Positions 1 to 44,831 of a DNA stretch of 44,831 nucleotides are shown here, piece after piece. The stretch's first letter is position 1, and every line of letters begins with the position of its first letter. Source of the DNA: a virus; IMG/VR virus record IMGVR_UViG_3300027668_001981, positions 1 to 44,831 of that record. One strand, 5' to 3'. The position numbers and the translations under genes are program-made. The notes under the pieces were generated by a model, which made no database searches, was not told where the DNA came from, and worked only from the letters and a program-made list of their open reading frames with translations.

Positions 1-1268
1 TCTTTTATAACAGGATTTGATATTTTAATTAATTCGGATGATCTATCAATATATTTATTAATACGAATTTTAAATATATCATGTTCATAAGAACCAACTT
101 CTGATGTATCTTCTATAATATATTGTATTTTTGAAATAAAATTCATTATGCGTTCTGGAGTGCATTCATTTATATCAAATTCTATAATTACATCGTCTTT
201 TAATATGGCATCATCTATTGAAAATATTCGATCTTTTGATTGTATTTGATTATACATATATCCATATTTTTTCCAATCAGCATCACTTATTGAAAGCAAC
301 TTATTAGCTGGTATTTGCATATTATCATATACAGTTTGGGATAATTCAATAATTTTTGGTGTTTCAACATAAATCTTATTAAATGCAGATTCAATATTTA
401 AAAAAGTATGTAAAGACTCTTCACTATTTATATTTCTTATGAATGCTGAAATTTTATAGTATTTTAATTTATTGGTATCATGCTGAAACTTTCCCCAATT
501 TCTAATTATACGATGCATTTCAATATAATCTGCTTGTTGTTGTAATTCTACTCGTTGTTGGGCTTCTTTGTTTTCTTGATTAAACCACTCTGGCCCTCTA
601 CTTGAAGTGCATGTAAAATGATATACTACGGCATTCCATATTTGTTTAATTTTTACATTGTTTAAAACTAATCTAATTAATATATCACTATCTTCTCTAG
701 ATCTTCTATACAATGTATTATGTCCGCCTATAGACAACCAAACGTCTTTATATAACGTAAATGGAGCAAAGAAGTATTCTGTTATTTTATCTTCTTTAAT
801 TGATTCTGCATATTTGTTAAACTTTTTTAAATCAAATTTAGTAGGATCAGTCCCAAAATCATATGTATGCTTTTCTCCAGAATTTCCGTGTAATGGCGGT
901 TCAATTCTAGTTGAACATAAAATCATATTATTTTCTAAGTTTTTTAATATTTCTACATCATAGTTTTTACATATTACCATATCTGATTGTAAATATGAGA
1001 CAATGTCATTCGATGCAAATTTAAACATTTCATTAATATTACGAGCATACCCATAACATATGGGAAGAGTATTCTTTAAAATTTTAAGATTTGGAAATAC
1101 TTCTTTTTGAGTAAGTAACCACTCTGTTGTTCCTTGATTGTCACTATCAATGAAAACTATTATTTCATGGGTAGTATCTTTTAAATTATGGTGTAGTGAA
1201 TTAAATAATAATTTTACGTGATTTAATTCATTCTTTGCTGTATTAATACAAAAACTAATTTTTTTCAT
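1..1268 (-). CDS. Glycosyltransferase family 2 protein, 3' end outside window
   Basis: The frame starts at the ATG at 1268 and stays open to base 1, so at least 422 codons are present and the C-terminus is missing. The N-terminus reads as a GT-A fold glycosyltransferase: a first strand (KKISFCINT), an acidic DSD at residues 41-43, and a QSDMV segment at 94-98 in the place of the metal- and sugar-nucleotide-binding DxD. A sugar-transfer role is inferred from this fold; donor and acceptor cannot be read. Its start overlaps the end of the upstream epimerase gene by 14 nt, so the two are probably translationally coupled. An AAAGGAAATAA stretch lies just upstream of the ATG. Confidence 0.75.
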   Translation of the reverse strand, partial: MKKISFCINTAKNELNHVKLLFNSLHHNLKDTTHEIIVFIDSDNQGTTEWLLTQKEVFPNLKILKNTLPICYGYARNINEMFKFASNDIVSYLQSDMVICKNYDVEILKNLENNMILCSTRIEPPLHGNSGEKHTYDFGTDPTKFDLKKFNKYAESIKEDKITEYFFAPFTLYKDVWLSIGGHNTLYRRSREDSDILIRLVLNNVKIKQIWNAVVYHFTCTSSRGPEWFNQENKEAQQRVELQQQADYIEMHRIIRNWGKFQHDTNKLKYYKISAFIRNINSEESLHTFLNIESAFNKIYVETPKIIELSQTVYDNMQIPANKLLSISDADWKKYGYMYNQIQSKDRIFSIDDAILKDDVIIEFDINECTPERIMNFISKIQYIIEDTSEVGSYEHDIFKIRINKYIDRSSELIKISNPVIK

Positions 1269-2112
1269 TTATTTCCTTTATTGTTATCATTTCTTTTATG
1301 CCTTGTACAAGTCCTTTAAAATTTATTTCATATGAACTTGTTGATTTTAAATTTTTAATATTATTAGCAGTTGCTGTATATGATGTATCTAATACATCTT
1401 TATCATTTAATAATATTATTGGGTCTTTTTTTCTTAATTCTGTTTTTATTATATTTGCTATATCAGATAATTTATATTTTTTATCATATACACAATTAAT
1501 TTCTTTATATACTGAACCAGACTCTATATAATAATCAATTAATTTTATTAAATCATCTATATAAAAAAAATCAAAATATCGATCTTTTTGTATTGATATG
1601 CTACAATGATTAAATACTTTGTTAATATTATTTTTTATAAATCTAGAGTCATTTTCTAATGGGCCAAAACATCCAAATAAACGTAGGTTATATACATTGT
1701 CAATTAAAGTAGCTGCTCTACTAGTAGTATATTTACCTAAACTATAATAATCCGTAGGAGTAATAATCTGATCAGACTCGGTGACTTGATCTATGTTAGT
1801 TGATCGATTATATTCAGCTCCTGAACCAAATATTATTATTCGATCAACTAAATTATTCATTTGTAATATATTTAAATCAGCTGATAAATTTTCTGATAAT
1901 GTATATTTTGAATCATCCCCTGGATGTCCTTTTATTGCAGTATGTATGATTACATTAATACTATTATCTTTGATAAATTTTTCTATACATTCTTTATCTA
2001 ATACATTTAAATCTTTACGAGTCGTAAATATCATATTATGTTTAGATATTAGGTTAGACGAACGTAAACTACGACCTATAAACCCATTTCCACCAGTAAT
2101 TAATACATTCAT
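1255..2112 (-). CDS. NAD(P)-dependent sugar epimerase/reductase (extended SDR)
   Basis: The 285-residue protein has an N-terminal Rossmann motif GGNGFIG (7-13) and the catalytic Y123-x3-K127 of extended short-chain dehydrogenases. Such enzymes epimerise, reduce or dehydrate nucleotide-bound sugars in the cytoplasm. It is somewhat shorter than RmlB or GalE (over 300 residues) and resembles the RmlD/4-ketoreductase size class. The exact substrate is unknown. It starts 4 nt inside the transketolase C-subunit gene (ATGA overlap) and belongs to the sugar cluster. It may act on the product of the RmlB homologue at 3912-4859, but that is only a guess from proximity. Confidence 0.8.
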   Translation of the reverse strand: MNVLITGGNGFIGRSLRSSNLISKHNMIFTTRKDLNVLDKECIEKFIKDNSINVIIHTAIKGHPGDDSKYTLSENLSADLNILQMNNLVDRIIIFGSGAEYNRSTNIDQVTESDQIITPTDYYSLGKYTTSRAATLIDNVYNLRLFGCFGPLENDSRFIKNNINKVFNHCSISIQKDRYFDFFYIDDLIKLIDYYIESGSVYKEINCVYDKKYKLSDIANIIKTELRKKDPIILLNDKDVLDTSYTATANNIKNLKSTSSYEINFKGLVQGIKEMITIKEINEKN

Positions 2113-2579
2113 CTTTTTAAATTTAAATAACTAGGTTTATTATTATATAAAAAATCTTCTAATGTCTTTGTGGATAATTTATTTGGTTTATATGCTATTA
2201 TATTATTTAATATATCAATAACTTTTAAATCTTCTTCTGCCCAATGAGAAAATCCTAAATATCCATAATCTTTGTCTCTTCCGCCGCCTACTAGTTTAAC
2301 GGGTATATTTTCGTGATGTAGATAGTTTCTTAAAAATTCAAATGGCCTATATAATAGGAATGGAGTAATTGAATATACAACAGGAATTTTGCCTTCCATT
2401 GCCATTCCAGTTGCAGCTCCAATCATTAATTGTTCTGCAGATAATACATTATGAAATCGATCTGGATAGTCTAATTTAATTTTATCCCATAGTCCATATC
2501 CTAAATCGCCAGTAATTAAATGTATCTTTTCATTAGATGCCATTTCGTTATATAAAAATTCTGCAAACTCTTTTCTCAT
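2109..2579 (-). CDS. Transketolase C-terminal-type subunit (pyrimidine-binding domain only)
   Basis: The 156 residues match the central, pyrimidine-binding domain of transketolase, including the SAEQ...GAATGMAMEG stretch (47 onward) with E49 as the probable thiamine-activating glutamate. The third domain of full transketolases is absent. With the gene upstream (ATGA overlap) it forms a split transketolase of the two-subunit type. Transketolases move two-carbon ketol units between sugar phosphates, and sedoheptulose 7-phosphate is a classic product. Here the pair probably supplies a precursor for an unusual sugar, because a SIS isomerase and a sugar phosphate cyclase are encoded nearby. The substrate is not known. 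Confidence 0.8.
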   Translation of the reverse strand: MRKEFAEFLYNEMASNEKIHLITGDLGYGLWDKIKLDYPDRFHNVLSAEQLMIGAATGMAMEGKIPVVYSITPFLLYRPFEFLRNYLHHENIPVKLVGGGRDKDYGYLGFSHWAEEDLKVIDILNNIIAYKPNKLSTKTLEDFLYNNKPSYLNLKR

Positions 2580-3196
2580 AATAATTCCTTTGCTTGTTTA
2601 TAATCTTGTTCACTCATAATATGATAATGTGCATTTAAACCTTTTAGACAAGGTAATTGATTTACTGTGGTATATTCAATGTTAATATTTGGCAAGAATG
2701 ATTTTAATCTATCTGTTAAGTACTTACTATCTATTTTATCATATGCCGCATATCCATTTATGTTTACATATACTTCTATATTTGATAAATTTGCTTCTTG
2801 TATATATCGTAACGACTCCCAAATAGATCCTTCGGCACATTCTCCATCACTTATTAAAACATATACTTTTCTATTCTTATTTGCCATTGCTCTGCCAACT
2901 GCAACTGTTATACCCATTCCTAAACTACCAGTAGAACAGTATATTCCATTTTCTTCATCTCTATGTGGATGACCTCCATGTTTTATAAATAATTCTTCAG
3001 CATTTACTCCTTCATATTTTTCTAATACTACATATAGTGCTACAGCAGCATGTCCAGATGAAAGTATAAATACATCTTCTTTATTTTTTGTTTTATATAT
3101 TTTATCAATAATATCAACAGAAGAAAAATAACTTCCTAAATGGCTTAGTTTATGTTTATAAGCAATTTCTAATATTTGGGTCTTTAATTTATTCAT
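2576..3196 (-). CDS. Transketolase N-terminal-type subunit (TPP diphosphate-binding)
   Basis: The 206-residue protein carries the thiamine diphosphate/Mg signature of transketolase: GSLGMG (90-95), SDGECAEGS (116-124) and a downstream Asn (N147) that would complete the metal site. The His-rich stretch around H49 and KHGGHPHRD (72-80) fits transketolase substrate-site histidines. It is shorter than the usual N-terminal subunit (about 270 residues). It overlaps the C-subunit gene by 4 nt, as expected for equimolar subunits. Assignment to the transketolase superfamily is confident. The real acceptor may be a polysaccharide-pathway intermediate rather than a pentose phosphate. Confidence 0.82.
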   Translation of the reverse strand: MNKLKTQILEIAYKHKLSHLGSYFSSVDIIDKIYKTKNKEDVFILSSGHAAVALYVVLEKYEGVNAEELFIKHGGHPHRDEENGIYCSTGSLGMGITVAVGRAMANKNRKVYVLISDGECAEGSIWESLRYIQEANLSNIEVYVNINGYAAYDKIDSKYLTDRLKSFLPNINIEYTTVNQLPCLKGLNAHYHIMSEQDYKQAKELL

Positions 3197-3197
3197 A

Positions 3198-3896
3198 CTA
3201 ATCTCGTTGTTTAAATATAATATAATGATTCCAATCTCTTAGAGATTCATTTGGTAATTGACTTTCACTATCTATTCTAGGATAATCTGGTGTTTTTAGT
3301 GGAGATCCATAAAATCCAATTGATTTGAATTTATGTGTATATAAAAAGTATAAAAAATTATCAAAATCAAATAGACCTCTGTATACCCATTGATGTGCCA
3401 TTCTCCAATTTGGATTACTTATAAAATAAAATGAATCTTTGTTAGTTAATTTATATATAGTTTGTACAATTATAGAAGGATTTAATACATGTTCTAAAAA
3501 ATCATTTGTAATAACTAAATCATATTTGTCCAATAATCCAGTTGTATCAAAACTATTAGATAAATCCTTTTCAAAAAAAGTACCTTTAAAATTATGCTCT
3601 TCAAAATATTGTTTAGCATATTTTTTATCAATTAAATGATAATTTAAATCAGTATGAGTATCTTGTATTTTTTGTGATAATATACCAGGACCTGAACCAA
3701 TCTCTAATACATTTTTTATATTAGGATTTTCTGTAATTAAATTATTTATTAATGAAGCTTCATATTCATATCTTGATTCCCATCCACTTTCTTTAATCCT
3801 ATTATCATTTTTCCATTCGTCTGGATGCATTGTATCAAATTCGTCAAAATTAAAATTTTCTTCGAATTTATTATGTGTTATTCTAAAAAATGCCAT
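3198..3896 (-). CDS. SAM-dependent class I methyltransferase
   Basis: The 232-residue protein has the class I SAM-binding motif EIGSGPG (65-71), an acidic residue after strand 2 (HLIDKK) and the motif VITNDFLEHVLNP, typical of small-molecule and glycan methyltransferases (Methyltransf_11/23 group). The surrounding genes suggest it O- or N-methylates a sugar or a glycan end. The target cannot be read from the sequence. It stops 1 nt before the transketolase N-subunit start and is separated by only 15 nt from the RmlB-like gene upstream. Confidence 0.8.
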   Translation of the reverse strand: MAFFRITHNKFEENFNFDEFDTMHPDEWKNDNRIKESGWESRYEYEASLINNLITENPNIKNVLEIGSGPGILSQKIQDTHTDLNYHLIDKKYAKQYFEEHNFKGTFFEKDLSNSFDTTGLLDKYDLVITNDFLEHVLNPSIIVQTIYKLTNKDSFYFISNPNWRMAHQWVYRGLFDFDNFLYFLYTHKFKSIGFYGSPLKTPDYPRIDSESQLPNESLRDWNHYIIFKQRD

Positions 3897-3911
3897 ATTA
3901 CTTTCTTTTTA

Positions 3912-4859
3912 TTACCATATAAATTTATCTTTATAATATTTTATTATATCATATAATTCAATATCAAATTTTAATTTAGGTTTCCATCCTAATAATTTTA
4001 GTTTTGAATCATCTAATGAATATCTAATGTCTTGGCCTGGTCGACTGTAACTTAAATCTACGTAGTCGTATATATCAGATATTTTATATAATTTAAGTAT
4101 TTTTTTAATAGTTTCCAAATTTGTTTGTTCAAATCCGCCAGAAATATTATATATTTCATTTGATTTATTATTATCAATAATAGTTAGTATTGCTTTAGCA
4201 GTATCATCTGCATGTAACCAAGTACGTACTGGACTTCCATTATTATGTAGTGGTATTTTTCTACCTAATTCTAAATACTTTATTGCTTTTGGAATTAACT
4301 TTTCAACATATTGTCCAACACCGTAATTATTAGTTGGTCTAACAATTACATATGGTAAATTATATGTTCTTGCCCATGCCAAAATTAATTGATCAGCTGC
4401 AGCTTTAGTTGCTGAATATGGATTACTAGGTTTTAATAAATGTTCTTCGTTATGCATACCAGTATCAATATCCCCATATACTTCATCGGTACTGAAATGA
4501 ATTAGTGTTGGTATAGATTTTCCTTCTGCTCTATAATTTCTTATAAGTTCTAATATATTATGTACACCATTTATATTAGAGTGTATAAAATCATTGTTAT
4601 CCACTATGCTATTGCCTACATGAGTTTCAGCTGCGGTATTAATAATGTAATCACATTCATATAAAAATTCTAAATCATTAATATCGCATTTTACAAATGA
4701 AAAATTATTGTATTTATTAAATTCATCTAATAAATCTGTATTAGCAGCATACGTCATTTTATCAATGCCTTTAACATACCATCCACGTTTAAGACATAAT
4801 CTTGTTACATATGATCCTATAAATCCTAAACACCCTGTTACATATACTATTTTTTTCAT
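3912..4859 (-). CDS. rmlB: dTDP-glucose 4,6-dehydratase-like protein (RmlB family)
   Basis: RmlB-type features are visible along 315 residues: TGCLGFIG (8-15), DKMTYAAN (33-40), the catalytic TDE triad element (T124 D125 E126), Y148-x3-K152, and the downstream NNYG, LIPK, GSPVRTW and RPGQDIRYSLD segments. The family converts an NDP-glucose, usually dTDP-glucose, into the 4-keto-6-deoxy sugar. It lies between a methyltransferase and gmd. RmlA, RmlC and RmlD are not obvious in this window, so the 4-keto intermediate may be processed by the SDR at 1255-2112 or by enzymes encoded elsewhere. A TTTAGGAAATAATAATG start context supports the start chosen. Confidence 0.88.
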   Translation of the reverse strand: MKKIVYVTGCLGFIGSYVTRLCLKRGWYVKGIDKMTYAANTDLLDEFNKYNNFSFVKCDINDLEFLYECDYIINTAAETHVGNSIVDNNDFIHSNINGVHNILELIRNYRAEGKSIPTLIHFSTDEVYGDIDTGMHNEEHLLKPSNPYSATKAAADQLILAWARTYNLPYVIVRPTNNYGVGQYVEKLIPKAIKYLELGRKIPLHNNGSPVRTWLHADDTAKAILTIIDNNKSNEIYNISGGFEQTNLETIKKILKLYKISDIYDYVDLSYSRPGQDIRYSLDDSKLKLLGWKPKLKFDIELYDIIKYYKDKFIW

Positions 4860-4868
4860 TATTATTTC

Positions 4869-5855
4869 CTAAAATATATTTTTTACTGGTAAGTTTTCCC
4901 AATATTGTATCATTTCGTCTAACATGGTTTCAAATGTATATTCATGATTCCAACCTAATATTTTTTTAGCTTTAGAACAATCGCCTTTAAGAAATTTTAA
5001 TTCTTCAGCTCTATAAAATTTTTCGTCTAACTTAATATATTGTGTATAATCTAAATCTAATTTACCAAAAACATATTCTACTAAGTCTTGTACCGTATGA
5101 GATATACCAGTTGCACAAACAAAGTCATCTGGCGTATCATGCTGCAGCATTAACCACATACATTTTACATAATCTTTGGCATGACCCCAATCTCTACTAG
5201 CATCTAAATTACCTAATGTTAGTTTAGTTGATAACCCACATTTAATCTTAACTGCTTCTTTAACTACTTTATTAGTAACAAAATTTGTTCCTCTTCTAGG
5301 AGATTCATGATTAAATAGAATACCATTACTAATAAACATATTATATGCATTTCTATAATTGGTACATATATTATGTGAAAATACTTTAGCACATCCATAT
5401 GGCGAAACTGGTGCCATTGGAGTTGTTTCTCTTTGATATCCGTCTGAGTCTATATTATTACCAAACATTTCTGAACTGCCGGCTTGATAAATTCTTGTAT
5501 TTTTACAAGTTAGTCTTACAGCTTCTAATAAATTCAATGTACCCATACCTGTTGCATTAGCTGTATAGATAGGTTGATCAAAACTTATTCTTACATGACT
5601 CTGTGCTGCTAAATTATATATTTCATCAGGCTGAGCTTTTTGTAATACTTTAATTAGTGATGCCATATCAGTCATATCAGCATATTCTAATTTAAGTTGT
5701 TTAAATATATTGTCTGGAATTCTAGCTGTTTGATTTTCTGCAACTGAATTACGTTTTAATATTCCCCAAACTTCATATCCTTTTCCTAATAAAAATTCTG
5801 CTAGATATGAACCATCTTGTCCATTTATTCCAGTTATTAATGCTCGTTTATTCAT
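4869..5855 (-). CDS. gmd: GDP-mannose 4,6-dehydratase
   Basis: Family hallmarks cover all 328 residues: TGINGQDGSYLAE from residue 8, the SSEMFG active-site segment with S127/S128/E129, Y153-x3-K157 in SPYGCAK, FNHESPRRG (181-189), the LGNLDASRDWGHAKDY segment and RAEELKFLKGD near the end. Gmd converts GDP-D-mannose to GDP-4-keto-6-deoxymannose, the branch point to GDP-fucose, GDP-colitose and GDP-perosamine. It overlaps the ColD-like gene upstream by 8 nt. A GDP-fucose-synthase/ColC homologue follows that gene, so three consecutive genes read as a GDP-6-deoxyhexose pathway. The length is slightly shorter than the usual 340-370 residues. Confidence 0.95.
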   Translation of the reverse strand: MNKRALITGINGQDGSYLAEFLLGKGYEVWGILKRNSVAENQTARIPDNIFKQLKLEYADMTDMASLIKVLQKAQPDEIYNLAAQSHVRISFDQPIYTANATGMGTLNLLEAVRLTCKNTRIYQAGSSEMFGNNIDSDGYQRETTPMAPVSPYGCAKVFSHNICTNYRNAYNMFISNGILFNHESPRRGTNFVTNKVVKEAVKIKCGLSTKLTLGNLDASRDWGHAKDYVKCMWLMLQHDTPDDFVCATGISHTVQDLVEYVFGKLDLDYTQYIKLDEKFYRAEELKFLKGDCSKAKKILGWNHEYTFETMLDEMIQYWENLPVKNIF

Positions 5856-7002
5856 AACTATTAATTATATCTGTTATTTGTGATAATTCTTGTGATGTTA
5901 AATCTTGATGATTTGGTACATAAAATCCATATTTTTCTATTAATTCAGCATTTGGTAATTTTGGAATTGTATATTTGTCTTTCCACATTGGTTTGGATGC
6001 CATATTACCTGCTATTAAAGGTCTTACTTCAATATCAGCTGATATTAAGTCTTTTACTATATTATCTCGGTGTGTATGCATAATTGGCATAGCAAAGTTT
6101 GATATAGTATTATAAGTATGATTATCTAAATTTAATTTATTATTTGTAATCCATGAATTATATGTATTAAAATTATTTGTTCTTTTAACAACATAATTAT
6201 CTAATTTATCAATTGCACGAAGACCAATAAATGCTTGCAAATCAGTAGCTCGTAAATTAAATCCAGGTACATAAAAATTATATAATGCATCAAAATTACT
6301 ACAATCATTTTCTTTACGCAATTCGTCTTGTTTCCACTTTGGTAAATCTCTATCCCAGCCGTGACTTCTCATCATTAATAACATATGATAAAAATCTTCA
6401 TCATTAGTATTTATAAAGCCGCCTTCTATAGTTGATAGATGATGTCCAAAATACATAGAAAAGAAAGATGCAAACCCAAACGAACCTAAGTATTTATTAT
6501 TATATTTAGATCCCATACTTTCACATACATCTTCTAATAATTTAACATCATATTTTTTACATAACTCTATAACTTCTTGCATTCTAGGGACTAATCCTAA
6601 TGGAGACACTAAAATTAATGCAGCTGGATTGTTTTGTTTAAAAATAGATTCTAATTCTTTTAGATCACAAGATAGATCTTCTAAGTTACAATCGCACATT
6701 ATAGGATCTAAACCTAATAACATGGGAGAACTTACATCAGTTGCCCAACTCAATGCAGGAACAACTATTTTATTATTTTTTAATCTATCTGATTCATTTA
6801 GTGCTGCTAATGCTAATAATATAGCAGATGAACCAGAATTAACATATACTGAATATTTTGTTCCTATCTTTTTAGCCCACTTCTTTTCGAGTTTAGAAGT
6901 CAGATCCCCTTTTGTTAGCCTAGGGATTGGATCTTGTTGTAGCCATTCTATTAGAGCATTTATATCATCTCTATTTATTGTGTCACTAACTAATTTTGTC
7001 AT
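5848..7002 (-). CDS. DegT/AHBA-fold PLP enzyme, probable GDP-4-keto-6-deoxymannose 3-dehydratase (ColD-like)
   Basis: This 384-residue protein has the DegT/DnrJ/EryC1 sugar aminotransferase fold (VNSGSSAILLALAAL at 54-68, LLEDVCESMGSKYNNK near 155-170). Where true aminotransferases have SxxxxK with the Schiff-base lysine, it reads S182-MYFG-H187-H188 then TIEGG. Replacement of Lys by His is the hallmark of the C3-deoxygenating members ColD and RfbH. With Gmd directly downstream and an Fcl/ColC homologue directly upstream, conversion of GDP-4-keto-6-deoxymannose to the 3,6-dideoxy intermediate of GDP-colitose is the best reading. That is inference from residue and context. Perosamine-type amination seems unlikely without the lysine. 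Confidence 0.8.
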   Translation of the reverse strand: MTKLVSDTINRDDINALIEWLQQDPIPRLTKGDLTSKLEKKWAKKIGTKYSVYVNSGSSAILLALAALNESDRLKNNKIVVPALSWATDVSSPMLLGLDPIMCDCNLEDLSCDLKELESIFKQNNPAALILVSPLGLVPRMQEVIELCKKYDVKLLEDVCESMGSKYNNKYLGSFGFASFFSMYFGHHLSTIEGGFINTNDEDFYHMLLMMRSHGWDRDLPKWKQDELRKENDCSNFDALYNFYVPGFNLRATDLQAFIGLRAIDKLDNYVVKRTNNFNTYNSWITNNKLNLDNHTYNTISNFAMPIMHTHRDNIVKDLISADIEVRPLIAGNMASKPMWKDKYTIPKLPNAELIEKYGFYVPNHQDLTSQELSQITDIINSYE

Positions 7003-7897
7003 ATGATTTTAGTATTCCGTCTTTAAAACTAGTAAATTTAAAATTTGGTAATATAGATTTCATTTTATTATTAGATACATCTTTTCTATATTGGCCATCT
7101 AATTCTGGTTTGCTATATATAATATTAAGATCTTTTTTTAATATATCCAAAGTTTTTTCAGCCATTTCATTTATACTATAATTCCAGTCTGGTGCTATAT
7201 TAAAACTGTCTGTAATGTCTTTATCAATTACTTTAATTAATATTTTTGCTAAATCACCTGCATACATAAATTGCCTTAACGGTTTGCCAGTACCTAATAA
7301 ACGTAATTCTTTATCTGAATCTTTTATCTTTTTAAGTAATGCAGTAATAAAATGCATTTTAGTAGTATGATTAAAATTATCATGTTCTCCAAATAAGTTA
7401 CATGGAATTAAATAATTATATTTTGTACCGTATTGTTTATTATGAGAGTCAATTTGTACAGCCATAGCTCTTTTTGAGTATCCATAACTAAAATTAGTTG
7501 GAGCTGGTGGACCTTTATGTATATCTAATTCTGTCATTGGATATGTATCTACTACGTCTGGATAAATACATGTACTTAATATTCCGGTAAATCTTTTTAT
7601 ATTATATTCTTGACATACCTTTATTAATATAGTATTCATTAAAATATTTTCATTAAAGTATTCAGCTGGATATTTTATATTATCTTGTATGCCGCCTACT
7701 TTAGCAGCTAAATGTATTACATGATCAGGCATAATTGAAGAAATTAACCATTTTACTGCTTTAGGATCAGTTAAGTCACAATAACTACTATCGATATACA
7801 TAACATTAAATCCGCTAGGAAGTATTTCTTTCATATGAGTTGCAACCATACTACTTCCGCCTGTTATTAATATTGATTTTGACTTATCTTGTAGCAT
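6986..7897 (-). CDS. GDP-L-fucose synthase / GDP-L-colitose synthase homologue (Fcl/ColC)
   Basis: The 303-residue extended SDR matches the GDP-fucose synthase family: ITGGSSMVATH (11-21), HLAAKVGGI...N (62-73), STCIYP (108-113), Y138-x3-K142 in SYGYSKR, and PCNLFGEHDNF. Fcl performs 3,5-epimerisation and 4-reduction of GDP-4-keto-6-deoxymannose to GDP-L-fucose. ColC does the equivalent 5-epimerisation/4-reduction in GDP-L-colitose synthesis. Because a ColD-like 3-dehydratase overlaps it by 17 nt, I favour ColC or a dual role, but the sequence alone cannot separate the two. Its start lies 14 nt inside the cyclase gene. Confidence 0.85.
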   Translation of the reverse strand: MLQDKSKSILITGGSSMVATHMKEILPSGFNVMYIDSSYCDLTDPKAVKWLISSIMPDHVIHLAAKVGGIQDNIKYPAEYFNENILMNTILIKVCQEYNIKRFTGILSTCIYPDVVDTYPMTELDIHKGPPAPTNFSYGYSKRAMAVQIDSHNKQYGTKYNYLIPCNLFGEHDNFNHTTKMHFITALLKKIKDSDKELRLLGTGKPLRQFMYAGDLAKILIKVIDKDITDSFNIAPDWNYSINEMAEKTLDILKKDLNIIYSKPELDGQYRKDVSNNKMKSILPNFKFTSFKDGILKSYDKIS

Positions 7898-8882
7898 TAT
7901 ACTCCGTAAGATATAATTCTATTTCACTATATTCAACTTCTTCTAAAAACATATTACCAGGAGCTTTTGTTAACACACAATTTAATTTATTACTAATATT
8001 CTTTTTATCTTTTTGTAAAGCAATAATTAATTGTTCTATATTAGGCAACTTAATATTATGATATATACTACTCAACGTTTTTTGTATTCTTTTAAATAAT
8101 TCAAATGTTATATATCCTTTTCTATATGAAATAAAATTAGATACATCCATTCCAACTGAAACTGCTATACCGTGTGCAATTTCGTTATTTGTAACTGATT
8201 CAATAGCATGTCCAAAAGTATGACCATAATTTAATATTAATCGTTCTTTTTTATCAAATTCATCTATTTCTACATATGTTCGTTTAATGTCTAAACATCT
8301 TGTAGTTAATTTTTTAAAGTCATGTTGATTTTTTAGAAAAAATTCATAATCAGCTTTACTTGATACTAAAAAGAAGTGTAACATTTCACCTAATCCAGAT
8401 TTAATATCTATTTCTGTAAGAGTATCTAGAAATTCATTACACACAATAACTTTATATGGAGGATAAAAATTACCTAATTGATTTTTATATGTATTAAAAT
8501 TAATTGAAGTTTTGCCGCCAATACAGCTATCGCCTTGAGCTAATAATGTAGTAGGATAAAATACCCATTCAACTCCTCGAAATAATATTGAAGAAATAAA
8601 TCCTACAACATCTTGTGTAATACCTCCGCCTACTGCAATTAGTTTATTTTTTTTATTAAATTTTCCAATAATAGAATTTATTATAGCAGATATATTATTA
8701 AAGTCTTTTGTTTGTTCTGTTACATTATTTAATTCTATACATGTATATTTCTCTAACTCTGAAGTATATAACATATTATCAAATATGATAATGTCACCAT
8801 CATTATATATTTGACCGATAGATTTAATAAAGTTATTATTAAATTCTACTGTGTAGTTACGTATTGATGACTTTATTTTCAT
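7884..8882 (-). CDS. 3-dehydroquinate synthase-like sugar phosphate cyclase
   Basis: The 332-residue protein has the NAD-binding GGG (85-87) with TQD, the FRGVEW...PTTLLAQGDSCIGGKT block (101-125), a KxGLGE metal glutamate (E166), NYGHTFGHAIES (218-229) and HGIA (237-240), so the Zn ligands of the family are kept. The residue three after the metal glutamate is His169, where dehydroquinate synthases normally have Lys (EVIKYG). No other shikimate gene is present, and transketolase and SIS genes lie nearby. A cyclase acting on sedoheptulose 7-phosphate (2-epi-5-epi-valiolone synthase type) or a related aldose is therefore at least as likely as AroB. The precise product is unknown. Confidence 0.8.
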   Translation of the reverse strand: MKIKSSIRNYTVEFNNNFIKSIGQIYNDGDIIIFDNMLYTSELEKYTCIELNNVTEQTKDFNNISAIINSIIGKFNKKNKLIAVGGGITQDVVGFISSILFRGVEWVFYPTTLLAQGDSCIGGKTSINFNTYKNQLGNFYPPYKVIVCNEFLDTLTEIDIKSGLGEMLHFFLVSSKADYEFFLKNQHDFKKLTTRCLDIKRTYVEIDEFDKKERLILNYGHTFGHAIESVTNNEIAHGIAVSVGMDVSNFISYRKGYITFELFKRIQKTLSSIYHNIKLPNIEQLIIALQKDKKNISNKLNCVLTKAPGNMFLEEVEYSEIELYLTEYNATR

Positions 8883-9553
8883 GTAATAGAGAAACCTCCG
8901 TCTACTATGATATTTTGTCCGGTAATATATGTATTTTGATTACTACATAGAAACATTACAATTCTAGCAATTTCAGATGGGTCTGCCATCCTACCCATCG
9001 GTACATTTGAAACTAATTCTTTTATTTGTTTTTTTGATAATATACCATTTGTTAATTTAGTATTAGTAAATCCAGGTGACACTGTATTAACTTGTATATT
9101 ATATTTTGCTAATTCAACAGCTAATGTTTTTGTCATTCCTATTAATGCAGACTTCGATGTTGTATATGACAATCTTTTTGATATTGTTTTATCTCCCCAA
9201 ATGGATGCAATGTTAACTATCTTTCCACTTTTTTGTTTTTTCATATGCTTAGATACATGCTTTGAAATTAAAAATGGTGCTTTAACATTTACCTGCATAA
9301 TATCATCAAAATCTTCATCTTTAATATCATGGAGTTCATCAATAGTATTAATGCCAGCACAATTTACCCAAATGTCAATATCAGGTAATTCTTCTAGTAG
9401 TCTTATAATACTCTCATTAGATTTAAAGTCAGCAAGTTTAGAATTAGTAACTATAACATTGCCTTTAAATTGATCGAATAGTGCAGCTACTGCACTTCCT
9501 ATCCCACCAGTACCGCCTGTTACTAAAATGGTTTTATTTGAAAAGTCAAACAT
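8879..9553 (-). CDS. Short-chain dehydrogenase/reductase (FabG-like)
   Basis: A classical SDR of 224 residues: TGGTGGIG cofactor motif (12-19), NCAG (64-67), catalytic S117, Y130 and K134, and the C-terminal TGQNIIVDGG segment typical of FabG-type ketoreductases. It oxidises or reduces a hydroxyl/keto group with NAD(P). It sits between the SIS isomerase (TAATG junction at 9553) and the sugar phosphate cyclase (4-nt overlap). It may therefore act on the cyclised product, giving a modified cyclitol or sugar. The direction of the reaction and the substrate are inferred only from context. Confidence 0.85.
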   Translation of the reverse strand: MFDFSNKTILVTGGTGGIGSAVAALFDQFKGNVIVTNSKLADFKSNESIIRLLEELPDIDIWVNCAGINTIDELHDIKDEDFDDIMQVNVKAPFLISKHVSKHMKKQKSGKIVNIASIWGDKTISKRLSYTTSKSALIGMTKTLAVELAKYNIQVNTVSPGFTNTKLTNGILSKKQIKELVSNVPMGRMADPSEIARIVMFLCSNQNTYITGQNIIVDGGFSIT

Positions 9554-10164
9554 TACTTTAAAGGATTTCTAGATAATGGCAAAGCTGTTCCTTTTCTTAT
9601 AACTTCAGCTTTAATTGAAGGACATTCTGCGCCGCATGCATGTATTAAATCATAAAATAAAATTAATGATAATACTTCTACCGTATGAAAATAGTTACAA
9701 TCTAATACTACATTATTAACATCTGGTTCTAATAATTGTCTATCTTGTCCAGCTATCATAGCAGTTTTAAATCCATTTTTCTTTGCCCAATGACAACATG
9801 AAACTACATTTTTAGATCCGCCGGAGCATGATAAAGCAACAATCATTGCATCTTTTTTCATTGCACCTGTTTTCTTTTGTAATTCTAACCAACTTATGAA
9901 TAAATTGTTATATCCATAATCATTTGCTATACTTGTTATTAAGCATTGGCTATCTAATGTCTTAACATTTTTTACAATCCCAGCTTTTGCAAACAATCTT
10001 GTACAATCATCCGCTGCATGGTTTGCAACTCCCCATAAGCCGCCGTTAGCAACTAAATATATATCGCTGCTAGCAGCAAAATCTTTTTCAAATTGTTTCC
10101 ACTGTTTTGTAGCTAACGTTTTTTCAAACTTTTCTTCTAAATTTTCAAAATCTATATTACTCAT
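9553..10164 (-). CDS. SIS-domain sugar phosphate isomerase (GmhA/phosphoheptose isomerase-like)
   Basis: The 203 residues resemble GmhA-type single SIS domains: an NGGLWGVANHAADD block (40-53) in the place of GmhA's GNGGSAADAQH, and CSGGSKN (113-119) as the phosphate-binding serine/glycine loop. GmhA isomerises sedoheptulose 7-phosphate to a heptose phosphate. The first loop deviates (LWGVAN rather than SAADAQ), so the substrate may differ. It is the first gene of the SIS-SDR-cyclase set and is preceded by a clear ribosome site, GAAAGGAATAC, before the ATG. It may supply or consume sedoheptulose 7-phosphate made by the split transketolase. Confidence 0.78.
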   Translation of the reverse strand: MSNIDFENLEEKFEKTLATKQWKQFEKDFAASSDIYLVANGGLWGVANHAADDCTRLFAKAGIVKNVKTLDSQCLITSIANDYGYNNLFISWLELQKKTGAMKKDAMIVALSCSGGSKNVVSCCHWAKKNGFKTAMIAGQDRQLLEPDVNNVVLDCNYFHTVEVLSLILFYDLIHACGAECPSIKAEVIRKGTALPLSRNPLK

Positions 10165-10188
10165 GTATTCCTTTCTATTGTTTTTACT

Positions 10189-10644
10189 TTAGTTTTTTTT
10201 GGTTGACTTTTCTGGTCTAGTAGTATTTACTCTATTAGCTTTAGATTTTCTACCTTTTTTAATAATAGGCTCTACTTTACTTTCATTAGAACTATTACCT
10301 TTAGAAGCTTCAATAGCTGCTTTAGATGCTCTTGTTGAATTTTTAGAAGGCTTATTTATCTCAGGTTTTGATGTTGGTTCTATTTTATTTTGATTAGAAC
10401 TTTTACCTTTAGAATTTCTAATAGCTGATTTTGATGCCCTAGATCTAGAAGTTTCAAAATTTGTTTCTGCAACCGGAGTTACTCTATAAACTGGGTATTC
10501 TTTTTTTAATACTTCTGGTTTGATAGGATTAACTATTTCTGCTTTGGTATTTTTGATAGGTTTGATGTCTTTCTGTCCTTTTTCTTGTGCAGAAAATGAA
10601 GCAGCTACTAAAAACATACATCCTAGAATTATTGATTTTTTCAT
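10189..10644 (-). CDS. Secreted Lys/Ser-rich repeat protein of unknown function
   Basis: No recognisable enzyme domain in 151 residues. The N-terminus is a strong signal peptide (MKKSIILGCMFLVAASFSA) with likely cleavage after A19, in a style common in flavobacteria. The mature part is highly basic and low in complexity. It has two imperfect repeats, at about 68-90 and 104-126, each reading S/TRASK-x-AI-x-x-SKG-x-SSN and ending in EP. The C-terminus is rich in K, R and S. It sits alone inside the sugar cluster with its own promoter-like element (10665-10693) and a good AAAAGGAAT ribosome site, so it looks separately controlled. It could bind an anionic glycan, DNA or the envelope; none of this is shown. 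Confidence 0.8.
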   Translation of the reverse strand: MKKSIILGCMFLVAASFSAQEKGQKDIKPIKNTKAEIVNPIKPEVLKKEYPVYRVTPVAETNFETSRSRASKSAIRNSKGKSSNQNKIEPTSKPEINKPSKNSTRASKAAIEASKGNSSNESKVEPIIKKGRKSKANRVNTTRPEKSTKKN

Positions 10645-10664
10645 ATTTATTCCTTTTTATTTTT

Positions 10665-10693
10665 AATATAATAATTATTTAGGAAAAATCCTA
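10665..10693 (-). promoter_or_regulatory. Promoter-like element: TAGGAT, 17 nt, TATATT
   Basis: On the minus strand a TAGGAT box is followed after exactly 17 nt by TATATT. The box overlaps the TAG stop of the upstream aminotransferase gene. It would drive the secreted repeat protein, leaving a leader of about 14 nt that still contains the AAAAGGAAT ribosome site. It is one of nine elements with identical spacing in the window. Promoter activity is inferred. Confidence 0.6.
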
Positions 10694-11851
10694 ATTTAAA
10701 CTAAGTTTTATTATGTCAATAGCCATATTAATTTCTTCAGAATTAACAGCTAAATTTGGTCTCATACGAACACTATGAGTTCCGGTGGGATTACATATCA
10801 TTTTATTTGAAAATAATTTAGAACAAAAATCATCACGTAGTTTAGTTGACTTAAAATCGAACGCAATTAATAGTCCGGTTTGTCGAACATTATGTATATT
10901 AGATAATTTATTTAATTCTTTAAATAGTAGTTTACCTTGTTTATTAACATTCTTTTTTAATTGATCATTATCAATAGTATTAATAATATATTTACATCTA
11001 ATCATGTCAACTAAATCACCATCATATGTTACTGATAATCTTTTTTGATTTTCAAATACTTTAGAGTGTGACTTTTTAACCATTATTCCAGATACTTGCG
11101 ATTTCTTTCCATATACAATGATATCTGGTTCTATTTTTAATTGTTTTGAATACCAAATTGTTCCGGAAGATAAAAATCCAGTCTGAACTTCATCAAATAT
11201 TAGTGGAATATCAAATTGTTTACAAATTTTTGATAATGATTGTAATTCTTTTTTATTTAAATAATTATCTCCATATGTTGCTTGTATTGGTTCTACGATA
11301 ACTCCTTGCAAATTATATGGATTTGATTGAACATGACTAATAGCATCTTTAATTGTATTAGCTACTGGCCAATTATATTCTCCAGGTATATCTCCTTGTC
11401 TTAATTTAACTCCTGGAAATCTAGAAGTAATAATATTGCCAACTGAATTAATGCCATGAAAACTGTTTTTTATAGATAATACATATCCATCTGGTCTTGG
11501 GCCTTTATACCACATTGCTGTTTTAATCGCAGCTTCATTGGCTAATGCACCAGTACATGTAAAATGATAATTTTCATATTTACCCATTGATGTAAACTTT
11601 TTAAACGTTTTGTAGAATTCATCAAATTCATCACTTAACATTTCACAGTTTACCATTTTAAGTTTAGAAACACGATATATTTCTTCTTTAAATTCTTTAC
11701 TATTAAATACTGGGTGATTATAGCCTATAGGCAATGATGAGTACATTCCCATAAAGTCTAGATAATATTTATTTGTATTTTTGTCAAATACATAACTTCC
11801 TAAACTCTTATCAAAATCTATTTTTATATTAAATACACTAGTTCTATTCAT
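10691..11851 (-). CDS. Class III aminotransferase, lysine 6-aminotransferase (LAT)-like
   Basis: The 386-residue PLP enzyme shows class III features: GYNHP (43-47), CTGALANEAAIK (99-110), SFHG (130-133), EPIQ (187-190), the IFDEVQTGF block with D220, and the PLP lysine in IIVYGKKSQVSG (K249/K250), closest to the FGKKTQ motif of lysine epsilon-aminotransferases. The ending, with RMRPNLAVNSEEI, also fits. The natural substrate in this setting is unlikely to be free lysine metabolism for its own sake. It starts 8 nt inside the cytidylyltransferase-cupin gene, so it may aminate a sugar or attach an amino acid-derived group. Class certain, substrate unknown. Confidence 0.82.
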   Translation of the reverse strand: MNRTSVFNIKIDFDKSLGSYVFDKNTNKYYLDFMGMYSSLPIGYNHPVFNSKEFKEEIYRVSKLKMVNCEMLSDEFDEFYKTFKKFTSMGKYENYHFTCTGALANEAAIKTAMWYKGPRPDGYVLSIKNSFHGINSVGNIITSRFPGVKLRQGDIPGEYNWPVANTIKDAISHVQSNPYNLQGVIVEPIQATYGDNYLNKKELQSLSKICKQFDIPLIFDEVQTGFLSSGTIWYSKQLKIEPDIIVYGKKSQVSGIMVKKSHSKVFENQKRLSVTYDGDLVDMIRCKYIINTIDNDQLKKNVNKQGKLLFKELNKLSNIHNVRQTGLLIAFDFKSTKLRDDFCSKLFSNKMICNPTGTHSVRMRPNLAVNSEEINMAIDIIKLSLN

Positions 11852-12947
11852 ATATATGGTCTATATCATCTCTGCTTACTGCTAAACGTATTGCTTGTTT
11901 AGTTCCTGCTGCTGTTATTTTATGTCGTTTATTTCTTTCAATAAAAACTATATCTCCTTCTTTTACACTCATTGTTTTGCCATCAACAAACCAATCCCAT
12001 TCTCCTTTAATAATATACCACCATTCATCCCAATCATTATGATAATGTAACCTATTTCCTTCGCCTGGCATTTGGCCTATTAATGTTGATCTAGTTGATT
12101 TAGAATTTATTACTGTGTGTGACCATGATTCATTATTAGGATTTGAATCTATAATATCTTGAACTTTAGTTATTTCTTTATTAAAATTATATAAGTTGTT
12201 ATTAATGACTCCATCTTGAGCTAATACTCGTTCTACATTGTGGTCAAATACTTTACCTGGCTTATAATATTGTGGATCTTTTGGTTTAGCTGCTAATATT
12301 GATTCTGCTAATAAAAAATCATCTTCTTCGTCTATATCAACAGTTGCATATCCAGTTAATTCAAAAAATCCTATTTTACCTTCTCCGCCATGGTATCCAC
12401 ATCCATATTCATCCATATTCATCATATAGTTATCATACTGCCAGGCCATTAAAGAGCATGCATACGCATATACTGGTTCTAATAACTGACTTGGAGGTGA
12501 TTGTTTCTTTTGATTAAAATTAATAGGTTGATCTTTATATATAGATTCAATTTTTACTTTGCTAGTAGATATTAATGTATCATATCTTAATGACTTATTT
12601 ACAAATTCTTTTATTTGTGTACTAGTTATAAATGGGGATGTTGCTAATAATTGAATTAACATATCTCCATTAATATTATGCATGAAGTCTAATGTAAAGT
12701 CATCATTTGTAGCTTCATCTCTGGAAAGGTGTTTTGGTCTTTTATAAAATTTTACCCCATATTCATCTGCTATTTCTTTGAATATATCTGATTCTGAGTT
12801 TATAACAATTTCATCAAATACATTGGCTTCTTTAGCTGCTTCTATGATATGAGCTACTAATGGTTTATTACCTAGTAATCTTAAATTTTTATTAGGTACT
12901 CTTTTACTTCCCAATCTAACAGGAATCATTGCAATAATTTTTTTCAT
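11844..12947 (-). CDS. CMP-sugar synthetase-like cytidylyltransferase fused to a cupin domain
   Basis: Residues 1 to about 230 look like the NeuA/KdsB cytidylyltransferase family: IPVRLGSKRVPNKN (8-21) with the basic nucleotide loop, the KPLVAHII segment, and INGDMLIQLLATSPF. These enzymes activate sialic-acid-like sugars as CMP conjugates. Residues from about 275 to 367 form a second domain, a cupin with LHYHNDWDEWWYIIKGEW and a PxH-like RNKRHK ending, as in nucleotide-sugar isomerases or sensors. The fusion is unusual. It overlaps the four-domain glycosyltransferase gene by 4 nt, and that protein ends in a sialyltransferase-like domain, so it may make the donor for it. The key acidic residues of NeuA were not checked one by one. 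Confidence 0.75.
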   Translation of the reverse strand: MKKIIAMIPVRLGSKRVPNKNLRLLGNKPLVAHIIEAAKEANVFDEIVINSESDIFKEIADEYGVKFYKRPKHLSRDEATNDDFTLDFMHNINGDMLIQLLATSPFITSTQIKEFVNKSLRYDTLISTSKVKIESIYKDQPINFNQKKQSPPSQLLEPVYAYACSLMAWQYDNYMMNMDEYGCGYHGGEGKIGFFELTGYATVDIDEEDDFLLAESILAAKPKDPQYYKPGKVFDHNVERVLAQDGVINNNLYNFNKEITKVQDIIDSNPNNESWSHTVINSKSTRSTLIGQMPGEGNRLHYHNDWDEWWYIIKGEWDWFVDGKTMSVKEGDIVFIERNKRHKITAAGTKQAIRLAVSRDDIDHIYE

Positions 12948-15900
12948 TTTACAAAATTTTCTACTAAATAATCATCTAGTACTAATGAGTTGTTATAATA
13001 TTTTTTTACTATCTTTTTAAAATAATCAATTTGTGGTTGCTGATGATGTATATCCATTCTTAAATCATTAAAATTTGGTATTTTATCTTTATTAAGTTTA
13101 AAGTTACCAGCTTCTTCTGCAGCTTCTTGATATGTATCGTTATAAATTTCTCCAAACGTATTCATGTTATAAAAAGTCATACCAGTTACAAATAATTCTT
13201 TTATATTATAATTTAATAATGCTATAATACCCATTAAACCTGTATTTGCTGTTGTTCCTATTTCATTAAAACATTTAAGTATATAATCGTCACTAATATT
13301 GTGCCAATCAACTGTTAGCTTACTCATAAATTCTTTTATTATAGGTGTTTCATGTCCTGATACCATTGCTCCTATAATATGTTTTAATGAATTTGTAAAA
13401 GTTGTATTTTCTGATATTGCTGTTCTTTTATGCTCATTAAAACAATTTATAACTATATCAGTTTTACTTCCATAATCGGCCCAATCACTTTTAGGCATTT
13501 CATATGATTGATTTATTCTTACTACTAAATCGTATGAGTCAATAAGTTTCCCTAATCCTTTACCTTTAAGATGCGGAGACGGACATACATATGCAATTCG
13601 TTTATTTTCTATTATATTTTTTAGTTTAGTGTCTAAAATATAATCATTAAATGAATTTGATAATTGATCTGCAGGCGGCGGCGCTGACGATTGCCATTGT
13701 GGAGGCATTTTATCTAATGGAATGTTAATTATATTATTTTTAGTTTTACCATACCATTTATTATCTAAATGTTGTAATATATTTTTATACATTAAATCTT
13801 CTGTTATACAATATTTATTAGCTGTTTCTAGATTACGTTGTATAGAGTTAAATTTATCAATATATGTTTTATTATCTAATGATGAAAGTATTTCTTGTAA
13901 CTCATCTAAATTTGAAAATGTTAATATACTATCAGTGTCAAAATAATCTGATATATTTGGACATCCCCAATATATTGGAATAGTACCAACCATTAAGCAA
14001 TCAATTAATTTTTCAGTAAAATAATTTTCTAATCTAATATTTTCTATAATTATAGAATATTGATAATCTACTAATCCATCTTCTTTAGCCATTAAGGGAT
14101 TTGAAGTTCCATTTCCTAATAAGTCTACTCCAGATTTTAGCATGCTGGCAATTTGATGTCTAAGCTTATGTCCTTCTGTTGTAGTTTTATGCGAATATAT
14201 CATAGACATAAATCTAGTTTTATCATATAATCCGTAATTATTGCTTTTTATCCATGTTCCTCCAAAATTACAAAGTTTAGTATTATCTGGATATTTTTTT
14301 AGTAATTCAGAATCATGTGTTAATACAAAATCATATTCATCTTTCCACTCATTAAATGTATTATATGATATAGGATTTATTTCTCTACATTCAAGTAACC
14401 ATGCAATTTTGTGCTTGCTATCAACTGATTTTGCAACTGAAGTATTTACCATACTGTCAGTGACCAATGTTATACCATCATATGTTTGTTTATCTCTTAC
14501 ATATTTAATGTGTTTTGGTATTTTTCTATGAACTTGCGAATATCTGCCAGCTGGAGTTTCTAGATGTTTAAATGCTTCATCAATTAGATTTATTTCGGTA
14601 GTAGGTAAATCATCTGTTAAACAAACCCATTCATCTGGAAATATATCTATAGTTTTATAATGATTATTTTTAGGTCCAAACCATTTATCTGGATATATTA
14701 CGGTTTTATCTGGATTTGTATTTAAATAAGCTGACCACCAGCTAAATGTAGAATTTGCTATAATATGATGTTCACATAAAGACATAGCATATAAGTCAAT
14801 ATAATCTTGTTCATTCTCTATAAACTGAAATTGATCTCCTTTAAAATTTTCTTTACACCATTCAATATCATCACTACATATTAAAAATGTTTTTCCTGGA
14901 AAATAGTCTATTGCATTAAAATAATAATTTAAACTTAAATTATGATGATATTCACTTAAGTTTGTATAATTTCCTCTTCGTACGTGTAATGAAACAACGC
15001 CTTTACCAGTATTATATTTTTCTTGTATATATTGAATATGTTGTGGCTTAGGAGCAAACATGTTAATAATATCATTTTTAATATGATAAAAATATTTATA
15101 CGATTGAAAATATCCACTTAGTTTAACGTTGGTATTTGGTAATTCTATATTGCTATATCTAAAAGTATCCATATTAGAATTAGCATAAGTGTCTAATGAT
15201 TCAATTGAAACAGGCTTTATTCTTCCTAATATATTATCTTCATACATATTAGGGTGTGTATGCAATGTTCCAGTATGAGTAAAGTCGCATACAAGATTAT
15301 GATTTGTATTTGTAGCAATACCTTTTGCTGATGCTAATTGAAACATCATATTGCCTAATCCTCCACCTAATACTGGAACTATGTTATATTGAGGTGATTC
15401 TAAATAATCATATGGAGTTTTTGATCTTATTTCTACTTCTTGACCTTCTGGATCGTCTATATCTTTATTTTGTCGATTTAATCCACGAGCTACAATTTCA
15501 GGATCTTCATTATATGCATAAGTTGGAAAATCTAATACTCCAATTTTATATTTAGGACACATTTCCATACAAAAAAATGAAACAGCTAAATCTTCTGCAT
15601 TATAATAATATTCTCCAGATTTACTCCAAATAAGATCTTCTTTTTTTATTTTATTATATAAGAACCATCTAAAACTTCTTAAATGGCTGGCTCTCCATGT
15701 ATCTTGTCTATATAGCTTTTTTGAGTGTACTTCATCAGAATATGGAGTATTTTGTGGAAATGCTAATTTTCCAGACGGATGTGAATACATTCCGCCATAT
15801 GTCATCCAAGGATCATGTTTGTTATAATATTCATTTAATTTTTCTAGTACATCATCATTAATTAACCAATCGTCCCCATCCACAAACATTAGAATATCAT

Positions 15901-16180
15901 CTTTATGATCCATAAAATTTATAATATGATCTTCATTAGGATTTACATTGAATCCACGCTGTTTGTTTTCTGTCCAATTTAATAATGTCCAATTATTTAA
16001 TTTATGAGTATCTATTATATCTTGTACAATAGTTGCAGTATCATCTGTAGATGCATCATTTATATATAATACGTCATAATTAGTATATGTTTGATTAACA
16101 ATACTTGCAATATTAGTTTCTATCCATTTTTTGTTGTTATAAGATGGTATAACTATTTTAAATTTATTTTTCTTTTCCAT
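12944..16180 (-). CDS. Four-domain glycosyltransferase: GT2 + GT11 + GT10-like + GT29-like
   Basis: This 1078-residue protein reads as four glycosyltransferases in tandem. Residues 1-245 are GT2 (IPSYNN, YINDASTDDT, DGDDW at 101-105). Residues 262-525 are GT11, the alpha-1,2-fucosyltransferase type (GGGLGNMMFQ 272-281, HVRRGNY 399-405, NSTFSWW 476-482). Residues 550-800 are GT10-like, the alpha-1,3-fucosyltransferase type (SIIIENIRLENYFTEKLID from 709, then GTIPIYWGCPNI). Residues 850-1078 are GT29-like, with sialyl motif L (CPSP...LIDSYDLVVRIN), motif S (ANTGLMGIIALL...VTGMTFY) and a late HH (1045-1046). GDP-fucose/colitose genes and a CMP-sugar synthetase in the cluster match the expected donors. 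There is no transmembrane segment, so it is probably cytoplasmic. Overlaps of 28 nt upstream and 4 nt downstream. Confidence 0.85.
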   Translation of the reverse strand: MEKKNKFKIVIPSYNNKKWIETNIASIVNQTYTNYDVLYINDASTDDTATIVQDIIDTHKLNNWTLLNWTENKQRGFNVNPNEDHIINFMDHKDDILMFVDGDDWLINDDVLEKLNEYYNKHDPWMTYGGMYSHPSGKLAFPQNTPYSDEVHSKKLYRQDTWRASHLRSFRWFLYNKIKKEDLIWSKSGEYYYNAEDLAVSFFCMEMCPKYKIGVLDFPTYAYNEDPEIVARGLNRQNKDIDDPEGQEVEIRSKTPYDYLESPQYNIVPVLGGGLGNMMFQLASAKGIATNTNHNLVCDFTHTGTLHTHPNMYEDNILGRIKPVSIESLDTYANSNMDTFRYSNIELPNTNVKLSGYFQSYKYFYHIKNDIINMFAPKPQHIQYIQEKYNTGKGVVSLHVRRGNYTNLSEYHHNLSLNYYFNAIDYFPGKTFLICSDDIEWCKENFKGDQFQFIENEQDYIDLYAMSLCEHHIIANSTFSWWSAYLNTNPDKTVIYPDKWFGPKNNHYKTIDIFPDEWVCLTDDLPTTEINLIDEAFKHLETPAGRYSQVHRKIPKHIKYVRDKQTYDGITLVTDSMVNTSVAKSVDSKHKIAWLLECREINPISYNTFNEWKDEYDFVLTHDSELLKKYPDNTKLCNFGGTWIKSNNYGLYDKTRFMSMIYSHKTTTEGHKLRHQIASMLKSGVDLLGNGTSNPLMAKEDGLVDYQYSIIIENIRLENYFTEKLIDCLMVGTIPIYWGCPNISDYFDTDSILTFSNLDELQEILSSLDNKTYIDKFNSIQRNLETANKYCITEDLMYKNILQHLDNKWYGKTKNNIINIPLDKMPPQWQSSAPPPADQLSNSFNDYILDTKLKNIIENKRIAYVCPSPHLKGKGLGKLIDSYDLVVRINQSYEMPKSDWADYGSKTDIVINCFNEHKRTAISENTTFTNSLKHIIGAMVSGHETPIIKEFMSKLTVDWHNISDDYILKCFNEIGTTANTGLMGIIALLNYNIKELFVTGMTFYNMNTFGEIYNDTYQEAAEEAGNFKLNKDKIPNFNDLRMDIHHQQPQIDYFKKIVKKYYNNSLVLDDYLVENFVK

Positions 16181-17130
16181 ATATCTATATCGTAATGAAT
16201 TCTATACAATTCTTTACTCTTTTTACTACATTCGTTATAAAATTCAATATTATCCCGTAACTTAATTGCTAATTTCCTTGCTGACTCTATATCATCTATA
16301 TCTACACATAAATCAGGATGACATAATTTTTGTGTATCTACTTTTTCATTTCCAATACAAGGAACTCCAAAATATGCACAATTTAAGCTAAAAGTTCCTG
16401 CGGCAATAGTAGGCATTAAATGTACTGCATATTTAAATGAAGATACTTCACTCATCCAGTCTAACCAACTAACTCTAGGTAAATGCATTAAATTTGGAAC
16501 TTGATCTTCATGTTCGCGCTTTGCATGAGATTCTTGAGTCCATATTGGCATATTGAATTCTGATGCAATTAAATAGCTTTGAAATCCATTATACCATCTA
16601 GCAAAATTACCTCCAATTAATACTTTGTCTTGTCTAACAGGAACTATGTCTTTTATACGTTCTTCAATCATTAATGTTGGTATAGTTCGAATTATTTGAG
16701 TAGGAACTAAGCCTTTATAAAATTTTTGATCATACTCATTATGTGCATATATAGCATCTACTGATGCTAACATATTATAAAAATTAAATTGGTCTTGAAT
16801 TTCTAATTCTGTAAACATCCATGTAGGACCTTCTTGAACGTAATATACTTTTTTATTATTTTCTTTTAATACAGATAGCCAATTACTATTTAATAGTTCA
16901 GAATGTGGATTTGGAATATTTGTTAATTTTGCAGCTACTGCATTTAAATTTAATTGTCCTTTAGGAAATATTACAAATACATGATCTTGGTCTTTTACTT
17001 CGCTATATTTAGATATTGGATAATGAGTTGCATCCAGTGCGTTCATCCATGCAAATTCTGTTCGCATATTTGGATGACTGATATCAATAGACCCTTTAAA
17101 GCCCATTTCTGTTAAAAATACAGTTTTCAT
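16153..17130 (-). CDS. Probable GT-B-fold glycosyltransferase
   Basis: The 325-residue protein does not show a clean family motif. Its layout fits a GT-B glycosyltransferase: an N-terminal half with VYYVQEGPTWMF (114-125) and VDAIYAHNEYD, and a C-terminal half with LIGGNFARWYNGFQSY, LMPTIAAGTFSLNCAYFGVPCIGN and a late DIESARKL segment that resembles the donor-binding region of GT4 proteins. The donor glutamates of GT4 are not obvious. The gene lies between the aminotransferase-fold gene (4-nt overlap) and the four-domain enzyme (28-nt overlap). The assignment rests on fold-like layout and context. Confidence 0.6.
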   Translation of the reverse strand: MKTVFLTEMGFKGSIDISHPNMRTEFAWMNALDATHYPISKYSEVKDQDHVFVIFPKGQLNLNAVAAKLTNIPNPHSELLNSNWLSVLKENNKKVYYVQEGPTWMFTELEIQDQFNFYNMLASVDAIYAHNEYDQKFYKGLVPTQIIRTIPTLMIEERIKDIVPVRQDKVLIGGNFARWYNGFQSYLIASEFNMPIWTQESHAKREHEDQVPNLMHLPRVSWLDWMSEVSSFKYAVHLMPTIAAGTFSLNCAYFGVPCIGNEKVDTQKLCHPDLCVDIDDIESARKLAIKLRDNIEFYNECSKKSKELYRIHYDIDIWKRKINLK

Positions 17131-18278
17131 TTATTAAAAAATTCTTTTATTTTATCACAAACATAATCTACATCTTGTAATCCCATACCATGATGTGCTC
17201 CTAATAAAAATCCATTTTTCATAACCAGATCAGCATTAGTAAAGTCTTGTAAATACTCTCTATATATAGGATGTCTTGTTACATTACCTGCAAATGTTAC
17301 TCTAGTTTGAATATTATTATTTTCTAAAAAAGTTAATAATTCTAATCTTTTATCTGTTTGTAGTGGAATTGCTAACCAATTTGGTTCTATACTATCGTCT
17401 GGAAGTATTAATTCGTTAACGTCTTTTAAATTATCTAAATATCTTTCAATATTATCTCTTCGTTTTTGTTTAAATGTTTGAAATCTATCTAATTGTACTA
17501 AACCAAATGCTGCACTCATTTCACTACATTTCATGTTATAACCTAATACTCCATATAAAAATTTGTAATCATATGGTAATCCATCAACTTCATGTGAAAA
17601 TCGTTCATCTATATTTTCATTATTGTCGCCAATCCTACCCCAATCTCTATACTGCAAAGCTTTTTTTACATATTTTTCGTCATTAAACATTACCATTCCA
17701 CCCATTCCGCCGGCAGTTATAACATGACTAGCATAAAAACTAGTAGTAGAAACATCTGAATCTAATGTTTTAGTAACTGTGTCAGCTGAATCTTCAATTA
17801 TGTAAATGTCTTCTCGTCCAATTCTTTTTAATTCTTCCTTAAGAAGTTTCCAATCAGGTTTGTTTCCTATAAGATTAGGAACCATTATGGCTTTAACATC
17901 ATCAGTTATTGCGTCTATAATATCTTGTACATTTGGAACATATGACTTAAGATTTGAATCTATAAATATAGGAATATATCCTAATTGTATTATAGGAGCT
18001 AACGTTGTTGAAAATGTTAAAGCTGGTGTAATAACTTTACTTCCTTTTTTAAGATCTAATGCAGCTAGTGCTAATAAACAAGCAGATGAGCCAGAGTTTA
18101 CAAATACTCCATACTTTTTTCCAAACTCTTTTGCAATCTTTTCTTCAAATTCAATAGATCTAGGTCCAAATCCAGCTAACCAACCATCTCTGAGACATTG
18201 TTCTACAGCTTTAATTTCTTTTTCGCCATACGCTTCCAATTTATTAGGAGCATACCATATTTTTTTAGATTGTTTCAT
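17127..18278 (-). CDS. DegT-family PLP enzyme, RfbH-like but lacking the Fe-S cysteines
   Basis: The ATG at 18278 is chosen; the frame is open further upstream only from a TTG, deep inside the preceding gene. The 383 residues are closest in layout to RfbH-type C3 dehydratases: VNSGSSACLLALAALDLK (60-77), IIEDSADT (160-167), RDWGRIG, LPYDYKFLYGVLGYNMKCSEMSAAFGL and QKRRDNIERY. The Schiff-base lysine position holds His185 (SFYASH, 180-185), as in RfbH and ColD. The cysteines that bind [2Fe-2S] in RfbH are absent (the region reads GDNNENIDERF), so it would work as a ColD-type dehydratase or do something else. Its substrate is unknown, and it is the second such enzyme in the cluster. Confidence 0.78.
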   Translation of the reverse strand: MKQSKKIWYAPNKLEAYGEKEIKAVEQCLRDGWLAGFGPRSIEFEEKIAKEFGKKYGVFVNSGSSACLLALAALDLKKGSKVITPALTFSTTLAPIIQLGYIPIFIDSNLKSYVPNVQDIIDAITDDVKAIMVPNLIGNKPDWKLLKEELKRIGREDIYIIEDSADTVTKTLDSDVSTTSFYASHVITAGGMGGMVMFNDEKYVKKALQYRDWGRIGDNNENIDERFSHEVDGLPYDYKFLYGVLGYNMKCSEMSAAFGLVQLDRFQTFKQKRRDNIERYLDNLKDVNELILPDDSIEPNWLAIPLQTDKRLELLTFLENNNIQTRVTFAGNVTRHPIYREYLQDFTNADLVMKNGFLLGAHHGMGLQDVDYVCDKIKEFFNK

Positions 18279-18897
18279 ATAATTTATTTTGCGTTTCTTG
18301 TTTTTCAATAGTTTTAGGATGATGAAATGCAAATTCTTCTTTAGGTGGCAAATGTGAATAGTTTTTTATTCCTTTAATTTGCTCATGTACTTTGCCGCTC
18401 CATTCAATATCATGATGTCTTTTATATATTCTTCCTTGATAATCTGGCCAATTGACCCAGCCGGCTTCGTTAACTTGCCATCCCCATTTACTTACATGTT
18501 GTTCAGTTAATCCTTCTACAGTATTAATTCGAGGAACATTTATTAATTCGGTGTCTGGATTTACTTCAATAATTTGATGTATATTTTGTAATAATATAGA
18601 AGATGGCAGTTCGTCTGCGTCAATATTAAAAATCCAATCACAATCTTCAAATAAATGGTATCCTAAATTTTTAAATGTTGCAAAATCTTTATTTAAATTA
18701 CTATATATTAATCTAAACGAATCGTTGCCTGGAATTACAAATTGATTACATAATCCTTGTACTTCTTTGCTATAATTTTCTTCATCTAATAATATACCAA
18801 TACAGTCTGATTTTCTAATATTAGTACGAAGTAAAACTAATAGTTTAGCTAATTCATCATATTCATTACACGCTGTTATAAAATATCCTATTTTCAT
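18265..18897 (-). CDS. Glycosyltransferase family 2 protein
   Basis: A compact 210-residue GT-A protein: the first strand reads IGYFITACNEYDEL (3-16) and the metal-binding DADE is at 93-96 (WIFNIDADELP). The second half has RINTVEG, WPDYQGRIYKR and GKVHEQI, a pattern shared with LPS-core-type GT2 enzymes. It would transfer one sugar from a nucleotide donor. It starts within the preceding glycosyltransferase gene (4-nt overlap) and runs 14 nt into the aminotransferase-fold gene. No membrane anchor is seen. Confidence 0.82.
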   Translation of the reverse strand: MKIGYFITACNEYDELAKLLVLLRTNIRKSDCIGILLDEENYSKEVQGLCNQFVIPGNDSFRLIYSNLNKDFATFKNLGYHLFEDCDWIFNIDADELPSSILLQNIHQIIEVNPDTELINVPRINTVEGLTEQHVSKWGWQVNEAGWVNWPDYQGRIYKRHHDIEWSGKVHEQIKGIKNYSHLPPKEEFAFHHPKTIEKQETQNKLYETI

Positions 18898-20132
18898 ACT
18901 GTTTTTAATTTTGGTAATTTAATTTCTTGATGTATTGGTACATTTCCTATTTTTATATCAATATCTGTAAATAATTTTTCATATACATTATTAATAGCTT
19001 TACTTGAAAAATTATCATTTGAATGTTTTATATGTTTTCTAGATTTTGTTAAAAATTTATTATAATGTTTAACTATGTCTTTAAATAACTTTGATGCGTA
19101 CTTATAATCTGGAGTAAACCATTTAGCATCGCCAATTAAAAAATCATTTTGTGCTGATGGATGTATTGGAGTTAATCCGCCTGGTAATTCGGCTATATAT
19201 TCTGGATGTAAAAAATCAGCTGGGCCTGAAGATAGTGGAGATATAACTGGTTTGCCAGTTGTGGTAAATTCTAATAATGGTCTTCCAAATCCTTCACCTT
19301 TAGTAAATGATACCATAGCTTTTACTTTTGTATTATTATATAATGAATTCATTTCATTATCAGTTAAATCACCATGCAATATATAGATGCTTGGCAATCT
19401 AGTACCTTTTGGAAATAACTTTATTATTTGTCTTACATTTTTTTCCATTTGATCTTTATCAACAACTGAATATGTAGCTCCGGATGTTTTTAATATTAAA
19501 GCTGGCGTATTATTTTTATTTTTAAATGTATCCAAAAATGTATGTAACATTCCAGTAATGTTTTTTCTATCTTCACCTACTTGTCCTTGCAACCAATGTC
19601 CTACAAATAAGAAACAAAATGACTCTTTAATATCTTGCAATTCTAATACTTTTGCAGTATTATTATTTTTATTGTATATTGTTTCATTAAAATATTCTGG
19701 AACAACTCTTATTGTAGTTGTAATTGTCAATTTATGTTTTTCTGCTGTATTTTCAAAAGATTTTTTAGTAAATTCAGAAGGAACTATTATTATTTGCATT
19801 TTATTAATTGACTCTATCCAAGCTTCAGGACATATATCGCCTTCTGTTCCAGCTGTTACTCCTATATTAAATTTTCCAACCGACTGAAATTCATTTGGCA
19901 CTGTAATTTGTACCCATATGTCTGGTTGTTCTGCTAATGGTAGTGCAACTAAATTACGCATCCAATTATCTGGTAATGGATATGTAAATGGGGTATGTCC
20001 CCATGGCATTGAAACTAATTTTATGTCCCATTCATTACTTTTAAATTTAAATGTATTTGTAATAAATTCTCGCGCGTGATGTCCGTAACCTGATTGTGTT
20101 GCTACTGGACTTGAAATTACACATTTTCTCAT
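18894..20132 (-). CDS. GT-B glycosyltransferase (GT4-like)
   Basis: The 412-residue protein starts with VATQSGYGHHAREF (10-23), a glycine-rich first loop typical of GT4. It continues with VGVTAGTE-like and IIVPSEFTKKSF segments that mark GT-B enzymes. The C-terminal half has LFVGHWLQGQVGEDRKN, HGDLTDNEMNSLYNNTKVKA and FTKGEGFGRPLLEFTTTGKP, where the E-x7-E donor-binding pattern (EGFGRPLLE) is readable. It retains a nucleotide-sugar site and probably extends the phage-encoded glycan. Overlaps by 4 nt on both sides. Confidence 0.85.
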   Translation of the reverse strand: MRKCVISSPVATQSGYGHHAREFITNTFKFKSNEWDIKLVSMPWGHTPFTYPLPDNWMRNLVALPLAEQPDIWVQITVPNEFQSVGKFNIGVTAGTEGDICPEAWIESINKMQIIIVPSEFTKKSFENTAEKHKLTITTTIRVVPEYFNETIYNKNNNTAKVLELQDIKESFCFLFVGHWLQGQVGEDRKNITGMLHTFLDTFKNKNNTPALILKTSGATYSVVDKDQMEKNVRQIIKLFPKGTRLPSIYILHGDLTDNEMNSLYNNTKVKAMVSFTKGEGFGRPLLEFTTTGKPVISPLSSGPADFLHPEYIAELPGGLTPIHPSAQNDFLIGDAKWFTPDYKYASKLFKDIVKHYNKFLTKSRKHIKHSNDNFSSKAINNVYEKLFTDIDIKIGNVPIHQEIKLPKLKTV

Positions 20133-21619
20133 ACTATACCCATTTCTTTATATGTTACTAATTCTACTTTACTTAATGTATATTTTGGTCTTTTTTCTTT
20201 TGGATTATCAAATAAGAAATTCATCATTTCAACCATTTTATCTGCCATTTGTTTTGATGTTAATCCATTTTGTAAACAAAATTCACGGCCAGCTAGACCA
20301 AATTCTTTTCTTTTAGCCGGTATTACATCATACCATTCATGAATTACATTTCCAACATCTTCAAATTTTACTCTGTCATCAAATATATATGGAGTTTGTG
20401 GAGATCCTTGTAATGATCTATTAGAAGGAAATACAGGTTTTACCCAACTTCCATGCTTTTTGTATTTTCCTTCATGATTAGTTGAAAATGTATCATCAAA
20501 TGTTATCCATTCGCCATTATCATCTTCAAATCTACATTGATCTTGTAATCCACCAGTAACAGTATTAATAATAGGAGTACCTGCTAATAATGATTCAGTG
20601 CTACTTAGTCCCCAACCTTCATTGGATGCAATGTTTATAGTAACATCTGCTACATTATACATTGCATTTAAATCGCCAGCTCCTACTTTTGCTTCTGAAA
20701 AGAATACTTTACATTCTGGAGCTATATGCTCCCAAATTGCTCGTAAGTCTGTACCATTATTATCTGATATTTGAGTGTGCATAACTAATCCAACTTTATC
20801 TTGATGTTCTTTTGGTAAATTATTTCTAAAATGTTTAAATGCTAGAATTACATCAGCTGGAAGTTTTCTTCTTATATTTCTATTATTCCAGAAAACAACA
20901 AATTCTATATTATTTTTAACTTTAATTTCATTATATGCTTTTTGATACAATTCATCATCTTCGGGAAGTGGTTTAAATTTATCTGAATTTAATCCATGGG
21001 GAACAAATCCAGTAATAATTTCATCCCATTCTAAATTAGGAGTTTTTGTATTATCTTCTACATCATAATCATACACCCCATATCCGTTCTGTCCCAGCAC
21101 TTCTCGATGTATATTATCAGATTGTTTAGAAATTCCCATTATTAGGTCACAGCTACCGTAAAATGGTGAATTCCACATAGGATATGGTAAATCGTCCCAA
21201 ATTGAATAATATACAATTGGAGTGCCGTATGTTGTTTTTATTTCATGTTCTAATTGATATAACCATCCCCAATATCTAGGATCGGTAAAATGAAATATAG
21301 CGTCTGGTTTTTCTTTATTTAATATTGAAAATAATATATTTCTATCGCCATACCCATTATATGGTATGATCTTAACATCTGCATCTTCGACTCCAGATTC
21401 TTTTTGTACATCTGCAGATAGATCAAATGCCTTGCCGGCATCAGGATGATTTACTGCAGCACCTACTTGGATCCAATCATAGTGTTTTACAGTGTTTAAG
21501 ACAATTTCTTTTGATATTGTTCCAATTCCAGATGGTAATCTAAAATCATCTGATAATAACAATATTTTTTTCTTTTTTGGTTTTGTAGGATCTAGTTTTC
21601 TTAATTTTGGTAACTCCAT
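20129..21619 (-). CDS. GT-B glycosyltransferase (GT4-like), first gene of the glycan cluster
   Basis: The 496-residue protein begins with ILLLSDDFRLPSGIGTISKE, the GT4 acceptor loop, and has the C-terminal donor region NIASNEGWGLSSTESLLAG (E-x7-E) followed by TPIINTVTGGLQDQ. It is longer than most GT4 enzymes because of a long DxVDDR-type C-terminal region and an acidic linker, and it ends without a membrane helix. It is the first gene read into the glycan cluster and follows a promoter-like element at 21628-21656. An AAAGGAAAT ribosome site overlaps the -10, so it would be lost from a transcript started by that promoter. Confidence 0.85.
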   Translation of the reverse strand: MELPKLRKLDPTKPKKKKILLLSDDFRLPSGIGTISKEIVLNTVKHYDWIQVGAAVNHPDAGKAFDLSADVQKESGVEDADVKIIPYNGYGDRNILFSILNKEKPDAIFHFTDPRYWGWLYQLEHEIKTTYGTPIVYYSIWDDLPYPMWNSPFYGSCDLIMGISKQSDNIHREVLGQNGYGVYDYDVEDNTKTPNLEWDEIITGFVPHGLNSDKFKPLPEDDELYQKAYNEIKVKNNIEFVVFWNNRNIRRKLPADVILAFKHFRNNLPKEHQDKVGLVMHTQISDNNGTDLRAIWEHIAPECKVFFSEAKVGAGDLNAMYNVADVTINIASNEGWGLSSTESLLAGTPIINTVTGGLQDQCRFEDDNGEWITFDDTFSTNHEGKYKKHGSWVKPVFPSNRSLQGSPQTPYIFDDRVKFEDVGNVIHEWYDVIPAKRKEFGLAGREFCLQNGLTSKQMADKMVEMMNFLFDNPKEKRPKYTLSKVELVTYKEMGIV

Positions 21620-21627
21620 TAATTTCC

Positions 21628-21656
21628 TTTATAACTTTTATATAAATATTAACCTA
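21628..21656 (-). promoter_or_regulatory. Promoter-like element: TAGGTT, 17 nt, TATAAA
   Basis: The weakest of the nine elements (GGTT for GGAT and TATAAA for TATAAT), but the spacing is again exactly 17 nt and it lies in the gap before the glycan cluster. The -10 ends 8 nt before the ATG at 21619, so the transcript would be almost leaderless. Confidence 0.45.
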
Positions 21657-22050
21657 ATATAACTACTGGCTTATTTAATTTTTGTATTTTACTATACGCT
21701 GTTTGTAATTGGGGATTCATCTCATGTTCATTATTTAATATAATCATATAATCACAATTTTCTGCTAATATTCTCATTCTATGTAATAATTGTGAAAAAT
21801 GATATTTTTTTCCATAATATGATTCTGGCAACATTGAATATAAATTTCTTCCTGTATATGATGGATTATATTCTTGATATGTTATACCAAATTCTAATGC
21901 AAATTTTTTAATCATATGATTAGCTCCTTCAGAACCTCCGCCAGATACAATAATTAATTCTTGTTTAAATTTTTGTTTTAATTCTGAGAGTACTTGTTGT
22001 ACTTTTCTTTTATTTTGCCATTCTTTATTTCCAATAACAGCAATTTTCAT
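21649..22050 (-). CDS. SLOG-fold protein (YspA/DUF2493-like)
   Basis: The 133 residues start with IAVIGNKEWQNKRKV (3-17) and continue with IIVSGGGSEGANHMIKKFALE (33-53), the nucleotide-binding loop of the SLOG/YspA (DUF2493) family, then a DYMIILNNE strand near the end. SLOG domains bind nucleotides or nucleotide derivatives and are common in phage accessory genes and stress or defence signalling. Its role here is unknown. It follows the 82-residue gene with no gap (TAAATG) and ends shortly before the glycan cluster promoter. Confidence 0.7.
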   Translation of the reverse strand: MKIAVIGNKEWQNKRKVQQVLSELKQKFKQELIIVSGGGSEGANHMIKKFALEFGITYQEYNPSYTGRNLYSMLPESYYGKKYHFSQLLHRMRILAENCDYMIILNNEHEMNPQLQTAYSKIQKLNKPVVILG

Positions 22051-22299
22051 TTATCCTTTAATAACTGTTTTTGTTTTTAAGTTTTTAGAATCTGCGGTAT
22101 GTGCTAACATCATTTTTAATGAATCTAACTTACCTTGTGCATCTGCAAACTTTTCTATAAACTTATCAATTTCTGAAACTAAATCTGGATGTTCTCCTAT
22201 TCCAACCGAATTGTTTAAATAAACATCTAATTTTGCTACTGCTTCCGCTTTTTGTGCATGATATTTTGCATATAAAGCGTCTAATAATAATCCATTCAT
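22051..22299 (-). CDS. Small hypothetical protein, helical
   Basis: An 82-residue protein I do not recognise. It looks mainly alpha-helical and amphipathic (LLLDALYAKYHAQKAEAVAKL; a middle EIDKFIEKFADAQGKLDSLKMML), with a basic C-terminus. It is preceded by its own promoter-like element at 22317-22345 and a clear AAAAAGGAAAAAT ribosome site, and is followed directly by the SLOG gene, so the two form a small operon. It could be a scaffold or regulator, but nothing in the sequence shows this. Confidence 0.75.
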   Translation of the reverse strand: MNGLLLDALYAKYHAQKAEAVAKLDVYLNNSVGIGEHPDLVSEIDKFIEKFADAQGKLDSLKMMLAHTADSKNLKTKTVIKG

Positions 22300-22316
22300 A
22301 TTTTTCCTTTTTATTT

Positions 22317-22345
22317 ATTATATTAAAAATTATTGACGAATCCTA
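22317..22345 (-). promoter_or_regulatory. Promoter-like element: TAGGAT, 17 nt, TATAAT
   Basis: TAGGAT and a perfect TATAAT are separated by 17 nt on the minus strand. The upstream box lies in the last codons of the PD-(D/E)XK nuclease gene. It would transcribe the 82-residue gene and the SLOG gene, leaving a leader of about 10 nt with an AAAAAGGAA ribosome site. Confidence 0.65.
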
Positions 22346-23283
22346 TCTTCTTTGGGACAATTATCATAATCCATCTTAAATGGACACCACTTACAATGTT
22401 TAGATCCTTTTCCAGCAATAGATAGATAATTTTGTTCTACTCGCTTCTTGCCATTTTCATCAAAACAAAATTCTATAAATGAGTCTATATCACGTTGAAT
22501 CTTTTTTCTAGTAACTGACCCAGAAGCAGGATTAAGTATTTGTATACGTCTTTGTGGGAACATTGATTCTTCTAATAACTTTCGTTTTACTATAAAGAAT
22601 TCAATATCAATATTGTCTATTGGAGTTCCAAATTGATCAGAAAAATATTTTTTATATGCAACTAATTGTGCTGCCTTTAGCTTATCAGCTTTCTGCCATT
22701 TATTCCAACCCATTCGGCTAGTTTTAATATCTAATATTTTTATTTTATTTAATACAGTATCTCTAACTACTATATCTATAAATCCATACCAATAAACATT
22801 TTTATTAACTGATGATGCTGGAATACCTAATTCTACTTCTATACCAACTAGTTCCATATTTTTAGTAGAAAAATATTGAGCTCTTCTTTTTTTGAACCAT
22901 TCTAGTATTTGTACTCCGTCGTCTAAATGTTCTGCTAATTCGACTGGCGTAGAAAAGTGTTTCCCATTATTAGCTGCAACTCCTTTTATATATTCTTGTT
23001 TCAAACATTCTAATAACATATCACGCAGATCTATTTGATCAGCAACCTTAACAGATTTTGTATACATTACTGTTAAGTATTCTTGTAATGTTTCATGAAA
23101 AGCTGTACCAAAACACGTTGCAATATTATGAGTAAATGGAGCTAATTTATCAATATACGATAATTTCCATTGTTTAGGACATTTTGAAAACATTGACCAT
23201 TGAGAATAAGATATCTTAGCAGGAACTTTTGATACATCATTTAATGATAATTTATATATGGGATTTATGTAACCGTTTTTCAT
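22330..23283 (-). CDS. PD-(D/E)XK nuclease with probable Fe-S cysteines (Cas4/AddB-like)
   Basis: The 317 residues begin with YSQWSMFSKCPKQWKLSY (26-43), as in RecB/AddB-family nucleases. They have H63 in GTAFHETLQ, D170 in GFID and D185-I-K187 in ILDIKTS, which together give the catalytic PD-(D/E)XK site. C35 and the C-terminal C297, C300 and C309 have the 1+3 cysteine layout of the 4Fe-4S cluster of AddB and Cas4 proteins. Such enzymes trim DNA ends, here probably in recombination-dependent replication or host DNA degradation. It ends just before the 82-residue gene and follows the Api92-like gene by 1 nt. Confidence 0.85.
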   Translation of the reverse strand: MKNGYINPIYKLSLNDVSKVPAKISYSQWSMFSKCPKQWKLSYIDKLAPFTHNIATCFGTAFHETLQEYLTVMYTKSVKVADQIDLRDMLLECLKQEYIKGVAANNGKHFSTPVELAEHLDDGVQILEWFKKRRAQYFSTKNMELVGIEVELGIPASSVNKNVYWYGFIDIVVRDTVLNKIKILDIKTSRMGWNKWQKADKLKAAQLVAYKKYFSDQFGTPIDNIDIEFFIVKRKLLEESMFPQRRIQILNPASGSVTRKKIQRDIDSFIEFCFDENGKKRVEQNYLSIAGKGSKHCKWCPFKMDYDNCPKEDRIRQ

Positions 23284-23284
23284 A

Positions 23285-23857
23285 TTATGGATATAATGCT
23301 AAGTTTTCTTTACACTCATTAAGTAGCTCGTCTTTCATATCGGCAATCTTATCATAAAATTCTTCAATTGCTTCATCATGATCTTCTTGAGAGTCAAAAT
23401 CTTCATCATCTGGATATGGTGGTATATCCTCGTCTTCTACAAGAAATTCAGATCCGTTTTGATTTGCATATCCACCCGAGACATTTTGATATGCTTCGTC
23501 TTCACTTCTAGCCTCCATTTCAAAATCGCCAAACTGTTTAAAGTATTCAGCTAATTTATGAAATAACTCATCTGGTGGGTACCAAGCAGAATCAAATGTT
23601 AAATCAATAGTATCATCGTCAAGTTGCCAGTCATGAACAAAACACCATTTAGCTCCTAAATTTTCTGTCATCCATTCTCTTGAATATTCTGCAGGATAAT
23701 TGTCATATATTAATTTAAATAAATTTTCTGCTATTATAGTCGACTTTTGACTCCAATTGGCTTTTTCTACTTCCGGCGTAATAATCTTATCTGAGAATTC
23801 TTTTATTACGTTTTTTGAAGACTCGATAGTTACAAGTGTATATACGTTATTTGCCAT
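23285..23857 (-). CDS. Api92-like ferredoxin-fold protein (DUF1281-like)
   Basis: The 190 residues have a central NLGAKWCFVHDWQL...FDSAWYPPDELFHKL stretch (67-105) matching the 'WGTKW...F.TAW.PP' pattern of the Api92-like ferredoxin-like domain found in phage and plasmid proteins. The C-terminal third is very acidic (long DE-rich runs from about 130). Its function is not known; the fold is suggested from the pattern only. It is the first gene after promoter-like element 23874-23902 and is 1 nt from the nuclease gene, so the two are probably co-expressed. Confidence 0.7.
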   Translation of the reverse strand: MANNVYTLVTIESSKNVIKEFSDKIITPEVEKANWSQKSTIIAENLFKLIYDNYPAEYSREWMTENLGAKWCFVHDWQLDDDTIDLTFDSAWYPPDELFHKLAEYFKQFGDFEMEARSEDEAYQNVSGGYANQNGSEFLVEDEDIPPYPDDEDFDSQEDHDEAIEEFYDKIADMKDELLNECKENLALYP

Positions 23858-23873
23858 ATTCTTTTTTTATTAT

Positions 23874-23902
23874 ATTATAAGAAATTATTTGGATTGATCC
23901 AA
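23874..23902 (-). promoter_or_regulatory. Promoter-like element: TTGGAT, 17 nt, TATAAT
   Basis: Perfect match to the window's consensus on the minus strand. The TTGGAT box lies in the last codons of the 37-residue gene. It would drive the Api92-like and nuclease genes, with about 16 nt from -10 to the ATG at 23857. Confidence 0.7.
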
Positions 23903-23998
23903 ATATTCAACTCGATAAATTTCAATTAATTTGTCTGAATTGTCAATAAAATCATAATGAATATCTACTGATTCTGTTATTGTTTTTTCAAATTTCAT
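23885..23998 (-). CDS. Short hypothetical protein (37 residues)
   Basis: A 37-codon frame on the minus strand starting at ATG 23998 and ending in TAA at 23885. The product is acidic, with strand-like alternating residues (ESVDIHYDF, KLIEIYRVEYL). I do not recognise it. Support comes from its tight fit: it starts 6 nt after the gp62 stop and ends 27 nt before the next gene, filling a gap in otherwise gapless DNA. The promoter's TTGGAT box overlaps its last codons. Confidence 0.55.
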   Translation of the reverse strand: MKFEKTITESVDIHYDFIDNSDKLIEIYRVEYLDQSK

Positions 23999-24004
23999 AA
24001 TCTA

Positions 24005-24445
24005 TTATTTACCTTTTAGCATTTTTTTAATTTCTTTTTCTGTATATCCATATAAAGATAACAAAGTACTGCAACTATCTTTAGACATTAATTCAATATA
24101 ATCAATGGCTTCCATTTTACTTACTAGGTAGTGGTCTGCAATTTGTGAAACTAACTGAGTATCGTACTTATCTTCCTTTTTTCCTTTAATGTACTTAGCA
24201 AAGGTTCTCTGGGCCGGTAATAGGCCGTGATAGAGACGATAAGTATCTCTAGGTGATAATAACCCAATTGTATATTTCTGTAACTGATTAATTACTTCAA
24301 TTAGTTCCATTCTCATTGATAACCACCTATTCACAATAAAAGGGGCGAACTTTTTTTGATCTAGATCTGTGTATTTAGACCATTCTTTCTTTTGATGTGT
24401 CATTCCATTCATAAAATCGAAGATAGTTGCAGGTTTCTTTGTCAT
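24005..24445 (-). CDS. 62: Clamp loader small subunit (gp62-like)
   Basis: The 146 residues match the T4 gp62 type of clamp loader A subunit: an N-terminal FAPFIVNRWLSMRMELIEVIN block (about 34-54) and a small helical body. In T4 one gp62 assembles with four gp44 to load the gp45 ring at primer ends. It overlaps the upstream gene by 4 nt (ATGA), and gp44 and gp45 are close by in the same order as in T4, with small genes inserted between. Small subunits of this kind diverge fast, so identity rests on the core block, size and context. Confidence 0.85.
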   Translation of the reverse strand: MTKKPATIFDFMNGMTHQKKEWSKYTDLDQKKFAPFIVNRWLSMRMELIEVINQLQKYTIGLLSPRDTYRLYHGLLPAQRTFAKYIKGKKEDKYDTQLVSQIADHYLVSKMEAIDYIELMSKDSCSTLLSLYGYTEKEIKKMLKGK

Positions 24446-24654
24446 AGTTTATATTTGTGTTTATATATGTCAATAAATGATTCGCCAACTGCTAATTCTA
24501 ATACTACAGCATTTGCAGGTACTCCTGGCATTTTCTTTTCATTAACAACATCAACATTTTTGTTTTTAAAAATTTTCATTTTAGTTTTAGCATTTTTTCT
24601 ATTAGAAGTTTTAAATACTAAAATAACAGGACTTTTTATATACGGAGTTCCCAT
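24442..24654 (-). CDS. Small hypothetical protein (70 residues)
   Basis: The ATG at 24654 is chosen; the frame extends upstream only from a TTG. The product starts MGTPYIKSPVILVFKTS, is very lysine-rich in the middle (KNAKTKMKIFKNKN) and ends in YKHKYKL. It is basic and short with no recognised domain. It shares a TAATG stop-start with the zinc-ribbon gene upstream and an ATGA with gp62, so it is part of the replisome operon. Confidence 0.65.
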   Translation of the reverse strand: MGTPYIKSPVILVFKTSNRKNAKTKMKIFKNKNVDVVNEKKMPGVPANAVVLELAVGESFIDIYKHKYKL

Positions 24655-24866
24655 TATTTTACCTCTGGTTGAAATTCTTCTGGAACATGTCCACAATCAT
24701 CACATCTAAATACTGGTACTGGATATACTGTGTCTTTATCCTGACCGGTTAAAAATCTAGATACTTTATTAATACACGTTACTTGTCGAAAATACATTCC
24801 GGTGCATTCTGTACATATCATTGGTTTTAAGTCTTTTGGACTAATAGTTGTATTACTTTGATTCAT
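24654..24866 (-). CDS. Small zinc-ribbon protein
   Basis: The 70 residues contain two paired cysteine motifs, C18-x2-C21 (CTEC) and C55-x2-C58 (CDDC), with an aromatic core between them, the layout of a zinc ribbon. Such small proteins often bind DNA, RNA polymerase or a partner enzyme. No closer identity can be given. It sits between gp44 and gp62, 9 nt from gp44 and overlapping the next gene by 1 nt. A link to replication or late transcription is possible but unsupported. Confidence 0.7.
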   Translation of the reverse strand: MNQSNTTISPKDLKPMICTECTGMYFRQVTCINKVSRFLTGQDKDTVYPVPVFRCDDCGHVPEEFQPEVK

Positions 24867-24875
24867 AATGTTACT

Positions 24876-25802
24876 TTATAATTCATTCATTAATTTTACA
24901 AACATGGCCATTATATTAATTTCTTTATCTACAACATTTGTATCAGTATATTGTGATTCTGCTATAATTAATATACAAGATGCTATACTACCAGTAGCAA
25001 ATTCATCTAAATTATCATATAAAAATGTATATAATGGAGTAAAATCTTTTACTTTACTGTCTGCAATGAGTTGTCTTAGTTGTTTAAATGATTCTTTTTT
25101 ATCTTTAATATTTTTTAAAATATTTAATAATTCAGTCATATAATTAGCTTGTACTACACTATTTTTGTCTAATACTAATTTGCCTTTAACTACATGACTT
25201 TGCGCAGCATTAATAGCTCTACGTATATCTGGATATGATGAGTTAATAATAGCAGCAATATCTTTAATATCATATTCTATTTGTTTTTCTTCTAATACTG
25301 TAACTAATCGCTGAGCTACATCTTTTTTACTAGGAGGCGTTATTCCAAATGTCTGACATCTACTTTGTATTGGATCTATAATTTTTTCAACATAATTACA
25401 TGTTAATATAAATCTAGTAGTCCTACTATAAGTTTCCATTAAATTACGCAGTGCTGCTTGTGCATTTGGGGTAAGATAGTCAGCTTCATCTAGTATAACA
25501 ATTTTCCATCTCTTAAATCCTACTGACGATGCATATCTTTTTATTTTATCTCTTACGGCGTCTACTGAGTTTTCATCAGATGCGTTTATATACATAACGT
25601 CACACTCAATTTGATTTGTAATAATTTTAGCTAGTGTGGTTTTACCTGTTCCTGCACCGCCATAAAATAATAGATGTGGAACATCTCCATTTTCAATGAA
25701 TATTTTGACTTTGTCAATAATATGTTCATTACCAATATATCCATCTAATGTATTAGGTCTAAATGCTTCTACCCAAAGTGTATTTTCTGTTACTCCAAAC
25801 AT
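24876..25802 (-). CDS. 44: Clamp loader large subunit, AAA+ ATPase (gp44-like)
   Basis: The 308 residues show the RFC/gp44 AAA+ ATPase: Walker A GGAGTGKTT (48-56), Walker B LDEAD (104-108), the SRC motif (147-149) with its arginine finger, and a sensor-1-like LTCN (133-136). It uses ATP to open and load the gp45 sliding clamp on DNA. It lies next to the dUTPase (3 nt gap) and gp45 upstream and near gp62 downstream, matching the T4 clamp/loader neighbourhood. Slightly shorter than T4 gp44 (319). Confidence 0.95.
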   Translation of the reverse strand: MFGVTENTLWVEAFRPNTLDGYIGNEHIIDKVKIFIENGDVPHLLFYGGAGTGKTTLAKIITNQIECDVMYINASDENSVDAVRDKIKRYASSVGFKRWKIVILDEADYLTPNAQAALRNLMETYSRTTRFILTCNYVEKIIDPIQSRCQTFGITPPSKKDVAQRLVTVLEEKQIEYDIKDIAAIINSSYPDIRRAINAAQSHVVKGKLVLDKNSVVQANYMTELLNILKNIKDKKESFKQLRQLIADSKVKDFTPLYTFLYDNLDEFATGSIASCILIIAESQYTDTNVVDKEINIMAMFVKLMNEL

Positions 25803-25805
25803 AAT

Positions 25806-26234
25806 TTATTTTTTTCCTGTTGACCCAAATCCCCCAGAACCTCTAGTAGTGTCAGCTAATGCTAATACTGAATTCCATTTTATTTGTTCAACTTTATTTA
25901 ATACTAATTGTCCTATTCGGTCACCTTTTTCTAAAGTAACTTTTGATAATCCATGATTAATTATAATTACTCCAATTTCTCCTCTATAATCTGCATCTAT
26001 AGTTCCAGGAGAGTTTAAAACTGTTATTTGTTTTTTATATGCTAATCCACTTCTTGGTCTAACTTGTATTTCGTACCCTAATGGTATTTCAACATATAAT
26101 CCGGTTTTAATTAGTGTACTCAATCCAGGACCTATAATTGCTCCATGGGTTGATCTTACATCACATCCAGCACTTCCTACCGTTTCATAGCTAGGAAGAT
26201 CGTTATCTGATTTATTTATAACTCGTACTTCCAT
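25806..26234 (-). CDS. dut: dUTPase (trimeric dUTP diphosphatase)
   Basis: ATG at 26234 is used, giving 142 residues; the frame is open further only from a TTG inside the gp45 gene. All five trimeric dUTPase motifs are readable: AGCDVRS, RPRSGLA, GTIDADYRGEIGV, KGDRIGQLVL and a C-terminal RGSGGFGSTGK, the closing arm. It hydrolyses dUTP to dUMP and pyrophosphate and keeps uracil out of phage DNA. It sits between gp45 (2-nt gap) and gp44, an arrangement that links nucleotide pool hygiene to the replisome. Confidence 0.95.
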   Translation of the reverse strand: MEVRVINKSDNDLPSYETVGSAGCDVRSTHGAIIGPGLSTLIKTGLYVEIPLGYEIQVRPRSGLAYKKQITVLNSPGTIDADYRGEIGVIIINHGLSKVTLEKGDRIGQLVLNKVEQIKWNSVLALADTTRGSGGFGSTGKK

Positions 26235-26236
26235 AC

Positions 26237-26944
26237 TTAATTTTGTAATTGAACTAACCAATAATTTGATTCAAAATCTGTACCTGTAAAGTCTATTCTT
26301 GCTAATCCATTTGATGATATATGCATTGTACCTTTATCGCCTTTATTAGCAGTTAATACTTCTTTTAGTTTATCAGCTGAAAAGCATATAGCATCTAAAT
26401 CATTTGCAGTACCATCAATTTCAAATGTTACATTATCAGAATTAATAGTTGTATAATTAATTATAAATTTAATTTTACCATTCTGAACTTGTACTGCAAA
26501 ATTATTTGCATCCGGTAAAGCATTTTTTGCTTTGATAAACTTATTGATAAATAATTCATCTATATCAATTGTAACTTCATATTCTGGCTCGGCGTTAATT
26601 GTCGGAACTGCTGGTATAACAGATGTATCAGCTAACATAAAAGTCATTGTTGTACTTCCTTCTTTTATTTTCATTGCATAATTTTTGCCTTGAGAGTCAT
26701 TAACTTCAATATCAATTTTTTCTCCTACTGCCGATAACATTTTTGTTAATGCACCTGTATGATTAATACCTAATTCACCTTGCATAAATGGATCTGTTTT
26801 CCATTTAACTTTACCTACTACGGTTTGATCTATGTCTATTAATTCACAATTAATAGATTCTTCATTTGCTTTAACAGTTACAGCTTCACAGTTGCCTGCT
26901 AAATAATATCTGTTTATAAACGATTGTAATTTACTTTTTTCCAT
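26237..26944 (-). CDS. 45: Sliding clamp (gp45-like)
   Basis: The 235 residues fit the T4 gp45-type DNA polymerase processivity factor: two repeating beta-rich domains, acidic overall, with a MEKSKLQSFINRYYLAGNCEAV start and a C-terminal ICFSADKLKEVLTANK domain. A trimer would encircle DNA and tether the polymerase. It is placed between DpdA and dUTPase; clamp-loader genes follow. Clamps are recognisable mainly by length, fold and context because sequence identity is low, but the combination here is strong. Confidence 0.88.
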   Translation of the reverse strand: MEKSKLQSFINRYYLAGNCEAVTVKANEESINCELIDIDQTVVGKVKWKTDPFMQGELGINHTGALTKMLSAVGEKIDIEVNDSQGKNYAMKIKEGSTTMTFMLADTSVIPAVPTINAEPEYEVTIDIDELFINKFIKAKNALPDANNFAVQVQNGKIKFIINYTTINSDNVTFEIDGTANDLDAICFSADKLKEVLTANKGDKGTMHISSNGLARIDFTGTDFESNYWLVQLQN

Positions 26945-26955
26945 TGTTTTACCTT

Positions 26956-28206
26956 TTATGTTTTAAAAAATTTATTAAATTGATTTGCATCAGTAGTTGA
27001 TATACTATCACCACCAAATTTCTTATATGTTTTCTTGTATGTTGCATACACATTCATTGCATTGTCAGGATCGTCAAACATTGAATGTAATGACAATATA
27101 ACATCATATAAGTCTTTTGGAATTGCTGTTTCTAATAATTCAACATGATTATTTACTAGTTTACTAACATCTTTTGCAATATCTACATATAAATGTGTAT
27201 TATGTATAACCATTCTTGGCATACCTTCTTGACTATATCTATCTAAGCCTTTTGCTGTCTGACCTCCTAGATAATCATATGTAAAGTCATTACATGCAGG
27301 ACATCCTAAGCTGCATGGTACATGTTTACTAGTGTCAATATTAACTATAGGATTTGCCATATTTGCATGCTTTTTTCTTCTATATTCATTATTCTTAGGA
27401 AAATATAATTCAGTAAATGTTTGTGTCTTATAATTTCCAGAATGAAGATATGTTCCAAAGACTGGATATTGTCCTGGTGAGCTAGAATCAGTTGAAAATA
27501 ATACTCTATTATCAGTTAACTTATTAATTAACTTTTGTAATGTTGCTAGTATAAAAAAGTCTGATATTTTTGATATTCCTAGTAAATGTATATATTTTAT
27601 ATGATTCTTTTCAAATTCTCGTTCTTTAAGCATTAATGCTATAACATACATAAAATCTACTAATTTTTTAGGACCTCCAATACACCAGCCATTAAATGCA
27701 AAGTCTTTAAACTTATGATACCATTGTTCATATTCTTCATGATACGTACCTTGTATAACATTTAAAAAGTCTGTCTTGCCAGTTTGTTTAGATTCAAAAT
27801 ATTTAAAATTATCAAAGCTAATATCCATTGACTCGGCAAATCTATTTTCATACTTTGCTCTAGGTGGTATATCTAAGTTAGCTGCTACATCAGAATTATG
27901 TTCTAGCCATTCAAAGATTCTTTCACGAATTGTGCTATCCCATTTTAACGCACCAGTTGCTATTTGGAATCCGCCTGAATCTCCAAATACTAATACCTCA
28001 TCATCTAGTCCCATTTGATCTCGAAAATCCATCTTCTTAAAATGATGGCCAGCGGTAATTAAGAAATATGGATGTCTCCATTCTTTTGGATACTCTTTTG
28101 AAAAGAATCTTGTTGTAACTCCATCTTCAAATTTTGTATTCTTCTTGAATGCAGACACCATACTACCTGCAGATAATGATGGATAATATATAAAATTTTT
28201 ATCCAT
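26956..28206 (-). CDS. dpdA: DpdA-like DNA 7-deazaguanine transglycosylase (TGT superfamily)
   Basis: The 416 residues match the tRNA-guanine transglycosylase fold: VFGDSGGFQI (73-82) with catalytic-type D76, NVIQGTYH (149-156), CIGGPKKL (175-182), LLGIS (208-212), and FSTDSSSPGQ (237-246) with D240 as probable nucleophile. A zinc site is formed by C298, C302, C305 and H335/H338. Its place among replication genes, with FolE, QueD and QueE in the window, makes it a DNA-modifying DpdA rather than a tRNA enzyme. It would exchange guanine in phage DNA for a 7-deazaguanine, which can block restriction. The exact base is not known. Confidence 0.85.
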   Translation of the reverse strand: MDKNFIYYPSLSAGSMVSAFKKNTKFEDGVTTRFFSKEYPKEWRHPYFLITAGHHFKKMDFRDQMGLDDEVLVFGDSGGFQIATGALKWDSTIRERIFEWLEHNSDVAANLDIPPRAKYENRFAESMDISFDNFKYFESKQTGKTDFLNVIQGTYHEEYEQWYHKFKDFAFNGWCIGGPKKLVDFMYVIALMLKEREFEKNHIKYIHLLGISKISDFFILATLQKLINKLTDNRVLFSTDSSSPGQYPVFGTYLHSGNYKTQTFTELYFPKNNEYRRKKHANMANPIVNIDTSKHVPCSLGCPACNDFTYDYLGGQTAKGLDRYSQEGMPRMVIHNTHLYVDIAKDVSKLVNNHVELLETAIPKDLYDVILSLHSMFDDPDNAMNVYATYKKTYKKFGGDSISTTDANQFNKFFKT

Positions 28207-28210
28207 TATA

Positions 28211-28393
28211 TTAATCTATAATATTCCATTCAGCAGGTTCGCCAATTTTAGCTAGTTGCTCAAATATAAATGTTACTATTTCTGACGATTCTTTATCTAA
28301 ACATCCTTTTTCACTTAGCTGTTCTGCTAAAGTTTGAAATGGAGTGTTGATTGTGTTTTGTATTTGTTCAATACCGTTTTTATCAATTTTCAT
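28211..28393 (-). CDS. Small hypothetical protein (60 residues)
   Basis: A 60-residue helical product (GIEQIQNTINTPFQTLAEQL; SSEIVTFIFEQLAKIG) with no recognised domain. It lies 4 nt upstream of DpdA and overlaps the glycosyltransferase gene by 4 nt (ATGA), so the three genes are translated together. A role in the same modification step is possible but unsupported. Confidence 0.65.
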   Translation of the reverse strand: MKIDKNGIEQIQNTINTPFQTLAEQLSEKGCLDKESSEIVTFIFEQLAKIGEPAEWNIID

Positions 28394-29658
28394 TTTTCTT
28401 CCTCTTTATTTAATAAGTGTAAGCAATATTCTTGTTCGTGCCACACATTTATTTCGTTTTCAATTTTATTTGATACTATATAAGCTTCCATTTCTCTACC
28501 TAGATTAGATATATCTCCAATTAATGGATGTGTTTTAGGAGAACTTATTGCATTATCTAATATTATTAATGCATCATTTAAATCAAATGCTTTATATAAT
28601 CTATCATTATCTATAAATTCTGGAAAAGATCTAAAATTTGGATATACTATATCAGCTCCAAATATAGTTGCTTCTATAACAGTCCATGATACATAATCTT
28701 GTAAAGCTGTATTAAATTGTATAGAACAAATTGATAGTTCCGTATAATATTCTTTTTTTGTTAGATTACTTAGTAACTTAAACCTTTTATTCTCAGCTGC
28801 TAATTTATTAAGACTTTCTATAACTCCTGGCAACATGGATTTAAATTCAGATCCTGATGTTGTCACGTGCCATTCCCAATCCGGATGTGTTTTAAGAAAT
28901 TCTCGAGCTACATTCATCATAAAATATGGATTTTTTTCTTTATCTAATCTACTAGATGAAACAACAATTTTTTCACGATCTAGATTTGGATCATAATTGG
29001 GTAGTTTATCTAATGTAGCTTGTTTATCAATTGGTAACGAAACTACATGTATAGGAGATTCAAATCCAGCATTTCGTAATTGATCTTTATGAATAGATGA
29101 TCCTACAAATATACCAGTCATTCGCTTATCTAAGCCTAACTCAAAACCTCGCATCCAAGATTTCATAGGATAAGTAAAATCATATTCATCAACCGATTGT
29201 GCATGGAGCATTGCATATATATCTAATTTAATTCCATATAAATCTATTGCATATAATATTGATTCTATACCAGGATGCCAATAATCTTGAAGAAATATAA
29301 CATCGCCGTCTTTAACTTCATCATTATTTAACATATCTAAAAAGTTACTACATTGGCTCATTGCAAATTTACCTCTACCAACTGCATCTAACACAGCTCC
29401 TATTTTAATTTGCTGATCTGGATCAAATTTTCCTTCAATATCAATAAATTTAATTTTACTGTTTTCATATGATTTGAATGCATTAGGCATCCACTCTTTA
29501 GATAGTTGATATGTATATCTAGCTTTTAACGGTTCTAATCCAAAATAAAATATATTTTTCTTTTTATTTTTCTTTGACTTATTAAATATTGACATTGTAT
29601 CTTTTGATAAAAATGTCTTTTTTAATAATGTTATTGGATCTGTAAATTTAATTTCCAT
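28390..29658 (-). CDS. GT-B glycosyltransferase embedded in the replication region
   Basis: The 422-residue protein shows GT4-like features: FYFGLEPLKARY near the N-terminus, VVSSSRLDKEKNPYFMMNVA (about 235-255) marking the start of the donor domain, and VSWTVIEATIFGADIVYPN with the donor-site glutamate. The first 30 residues are a basic linker. Unlike the other glycosyltransferases it sits more than 6 kb away from the glycan cluster, between a T-fold gene and DpdA in one operon. A role in glycosylating modified DNA bases is therefore a possibility, as is a surface role. Neither can be decided from the sequence. Confidence 0.8.
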   Translation of the reverse strand: MEIKFTDPITLLKKTFLSKDTMSIFNKSKKNKKKNIFYFGLEPLKARYTYQLSKEWMPNAFKSYENSKIKFIDIEGKFDPDQQIKIGAVLDAVGRGKFAMSQCSNFLDMLNNDEVKDGDVIFLQDYWHPGIESILYAIDLYGIKLDIYAMLHAQSVDEYDFTYPMKSWMRGFELGLDKRMTGIFVGSSIHKDQLRNAGFESPIHVVSLPIDKQATLDKLPNYDPNLDREKIVVSSSRLDKEKNPYFMMNVAREFLKTHPDWEWHVTTSGSEFKSMLPGVIESLNKLAAENKRFKLLSNLTKKEYYTELSICSIQFNTALQDYVSWTVIEATIFGADIVYPNFRSFPEFIDNDRLYKAFDLNDALIILDNAISSPKTHPLIGDISNLGREMEAYIVSNKIENEINVWHEQEYCLHLLNKEEEK

Positions 29659-29662
29659 TTTG

Positions 29663-30007
29663 TTATCTTTCTATTATTGCCCCATTTTCCCAATCTTCCC
29701 ATACTTCAACTTTGTATAAGTAGCCTGGATTATTATTTAATAACCATTCTCCAATATCTTCACAACTCATTCGACCAAATTCTAATATATTACCACCAAA
29801 ATTAGTTCTTAATAGTTTTTTTAATCTTCGTTGCATTAAAATAAATTCTTCATCTCTATCAGTATGACTTACCTTTACATAACATTTAAATCCAAACATA
29901 TGTCTATGTCTATCAGATAAAAATCCTACTTCAGGAAATATTTCTTTAGCTTCTGGCCAACAATGAAATCCTTCTATACTAAATGATACTACTACTGAAT
30001 ATTTCAT
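29663..30007 (-). CDS. T-fold protein related to QueD (6-pyruvoyl-tetrahydropterin synthase-like)
   Basis: The 114 residues have the order FSIEGFHCWPEA (9-20), FLSDRHRHMFGFKCYVKVSH (29-48), DREEEFI-like (DRDEEFILMQRRL) and the C-terminal MSCEDIGEWLL...KVEVWEDWENGA. This matches small QueD-like T-fold proteins with the HRH metal-type motif and the C-E...E ending. Its role in pterin or deazaguanine chemistry is inferred. It lies between an unknown gene (4-nt overlap) and the glycosyltransferase in the operon that leads to DpdA, so it might process or sense the deazaguanine base. Confidence 0.7.
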   Translation of the reverse strand: MKYSVVVSFSIEGFHCWPEAKEIFPEVGFLSDRHRHMFGFKCYVKVSHTDRDEEFILMQRRLKKLLRTNFGGNILEFGRMSCEDIGEWLLNNNPGYLYKVEVWEDWENGAIIER

Positions 30008-30456
30008 ATCTCTTCGTCAAATTTATAGTTATCCGGTTGAATTTCCATCATATTGCATTTAGTTACTTGATGAACTCTATACCACCCTGCATCAATGGAT
30101 AATGTGTCAGTATCTTTTAACATTTCTAAATAAGGATCTGAAATTCTATATATAATATGACATCTATTGAATAGATCTGGTTTGATTGTATCTAAAGTGT
30201 CTTTAGTAGCTTCTATGGTAACAGCACAATTTGATTCATCTAAAATACGTCTAATACTTTCTAGATATTTTTCGTCTTTCATAGACTTTTTCATGAATTC
30301 AATTGTAAAATAATAATGAGGATATTCATTAAAATTTTCTACTTCTAAACCATAAGTACTTTTCATATTATGATTTAAATCTCTTATAAAGAAAGTCATA
30401 AGATCTGAATATCGACCTTCTACTTCTCTACCTTTCCATTGATGTTTACCGTACAT
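30004..30456 (-). CDS. Hypothetical protein (150 residues)
   Basis: I do not recognise this gene. The 150 residues are mixed alpha/beta with a basic N-terminus (MYGKHQWKGREVEGRYSDL), a HYYFTIEFMKKSM strand-helix segment and an acidic C-terminus. No catalytic motif is visible. It is the first gene of the operon leading through the T-fold protein and glycosyltransferase to DpdA and starts 11 nt after the -10 of promoter-like element 30468-30496, so it may be regulatory. The size and central position argue for a real gene. Confidence 0.75.
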   Translation of the reverse strand: MYGKHQWKGREVEGRYSDLMTFFIRDLNHNMKSTYGLEVENFNEYPHYYFTIEFMKKSMKDEKYLESIRRILDESNCAVTIEATKDTLDTIKPDLFNRCHIIYRISDPYLEMLKDTDTLSIDAGWYRVHQVTKCNMMEIQPDNYKFDEEI

Positions 30457-30467
30457 ATTTTTTCTTT

Positions 30468-30496
30468 ATTATAAGTAATTTTATTGAATTATCCAA
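30468..30496 (-). promoter_or_regulatory. Promoter-like element: TTGGAT, 17 nt, TATAAT
   Basis: Perfect consensus match. The TTGGAT box is built from the last codons and stop of the DNA polymerase gene (TTTGGATAA). It would start the operon with the unknown 150-residue gene, T-fold protein, glycosyltransferase, 60-residue protein, DpdA and perhaps the clamp. There are 11 nt from the -10 to the ATG. Confidence 0.72.
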
Positions 30497-32999
30497 ATGA
30501 AAAGAATTTATTTACATTATTATTTTCTGGTAATTTATCCCAATTCATAGATGCATAAAAGTCATCTAACTTTCCACGGATCTCTCTATCAAATATTTTA
30601 TTTCTATCAATAAATTTTTCAACAAATGCAGTTAATTGATCTGGATCTTCGTATCCTTTTAATGCAATAGTATCAAATCCCATTGAATTTGTTTTAAGAT
30701 ATGCCCATTTAATTTTGTCGCCATCATTAATAGATTCTATTCTATTAGATATTCCTAAATGATGTAACATATCATTATAATTAATAGAAGATTTAACATG
30801 TACTGGTGTTCCTAATAAATAACCAGTTAATGGTTTTCTTTTTTTAATATATTTTGTAATATTCTTAACACCAGTATTTTTCATTACATCTAATATATTA
30901 GCATCTTTAATTTTATCTTTGAAGTCCATTATTAAGTCGGTAGTAGCTGTCTTAGATTTTTCTTTAAGAATATACCACAATGTTTCTTTCATGATTGTTT
31001 TAAACTCAGTTGGGAAAGATGATCTAACTACATCTAGACCTTTAATATCTAATTTATTTGTGGGTTTACCTTCTTTAAATATTACCCATTGTGCATATCT
31101 CTTTTTTGCTATCCATAGTCCAGACTTTGCCACATATTCTTGTTTAATTTGCCATCTATGATCAACCGTATTATGGAAATGTATTGCATAGTGATCATAC
31201 ATTTTATTAACATGATTTTGTATTTCAGACGCTATTTCATTTGTCTTTTCAATCATAAACTTTTCATCAGTTTCATCAAAGTCTGGATATCTTTTTTCTA
31301 TAAGTGGTAAACTAGAAACAAATGTGGAATCTGTATCCGTATAGAATGAAAATTCTGCTTTATTGCCATTTGCATTAATAAAATAATCTTTGCCAATTTC
31401 TTTTTTATAATATCCATTAATTACTTTTGCAGAAAATTTAATAACACTCTGGCCAGTTGCTGTAATAGCACCTGCATTATCTAAATCATGAAATCTAAAT
31501 GTTTTTAATCCTAATACTCCATAAAATGAGTTTAACAATACTTTTTGTGTTAATTGCATTGCATCGTAAAACTTATACTTTTCACTTCCTACTTCATGAT
31601 TATCTCGTTCATTCTTAAATTTAACACGTTCATCAAACCATTTTTCTAGAATCTTTGGAAGAAATCCTTTACTTCTTGTATCATATACCGCTCCATTACT
31701 AGCTACAGTAAATTTATTATCAGTTAACCATTGTTTAATGTCTGTAATAGTTTGACCATTTAAATCTACACTGACAGGTTCTTTGCTTAATAATGATTCT
31801 TGTTTCCAATTATGTATGACTCCAATTTTTGTTTCTGGTGATATATTAAGACTCATTATTATACTAGGATACAGTGATGTTAAATCTAAATCATAAATCC
31901 ATTTATATAATCCTGGAATCGGTGGCATTACATAAGCACCAGCTAATTTATCATGGGTTTCGTCTTCAACAAATCTAAATTGTTTATTTGGAGCTACAAA
32001 TCCATTTCTTTTTAAATCGACTATTGCTGCACCATCAAGATATTTAGATGCATAATAAACATCTTCATATGGAACATGGCCTTTATGGCATATTGTTCTT
32101 GCTAAGTTTATAAGTTGTAGTTTTTCATCTAATTCAAAAACAAGATCAACATCTGTCATGTTATATTCTATAAATTTATGAATATCAGTTGCAAATAGCT
32201 CGTTTAAGTCTCCATCATATTCAATCTTACCTTTTCCTAATTCTGTCTTACCAACTGTGTCTAATCGATAATTGGGTAATTCAGTATATGTAAAGTTTTT
32301 ATATAATTTAATATAATCTAAACTAGATACTCCAAATATTTTATATCGTTCACGATGCTTATTCCATTCTACAATTCCAACTGGTGATAATTTATTTGCA
32401 GACTTTGGTCCTAAAACTTTTTTAATTCTATTAATAAGATATGGAATATCATATCTGTCTGTATTCCATCCTGTTATAACAGTAGGCTGTATTTCTGAAA
32501 AGTAATTAATAAATTTAATTAATAAGTTAGCTTCACTATCAAATACTTCAACAGTATAATTGTCTCCATATATTATGTCATCTGGTAATCTATTTTCTTT
32601 GTCTAAAACTAATACTCTTCTATCTTTGCCTACTTTGTCATAATATGCTATTGATGTTATTTCAGTTCTGACATCTTCTGGAGTTGAATACCCATTTTCA
32701 TCTTTTGCTGTTTCAATATCAAAGAAAAAGTCACTATGATTAGTTGATACTAAATCAGATTCATAATATAAATCTACTAATGTTCTAACTTCTTCATTTA
32801 AGTCAGATTCATATGCATCCGAATTATCTCTATGATTACCAGGAGTTTTTGATAATTTAATACCATTTAATGATTGATATTCACCATTTGGATCTTTTAT
32901 ATACCCATATGGTTTAAATTGAAATGTTTGATGACCTAAATCATCATCCCACACATGCATAGTGCTAGTTTTCTTATGATATGCTATATTTTGATACAT
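30489..32999 (-). CDS. 43: DNA polymerase, family B (gp43-like)
   Basis: The 836-residue enzyme has a complete 3'-5' exonuclease: D94-I-E96 in FFFDIETA, GWNTDRYD (177-184) and Y279-NMTD (283). It also has all polymerase motifs: A DLDLTSLYPSI (370-380), B KVLLNSFYGVLG (487-498) and C YTDTDS (553-558), plus a later IAKKRYA thumb-type motif. It replicates the phage genome as part of the T4-type replisome. It starts directly against the small membrane protein gene (TAAATG, no overlap). Slightly shorter than T4 gp43 (898). Confidence 0.96.
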   Translation of the reverse strand: MYQNIAYHKKTSTMHVWDDDLGHQTFQFKPYGYIKDPNGEYQSLNGIKLSKTPGNHRDNSDAYESDLNEEVRTLVDLYYESDLVSTNHSDFFFDIETAKDENGYSTPEDVRTEITSIAYYDKVGKDRRVLVLDKENRLPDDIIYGDNYTVEVFDSEANLLIKFINYFSEIQPTVITGWNTDRYDIPYLINRIKKVLGPKSANKLSPVGIVEWNKHRERYKIFGVSSLDYIKLYKNFTYTELPNYRLDTVGKTELGKGKIEYDGDLNELFATDIHKFIEYNMTDVDLVFELDEKLQLINLARTICHKGHVPYEDVYYASKYLDGAAIVDLKRNGFVAPNKQFRFVEDETHDKLAGAYVMPPIPGLYKWIYDLDLTSLYPSIIMSLNISPETKIGVIHNWKQESLLSKEPVSVDLNGQTITDIKQWLTDNKFTVASNGAVYDTRSKGFLPKILEKWFDERVKFKNERDNHEVGSEKYKFYDAMQLTQKVLLNSFYGVLGLKTFRFHDLDNAGAITATGQSVIKFSAKVINGYYKKEIGKDYFINANGNKAEFSFYTDTDSTFVSSLPLIEKRYPDFDETDEKFMIEKTNEIASEIQNHVNKMYDHYAIHFHNTVDHRWQIKQEYVAKSGLWIAKKRYAQWVIFKEGKPTNKLDIKGLDVVRSSFPTEFKTIMKETLWYILKEKSKTATTDLIMDFKDKIKDANILDVMKNTGVKNITKYIKKRKPLTGYLLGTPVHVKSSINYNDMLHHLGISNRIESINDGDKIKWAYLKTNSMGFDTIALKGYEDPDQLTAFVEKFIDRNKIFDREIRGKLDDFYASMNWDKLPENNNVNKFFSFG

Positions 33000-33227
33000 T
33001 TATTTTTTTTCTGCGTTTGTAAGATTATACATTCCATATACATTAATGGCTATAATGACAAGACTCAATACTAAGTGACTTAAGTTATCAATAAAAAAAT
33101 CATATACTATCCAACCAGTATCTCCTATGATCCATATAATCATTGCAACATATGTTAATTGTTTTGCATTACATATATAACCTAATAATACCAATCCTGT
33201 ACTAACCCATCCTAATAATTCTATCAT
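33000..33227 (-). CDS. Small membrane protein (three predicted helices)
   Basis: The 75 residues are almost entirely hydrophobic and form about three membrane helices (5-22, 28-46, 50-68). The layout, with W, G and Y at helix ends (ELLGWVSTGLVLLGYICNA, WIIGDTGWIVYDFF), resembles small CBU_0592-like or PnuC-related membrane proteins, where such modules pack as bundles. Transport of a nicotinamide-type solute is only a loose analogy. It precedes DNA polymerase in one operon behind promoter-like element 33235-33263. Confidence 0.7.
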   Translation of the reverse strand: MIELLGWVSTGLVLLGYICNAKQLTYVAMIIWIIGDTGWIVYDFFIDNLSHLVLSLVIIAINVYGMYNLTNAEKK

Positions 33228-33230
33228 ATA

Positions 33231-34264
33231 CTATAATATAAGTAATTCTTTTTGTTTTTCCAATACCGGTAATATAGCTAATTCTTTTGCCTTAGCTTCT
33301 ACTACAATATCTAAATTGTCTACCTCATACGTATTAGGAGTATTTACAATATAATCTGCATGGGCAGGCTCTTTTATTTTACAAAAATTCTTGTATTCGT
33401 TTTCTATAGTAGGCCATTCAGATATATTTGCTAAGTCTATACTATTACGTTCTAACATTCTTTCTACTAATAACTTTTGCTCTTGTCTTCTAGATTCTGA
33501 GTAATGAGTACATTGAGTTACTCCATGTTTCTCCCAGGTAGACCTTGCCATAAAGAACGCTTCTTGTTCAGTTAGATCGCCTGTACAGAAGGTATGATGC
33601 CAATAGTCAAATGTAATAGGAATACCAATTTCTTGGTGTATAAGTTCGTATAGATGCCTTACGCTGTACATAGATGCCTTATCGTCGTTTTCTAAAACCA
33701 ATCTAGATTTACAAGAGTCAGATAATCTTCGCCATGTCTTGATCCATCGCTTAGCAGTTGCTTCACGATCACCATATACGCCGGCTACATGAATATTAAT
33801 TTTATTTTCAAAAGAAGGCTCATAACCCATAAGATCAAACATTTCAGAATGTCGTTCTAAACCAATAATACTTTTTTCTACTACATCTAGTCTAGGAGAA
33901 CCTAATACATGAAATGGACCAGGATGCGTAGTTAGCCTATGACCATTCTGTCTAGCATATTGGCCTGCTGCGTATAGATGCTGAGCAATTTCTTCAAATC
34001 TGGAAGATCATGTAATTCGTATCGATCATGCCATGGAAACAATTCAGAACCTACACGAAACAACGTAATACCATGCTCATCATTCCACTTAAGATAAGTA
34101 AGTAAATCTTTTGCATTATCTAATGCTTTGTCACTAATAAGCTGTAAATTATCAGGATACCAAGAAGCTTTTCTAGCCGTACGAGAAGTAGTAACTCTAC
34201 CACCTAAGTTTTTAGGCCTATTCGTTAATGTTGCGTTAACACACGCATAACCATATCTAATCAT
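33231..34264 (-). pseudogene. uvdE: UV damage endonuclease UvdE, frameshifted
   Basis: Two frames together match one UvdE. Residues 1 to about 90 start at 34264 (IRYGYACVNATL, TLFRVGSELFPWHD); in the second frame the protein continues through the HPGPFH-like segment to FDYWHHTFC and THYSESRR, and ends at 33231. The change of frame is near 33996-33999, where a T run on the coding strand is one base short for the expected '..PDFEEI..'. Adding one base gives 1035 nt and 344 residues, the usual UvdE size. UvdE nicks DNA 5' to UV lesions. The break may be a sequencing error in a homopolymer, a real mutation or a -1 frameshift; no clear slippery heptamer is seen. Confidence 0.85.
33235..33263 (-). 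promoter_or_regulatory. Promoter-like element: TTGGAA, 17 nt, TATATT
   Basis: A near-consensus match inside the 3' end of uvdE. It would transcribe the membrane protein and DNA polymerase genes. The -10 is 7 nt from the ATG at 33227, implying a leaderless or nearly leaderless mRNA. Confidence 0.55.
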
Positions 34265-34273
34265 TTTTATTAT

Positions 34274-34302
34274 ATAATAAGAATTATTTTTATAATATCC
34301 AA
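34274..34302 (-). promoter_or_regulatory. Promoter-like element: TTGGAT, 17 nt, TATTAT
   Basis: Consensus -35 box with a one-base variant -10 and 17-nt spacing, in the gap after PhoH. It would drive uvdE. The -10 ends 9 nt before the ATG, so the leader would be about 2-3 nt. Confidence 0.65.
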
Positions 34303-34304
34303 GT

Positions 34305-34967
34305 TTAAGAGTAAGATTGTAATAGTCTTAATACTTCATTTAAAGCAGAATGTCTATGATTGTCTTTTAAAGTAACTGCATATACAAATTTTGAACCTTT
34401 TACTTTAGGGACTTCATGAACAGCTGAATCATTCCGATGTTTTAAATCAATTTGTTGGCCGTCACCAGTTAGTATCATAGTAGAGCCTTTTCCTAATCTA
34501 CTTAATACCATTCCCAATTGTTGTTTGGTTAAATTTTGAAACTCATCTATAATTACACACGCATTATCAAAAGTTCTTCCTCTAAAATGAGTCAGTGAAA
34601 CAAGTTCAATAGTTTCATCATTTTCCATTTTTTCTAATATTTGAGGTTTATTATAAACTTTTCTCATATTAGAACGAATTGGAACTAGCCATGGCTCCAT
34701 CTTTTCATTTAAGGATCCTGGAAGGTATCCATTGTCCTCATTTGATACAGTTGGCCTAGTTATTATAATTTGATTAACTGTTCGTTTAAAAAACATATCT
34801 AATGCAATCTGTACTGCTAGTAATGTCTTACCACTACCAGCATTACCTATAATAAAATTATACGGATGATGTAATATTTCAGCTTTAGCTAATTTTTGTT
34901 CATTAGATAGCGTAATATTAAATTTTATATTACCTTTCGGCGGATTTTTATCTTTATTATCTGACAT
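34305..34967 (-). CDS. phoH: PhoH-like P-loop ATPase
   Basis: The 220 residues contain Walker A GNAGSGKT (41-48) and Walker B VIIDEFQN (138-145) with the PhoH-typical LTGDGQQIDL stretch further on. PhoH is very common in marine phages. It is an ATPase related to helicase domains with a debated role in RNA metabolism or phosphate stress. Here it follows GroES and a tiny membrane protein whose stop overlaps its start (TAATG). Confidence 0.93.
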   Translation of the reverse strand: MSDNKDKNPPKGNIKFNITLSNEQKLAKAEILHHPYNFIIGNAGSGKTLLAVQIALDMFFKRTVNQIIITRPTVSNEDNGYLPGSLNEKMEPWLVPIRSNMRKVYNKPQILEKMENDETIELVSLTHFRGRTFDNACVIIDEFQNLTKQQLGMVLSRLGKGSTMILTGDGQQIDLKHRNDSAVHEVPKVKGSKFVYAVTLKDNHRHSALNEVLRLLQSYS

Positions 34968-35047
34968 TACAAATTACTTTTAAATATGGCTTCAATAATT
35001 ATTACTATAAGAATTATTACGCCGCCGGTTATTAACACTTGAATCAT
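34967..35047 (-). CDS. Micro-protein with one membrane helix (26 residues)
   Basis: A 26-codon frame (ATG at 35047, TAA at 34967-34969) reads MIQVLITGGVIILIVIIIEA..., almost one continuous membrane helix. It fills the only space between GroES and PhoH and shares a TAATG with PhoH. No homologue is recognised. Such phage micro-proteins can act on the membrane or simply couple translation. Confidence 0.5.
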   Translation of the reverse strand: MIQVLITGGVIILIVIIIEAIFKSNL

Positions 35048-35048
35048 A

Positions 35049-35348
35049 TTAGTTTGAGACCATGGATATTTCCATTTCCCTTACTAATATATATTCAATT
35101 CCGTCAAATTTAATTTTCTTTTGACTTCCTAAATTGTTTTTACTAATTAATACAGTGTCTCCAGCTTTTACTGATATTGGAATTCTATTACCAGTTTGAG
35201 TAAATAATCCAGGGCCAGTTGCTATAACGGCTGCATATACAAATTCTTCATTGTATGCACCATCAACTAGTATAATTCCACTATCTGTCTTTTCAGCTTT
35301 TGCTTCTTCTTTAATTAGGATTTGATCTCCCATTGGTTTCATTTTCAT
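35049..35348 (-). CDS. groES: GroES-type co-chaperonin
   Basis: The 99-residue protein has the GroES/Cpn10 beta-barrel layout: MKPMGDQILIKEE (3-15), DSGIILVD (22-29), a short mobile loop region, VIATGPG (41-47) and VKAGDTVLISK, with the final YILVREMEI strand. In T4-like phages the analogous gp31 replaces host GroES so that the capsid protein folds in host GroEL. Its start is well supported by AAAGGAAAG before the ATG. Confidence 0.93.
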   Translation of the reverse strand: MKMKPMGDQILIKEEAKAEKTDSGIILVDGAYNEEFVYAAVIATGPGLFTQTGNRIPISVKAGDTVLISKNNLGSQKKIKFDGIEYILVREMEISMVSN

Positions 35349-35362
35349 AACTTTCCTTTATT

Positions 35363-35515
35363 TTATGTGTTCATTATATTACTATATGCTTTTGCATATA
35401 ACTGTTCTCTATCCAACTTTGGATGACTTAATTTTAATTTGTCAATTTCTTTAAACATTTCATGTCGTCTGCCGTATTCTTCGGCACTATATAATAGATC
35501 TTCAATATTGATCAT
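35363..35515 (-). CDS. Small hypothetical protein (50 residues)
   Basis: A 50-codon frame starting at ATG 35515 and ending at 35363, highly charged and helical (DLLYSAEEYGRRHEMFKEIDKL). It overlaps the 46-residue gene upstream by 3 nt (ATGA) and ends 14 nt before GroES. It is one of three short genes that tile this stretch. No function is recognised. Confidence 0.6.
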   Translation of the reverse strand: MINIEDLLYSAEEYGRRHEMFKEIDKLKLSHPKLDREQLYAKAYSNIMNT

Positions 35516-35652
35516 TTTAGTCTTTCTATAATTGTTCGTAATTTATCTATCATTTCTTGAACCTCTTCTGGATCCATTGTTATAGCACAACAAACGGCCA
35601 CATTTTCTTCTATAGAGTCTAATATGTCTAACGCTTCATTCTTCAATGTCAT
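35512..35652 (-). CDS. Small hypothetical protein (46 residues)
   Basis: A 46-residue frame starting at ATG 35652, with NEALDILDSIEENVAVCCA and DPEEVQEMIDKLRTIIERLK. It is acidic and helical and has a CC pair. It starts 17 nt inside the 56-residue gene and overlaps the next by 3 nt. An internal ATG at 35577 could be an alternative start. Unknown function. Confidence 0.55.
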   Translation of the reverse strand: MTLKNEALDILDSIEENVAVCCAITMDPEEVQEMIDKLRTIIERLK

Positions 35653-35806
35653 CTAAATCTTCGTGAAATAATTCAATTTCATCTTCTTCTTTTTTCATTG
35701 CACATGCTGCACAACAATTTTCTGTATTTTGAGTTAATTGAATTGGTTGAAACAACATTGTTAACAACGCAAATAAAAAACTAGCAGATTTTATAATTTT
35801 ATTCAT
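35636..35806 (-). CDS. Small protein with hydrophobic N-terminus and Cys cluster (56 residues)
   Basis: A 56-codon frame from ATG 35806 to a TGA at 35636-35638. The start (MNKIIKSASFLFALLTMLFQ) reads as a signal peptide or membrane anchor. A CCAAC cluster at 31-35 follows, and then a very acidic tail. It starts 1 nt after the metallopeptidase stop. No homologue is recognised. It could be a small exported or envelope-anchored protein. Confidence 0.6.
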   Translation of the reverse strand: MNKIIKSASFLFALLTMLFQPIQLTQNTENCCAACAMKKEEDEIELFHEDLDDIEE

Positions 35807-35807
35807 T

Positions 35808-36083
35808 TTATATTAAATTTAATAATTGATTTGTTTTTTTATTTACCCAATTTTCATCTTTGTCTGGATTTTGTACATGTAACAGTTCATGTACTATTGA
35901 TTCTTCGCAAAGATCTATATCATGATAAATAATTCCTTCTTTTTTCTTGAAGTCTCGTTCAATGCCTACAAAATATGTTTCGCCATTATATATGATTTGA
36001 TTGGAATCTATTTTTTTTGTAGTTATTTGCCAATCACTTATTCCGAAGCTAGTTTGCCATTTCTTTATTAAAAAATCAATCAT
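35808..36083 (-). CDS. HExxH metallopeptidase-like protein
   Basis: The 91 residues contain SIVHELLHVQNPDKDENW with HELLH (65-69), the classic zinc-binding motif of metallopeptidases. A third ligand is not obvious, and the protein is much smaller than most proteases, like the small SprT or DUF45-type phage proteins. It overlaps QueE by 4 nt and is probably co-expressed with the deazaguanine genes. Peptidase activity is inferred from the motif only. Confidence 0.7.
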   Translation of the reverse strand: MIDFLIKKWQTSFGISDWQITTKKIDSNQIIYNGETYFVGIERDFKKKEGIIYHDIDLCEESIVHELLHVQNPDKDENWVNKKTNQLLNLI

Positions 36084-36850
36084 ACGCCTCTTTCTGTGTC
36101 ATATGCAATTATATGATCTCTACCTGTCATGTTATATCCTTTTTCAGCACATAATTCAAATACCTTAGGATACATTTCAATTAATGTTTTTCTAGTATCG
36201 CCAGCCGGCATTATAAAAGTTTTATGAATAGGAATATCCATTTCAACTCTAAATGTTTCTATTTCTTCTAAATTTTCATTTGTTCCGTCCCATACAGGCT
36301 TAAAATGATAATCTTTATGATAATCAATTGTTTTTCTAATTGCTTCTTTATTCAATCTAAGTCTATTATGTACTTTAATCATGCGTTCGTCTGCTACTGC
36401 TCCATTTGGTGTAATAGCTCCAAGTATTGGCACACTATTACTAAATTTAGGACTAAGACTAATAAGATCCAATGGATAATCTGTTTCAAGAAAGTGAGAA
36501 CCTTCAGTTTCAATAGTAATTAATATTCCTCTTTCTTTTGCAAAATGAGTTATTTCATTTACTAAAGCCGGATGCATTGTAGGTGAGCCACCTGTAAGCA
36601 TCATTTCTTTTACGTGTGGATTATCATCATATATTTTAATAATATCATTAAATGTAAAAGTTCCTTTTTCTGGATGGATACTTGTATACCAAGAATCACA
36701 CCAGCCGCCAGCTCCAAAATAACATCTATGAGTACAACCTGTTGTTCTAACTGCAATAGTTGGCCTTCCAAATCTACTGCCTTCTGATTGAACACATCTA
36801 TATACTTCTAATACTGGTAAAACTTTATTATAATCTTCAATCCGCTTCAT
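36080..36850 (-). CDS. queE: 7-carboxy-7-deazaguanine synthase (QueE), radical SAM
   Basis: ATG at 36850 is chosen, giving 256 residues; only a TTG lies upstream. It has the QueE start VYRCVQSEGSRFGRPTIAVRTTGC (17-39 region) and a radical SAM cluster C39-x3-C43-x7-C51, with WCDSWYT following, then MLTGGSPTMHP and ETEGS. QueE converts 6-carboxy-tetrahydropterin to CDG, the first committed deazaguanine. The seven-residue loop between the second and third cysteines differs from the usual CX3CX2C. It overlaps QueD by 14 nt. Confidence 0.9.
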   Translation of the reverse strand: MKRIEDYNKVLPVLEVYRCVQSEGSRFGRPTIAVRTTGCTHRCYFGAGGWCDSWYTSIHPEKGTFTFNDIIKIYDDNPHVKEMMLTGGSPTMHPALVNEITHFAKERGILITIETEGSHFLETDYPLDLISLSPKFSNSVPILGAITPNGAVADERMIKVHNRLRLNKEAIRKTIDYHKDYHFKPVWDGTNENLEEIETFRVEMDIPIHKTFIMPAGDTRKTLIEMYPKVFELCAEKGYNMTGRDHIIAYDTERGV

Positions 36851-37304
36851 AAATTGCTGTATTTTTTTTATTTTCAGAGAATTCAACTCTAATTATCTTT
36901 ACTCTACTATCTGTTTCTTGTATTACAAACTCATTTAATTTGTTAAAGATATATTCTGAAAACTTTTCTGCACCAGTTGCTTCTAAAATTCGTAATTGTA
37001 TAACTCCACAATCATCTAGTGTAGTGAAGAATTCTTTTTCTGGATCATCTTCAGCTATTACCGTAGTATGATCAAATGTATAATCCATCCATTCTTTAGC
37101 AGACATTCCATCAATCTTTGTTTTAGATCGTTTCATTCCTCCAAAATCCCATACCCAATTACGATAGTCTAGATCGCCTTCGAATGTTACTTTAAATTCT
37201 ACTGCATATCCATGTAAGAATCTACAATGTGTATCTTCTGCTTTCCATTGACGAAATACTGTACTAAATCCGTCAAATATTTTTGTTGATTGAAATTTTC
37301 CCAT
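36837..37304 (-). CDS. queD: 6-carboxy-tetrahydropterin synthase (QueD), FRQW/HGY variant
   Basis: The 155 residues are the T-fold QueD type: FSTVFRQWKAEDTHCRFLHGY (13-33 region) and a C-terminal ILEATGAEKFSEYIF...KIIRVEFSENKK, with the catalytic Cys27. Compared with the common QueD zinc site, the first His (AHR) is missing and HGH is HGY, so zinc may be bound differently, through H26 and H31. It converts 7,8-dihydroneopterin triphosphate to 6-carboxy-tetrahydropterin. It shares a TAATG with folE and lies just before queE. Confidence 0.85.
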   Translation of the reverse strand: MGKFQSTKIFDGFSTVFRQWKAEDTHCRFLHGYAVEFKVTFEGDLDYRNWVWDFGGMKRSKTKIDGMSAKEWMDYTFDHTTVIAEDDPEKEFFTTLDDCGVIQLRILEATGAEKFSEYIFNKLNEFVIQETDSRVKIIRVEFSENKKNTAIYEAD

Positions 37305-37963
37305 TAATAACCTTTTACAAATTCATAAAATTCAGCTCTAGTTGAAGTATCATCTTTAAATGCTCCAGTAAGCTTACTTGTTTTCATTGATGCTCCACCA
37401 TGCTTAACTCCTCTACATGATACGCAATTATGAGTAGCATCTATCATTACTGCTACTCCATTATTATCATTGATAATAGTATTAATTGAATTATGAATAG
37501 CAACCGTTAGTTGTTCTTGTATAGCACCTCTTCTACCAAAGTGTTCTACTAATCTATTTAATTTACTTAATCCTATTACTTTACTATCTTTACCTGGAAT
37601 ATAAGCTACGTGAACTTTACCCATAATAGTTTGATGATGGTGTGAACACATTGATGTTAGTGGAATACCACCTTCAAATACCATACCATCATATCCATCA
37701 GATGGAAATGCTGTAATATTAGGAGCTCCATTATATCTACCAGCCCATAAATCGTTTACATATGCTTTTGCTACTCTGTTAGGAGTATTATCTGAATTTG
37801 GATCATTTCTCCAATCACACTTAAGTGCATCTAAAAATTCTCCAAATTTTTCTGCAGCTTCTTCTATCATCTTAGCTTTATTTTCATCAGATAATGGACC
37901 TCCTACTGCAACTCCATTAGCAAAGCCTTCTTTTACTAATTCAATTGTTTTCTTTGTTGTCAT
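37304..37963 (-). CDS. folE: GTP cyclohydrolase I (FolE)
   Basis: The 219-residue protein is a full FolE: zinc site C106, H109 and C180 (MCSHHHQ; HNCVSCRGV), plus EGGIPLTSMC and IGLSKLNRLVEHFGRRGAIQEQLT. It converts GTP to 7,8-dihydroneopterin triphosphate, the entry point to folate and deazaguanine. Beside QueD and QueE it clearly serves deazaguanine synthesis for the phage. It overlaps the 107-residue gene upstream by 23 nt and QueD by 1 nt. Confidence 0.95.
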   Translation of the reverse strand: MTTKKTIELVKEGFANGVAVGGPLSDENKAKMIEEAAEKFGEFLDALKCDWRNDPNSDNTPNRVAKAYVNDLWAGRYNGAPNITAFPSDGYDGMVFEGGIPLTSMCSHHHQTIMGKVHVAYIPGKDSKVIGLSKLNRLVEHFGRRGAIQEQLTVAIHNSINTIINDNNGVAVMIDATHNCVSCRGVKHGGASMKTSKLTGAFKDDTSTRAEFYEFVKGY

Positions 37964-38264
37964 GTTTTAACTTTAAATTTTTTAATAACTTGGCTATTGA
38001 TCTTGCTGTTTCTAAATTAACAGATAACCATTTTTTATATTTTCTTTGTTGTATAATTAATTGACTACATTTTTCATACTCTTCTAAGTGTTCTCCAACT
38101 TTAATTAAATATGATAAAAAGTCATGAATGTTTTTATCATATTGTATCATTACTGCGTCATTTAACATATGCAGCTCTGTTCCATCTTTATCTGATATTA
38201 TAGAAACACATCTATAAAACATTTTACGATTTACATTAGTAGGATTTAGAAAACTAAAACTCAT
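37941..38264 (-). CDS. Hypothetical helical protein (107 residues)
   Basis: No domain recognised in 107 residues. The C-terminal half is strongly helical and basic (FLSYLIKVGEHLEEYEKCSQLIIQQRKY; LLKNLKLKHDNKENN). It is the first gene after promoter-like element 38274-38302 and is read into folE, queD and queE. It may be a regulator of, or partner for, the deazaguanine genes, but only position supports that. Confidence 0.7.
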   Translation of the reverse strand: MSFSFLNPTNVNRKMFYRCVSIISDKDGTELHMLNDAVMIQYDKNIHDFLSYLIKVGEHLEEYEKCSQLIIQQRKYKKWLSVNLETARSIAKLLKNLKLKHDNKENN

Positions 38265-38273
38265 TTTTATATT

Positions 38274-38302
38274 ATTATAAGGAAATTTAATTAAATATCC
38301 AA
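38274..38302 (-). promoter_or_regulatory. Promoter-like element: TTGGAT, 17 nt, TATAAT
   Basis: Perfect consensus on the minus strand. It would transcribe the 107-residue gene and folE-queD-queE and beyond. The -10 is 9 nt from the ATG, leaving a leader of about 2-3 nt. Confidence 0.72.
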
Positions 38303-38303
38303 G

Positions 38304-38462
38304 TTAATACGGACAATGATAACATCCATTGGTACAACAATATCCACGCTTTAAATGATAGTGTTTTGTCATAATCATCATGCCGCTTTCCCAATAAAAA
38401 TCTTTTTGTACATTAATTTTTTCTTGTATGTCTAATTGTGTTATCCAATCATCTTGTCTCAT
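38304..38462 (-). CDS. DUF5522-like cysteine-rich small protein
   Basis: A 52-codon frame starting at ATG 38462. Its C-terminal part reads MTKHYHLKRGYCCTNGCYHCPY, the hallmark of the DUF5522 family (four Cys and several His, probably metal-binding). It shares a TAATG with the class II RNR gene upstream, so it is translated with it. Function unknown. The position suggests a redox or metal-related role, and the family is common in Bacteroidetes. Confidence 0.8.
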   Translation of the reverse strand: MRQDDWITQLDIQEKINVQKDFYWESGMMIMTKHYHLKRGYCCTNGCYHCPY

Positions 38463-40321
38463 TATTTTATCTCACAAGCTCCGCCGGCACAAGCTAATTC
38501 GCCTGATAGATCTGTATTATCATCTAATTCTATTATATTAGAAATATCTATATCAGTTAATGTTTTCATTAATGATTCATATTCTTCTTTTGTACAATCT
38601 TCAAACGGTGCTTGTTTATATGTTCCACCATTATAATTTAGTACTGACAGCCCATTATAATGTTTTCTATTATTCCACATCCATTCACCAGCCAATTCCC
38701 ATTCGTCGTCTTTTAAAGATACAGTTGCAGATACATTATGTGTATTAGATCCATTTCTGTGTCCAGGTGCTACCCATTCTGTTGCTATTTTTTTTATTCT
38801 TTCTAATAAGGCAAATGGAGATTCGGTTCTCATTATTGCTCCGTCTGGAGCTTTTTGTGGAACTGATATTACTGCAGTATCATGTGGTCTAAAATATTCA
38901 TCTTCAATTAATTCAGGATGGTTTTCTATTAAATATTTGTAGATTGATTCATTTTTTCCTACTCTAATTCTTCTAATATAATAATCATTGTGCCATGCAT
39001 GGATACCAGATGATGTTCCTAATGCTAATGAGGTTGTTCCTGCAGGCTTCACAGTTGTTGATCTAGCTGATTTATTTATACCTATTAGTTTTGCAACTCT
39101 AGCATTTTCTTTTTTAACTATATTAGCAGCTTTTGTCATATCATAACCTAAAACTACGCCAGATGCAATTCCTGTCATTGATACACCAATAAGAGCATCT
39201 TTTTCTGTTGTCTCTTTCCATATATTTCGTAAATAATGAAAGTCAGTGTAACCAGCTTGTAATGTACCTATAAACGAAGCTGCTTTAACACGAATATCAA
39301 AATCTTCTTGTGATTCTATATCACTAGCATTTACTTCACATAGATTACAAAACTGAAAAGGTCTTAATGCTATTTCACAACAAGGGTTTGTACCCCAGTC
39401 TTTGTCATTGTTAAGGTATATTCCAGGTTCTCCTGCTCCAGATAATTCTACACGTTTCCAAAGATCCATAAAAAAGCTTTTAGTTACTTTGTGTCTCATT
39501 AATACAGCAGAGTTATTAGCTCTACCTCTTTGTGGGTTAGTTTCCCACCAATTACCTGATTTGCTACCAATCATTTGTTCGTCATCTGCAGAGAATAAAC
39601 TAATTAAAGCAGCTCTACGAATACCGCCGGCCAGAACAGCATCAGCTATATGACAAACTATATCATGTGTTTCTAATGTAGATAACCTATCTCCATCTTC
39701 TTTACCATCTAATATACCTGTAATTTTTAACACACACTCTTTTAAAGGTTGAGGTCCTGGAGCTTTACCACCTGAAGTAACTAACTGAGCACCTTTTGGT
39801 CTAACATCCGAAAAGTCAAATTCAATTCTTGAACTTTTTCCATTTAAATAAGACTTCATGAGAACTTTAATAGCATCTGCCCAACCTTCAATGCTATCAC
39901 CAATTAAAAATCTTCTAGATCTTTTAGTATAAGGTTTATTAACAGGTGGCAGTTTATCTACATGATGTTTTTGTACTGAATATCCTACTCCTGTACCTCC
40001 TAATAATAAAAACATTATTTCGCTAAATGAATCAGTATGATCAATTGGTAAATAAGCACAATTATACACTCTATTAGGACTAATTTCGATAGGTTTACCT
40101 CCAAATTGTAACGACCTCATGGAAGGTAGAATTTTTTTATTATATACTAATTTGTAAACATGTTCAATTTCATCTTTTAACTTAGGATAGCTTTTTATAT
40201 GCATCGCTTTATTTCTGTCGACTAGCTCTGTCCATGTTTCCCTTCTATTGACTTCTGGAATGTATTTTGCATATTTCATATGCACTGTAATATCTGATAA
40301 AATTTTATTTGAAATGTTCAT
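38462..40321 (-). CDS. nrdJ: Ribonucleotide reductase, class II (adenosylcobalamin-dependent)
   Basis: The 619-residue protein shows the RNR barrel: PSMRSLQFGG, VYNCAYLPI, LLGGTGVGYSVQ, CCEIALRPFQFCNLCEVN and KPAGTTSLALG, and a C-terminal C611-x4-C616 pair (ACAGGACEIK) for re-reduction by thioredoxin. No small radical subunit is encoded beside it, and the LLGGTGVGYS glycine-rich block and size fit monomeric class II enzymes of the RTPR type that use B12. It makes deoxynucleotides for replication and depends on the host cell for cobalamin. A good AAAAGGAGT ribosome site precedes the ATG. Confidence 0.85.
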   Translation of the reverse strand: MNISNKILSDITVHMKYAKYIPEVNRRETWTELVDRNKAMHIKSYPKLKDEIEHVYKLVYNKKILPSMRSLQFGGKPIEISPNRVYNCAYLPIDHTDSFSEIMFLLLGGTGVGYSVQKHHVDKLPPVNKPYTKRSRRFLIGDSIEGWADAIKVLMKSYLNGKSSRIEFDFSDVRPKGAQLVTSGGKAPGPQPLKECVLKITGILDGKEDGDRLSTLETHDIVCHIADAVLAGGIRRAALISLFSADDEQMIGSKSGNWWETNPQRGRANNSAVLMRHKVTKSFFMDLWKRVELSGAGEPGIYLNNDKDWGTNPCCEIALRPFQFCNLCEVNASDIESQEDFDIRVKAASFIGTLQAGYTDFHYLRNIWKETTEKDALIGVSMTGIASGVVLGYDMTKAANIVKKENARVAKLIGINKSARSTTVKPAGTTSLALGTSSGIHAWHNDYYIRRIRVGKNESIYKYLIENHPELIEDEYFRPHDTAVISVPQKAPDGAIMRTESPFALLERIKKIATEWVAPGHRNGSNTHNVSATVSLKDDEWELAGEWMWNNRKHYNGLSVLNYNGGTYKQAPFEDCTKEEYESLMKTLTDIDISNIIELDDNTDLSGELACAGGACEIK

Positions 40322-40350
40322 TTATATGACTCCTTTTTTTCTTTTTAGAC

Positions 40351-40376
40351 AAAAATAGACCCCACATTGGAGGCCT
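40351..40376 (-). terminator. Possible intrinsic terminator after the helicase gene
   Basis: On the minus strand AGGCCTC pairs with GGGGTCT across a six-base loop (seven pairs, two of them G-U), followed by ATTTTT. It lies in the 93-nt gap between the helicase stop and the RNR start, the only large gap without the repeated promoter-like element. The stem is modest, so this is tentative. Confidence 0.4.
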
Positions 40377-40414
40377 ACGATTAATTTAATATAAATATAA
40401 TTACTACTTAAATT

Positions 40415-41758
40415 TTAGCCTAAATCTTTAAACTTTTGTGCTAAATTTTTCTTAACTAACGTTTCACCAGTTTTCATTGTTTGAGTTGTTTGCCTACCTT
40501 GCGTAGTTTGTGGCTCATAAAAGTTAAACTGTCCGTTATTTGTGTTTATTTTACTTGGTAATGTTATTCCATCTGGGCCAAATCTGTTTTTAATAACATG
40601 GCCTCTTCCTGTTCCTGATAATTTGTCTTCTACTTTTCTTGATAACGACATTAAAAAATCAGCAACCATAACTTTACCATATGAAGATGCAATTTTATCT
40701 GCTTCTATTATATCATCTTCTAATGCAGATCGTCCTGCTTGAGATGCTGTCCATACTGGTATTCCATATTCTCCTGCCATGCCTCGCATTTCTTCATATA
40801 ATTCTTCTAACGCTTCATGTTTGTCTTTTTTAGTATTAACCTTTAAAAGATCTCCATAATCTATTACAATTAAATCTGGAGTATTTCCTAACATAATTGT
40901 TTTTTCAATATGAGCTTTAATACCCATTACTCCGGTTGACTTCGTTGGATAGTATTTTATAATTAATTCTCCAGGTAATGTTTCTAACTTTTCTTCAATT
41001 TCATCAGTGTGATGTTTTAAGTTCTGAGCTGCTATTCCAGTAACTACACTATCATATCGCTGGCCTACGTAATTATCATTTAATTCTAATGTATAATGTA
41101 TAACGGTTTTTCCTTGCCTGACTGCATTTGTTCCAATATTAATAAGCATCCAAGATTTACCAATACCAGCTGGAGCCATAACTACTCCTAATTCGCCAGG
41201 AGCTAGACCGCCATCCATTAAATCATCAATTACATCCCACCCAGTGCTTATAGTATGTCGAGCTGATTCTGTATATCTTGCTATTACTTGTTTTTTCCAT
41301 TCATGTCCGATATCCGTGTCAGCTCCTGCTTTCATTGCAGAATCCATTTTACTTTTTATTTCATCGTAATTACCTAATTTAAGTAAATTAACCGAATCCA
41401 TTATTGCATGTTTTATTTCTTGATTTTTACAAAACTTTAATATTTCATCTTTAACAAATGTTAAATCATCTGACTCCATGTACCGAAATATATCTTTCAA
41501 CTGCTCTAATATAGCAGTTTTTAATATATCATTTTCAATTTCAGTTATTTTAACTTTTAAGACGTCTTTTGATGGAGGTGTTTTATATTCACGGAAATGT
41601 TCTATTACAACATCTAACAGCCAACTATTAGCATCAGATTCAAAATAATCCGATTGGATAATATCAGCAATCTGTTGTAGAAATGATCTATCCACAAACA
41701 TAGCTGCCAAAACTTTAACTTGAAACGACCATCCATACTCACTTAACTTGTCTGTCAT
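40415..41758 (-). CDS. 41: Replicative helicase, DnaB-like (gp41-like)
   Basis: The 447 residues have an N-terminal helical domain and a RecA-type ATPase: Walker A APAGIGKS (195-202), a TLELND segment, Walker B LIVIDYGDL and TASQAGRSALEDD. This is the DnaB/gp41 layout of a hexameric 5'-3' helicase for the lagging strand. It lies 35 nt from the exonuclease gene, behind promoter-like element 41764-41792. The -10 is only 5 nt from its ATG, so its mRNA may start at the AUG. Confidence 0.9.
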   Translation of the reverse strand: MTDKLSEYGWSFQVKVLAAMFVDRSFLQQIADIIQSDYFESDANSWLLDVVIEHFREYKTPPSKDVLKVKITEIENDILKTAILEQLKDIFRYMESDDLTFVKDEILKFCKNQEIKHAIMDSVNLLKLGNYDEIKSKMDSAMKAGADTDIGHEWKKQVIARYTESARHTISTGWDVIDDLMDGGLAPGELGVVMAPAGIGKSWMLINIGTNAVRQGKTVIHYTLELNDNYVGQRYDSVVTGIAAQNLKHHTDEIEEKLETLPGELIIKYYPTKSTGVMGIKAHIEKTIMLGNTPDLIVIDYGDLLKVNTKKDKHEALEELYEEMRGMAGEYGIPVWTASQAGRSALEDDIIEADKIASSYGKVMVADFLMSLSRKVEDKLSGTGRGHVIKNRFGPDGITLPSKINTNNGQFNFYEPQTTQGRQTTQTMKTGETLVKKNLAQKFKDLG

Positions 41759-41763
41759 ATATT

Positions 41764-41792
41764 ATTATATAAAAAATAAATGGTAAATCCAA
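41764..41792 (-). promoter_or_regulatory. Promoter-like element: TTGGAT, 17 nt, TATAAT
   Basis: Perfect consensus match in the 35-nt gap before the helicase gene. The -10 ends 5 nt before the ATG, so a transcript would begin at or next to the start codon. Confidence 0.7.
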
Positions 41793-41793
41793 T

Positions 41794-42843
41794 TTATTTT
41801 GTTTTTTGTGCAAATGCACTTAATGATAACCAGGTATTATTTAACCAATCCGGTAAATTCTTCATTACTGACCACATCTTATCTTCCATAAACAATCTTC
41901 TAAATTCAGCTTTATTTAATTCTGATACTTGGGATTCCATAATTTTTCTAATATTACTTTTTGTTTGAGCTGGAATATCTAATAGTTTTAGATTCATTAG
42001 TCTCCAATTATCAGAAATAGTATTCTGATTTTCTAATATTTTTTTATATGTTTTAGATTCATCAATTTTTTTATTACATGTTTCCCAAAGAGTCTCTAAT
42101 TCATATGTTGATTCATCATGAAGATTAGGAACGTGTTTTAATAATGTCTTTGGACCTATTCCCATTACTCCAGGTATATTATCTGATTTATCACCAGTAA
42201 ATGATCTATACATTACATAATTATTAGGATGAACTTGGAATTCTTCAATAAGAGTTTCAGTATTGTATAACTTCTTTTTTATTGGAGACCAAATTTGAAT
42301 TTTATCATTAATTAGTTGATAAAAGTCTCTATCAGTTGATACAATTGTCATTTTTTTACTAATATCTTCATACATTTCAGCAATATATGCAATAGTATCA
42401 TCCGCTTCTATACCATCCATTGATAAGAATGTAACTGGTAATGCGTCTAAATATGATACTAGTCTGCTAAATTGATGCTTCATTGCTTCTTGTTCATGCT
42501 CTATACTAGGCATATGATGATCATGTCTTCTTAATCTAGTTTTATTAACACGATTACCTTTGTAGTCTTTATATATTTTTTTTCTTCGTTTAGATCCACC
42601 TACCCCGTCAAAAACTATAATACATCTAGAAGGTTTGAAATCCCTAACACATTTTCCTATACTATATAAGAATCCGGTAATACCTCCAATATGATCTCCG
42701 TCTTCGTTAGTTGATGGCGTTGCTGAAAAAGATCTAATAAAAGTATTGAGGCCGTCAAAAATCATTATATGATCATCAGGCCCCTGCGGAATACTTTCTT
42801 TATCTTGTTGAAGTTGTTTAAATAATTGTTGATATTTATTCAT
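41794..42843 (-). CDS. 5'-3' exonuclease, FEN/PIN-like (T4 RNase H type)
   Basis: The 349 residues have the acidic metal site of the FEN family: D30 (IMIFDG), D79 (VFDG), E146/D148/D149 (GIEADD), D171/D173 (STDRDF), D218/D221 (GDKSDN), then NIPGVMGIGPKT, the helix-hairpin-helix. It removes RNA primers and flaps, as T4 RNase H does, and may also help end resection. It shares a TAATG with UvsX upstream and precedes gp41, so it belongs to the replication set. Confidence 0.92.
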   Translation of the reverse strand: MNKYQQLFKQLQQDKESIPQGPDDHIMIFDGLNTFIRSFSATPSTNEDGDHIGGITGFLYSIGKCVRDFKPSRCIIVFDGVGGSKRRKKIYKDYKGNRVNKTRLRRHDHHMPSIEHEQEAMKHQFSRLVSYLDALPVTFLSMDGIEADDTIAYIAEMYEDISKKMTIVSTDRDFYQLINDKIQIWSPIKKKLYNTETLIEEFQVHPNNYVMYRSFTGDKSDNIPGVMGIGPKTLLKHVPNLHDESTYELETLWETCNKKIDESKTYKKILENQNTISDNWRLMNLKLLDIPAQTKSNIRKIMESQVSELNKAEFRRLFMEDKMWSVMKNLPDWLNNTWLSLSAFAQKTK

Positions 42844-44000
42844 TATCCTTCTTCGTTTATAACTTCTTCATCAATTGTTACATCGTCAATACCGCCATCC
42901 ACTCCGGCTCGATATTTAAAGATATATGCTTCGCAAATTCTATTATATAGTCTATCTTTCATTTCTATATTTTGTATTACTTTTTCCATAAAGTCTTTAC
43001 TTTGAAATTTAATAGTATCTAGTACTTCTCCGGTATCTGGATCAACGTCGTCTAATGAATACCAAGCTCCCGATTGAGAAACTAATTTAAAATTTTTCAT
43101 GATATTTAACCAACCACCATAGTTGTCAACTCCACTATCATAATATATTTCATAATCAATTTTTCTATTAGGAGGCCCCATTCTATTTTTTACAACATGT
43201 ACATTGGTTTTATTTCCAACTACCTGTTCGGTTCCGTTTACTTTGGCCTTAATCATTCCAGTATTTTTTAAACGAAGTCTAACAGATGAATGAAATGGTA
43301 ATGCTTTACCACCTGCAGTAGTCCATGGATCTCCAAATGATACGCCTAATTTAGTTCTTAATTGATTAGTAAAAATTAAACATATTTTTTCACGAGCAAT
43401 CCAATTGGTTACTTTTCGCATTGCCTTTGATAATATAATAGATTTAGATGTTGCATATCCATCCTTATCATATTCCATAGCCATTTCAATTTTAGTAGAT
43501 GCACCCATTACTGAGTCGACTACTATAGTTACTAATCTATCTTTATCAGATTTTCTAACATTTTCTACAATAGTTTCAATTGTTTCAAATATTTCTTCAA
43601 TAGTTTCTAACGGAACATATAACATTGACTTTAAGTCAACACCAATTGCTGTTAAAAATTCTGCGCTACTTGCAGACTCAGTATCAATATAAACTGCTAG
43701 CCCGCCTCTTTTTTGTGTCTCTGCTAAGGTATGAGCTGCGAGTAATGATTTACCCGATGCTTCAAGTCCTGTTATTTCGGTAATTCTACCAACAGGAAAG
43801 CCTCCATTAGGACGATTTGAAATTGCAAGATCTAACATTGAACATCCAGATGATATCCAATCGTTAACATTTGTTGGAGCGTCATCATCTCCATCTAAGA
43901 AAAATGCCGTTTTATAATTCTGCCCTTTAAATTGTTTATTGATACTATCTGCGAGAGCAGAAGCTAACGAATCTTCCAGTTCACTCTTTTTCTTTGCCAT
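42843..44000 (-). CDS. uvsX: UvsX/RecA-type recombinase
   Basis: The 385 residues show the RecA core: Walker A GLEASGKS (78-85), VYIDTES, IVVDSV and TNQLRTKLGVSFGDPWTTAGGKALPFHSSVRLRL in pieces, as in UvsX. It forms filaments on single-stranded DNA for strand exchange in recombination-dependent replication and repair. It lies between gp32 (11-nt gap) and the exonuclease, the expected partners. The C-terminal acidic tail fits RecA-like proteins. Confidence 0.95.
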   Translation of the reverse strand: MAKKKSELEDSLASALADSINKQFKGQNYKTAFFLDGDDDAPTNVNDWISSGCSMLDLAISNRPNGGFPVGRITEITGLEASGKSLLAAHTLAETQKRGGLAVYIDTESASSAEFLTAIGVDLKSMLYVPLETIEEIFETIETIVENVRKSDKDRLVTIVVDSVMGASTKIEMAMEYDKDGYATSKSIILSKAMRKVTNWIAREKICLIFTNQLRTKLGVSFGDPWTTAGGKALPFHSSVRLRLKNTGMIKAKVNGTEQVVGNKTNVHVVKNRMGPPNRKIDYEIYYDSGVDNYGGWLNIMKNFKLVSQSGAWYSLDDVDPDTGEVLDTIKFQSKDFMEKVIQNIEMKDRLYNRICEAYIFKYRAGVDGGIDDVTIDEEVINEEG

Positions 44001-44011
44001 ATATAACTTTC

Positions 44012-44797
44012 TTAATTATTGAATAAATCGTCAAATGCTTCTGCTACGTTAGTTTTCTTAGTAGCATTAGTATCATTTGTCTTTGTTTCTGTTGCTGGCT
44101 TTGATGCAGCTGGAGTTTGAGTTGAATTATTAGTATCAGAATCTGCTGTTTCTGGATTCATCCATTCATTTAATGCAGTTTCTAATTCTTCATATGTTGG
44201 CTCTGGAAATAACTCTGTTATTTTAGGTTGTGCTAATATTGATTTTGCAATTGCTTTATCTTCAGTAGCTGCAGATGTATTTGGCTTAACTCTAATAGCA
44301 GTCTTTGGATATTGTCCAGGACCTTCTGATGGAGTAAATTCAACATCTATGTCTCTACCATTCATTAGGTCGGTAATATCTCCATAATCTGGATCTGCTA
44401 TAATAGATAATATTTCAGAGTAAATTGTTTTTCCAAATCCCCAAAATTTAACGCCTTCTGATTCTTTACCTCTTACTATAACAGGAACATATGTTCTCAT
44501 TTTAGGTTCAATTTTTCTACCCATTAACCAGTCATCTTTGTCACCAGTTTTCTTAAGCTTTTCAGCAAATTCTACTACTGGATCAGCGTTACCGAATGTT
44601 ATTGGAGAGAGCATACTTCTCTTTGCAATATCATAATGGAAATACATTTCTAGGAAAGGGTTTTCTTTTCTGTGGACGTAAGGGACAATTCTTACTCTTT
44701 GTTTACCAGGCTCTGGTCTGAAATAATTATTTTTTCTGTCGTTAGTTGTTGTTAATTGGTTAAGTTTTGCCTTTATGGCGTTTAAATCTAAACTCAT
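44012..44797 (-). CDS. 32: Single-stranded DNA-binding protein (gp32-like)
   Basis: The 261-residue protein fits gp32 by its basic N-terminus (MSLDLNAIKAKLNQL, RKNNYFRPEPGKQRVRIVPY), its FHYDIAKRSMLSP and RTYVPVIVRGKE strands and a C-terminal Ser/Thr/Asn-rich linker with an acidic end (AEAFDDLF). It binds single-stranded DNA and organises the replication and recombination proteins through that tail. The zinc-binding cysteines of T4 gp32 are absent, as in many distant relatives. An AAAGGATAC ribosome site precedes the ATG; any promoter would lie outside the window. Confidence 0.88.
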   Translation of the reverse strand: MSLDLNAIKAKLNQLTTTNDRKNNYFRPEPGKQRVRIVPYVHRKENPFLEMYFHYDIAKRSMLSPITFGNADPVVEFAEKLKKTGDKDDWLMGRKIEPKMRTYVPVIVRGKESEGVKFWGFGKTIYSEILSIIADPDYGDITDLMNGRDIDVEFTPSEGPGQYPKTAIRVKPNTSAATEDKAIAKSILAQPKITELFPEPTYEELETALNEWMNPETADSDTNNSTQTPAASKPATETKTNDTNATKKTNVAEAFDDLFNN

Positions 44798-44831
44798 AGT
44801 GTATCCTTTAATTGTTTAATTGTTATTATTT

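Follow-up and report, generated by a model that had tools for sequence, protein, structure and literature searches.

Prokaryotic members of glycosyltransferase (GT) family GT29, best known from animal sialyltransferases, have been published as sialyltransferase-like proteins of bacteria (Petit et al. 2018; PMC5811610), in a paper whose main text nowhere mentions viruses or phages, and BFVD includes one named phage GT29. The family is thus less exclusively eukaryotic than the initial annotation of the present locus, which called it chiefly so, would suggest. Multidomain viral glycosyltransferases are likewise already known. In A111/114R of the algal chlorovirus PBCV-1 (PMC7826918), galactosyl-, xylosyl- and fucosyltransferase domains share one polypeptide, and among phages there are three-domain GT2-GT11-GT10 proteins (L004-L012 and L060) as well as GT11 and GT10 proteins of cyanophages S-SRM01 and S-CAM9. 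For the sugar donors, the closest described system is the bacterial O-antigen set gmd-colD-colC, which provides GDP-colitose.

The locus described here lies in a window of 44,831 nucleotides, positions 1 to 44,831 of an IMG/VR record, which is a genome fragment of an uncultured T4-like virus. In the phage collection, the DNA polymerase of this virus has its nearest counterpart, at 44%, in a Microcystis phage. Its central gene joins GT2, GT11, GT10 and GT29 domains in a single chain. Like the bacterial GT29 proteins, the GT29 part is prokaryotic, has sialylmotif-like blocks and lacks a membrane anchor, but it differs in being encoded by a phage, in its fusion to GT10 and in its tie to a CMP-sugar cassette that shows no NeuB. 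The chain resembles A111/114R, and would work alike, in that one viral polypeptide carries several GT domains with a fucosyltransferase among them, whereas the chlorovirus protein has no GT29 and no CMP-sugar. The three-domain phage proteins are 45-62% identical over residues 1-804 but end before the GT29 domain, and their contigs carry no CMP synthetase; the cyanophage proteins are homologues at roughly 32-40% identity. In tblastn searches of the annotated phage collection, no place covered 80% of the chain and the GT29 part found no match. Among open-licence papers no report of a phage GT29 or of a four-GT phage protein was found; both the four-family chain ending in GT29 and the constant link of the phage GT29 lineage to a CMP-sugar cassette are new in the sense of being undescribed in that literature.

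Four glycosyltransferase families in one chain

The features of the locus are collected in Table 1. The reading frame proposed in the initial annotation was confirmed; its strand, left unstated there, is minus. Its four families also held up, profile searches having placed every segment in a GT family and the C-terminal one in GT29, and all of the motifs it quoted are present, those of GT2, GT11 and GT10 being kept in relatives. In a Pfam search of the whole protein, GT2 (PF00535; residues 9-162, 1.9e-17), GT11 (PF01531; residues 345-520, 7.1e-25) and GT10 (PF00852; residues 653-771, 1.2e-08) exceed their curated cut-offs, and the GT11 domain further matches PHROG 2644 at 5.2e-62. The acidic motif of GT2 is kept in relatives as DGDDW or DADDW, the GT11 motif as HxRRGxY, and the E-N...Y-x-T-E-K motif of GT10 reads ENIRLENYFTEK in the chain versus ENSKTDNYFTEK in most relatives. 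The α1,3-fucosyltransferase structure 2nzw is a sequence match of the GT10 domain in the PDB and also ranks first among the fold matches of the full-length model, which retrieves GT10 enzymes, other GT-B fucosyltransferases such as NodZ and FUT8, GT29 enzymes and GT2-like structures; with a pLDDT of 72 and a pTM of 0.48, the arrangement of the domains in that model is unreliable. The 1078 residues contain no long hydrophobic stretch, and the chain is predicted to be soluble.

Table 1. Annotated features of the locus, in window coordinates
Feature	Coordinates	Strand	Evidence
Four-domain glycosyltransferase chain, 1078 aa	12944..16180	-	ORF list, Pfam, full-length model
GT2 domain, residues 1-262, acidic motif DGDDW	15395..16180	-	Pfam
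GT11 domain, residues about 263-524, HVRRGNY and NSTFSWW	14609..15394	-	Pfam, PHROG
GT10 domain, residues about 525-804, motif ENIRLENYFTEK	13769..14608	-	Pfam, PDB
GT29-like domain, residues 805-1078	12947..13768	-	Pfam, PDB profile, Foldseek
Sialylmotif L-like block, residues 860-891	13508..13603	-	Profile alignment to ST6Gal1 and ST3Gal1
Sialylmotif S-like block NEIGTTANTGLMGIIALL, residues 972-989	13214..13267	-	Kept in 13 family members
Candidate VS-like block DIHHQQPQIDYF, residues 1043-1054, invariant His	13019..13054	-	Conservation
CMP-sugar synthetase (PseF/NeuA-like) fused to cupin; 4-bp overlap with GT gene	11844..12947	-	Pfam 5.6e-25
Class III aminotransferase, in linked cassette	10691..11851	-	Pfam 1.8e-53
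SIS-domain GmhA-like isomerase	9553..10164	-	gmhA 5.9e-13, below its cut-off
Short-chain dehydrogenase	8879..9553	-	Pfam
AroB-related sugar-phosphate cyclase (TIGR04425-like)	7884..8882	-	7e-106, 354 bits against cut-off of 400
GDP-mannose 4,6-dehydratase (gmd)	4869..5855	-	PDB 2.4e-102
ColD-like GDP-4-keto-6-deoxymannose 3-dehydratase	5848..7002	-	PDB ColD/WbdK 1.7e-58; next RfbH-type 1.6e-32
GDP-L-fucose synthase / ColC-like	6986..7897	-	PDB GDP-L-fucose synthase 5.1e-58

The assignment of the C-terminal domain to GT29 draws on several kinds of evidence. Within the whole protein the GT29 model (PF00777) matches residues 865-954 at 1.1e-4, its 22.2 bits lying just under the cut-off of 23, whereas the excised domain scores 24.3 bits (2.4e-5) and GT29 likewise passes the cut-off in a search of the whole record. 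All 13 family members match PF00777 (E<=1), and a profile built from them retrieves only GT29 sialyltransferases from the PDB (best E 0.0015). An AlphaFold model of the domain (pLDDT 82, pTM 0.83) is weak around residues 1005-1045; its best 30 PDB matches in Foldseek point to the sialyltransferase fold (GT-A variant 2), 29 being GT29 sialyltransferases and one, 5cxy at rank 24, a glycosyltransferase entry that carries no name, with E from 1.7e-6 and modest TM-scores of at most 0.48. The NEIGTTANTGLMGIIALL block is a putative sialylmotif S, to judge from motif order and its NTG core, and DIHHQQPQIDYF may by its position be the VS motif, in a region where model confidence is low nearby; no block was assigned to motif III. 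A remote structural match of the same model is an HPPK structure of Methanocaldococcus.

Junction and module shuffling

Alignments to seven three-domain relatives (GT2-GT11-GT10 alone) cover residues 1 to 804-806, and those to 12 GT29-like sequences, 10 of them separate genes, begin at 805-815 and span essentially the rest of the protein; the two parts are therefore joined cleanly, end to end. Other viral contigs repeatedly carry the GT2-GT11-GT10 protein, which stops at residue 804, and the GT29 part occurs elsewhere as a stand-alone gene or fused to another domain. The first three domains are themselves separable: homologues of GT2 and GT11 are neighbouring separate genes in L014, as are those of GT2, GT10 and GT11 in L015, and separate GT11 genes in L014, L015, L013 and L018 align to residues 267-521 of the chain. 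L024 and L033 each encode a GT2-GT10 protein next to one that is GT29-like in its second half; the N-terminal half fused to GT29 there (L033 5116-5970, L024 5095-5960) has no Pfam match in L033.

The closest view of such rearrangement comes from L033, whose neighbouring genes are 86-94% identical in nucleotides to those of the window (73% for the short-chain dehydrogenase gene), and which between those flanks carries two genes of different composition; the modules have thus been shuffled. Identity to L033 is 0.95 ahead of the gene start, drops to 0.65 and lower within the gene, rises again to about 0.7-0.9 over the GT29 part and returns to 0.98 past the gene end, a pattern most simply explained by exchange of the entire transferase segment. 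GT29 thus circulates in phages as a shuffled module, and natural one-gene and two-gene versions in closely similar surroundings offer a way to compare the construction of glycan assembly lines. The pieces of the chain are under purifying selection, as seen from dN/dS, which is 0.11 for GT2 and 0.32 for GT11-GT10 against L011 and 0.14 (L024) or 0.34 (L033) for GT29.

The initial annotation had proposed searching viral metagenomes for the same domain order, and this turned up only identical contigs, three from IMG/VR with the window included; the two others match at 100% over 15,234 bases and may stem from related samples. Outside this identical population, seven viral scans returned no four-domain relative. 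A Thaumarchaeota MAG contig (L030, JACAFS010000027.1) was considered as a cellular home and rejected, with the cassette in one of 200 genomes of the class; its 11.7-kb stretch around the cassette contains nothing but sugar genes of this type, and a misbinned phage contig is likelier.

Donor-sugar genes

The synthetase that overlaps the GT gene matches PseF (7.1e-24, below the cut-off of that model) and, in the PDB, the CMP-Neu5Ac synthetase 1qwj (4.6e-16). In every lineage found, a CMP-sugar-synthetase gene directly follows the GT29-like gene. Across 28 contigs, all 15 with GT29 also carry the synthetase and all 13 related contigs without GT29 carry neither, a count to which no probability is attached as the contigs are related, partly fragments and picked by GT content. 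The AroB-like cyclase is present in 12 of the 15; in L037 and L041 the sequence as retrieved breaks off near the cassette, and L025 has no cyclase. This constant linkage supports the CMP-donor role previously proposed for the GT29 domain, though not sialic acid itself as the sugar. A NeuB-type condensing synthase (PF03102) was found in none of nine records, a 165-kb contig among them, some of which may be fragments, nor was a KdsA/DAHP-type synthase found in the records searched, and consequently to call the product sialylated, as the initial annotation did, goes beyond the evidence. The acid could also come from an enzyme of the host. Tentatively, and with more doubt than confidence, we suggest that the phage GT29 lineage transfers a CMP-activated sugar other than classical sialic acid, made by its own cassette of CMP synthetase, cupin, aminotransferase, SIS isomerase, dehydrogenase and AroB-like cyclase, and that it would here form the fourth station of a single-chain line adding four sugars of a complex surface glycan. 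Since GT29 is tied to a repeatable CMP-sugar gene set, expression of a defined cassette offers a route to the donor.

Two further gene types accompany these cassettes. A transketolase split into two adjacent genes (window 2109-3196) also lies beside the GT29 cassette in L025, L027, L030 and others, and a GTGPSL-type protein sits inside the GT29/CMP cassette of L030, L035, L039, L040 and L042, being MptE-like by Pfam in L030, L035 and L039.

Similarly, the earlier suggestion of a fucose- or colitose-type donor is strengthened by the homologues of gmd, colD and fcl/colC that stand consecutively in the window as in the bacterial O-antigen set, here phage-borne and with colitose as a putative product. 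The adjacent genes could supply either GDP-colitose or GDP-fucose. The reductase matches Fcl and may be either Fcl or ColC. For the middle gene, in which histidine replaces the PLP lysine (FGHHLSTIEGG), the best match is clearly ColD, and GDP-colitose is therefore no less likely a product than GDP-fucose. A second DegT-type enzyme with histidine for the PLP lysine (ASHVITAGG; window 17127-18332) is closest to the CDP-4-keto-6-deoxyglucose 3-dehydrase RfbH.

Proposed function and alternatives

Taken together, the chain would have arisen by in-frame fusion of a GT29-like CMP-sugar transferase of phages to their recurrent three-domain protein. During infection the phage may make GDP-colitose or GDP-fucose through Gmd, ColD and Fcl/ColC, along with a CMP-activated acidic sugar from the cassette that follows the GT gene. 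With these donors the chain would attach as many as four sugars to a single acceptor glycan made by the host, lipopolysaccharide or another surface glycan being the likeliest, and the changed cell surface might block competing phages. The domain identities, the fusion anatomy, the shuffling and the co-occurrence with donor genes are observed; the activity, sugars, linkages, acceptor, order of action and benefit are those the genes suggest. The gene sits in a compact run of sugar genes, nearly all of which overlap or abut as in an operon. Its four domains, next to genes that could make the activated sugars, suggest a compact assembly line that decorates a surface. That surface would most likely be the host's, given that glycosyltransferases of pelagimyophages are read as modifiers of the host O-chain, a reading itself inferential (PMC7029224). 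As a whole, this account of a fused four-module chain fed by phage donors and decorating a host surface glycan is probable, with appreciable room for others.

The same enzymes might instead decorate fibre or capsid proteins of the virion. A111/114R does build a capsid glycan (PMC7826918), and the phage appears to bring its own donors and transferases, but no acceptor protein was identified and the related marine clusters are read otherwise; we regard virion decoration as a real, though rather unlikely, alternative. Whether every module acts is a separate matter, for the chain could be mainly a scaffold in which recombination has left one or two modules, perhaps the fused GT29, without activity or as vestiges. 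The fused GT29 copy evolves faster than the neighbouring CMP synthetase (dN/dS 0.34 versus 0.045), and in the family alignment it departs at five otherwise invariant positions and lacks, as L040 does, a loop of about 13 residues; its role could have changed or been reduced. The departures are mostly conservative, however, the reading frame is open with the conserved motif blocks intact, and the CMP-synthetase cassette next door is kept and under strong purifying selection, such that the scaffold reading seems improbable, somewhat more so than virion decoration. That assembly or sampling has artificially joined separate genes we consider very improbable indeed: although the fused form is confined to three identical contigs, and elsewhere a GT29 piece joined to unrelated sequence (L043) was set aside as a probable chimera, the three IMG/VR contigs differ in length yet agree at 100% over 15 kb, the junction is in frame exactly between the module ends, and the flanking synteny is that of a relative on both sides. 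Host-surface decoration by a four-module chain is accordingly the reading we prefer.

Beyond the sugar genes, the window encodes TGT-like (26956-28206), radical SAM (36080-36886), PTPS/QueD-like (36837-37304) and GTP cyclohydrolase I (37304-37963) proteins, possibly a 7-deazaguanine DNA-modification set, together with a UvdE-type UV endonuclease (33231-33842) and a Cpn10 chaperonin (35049-35348).
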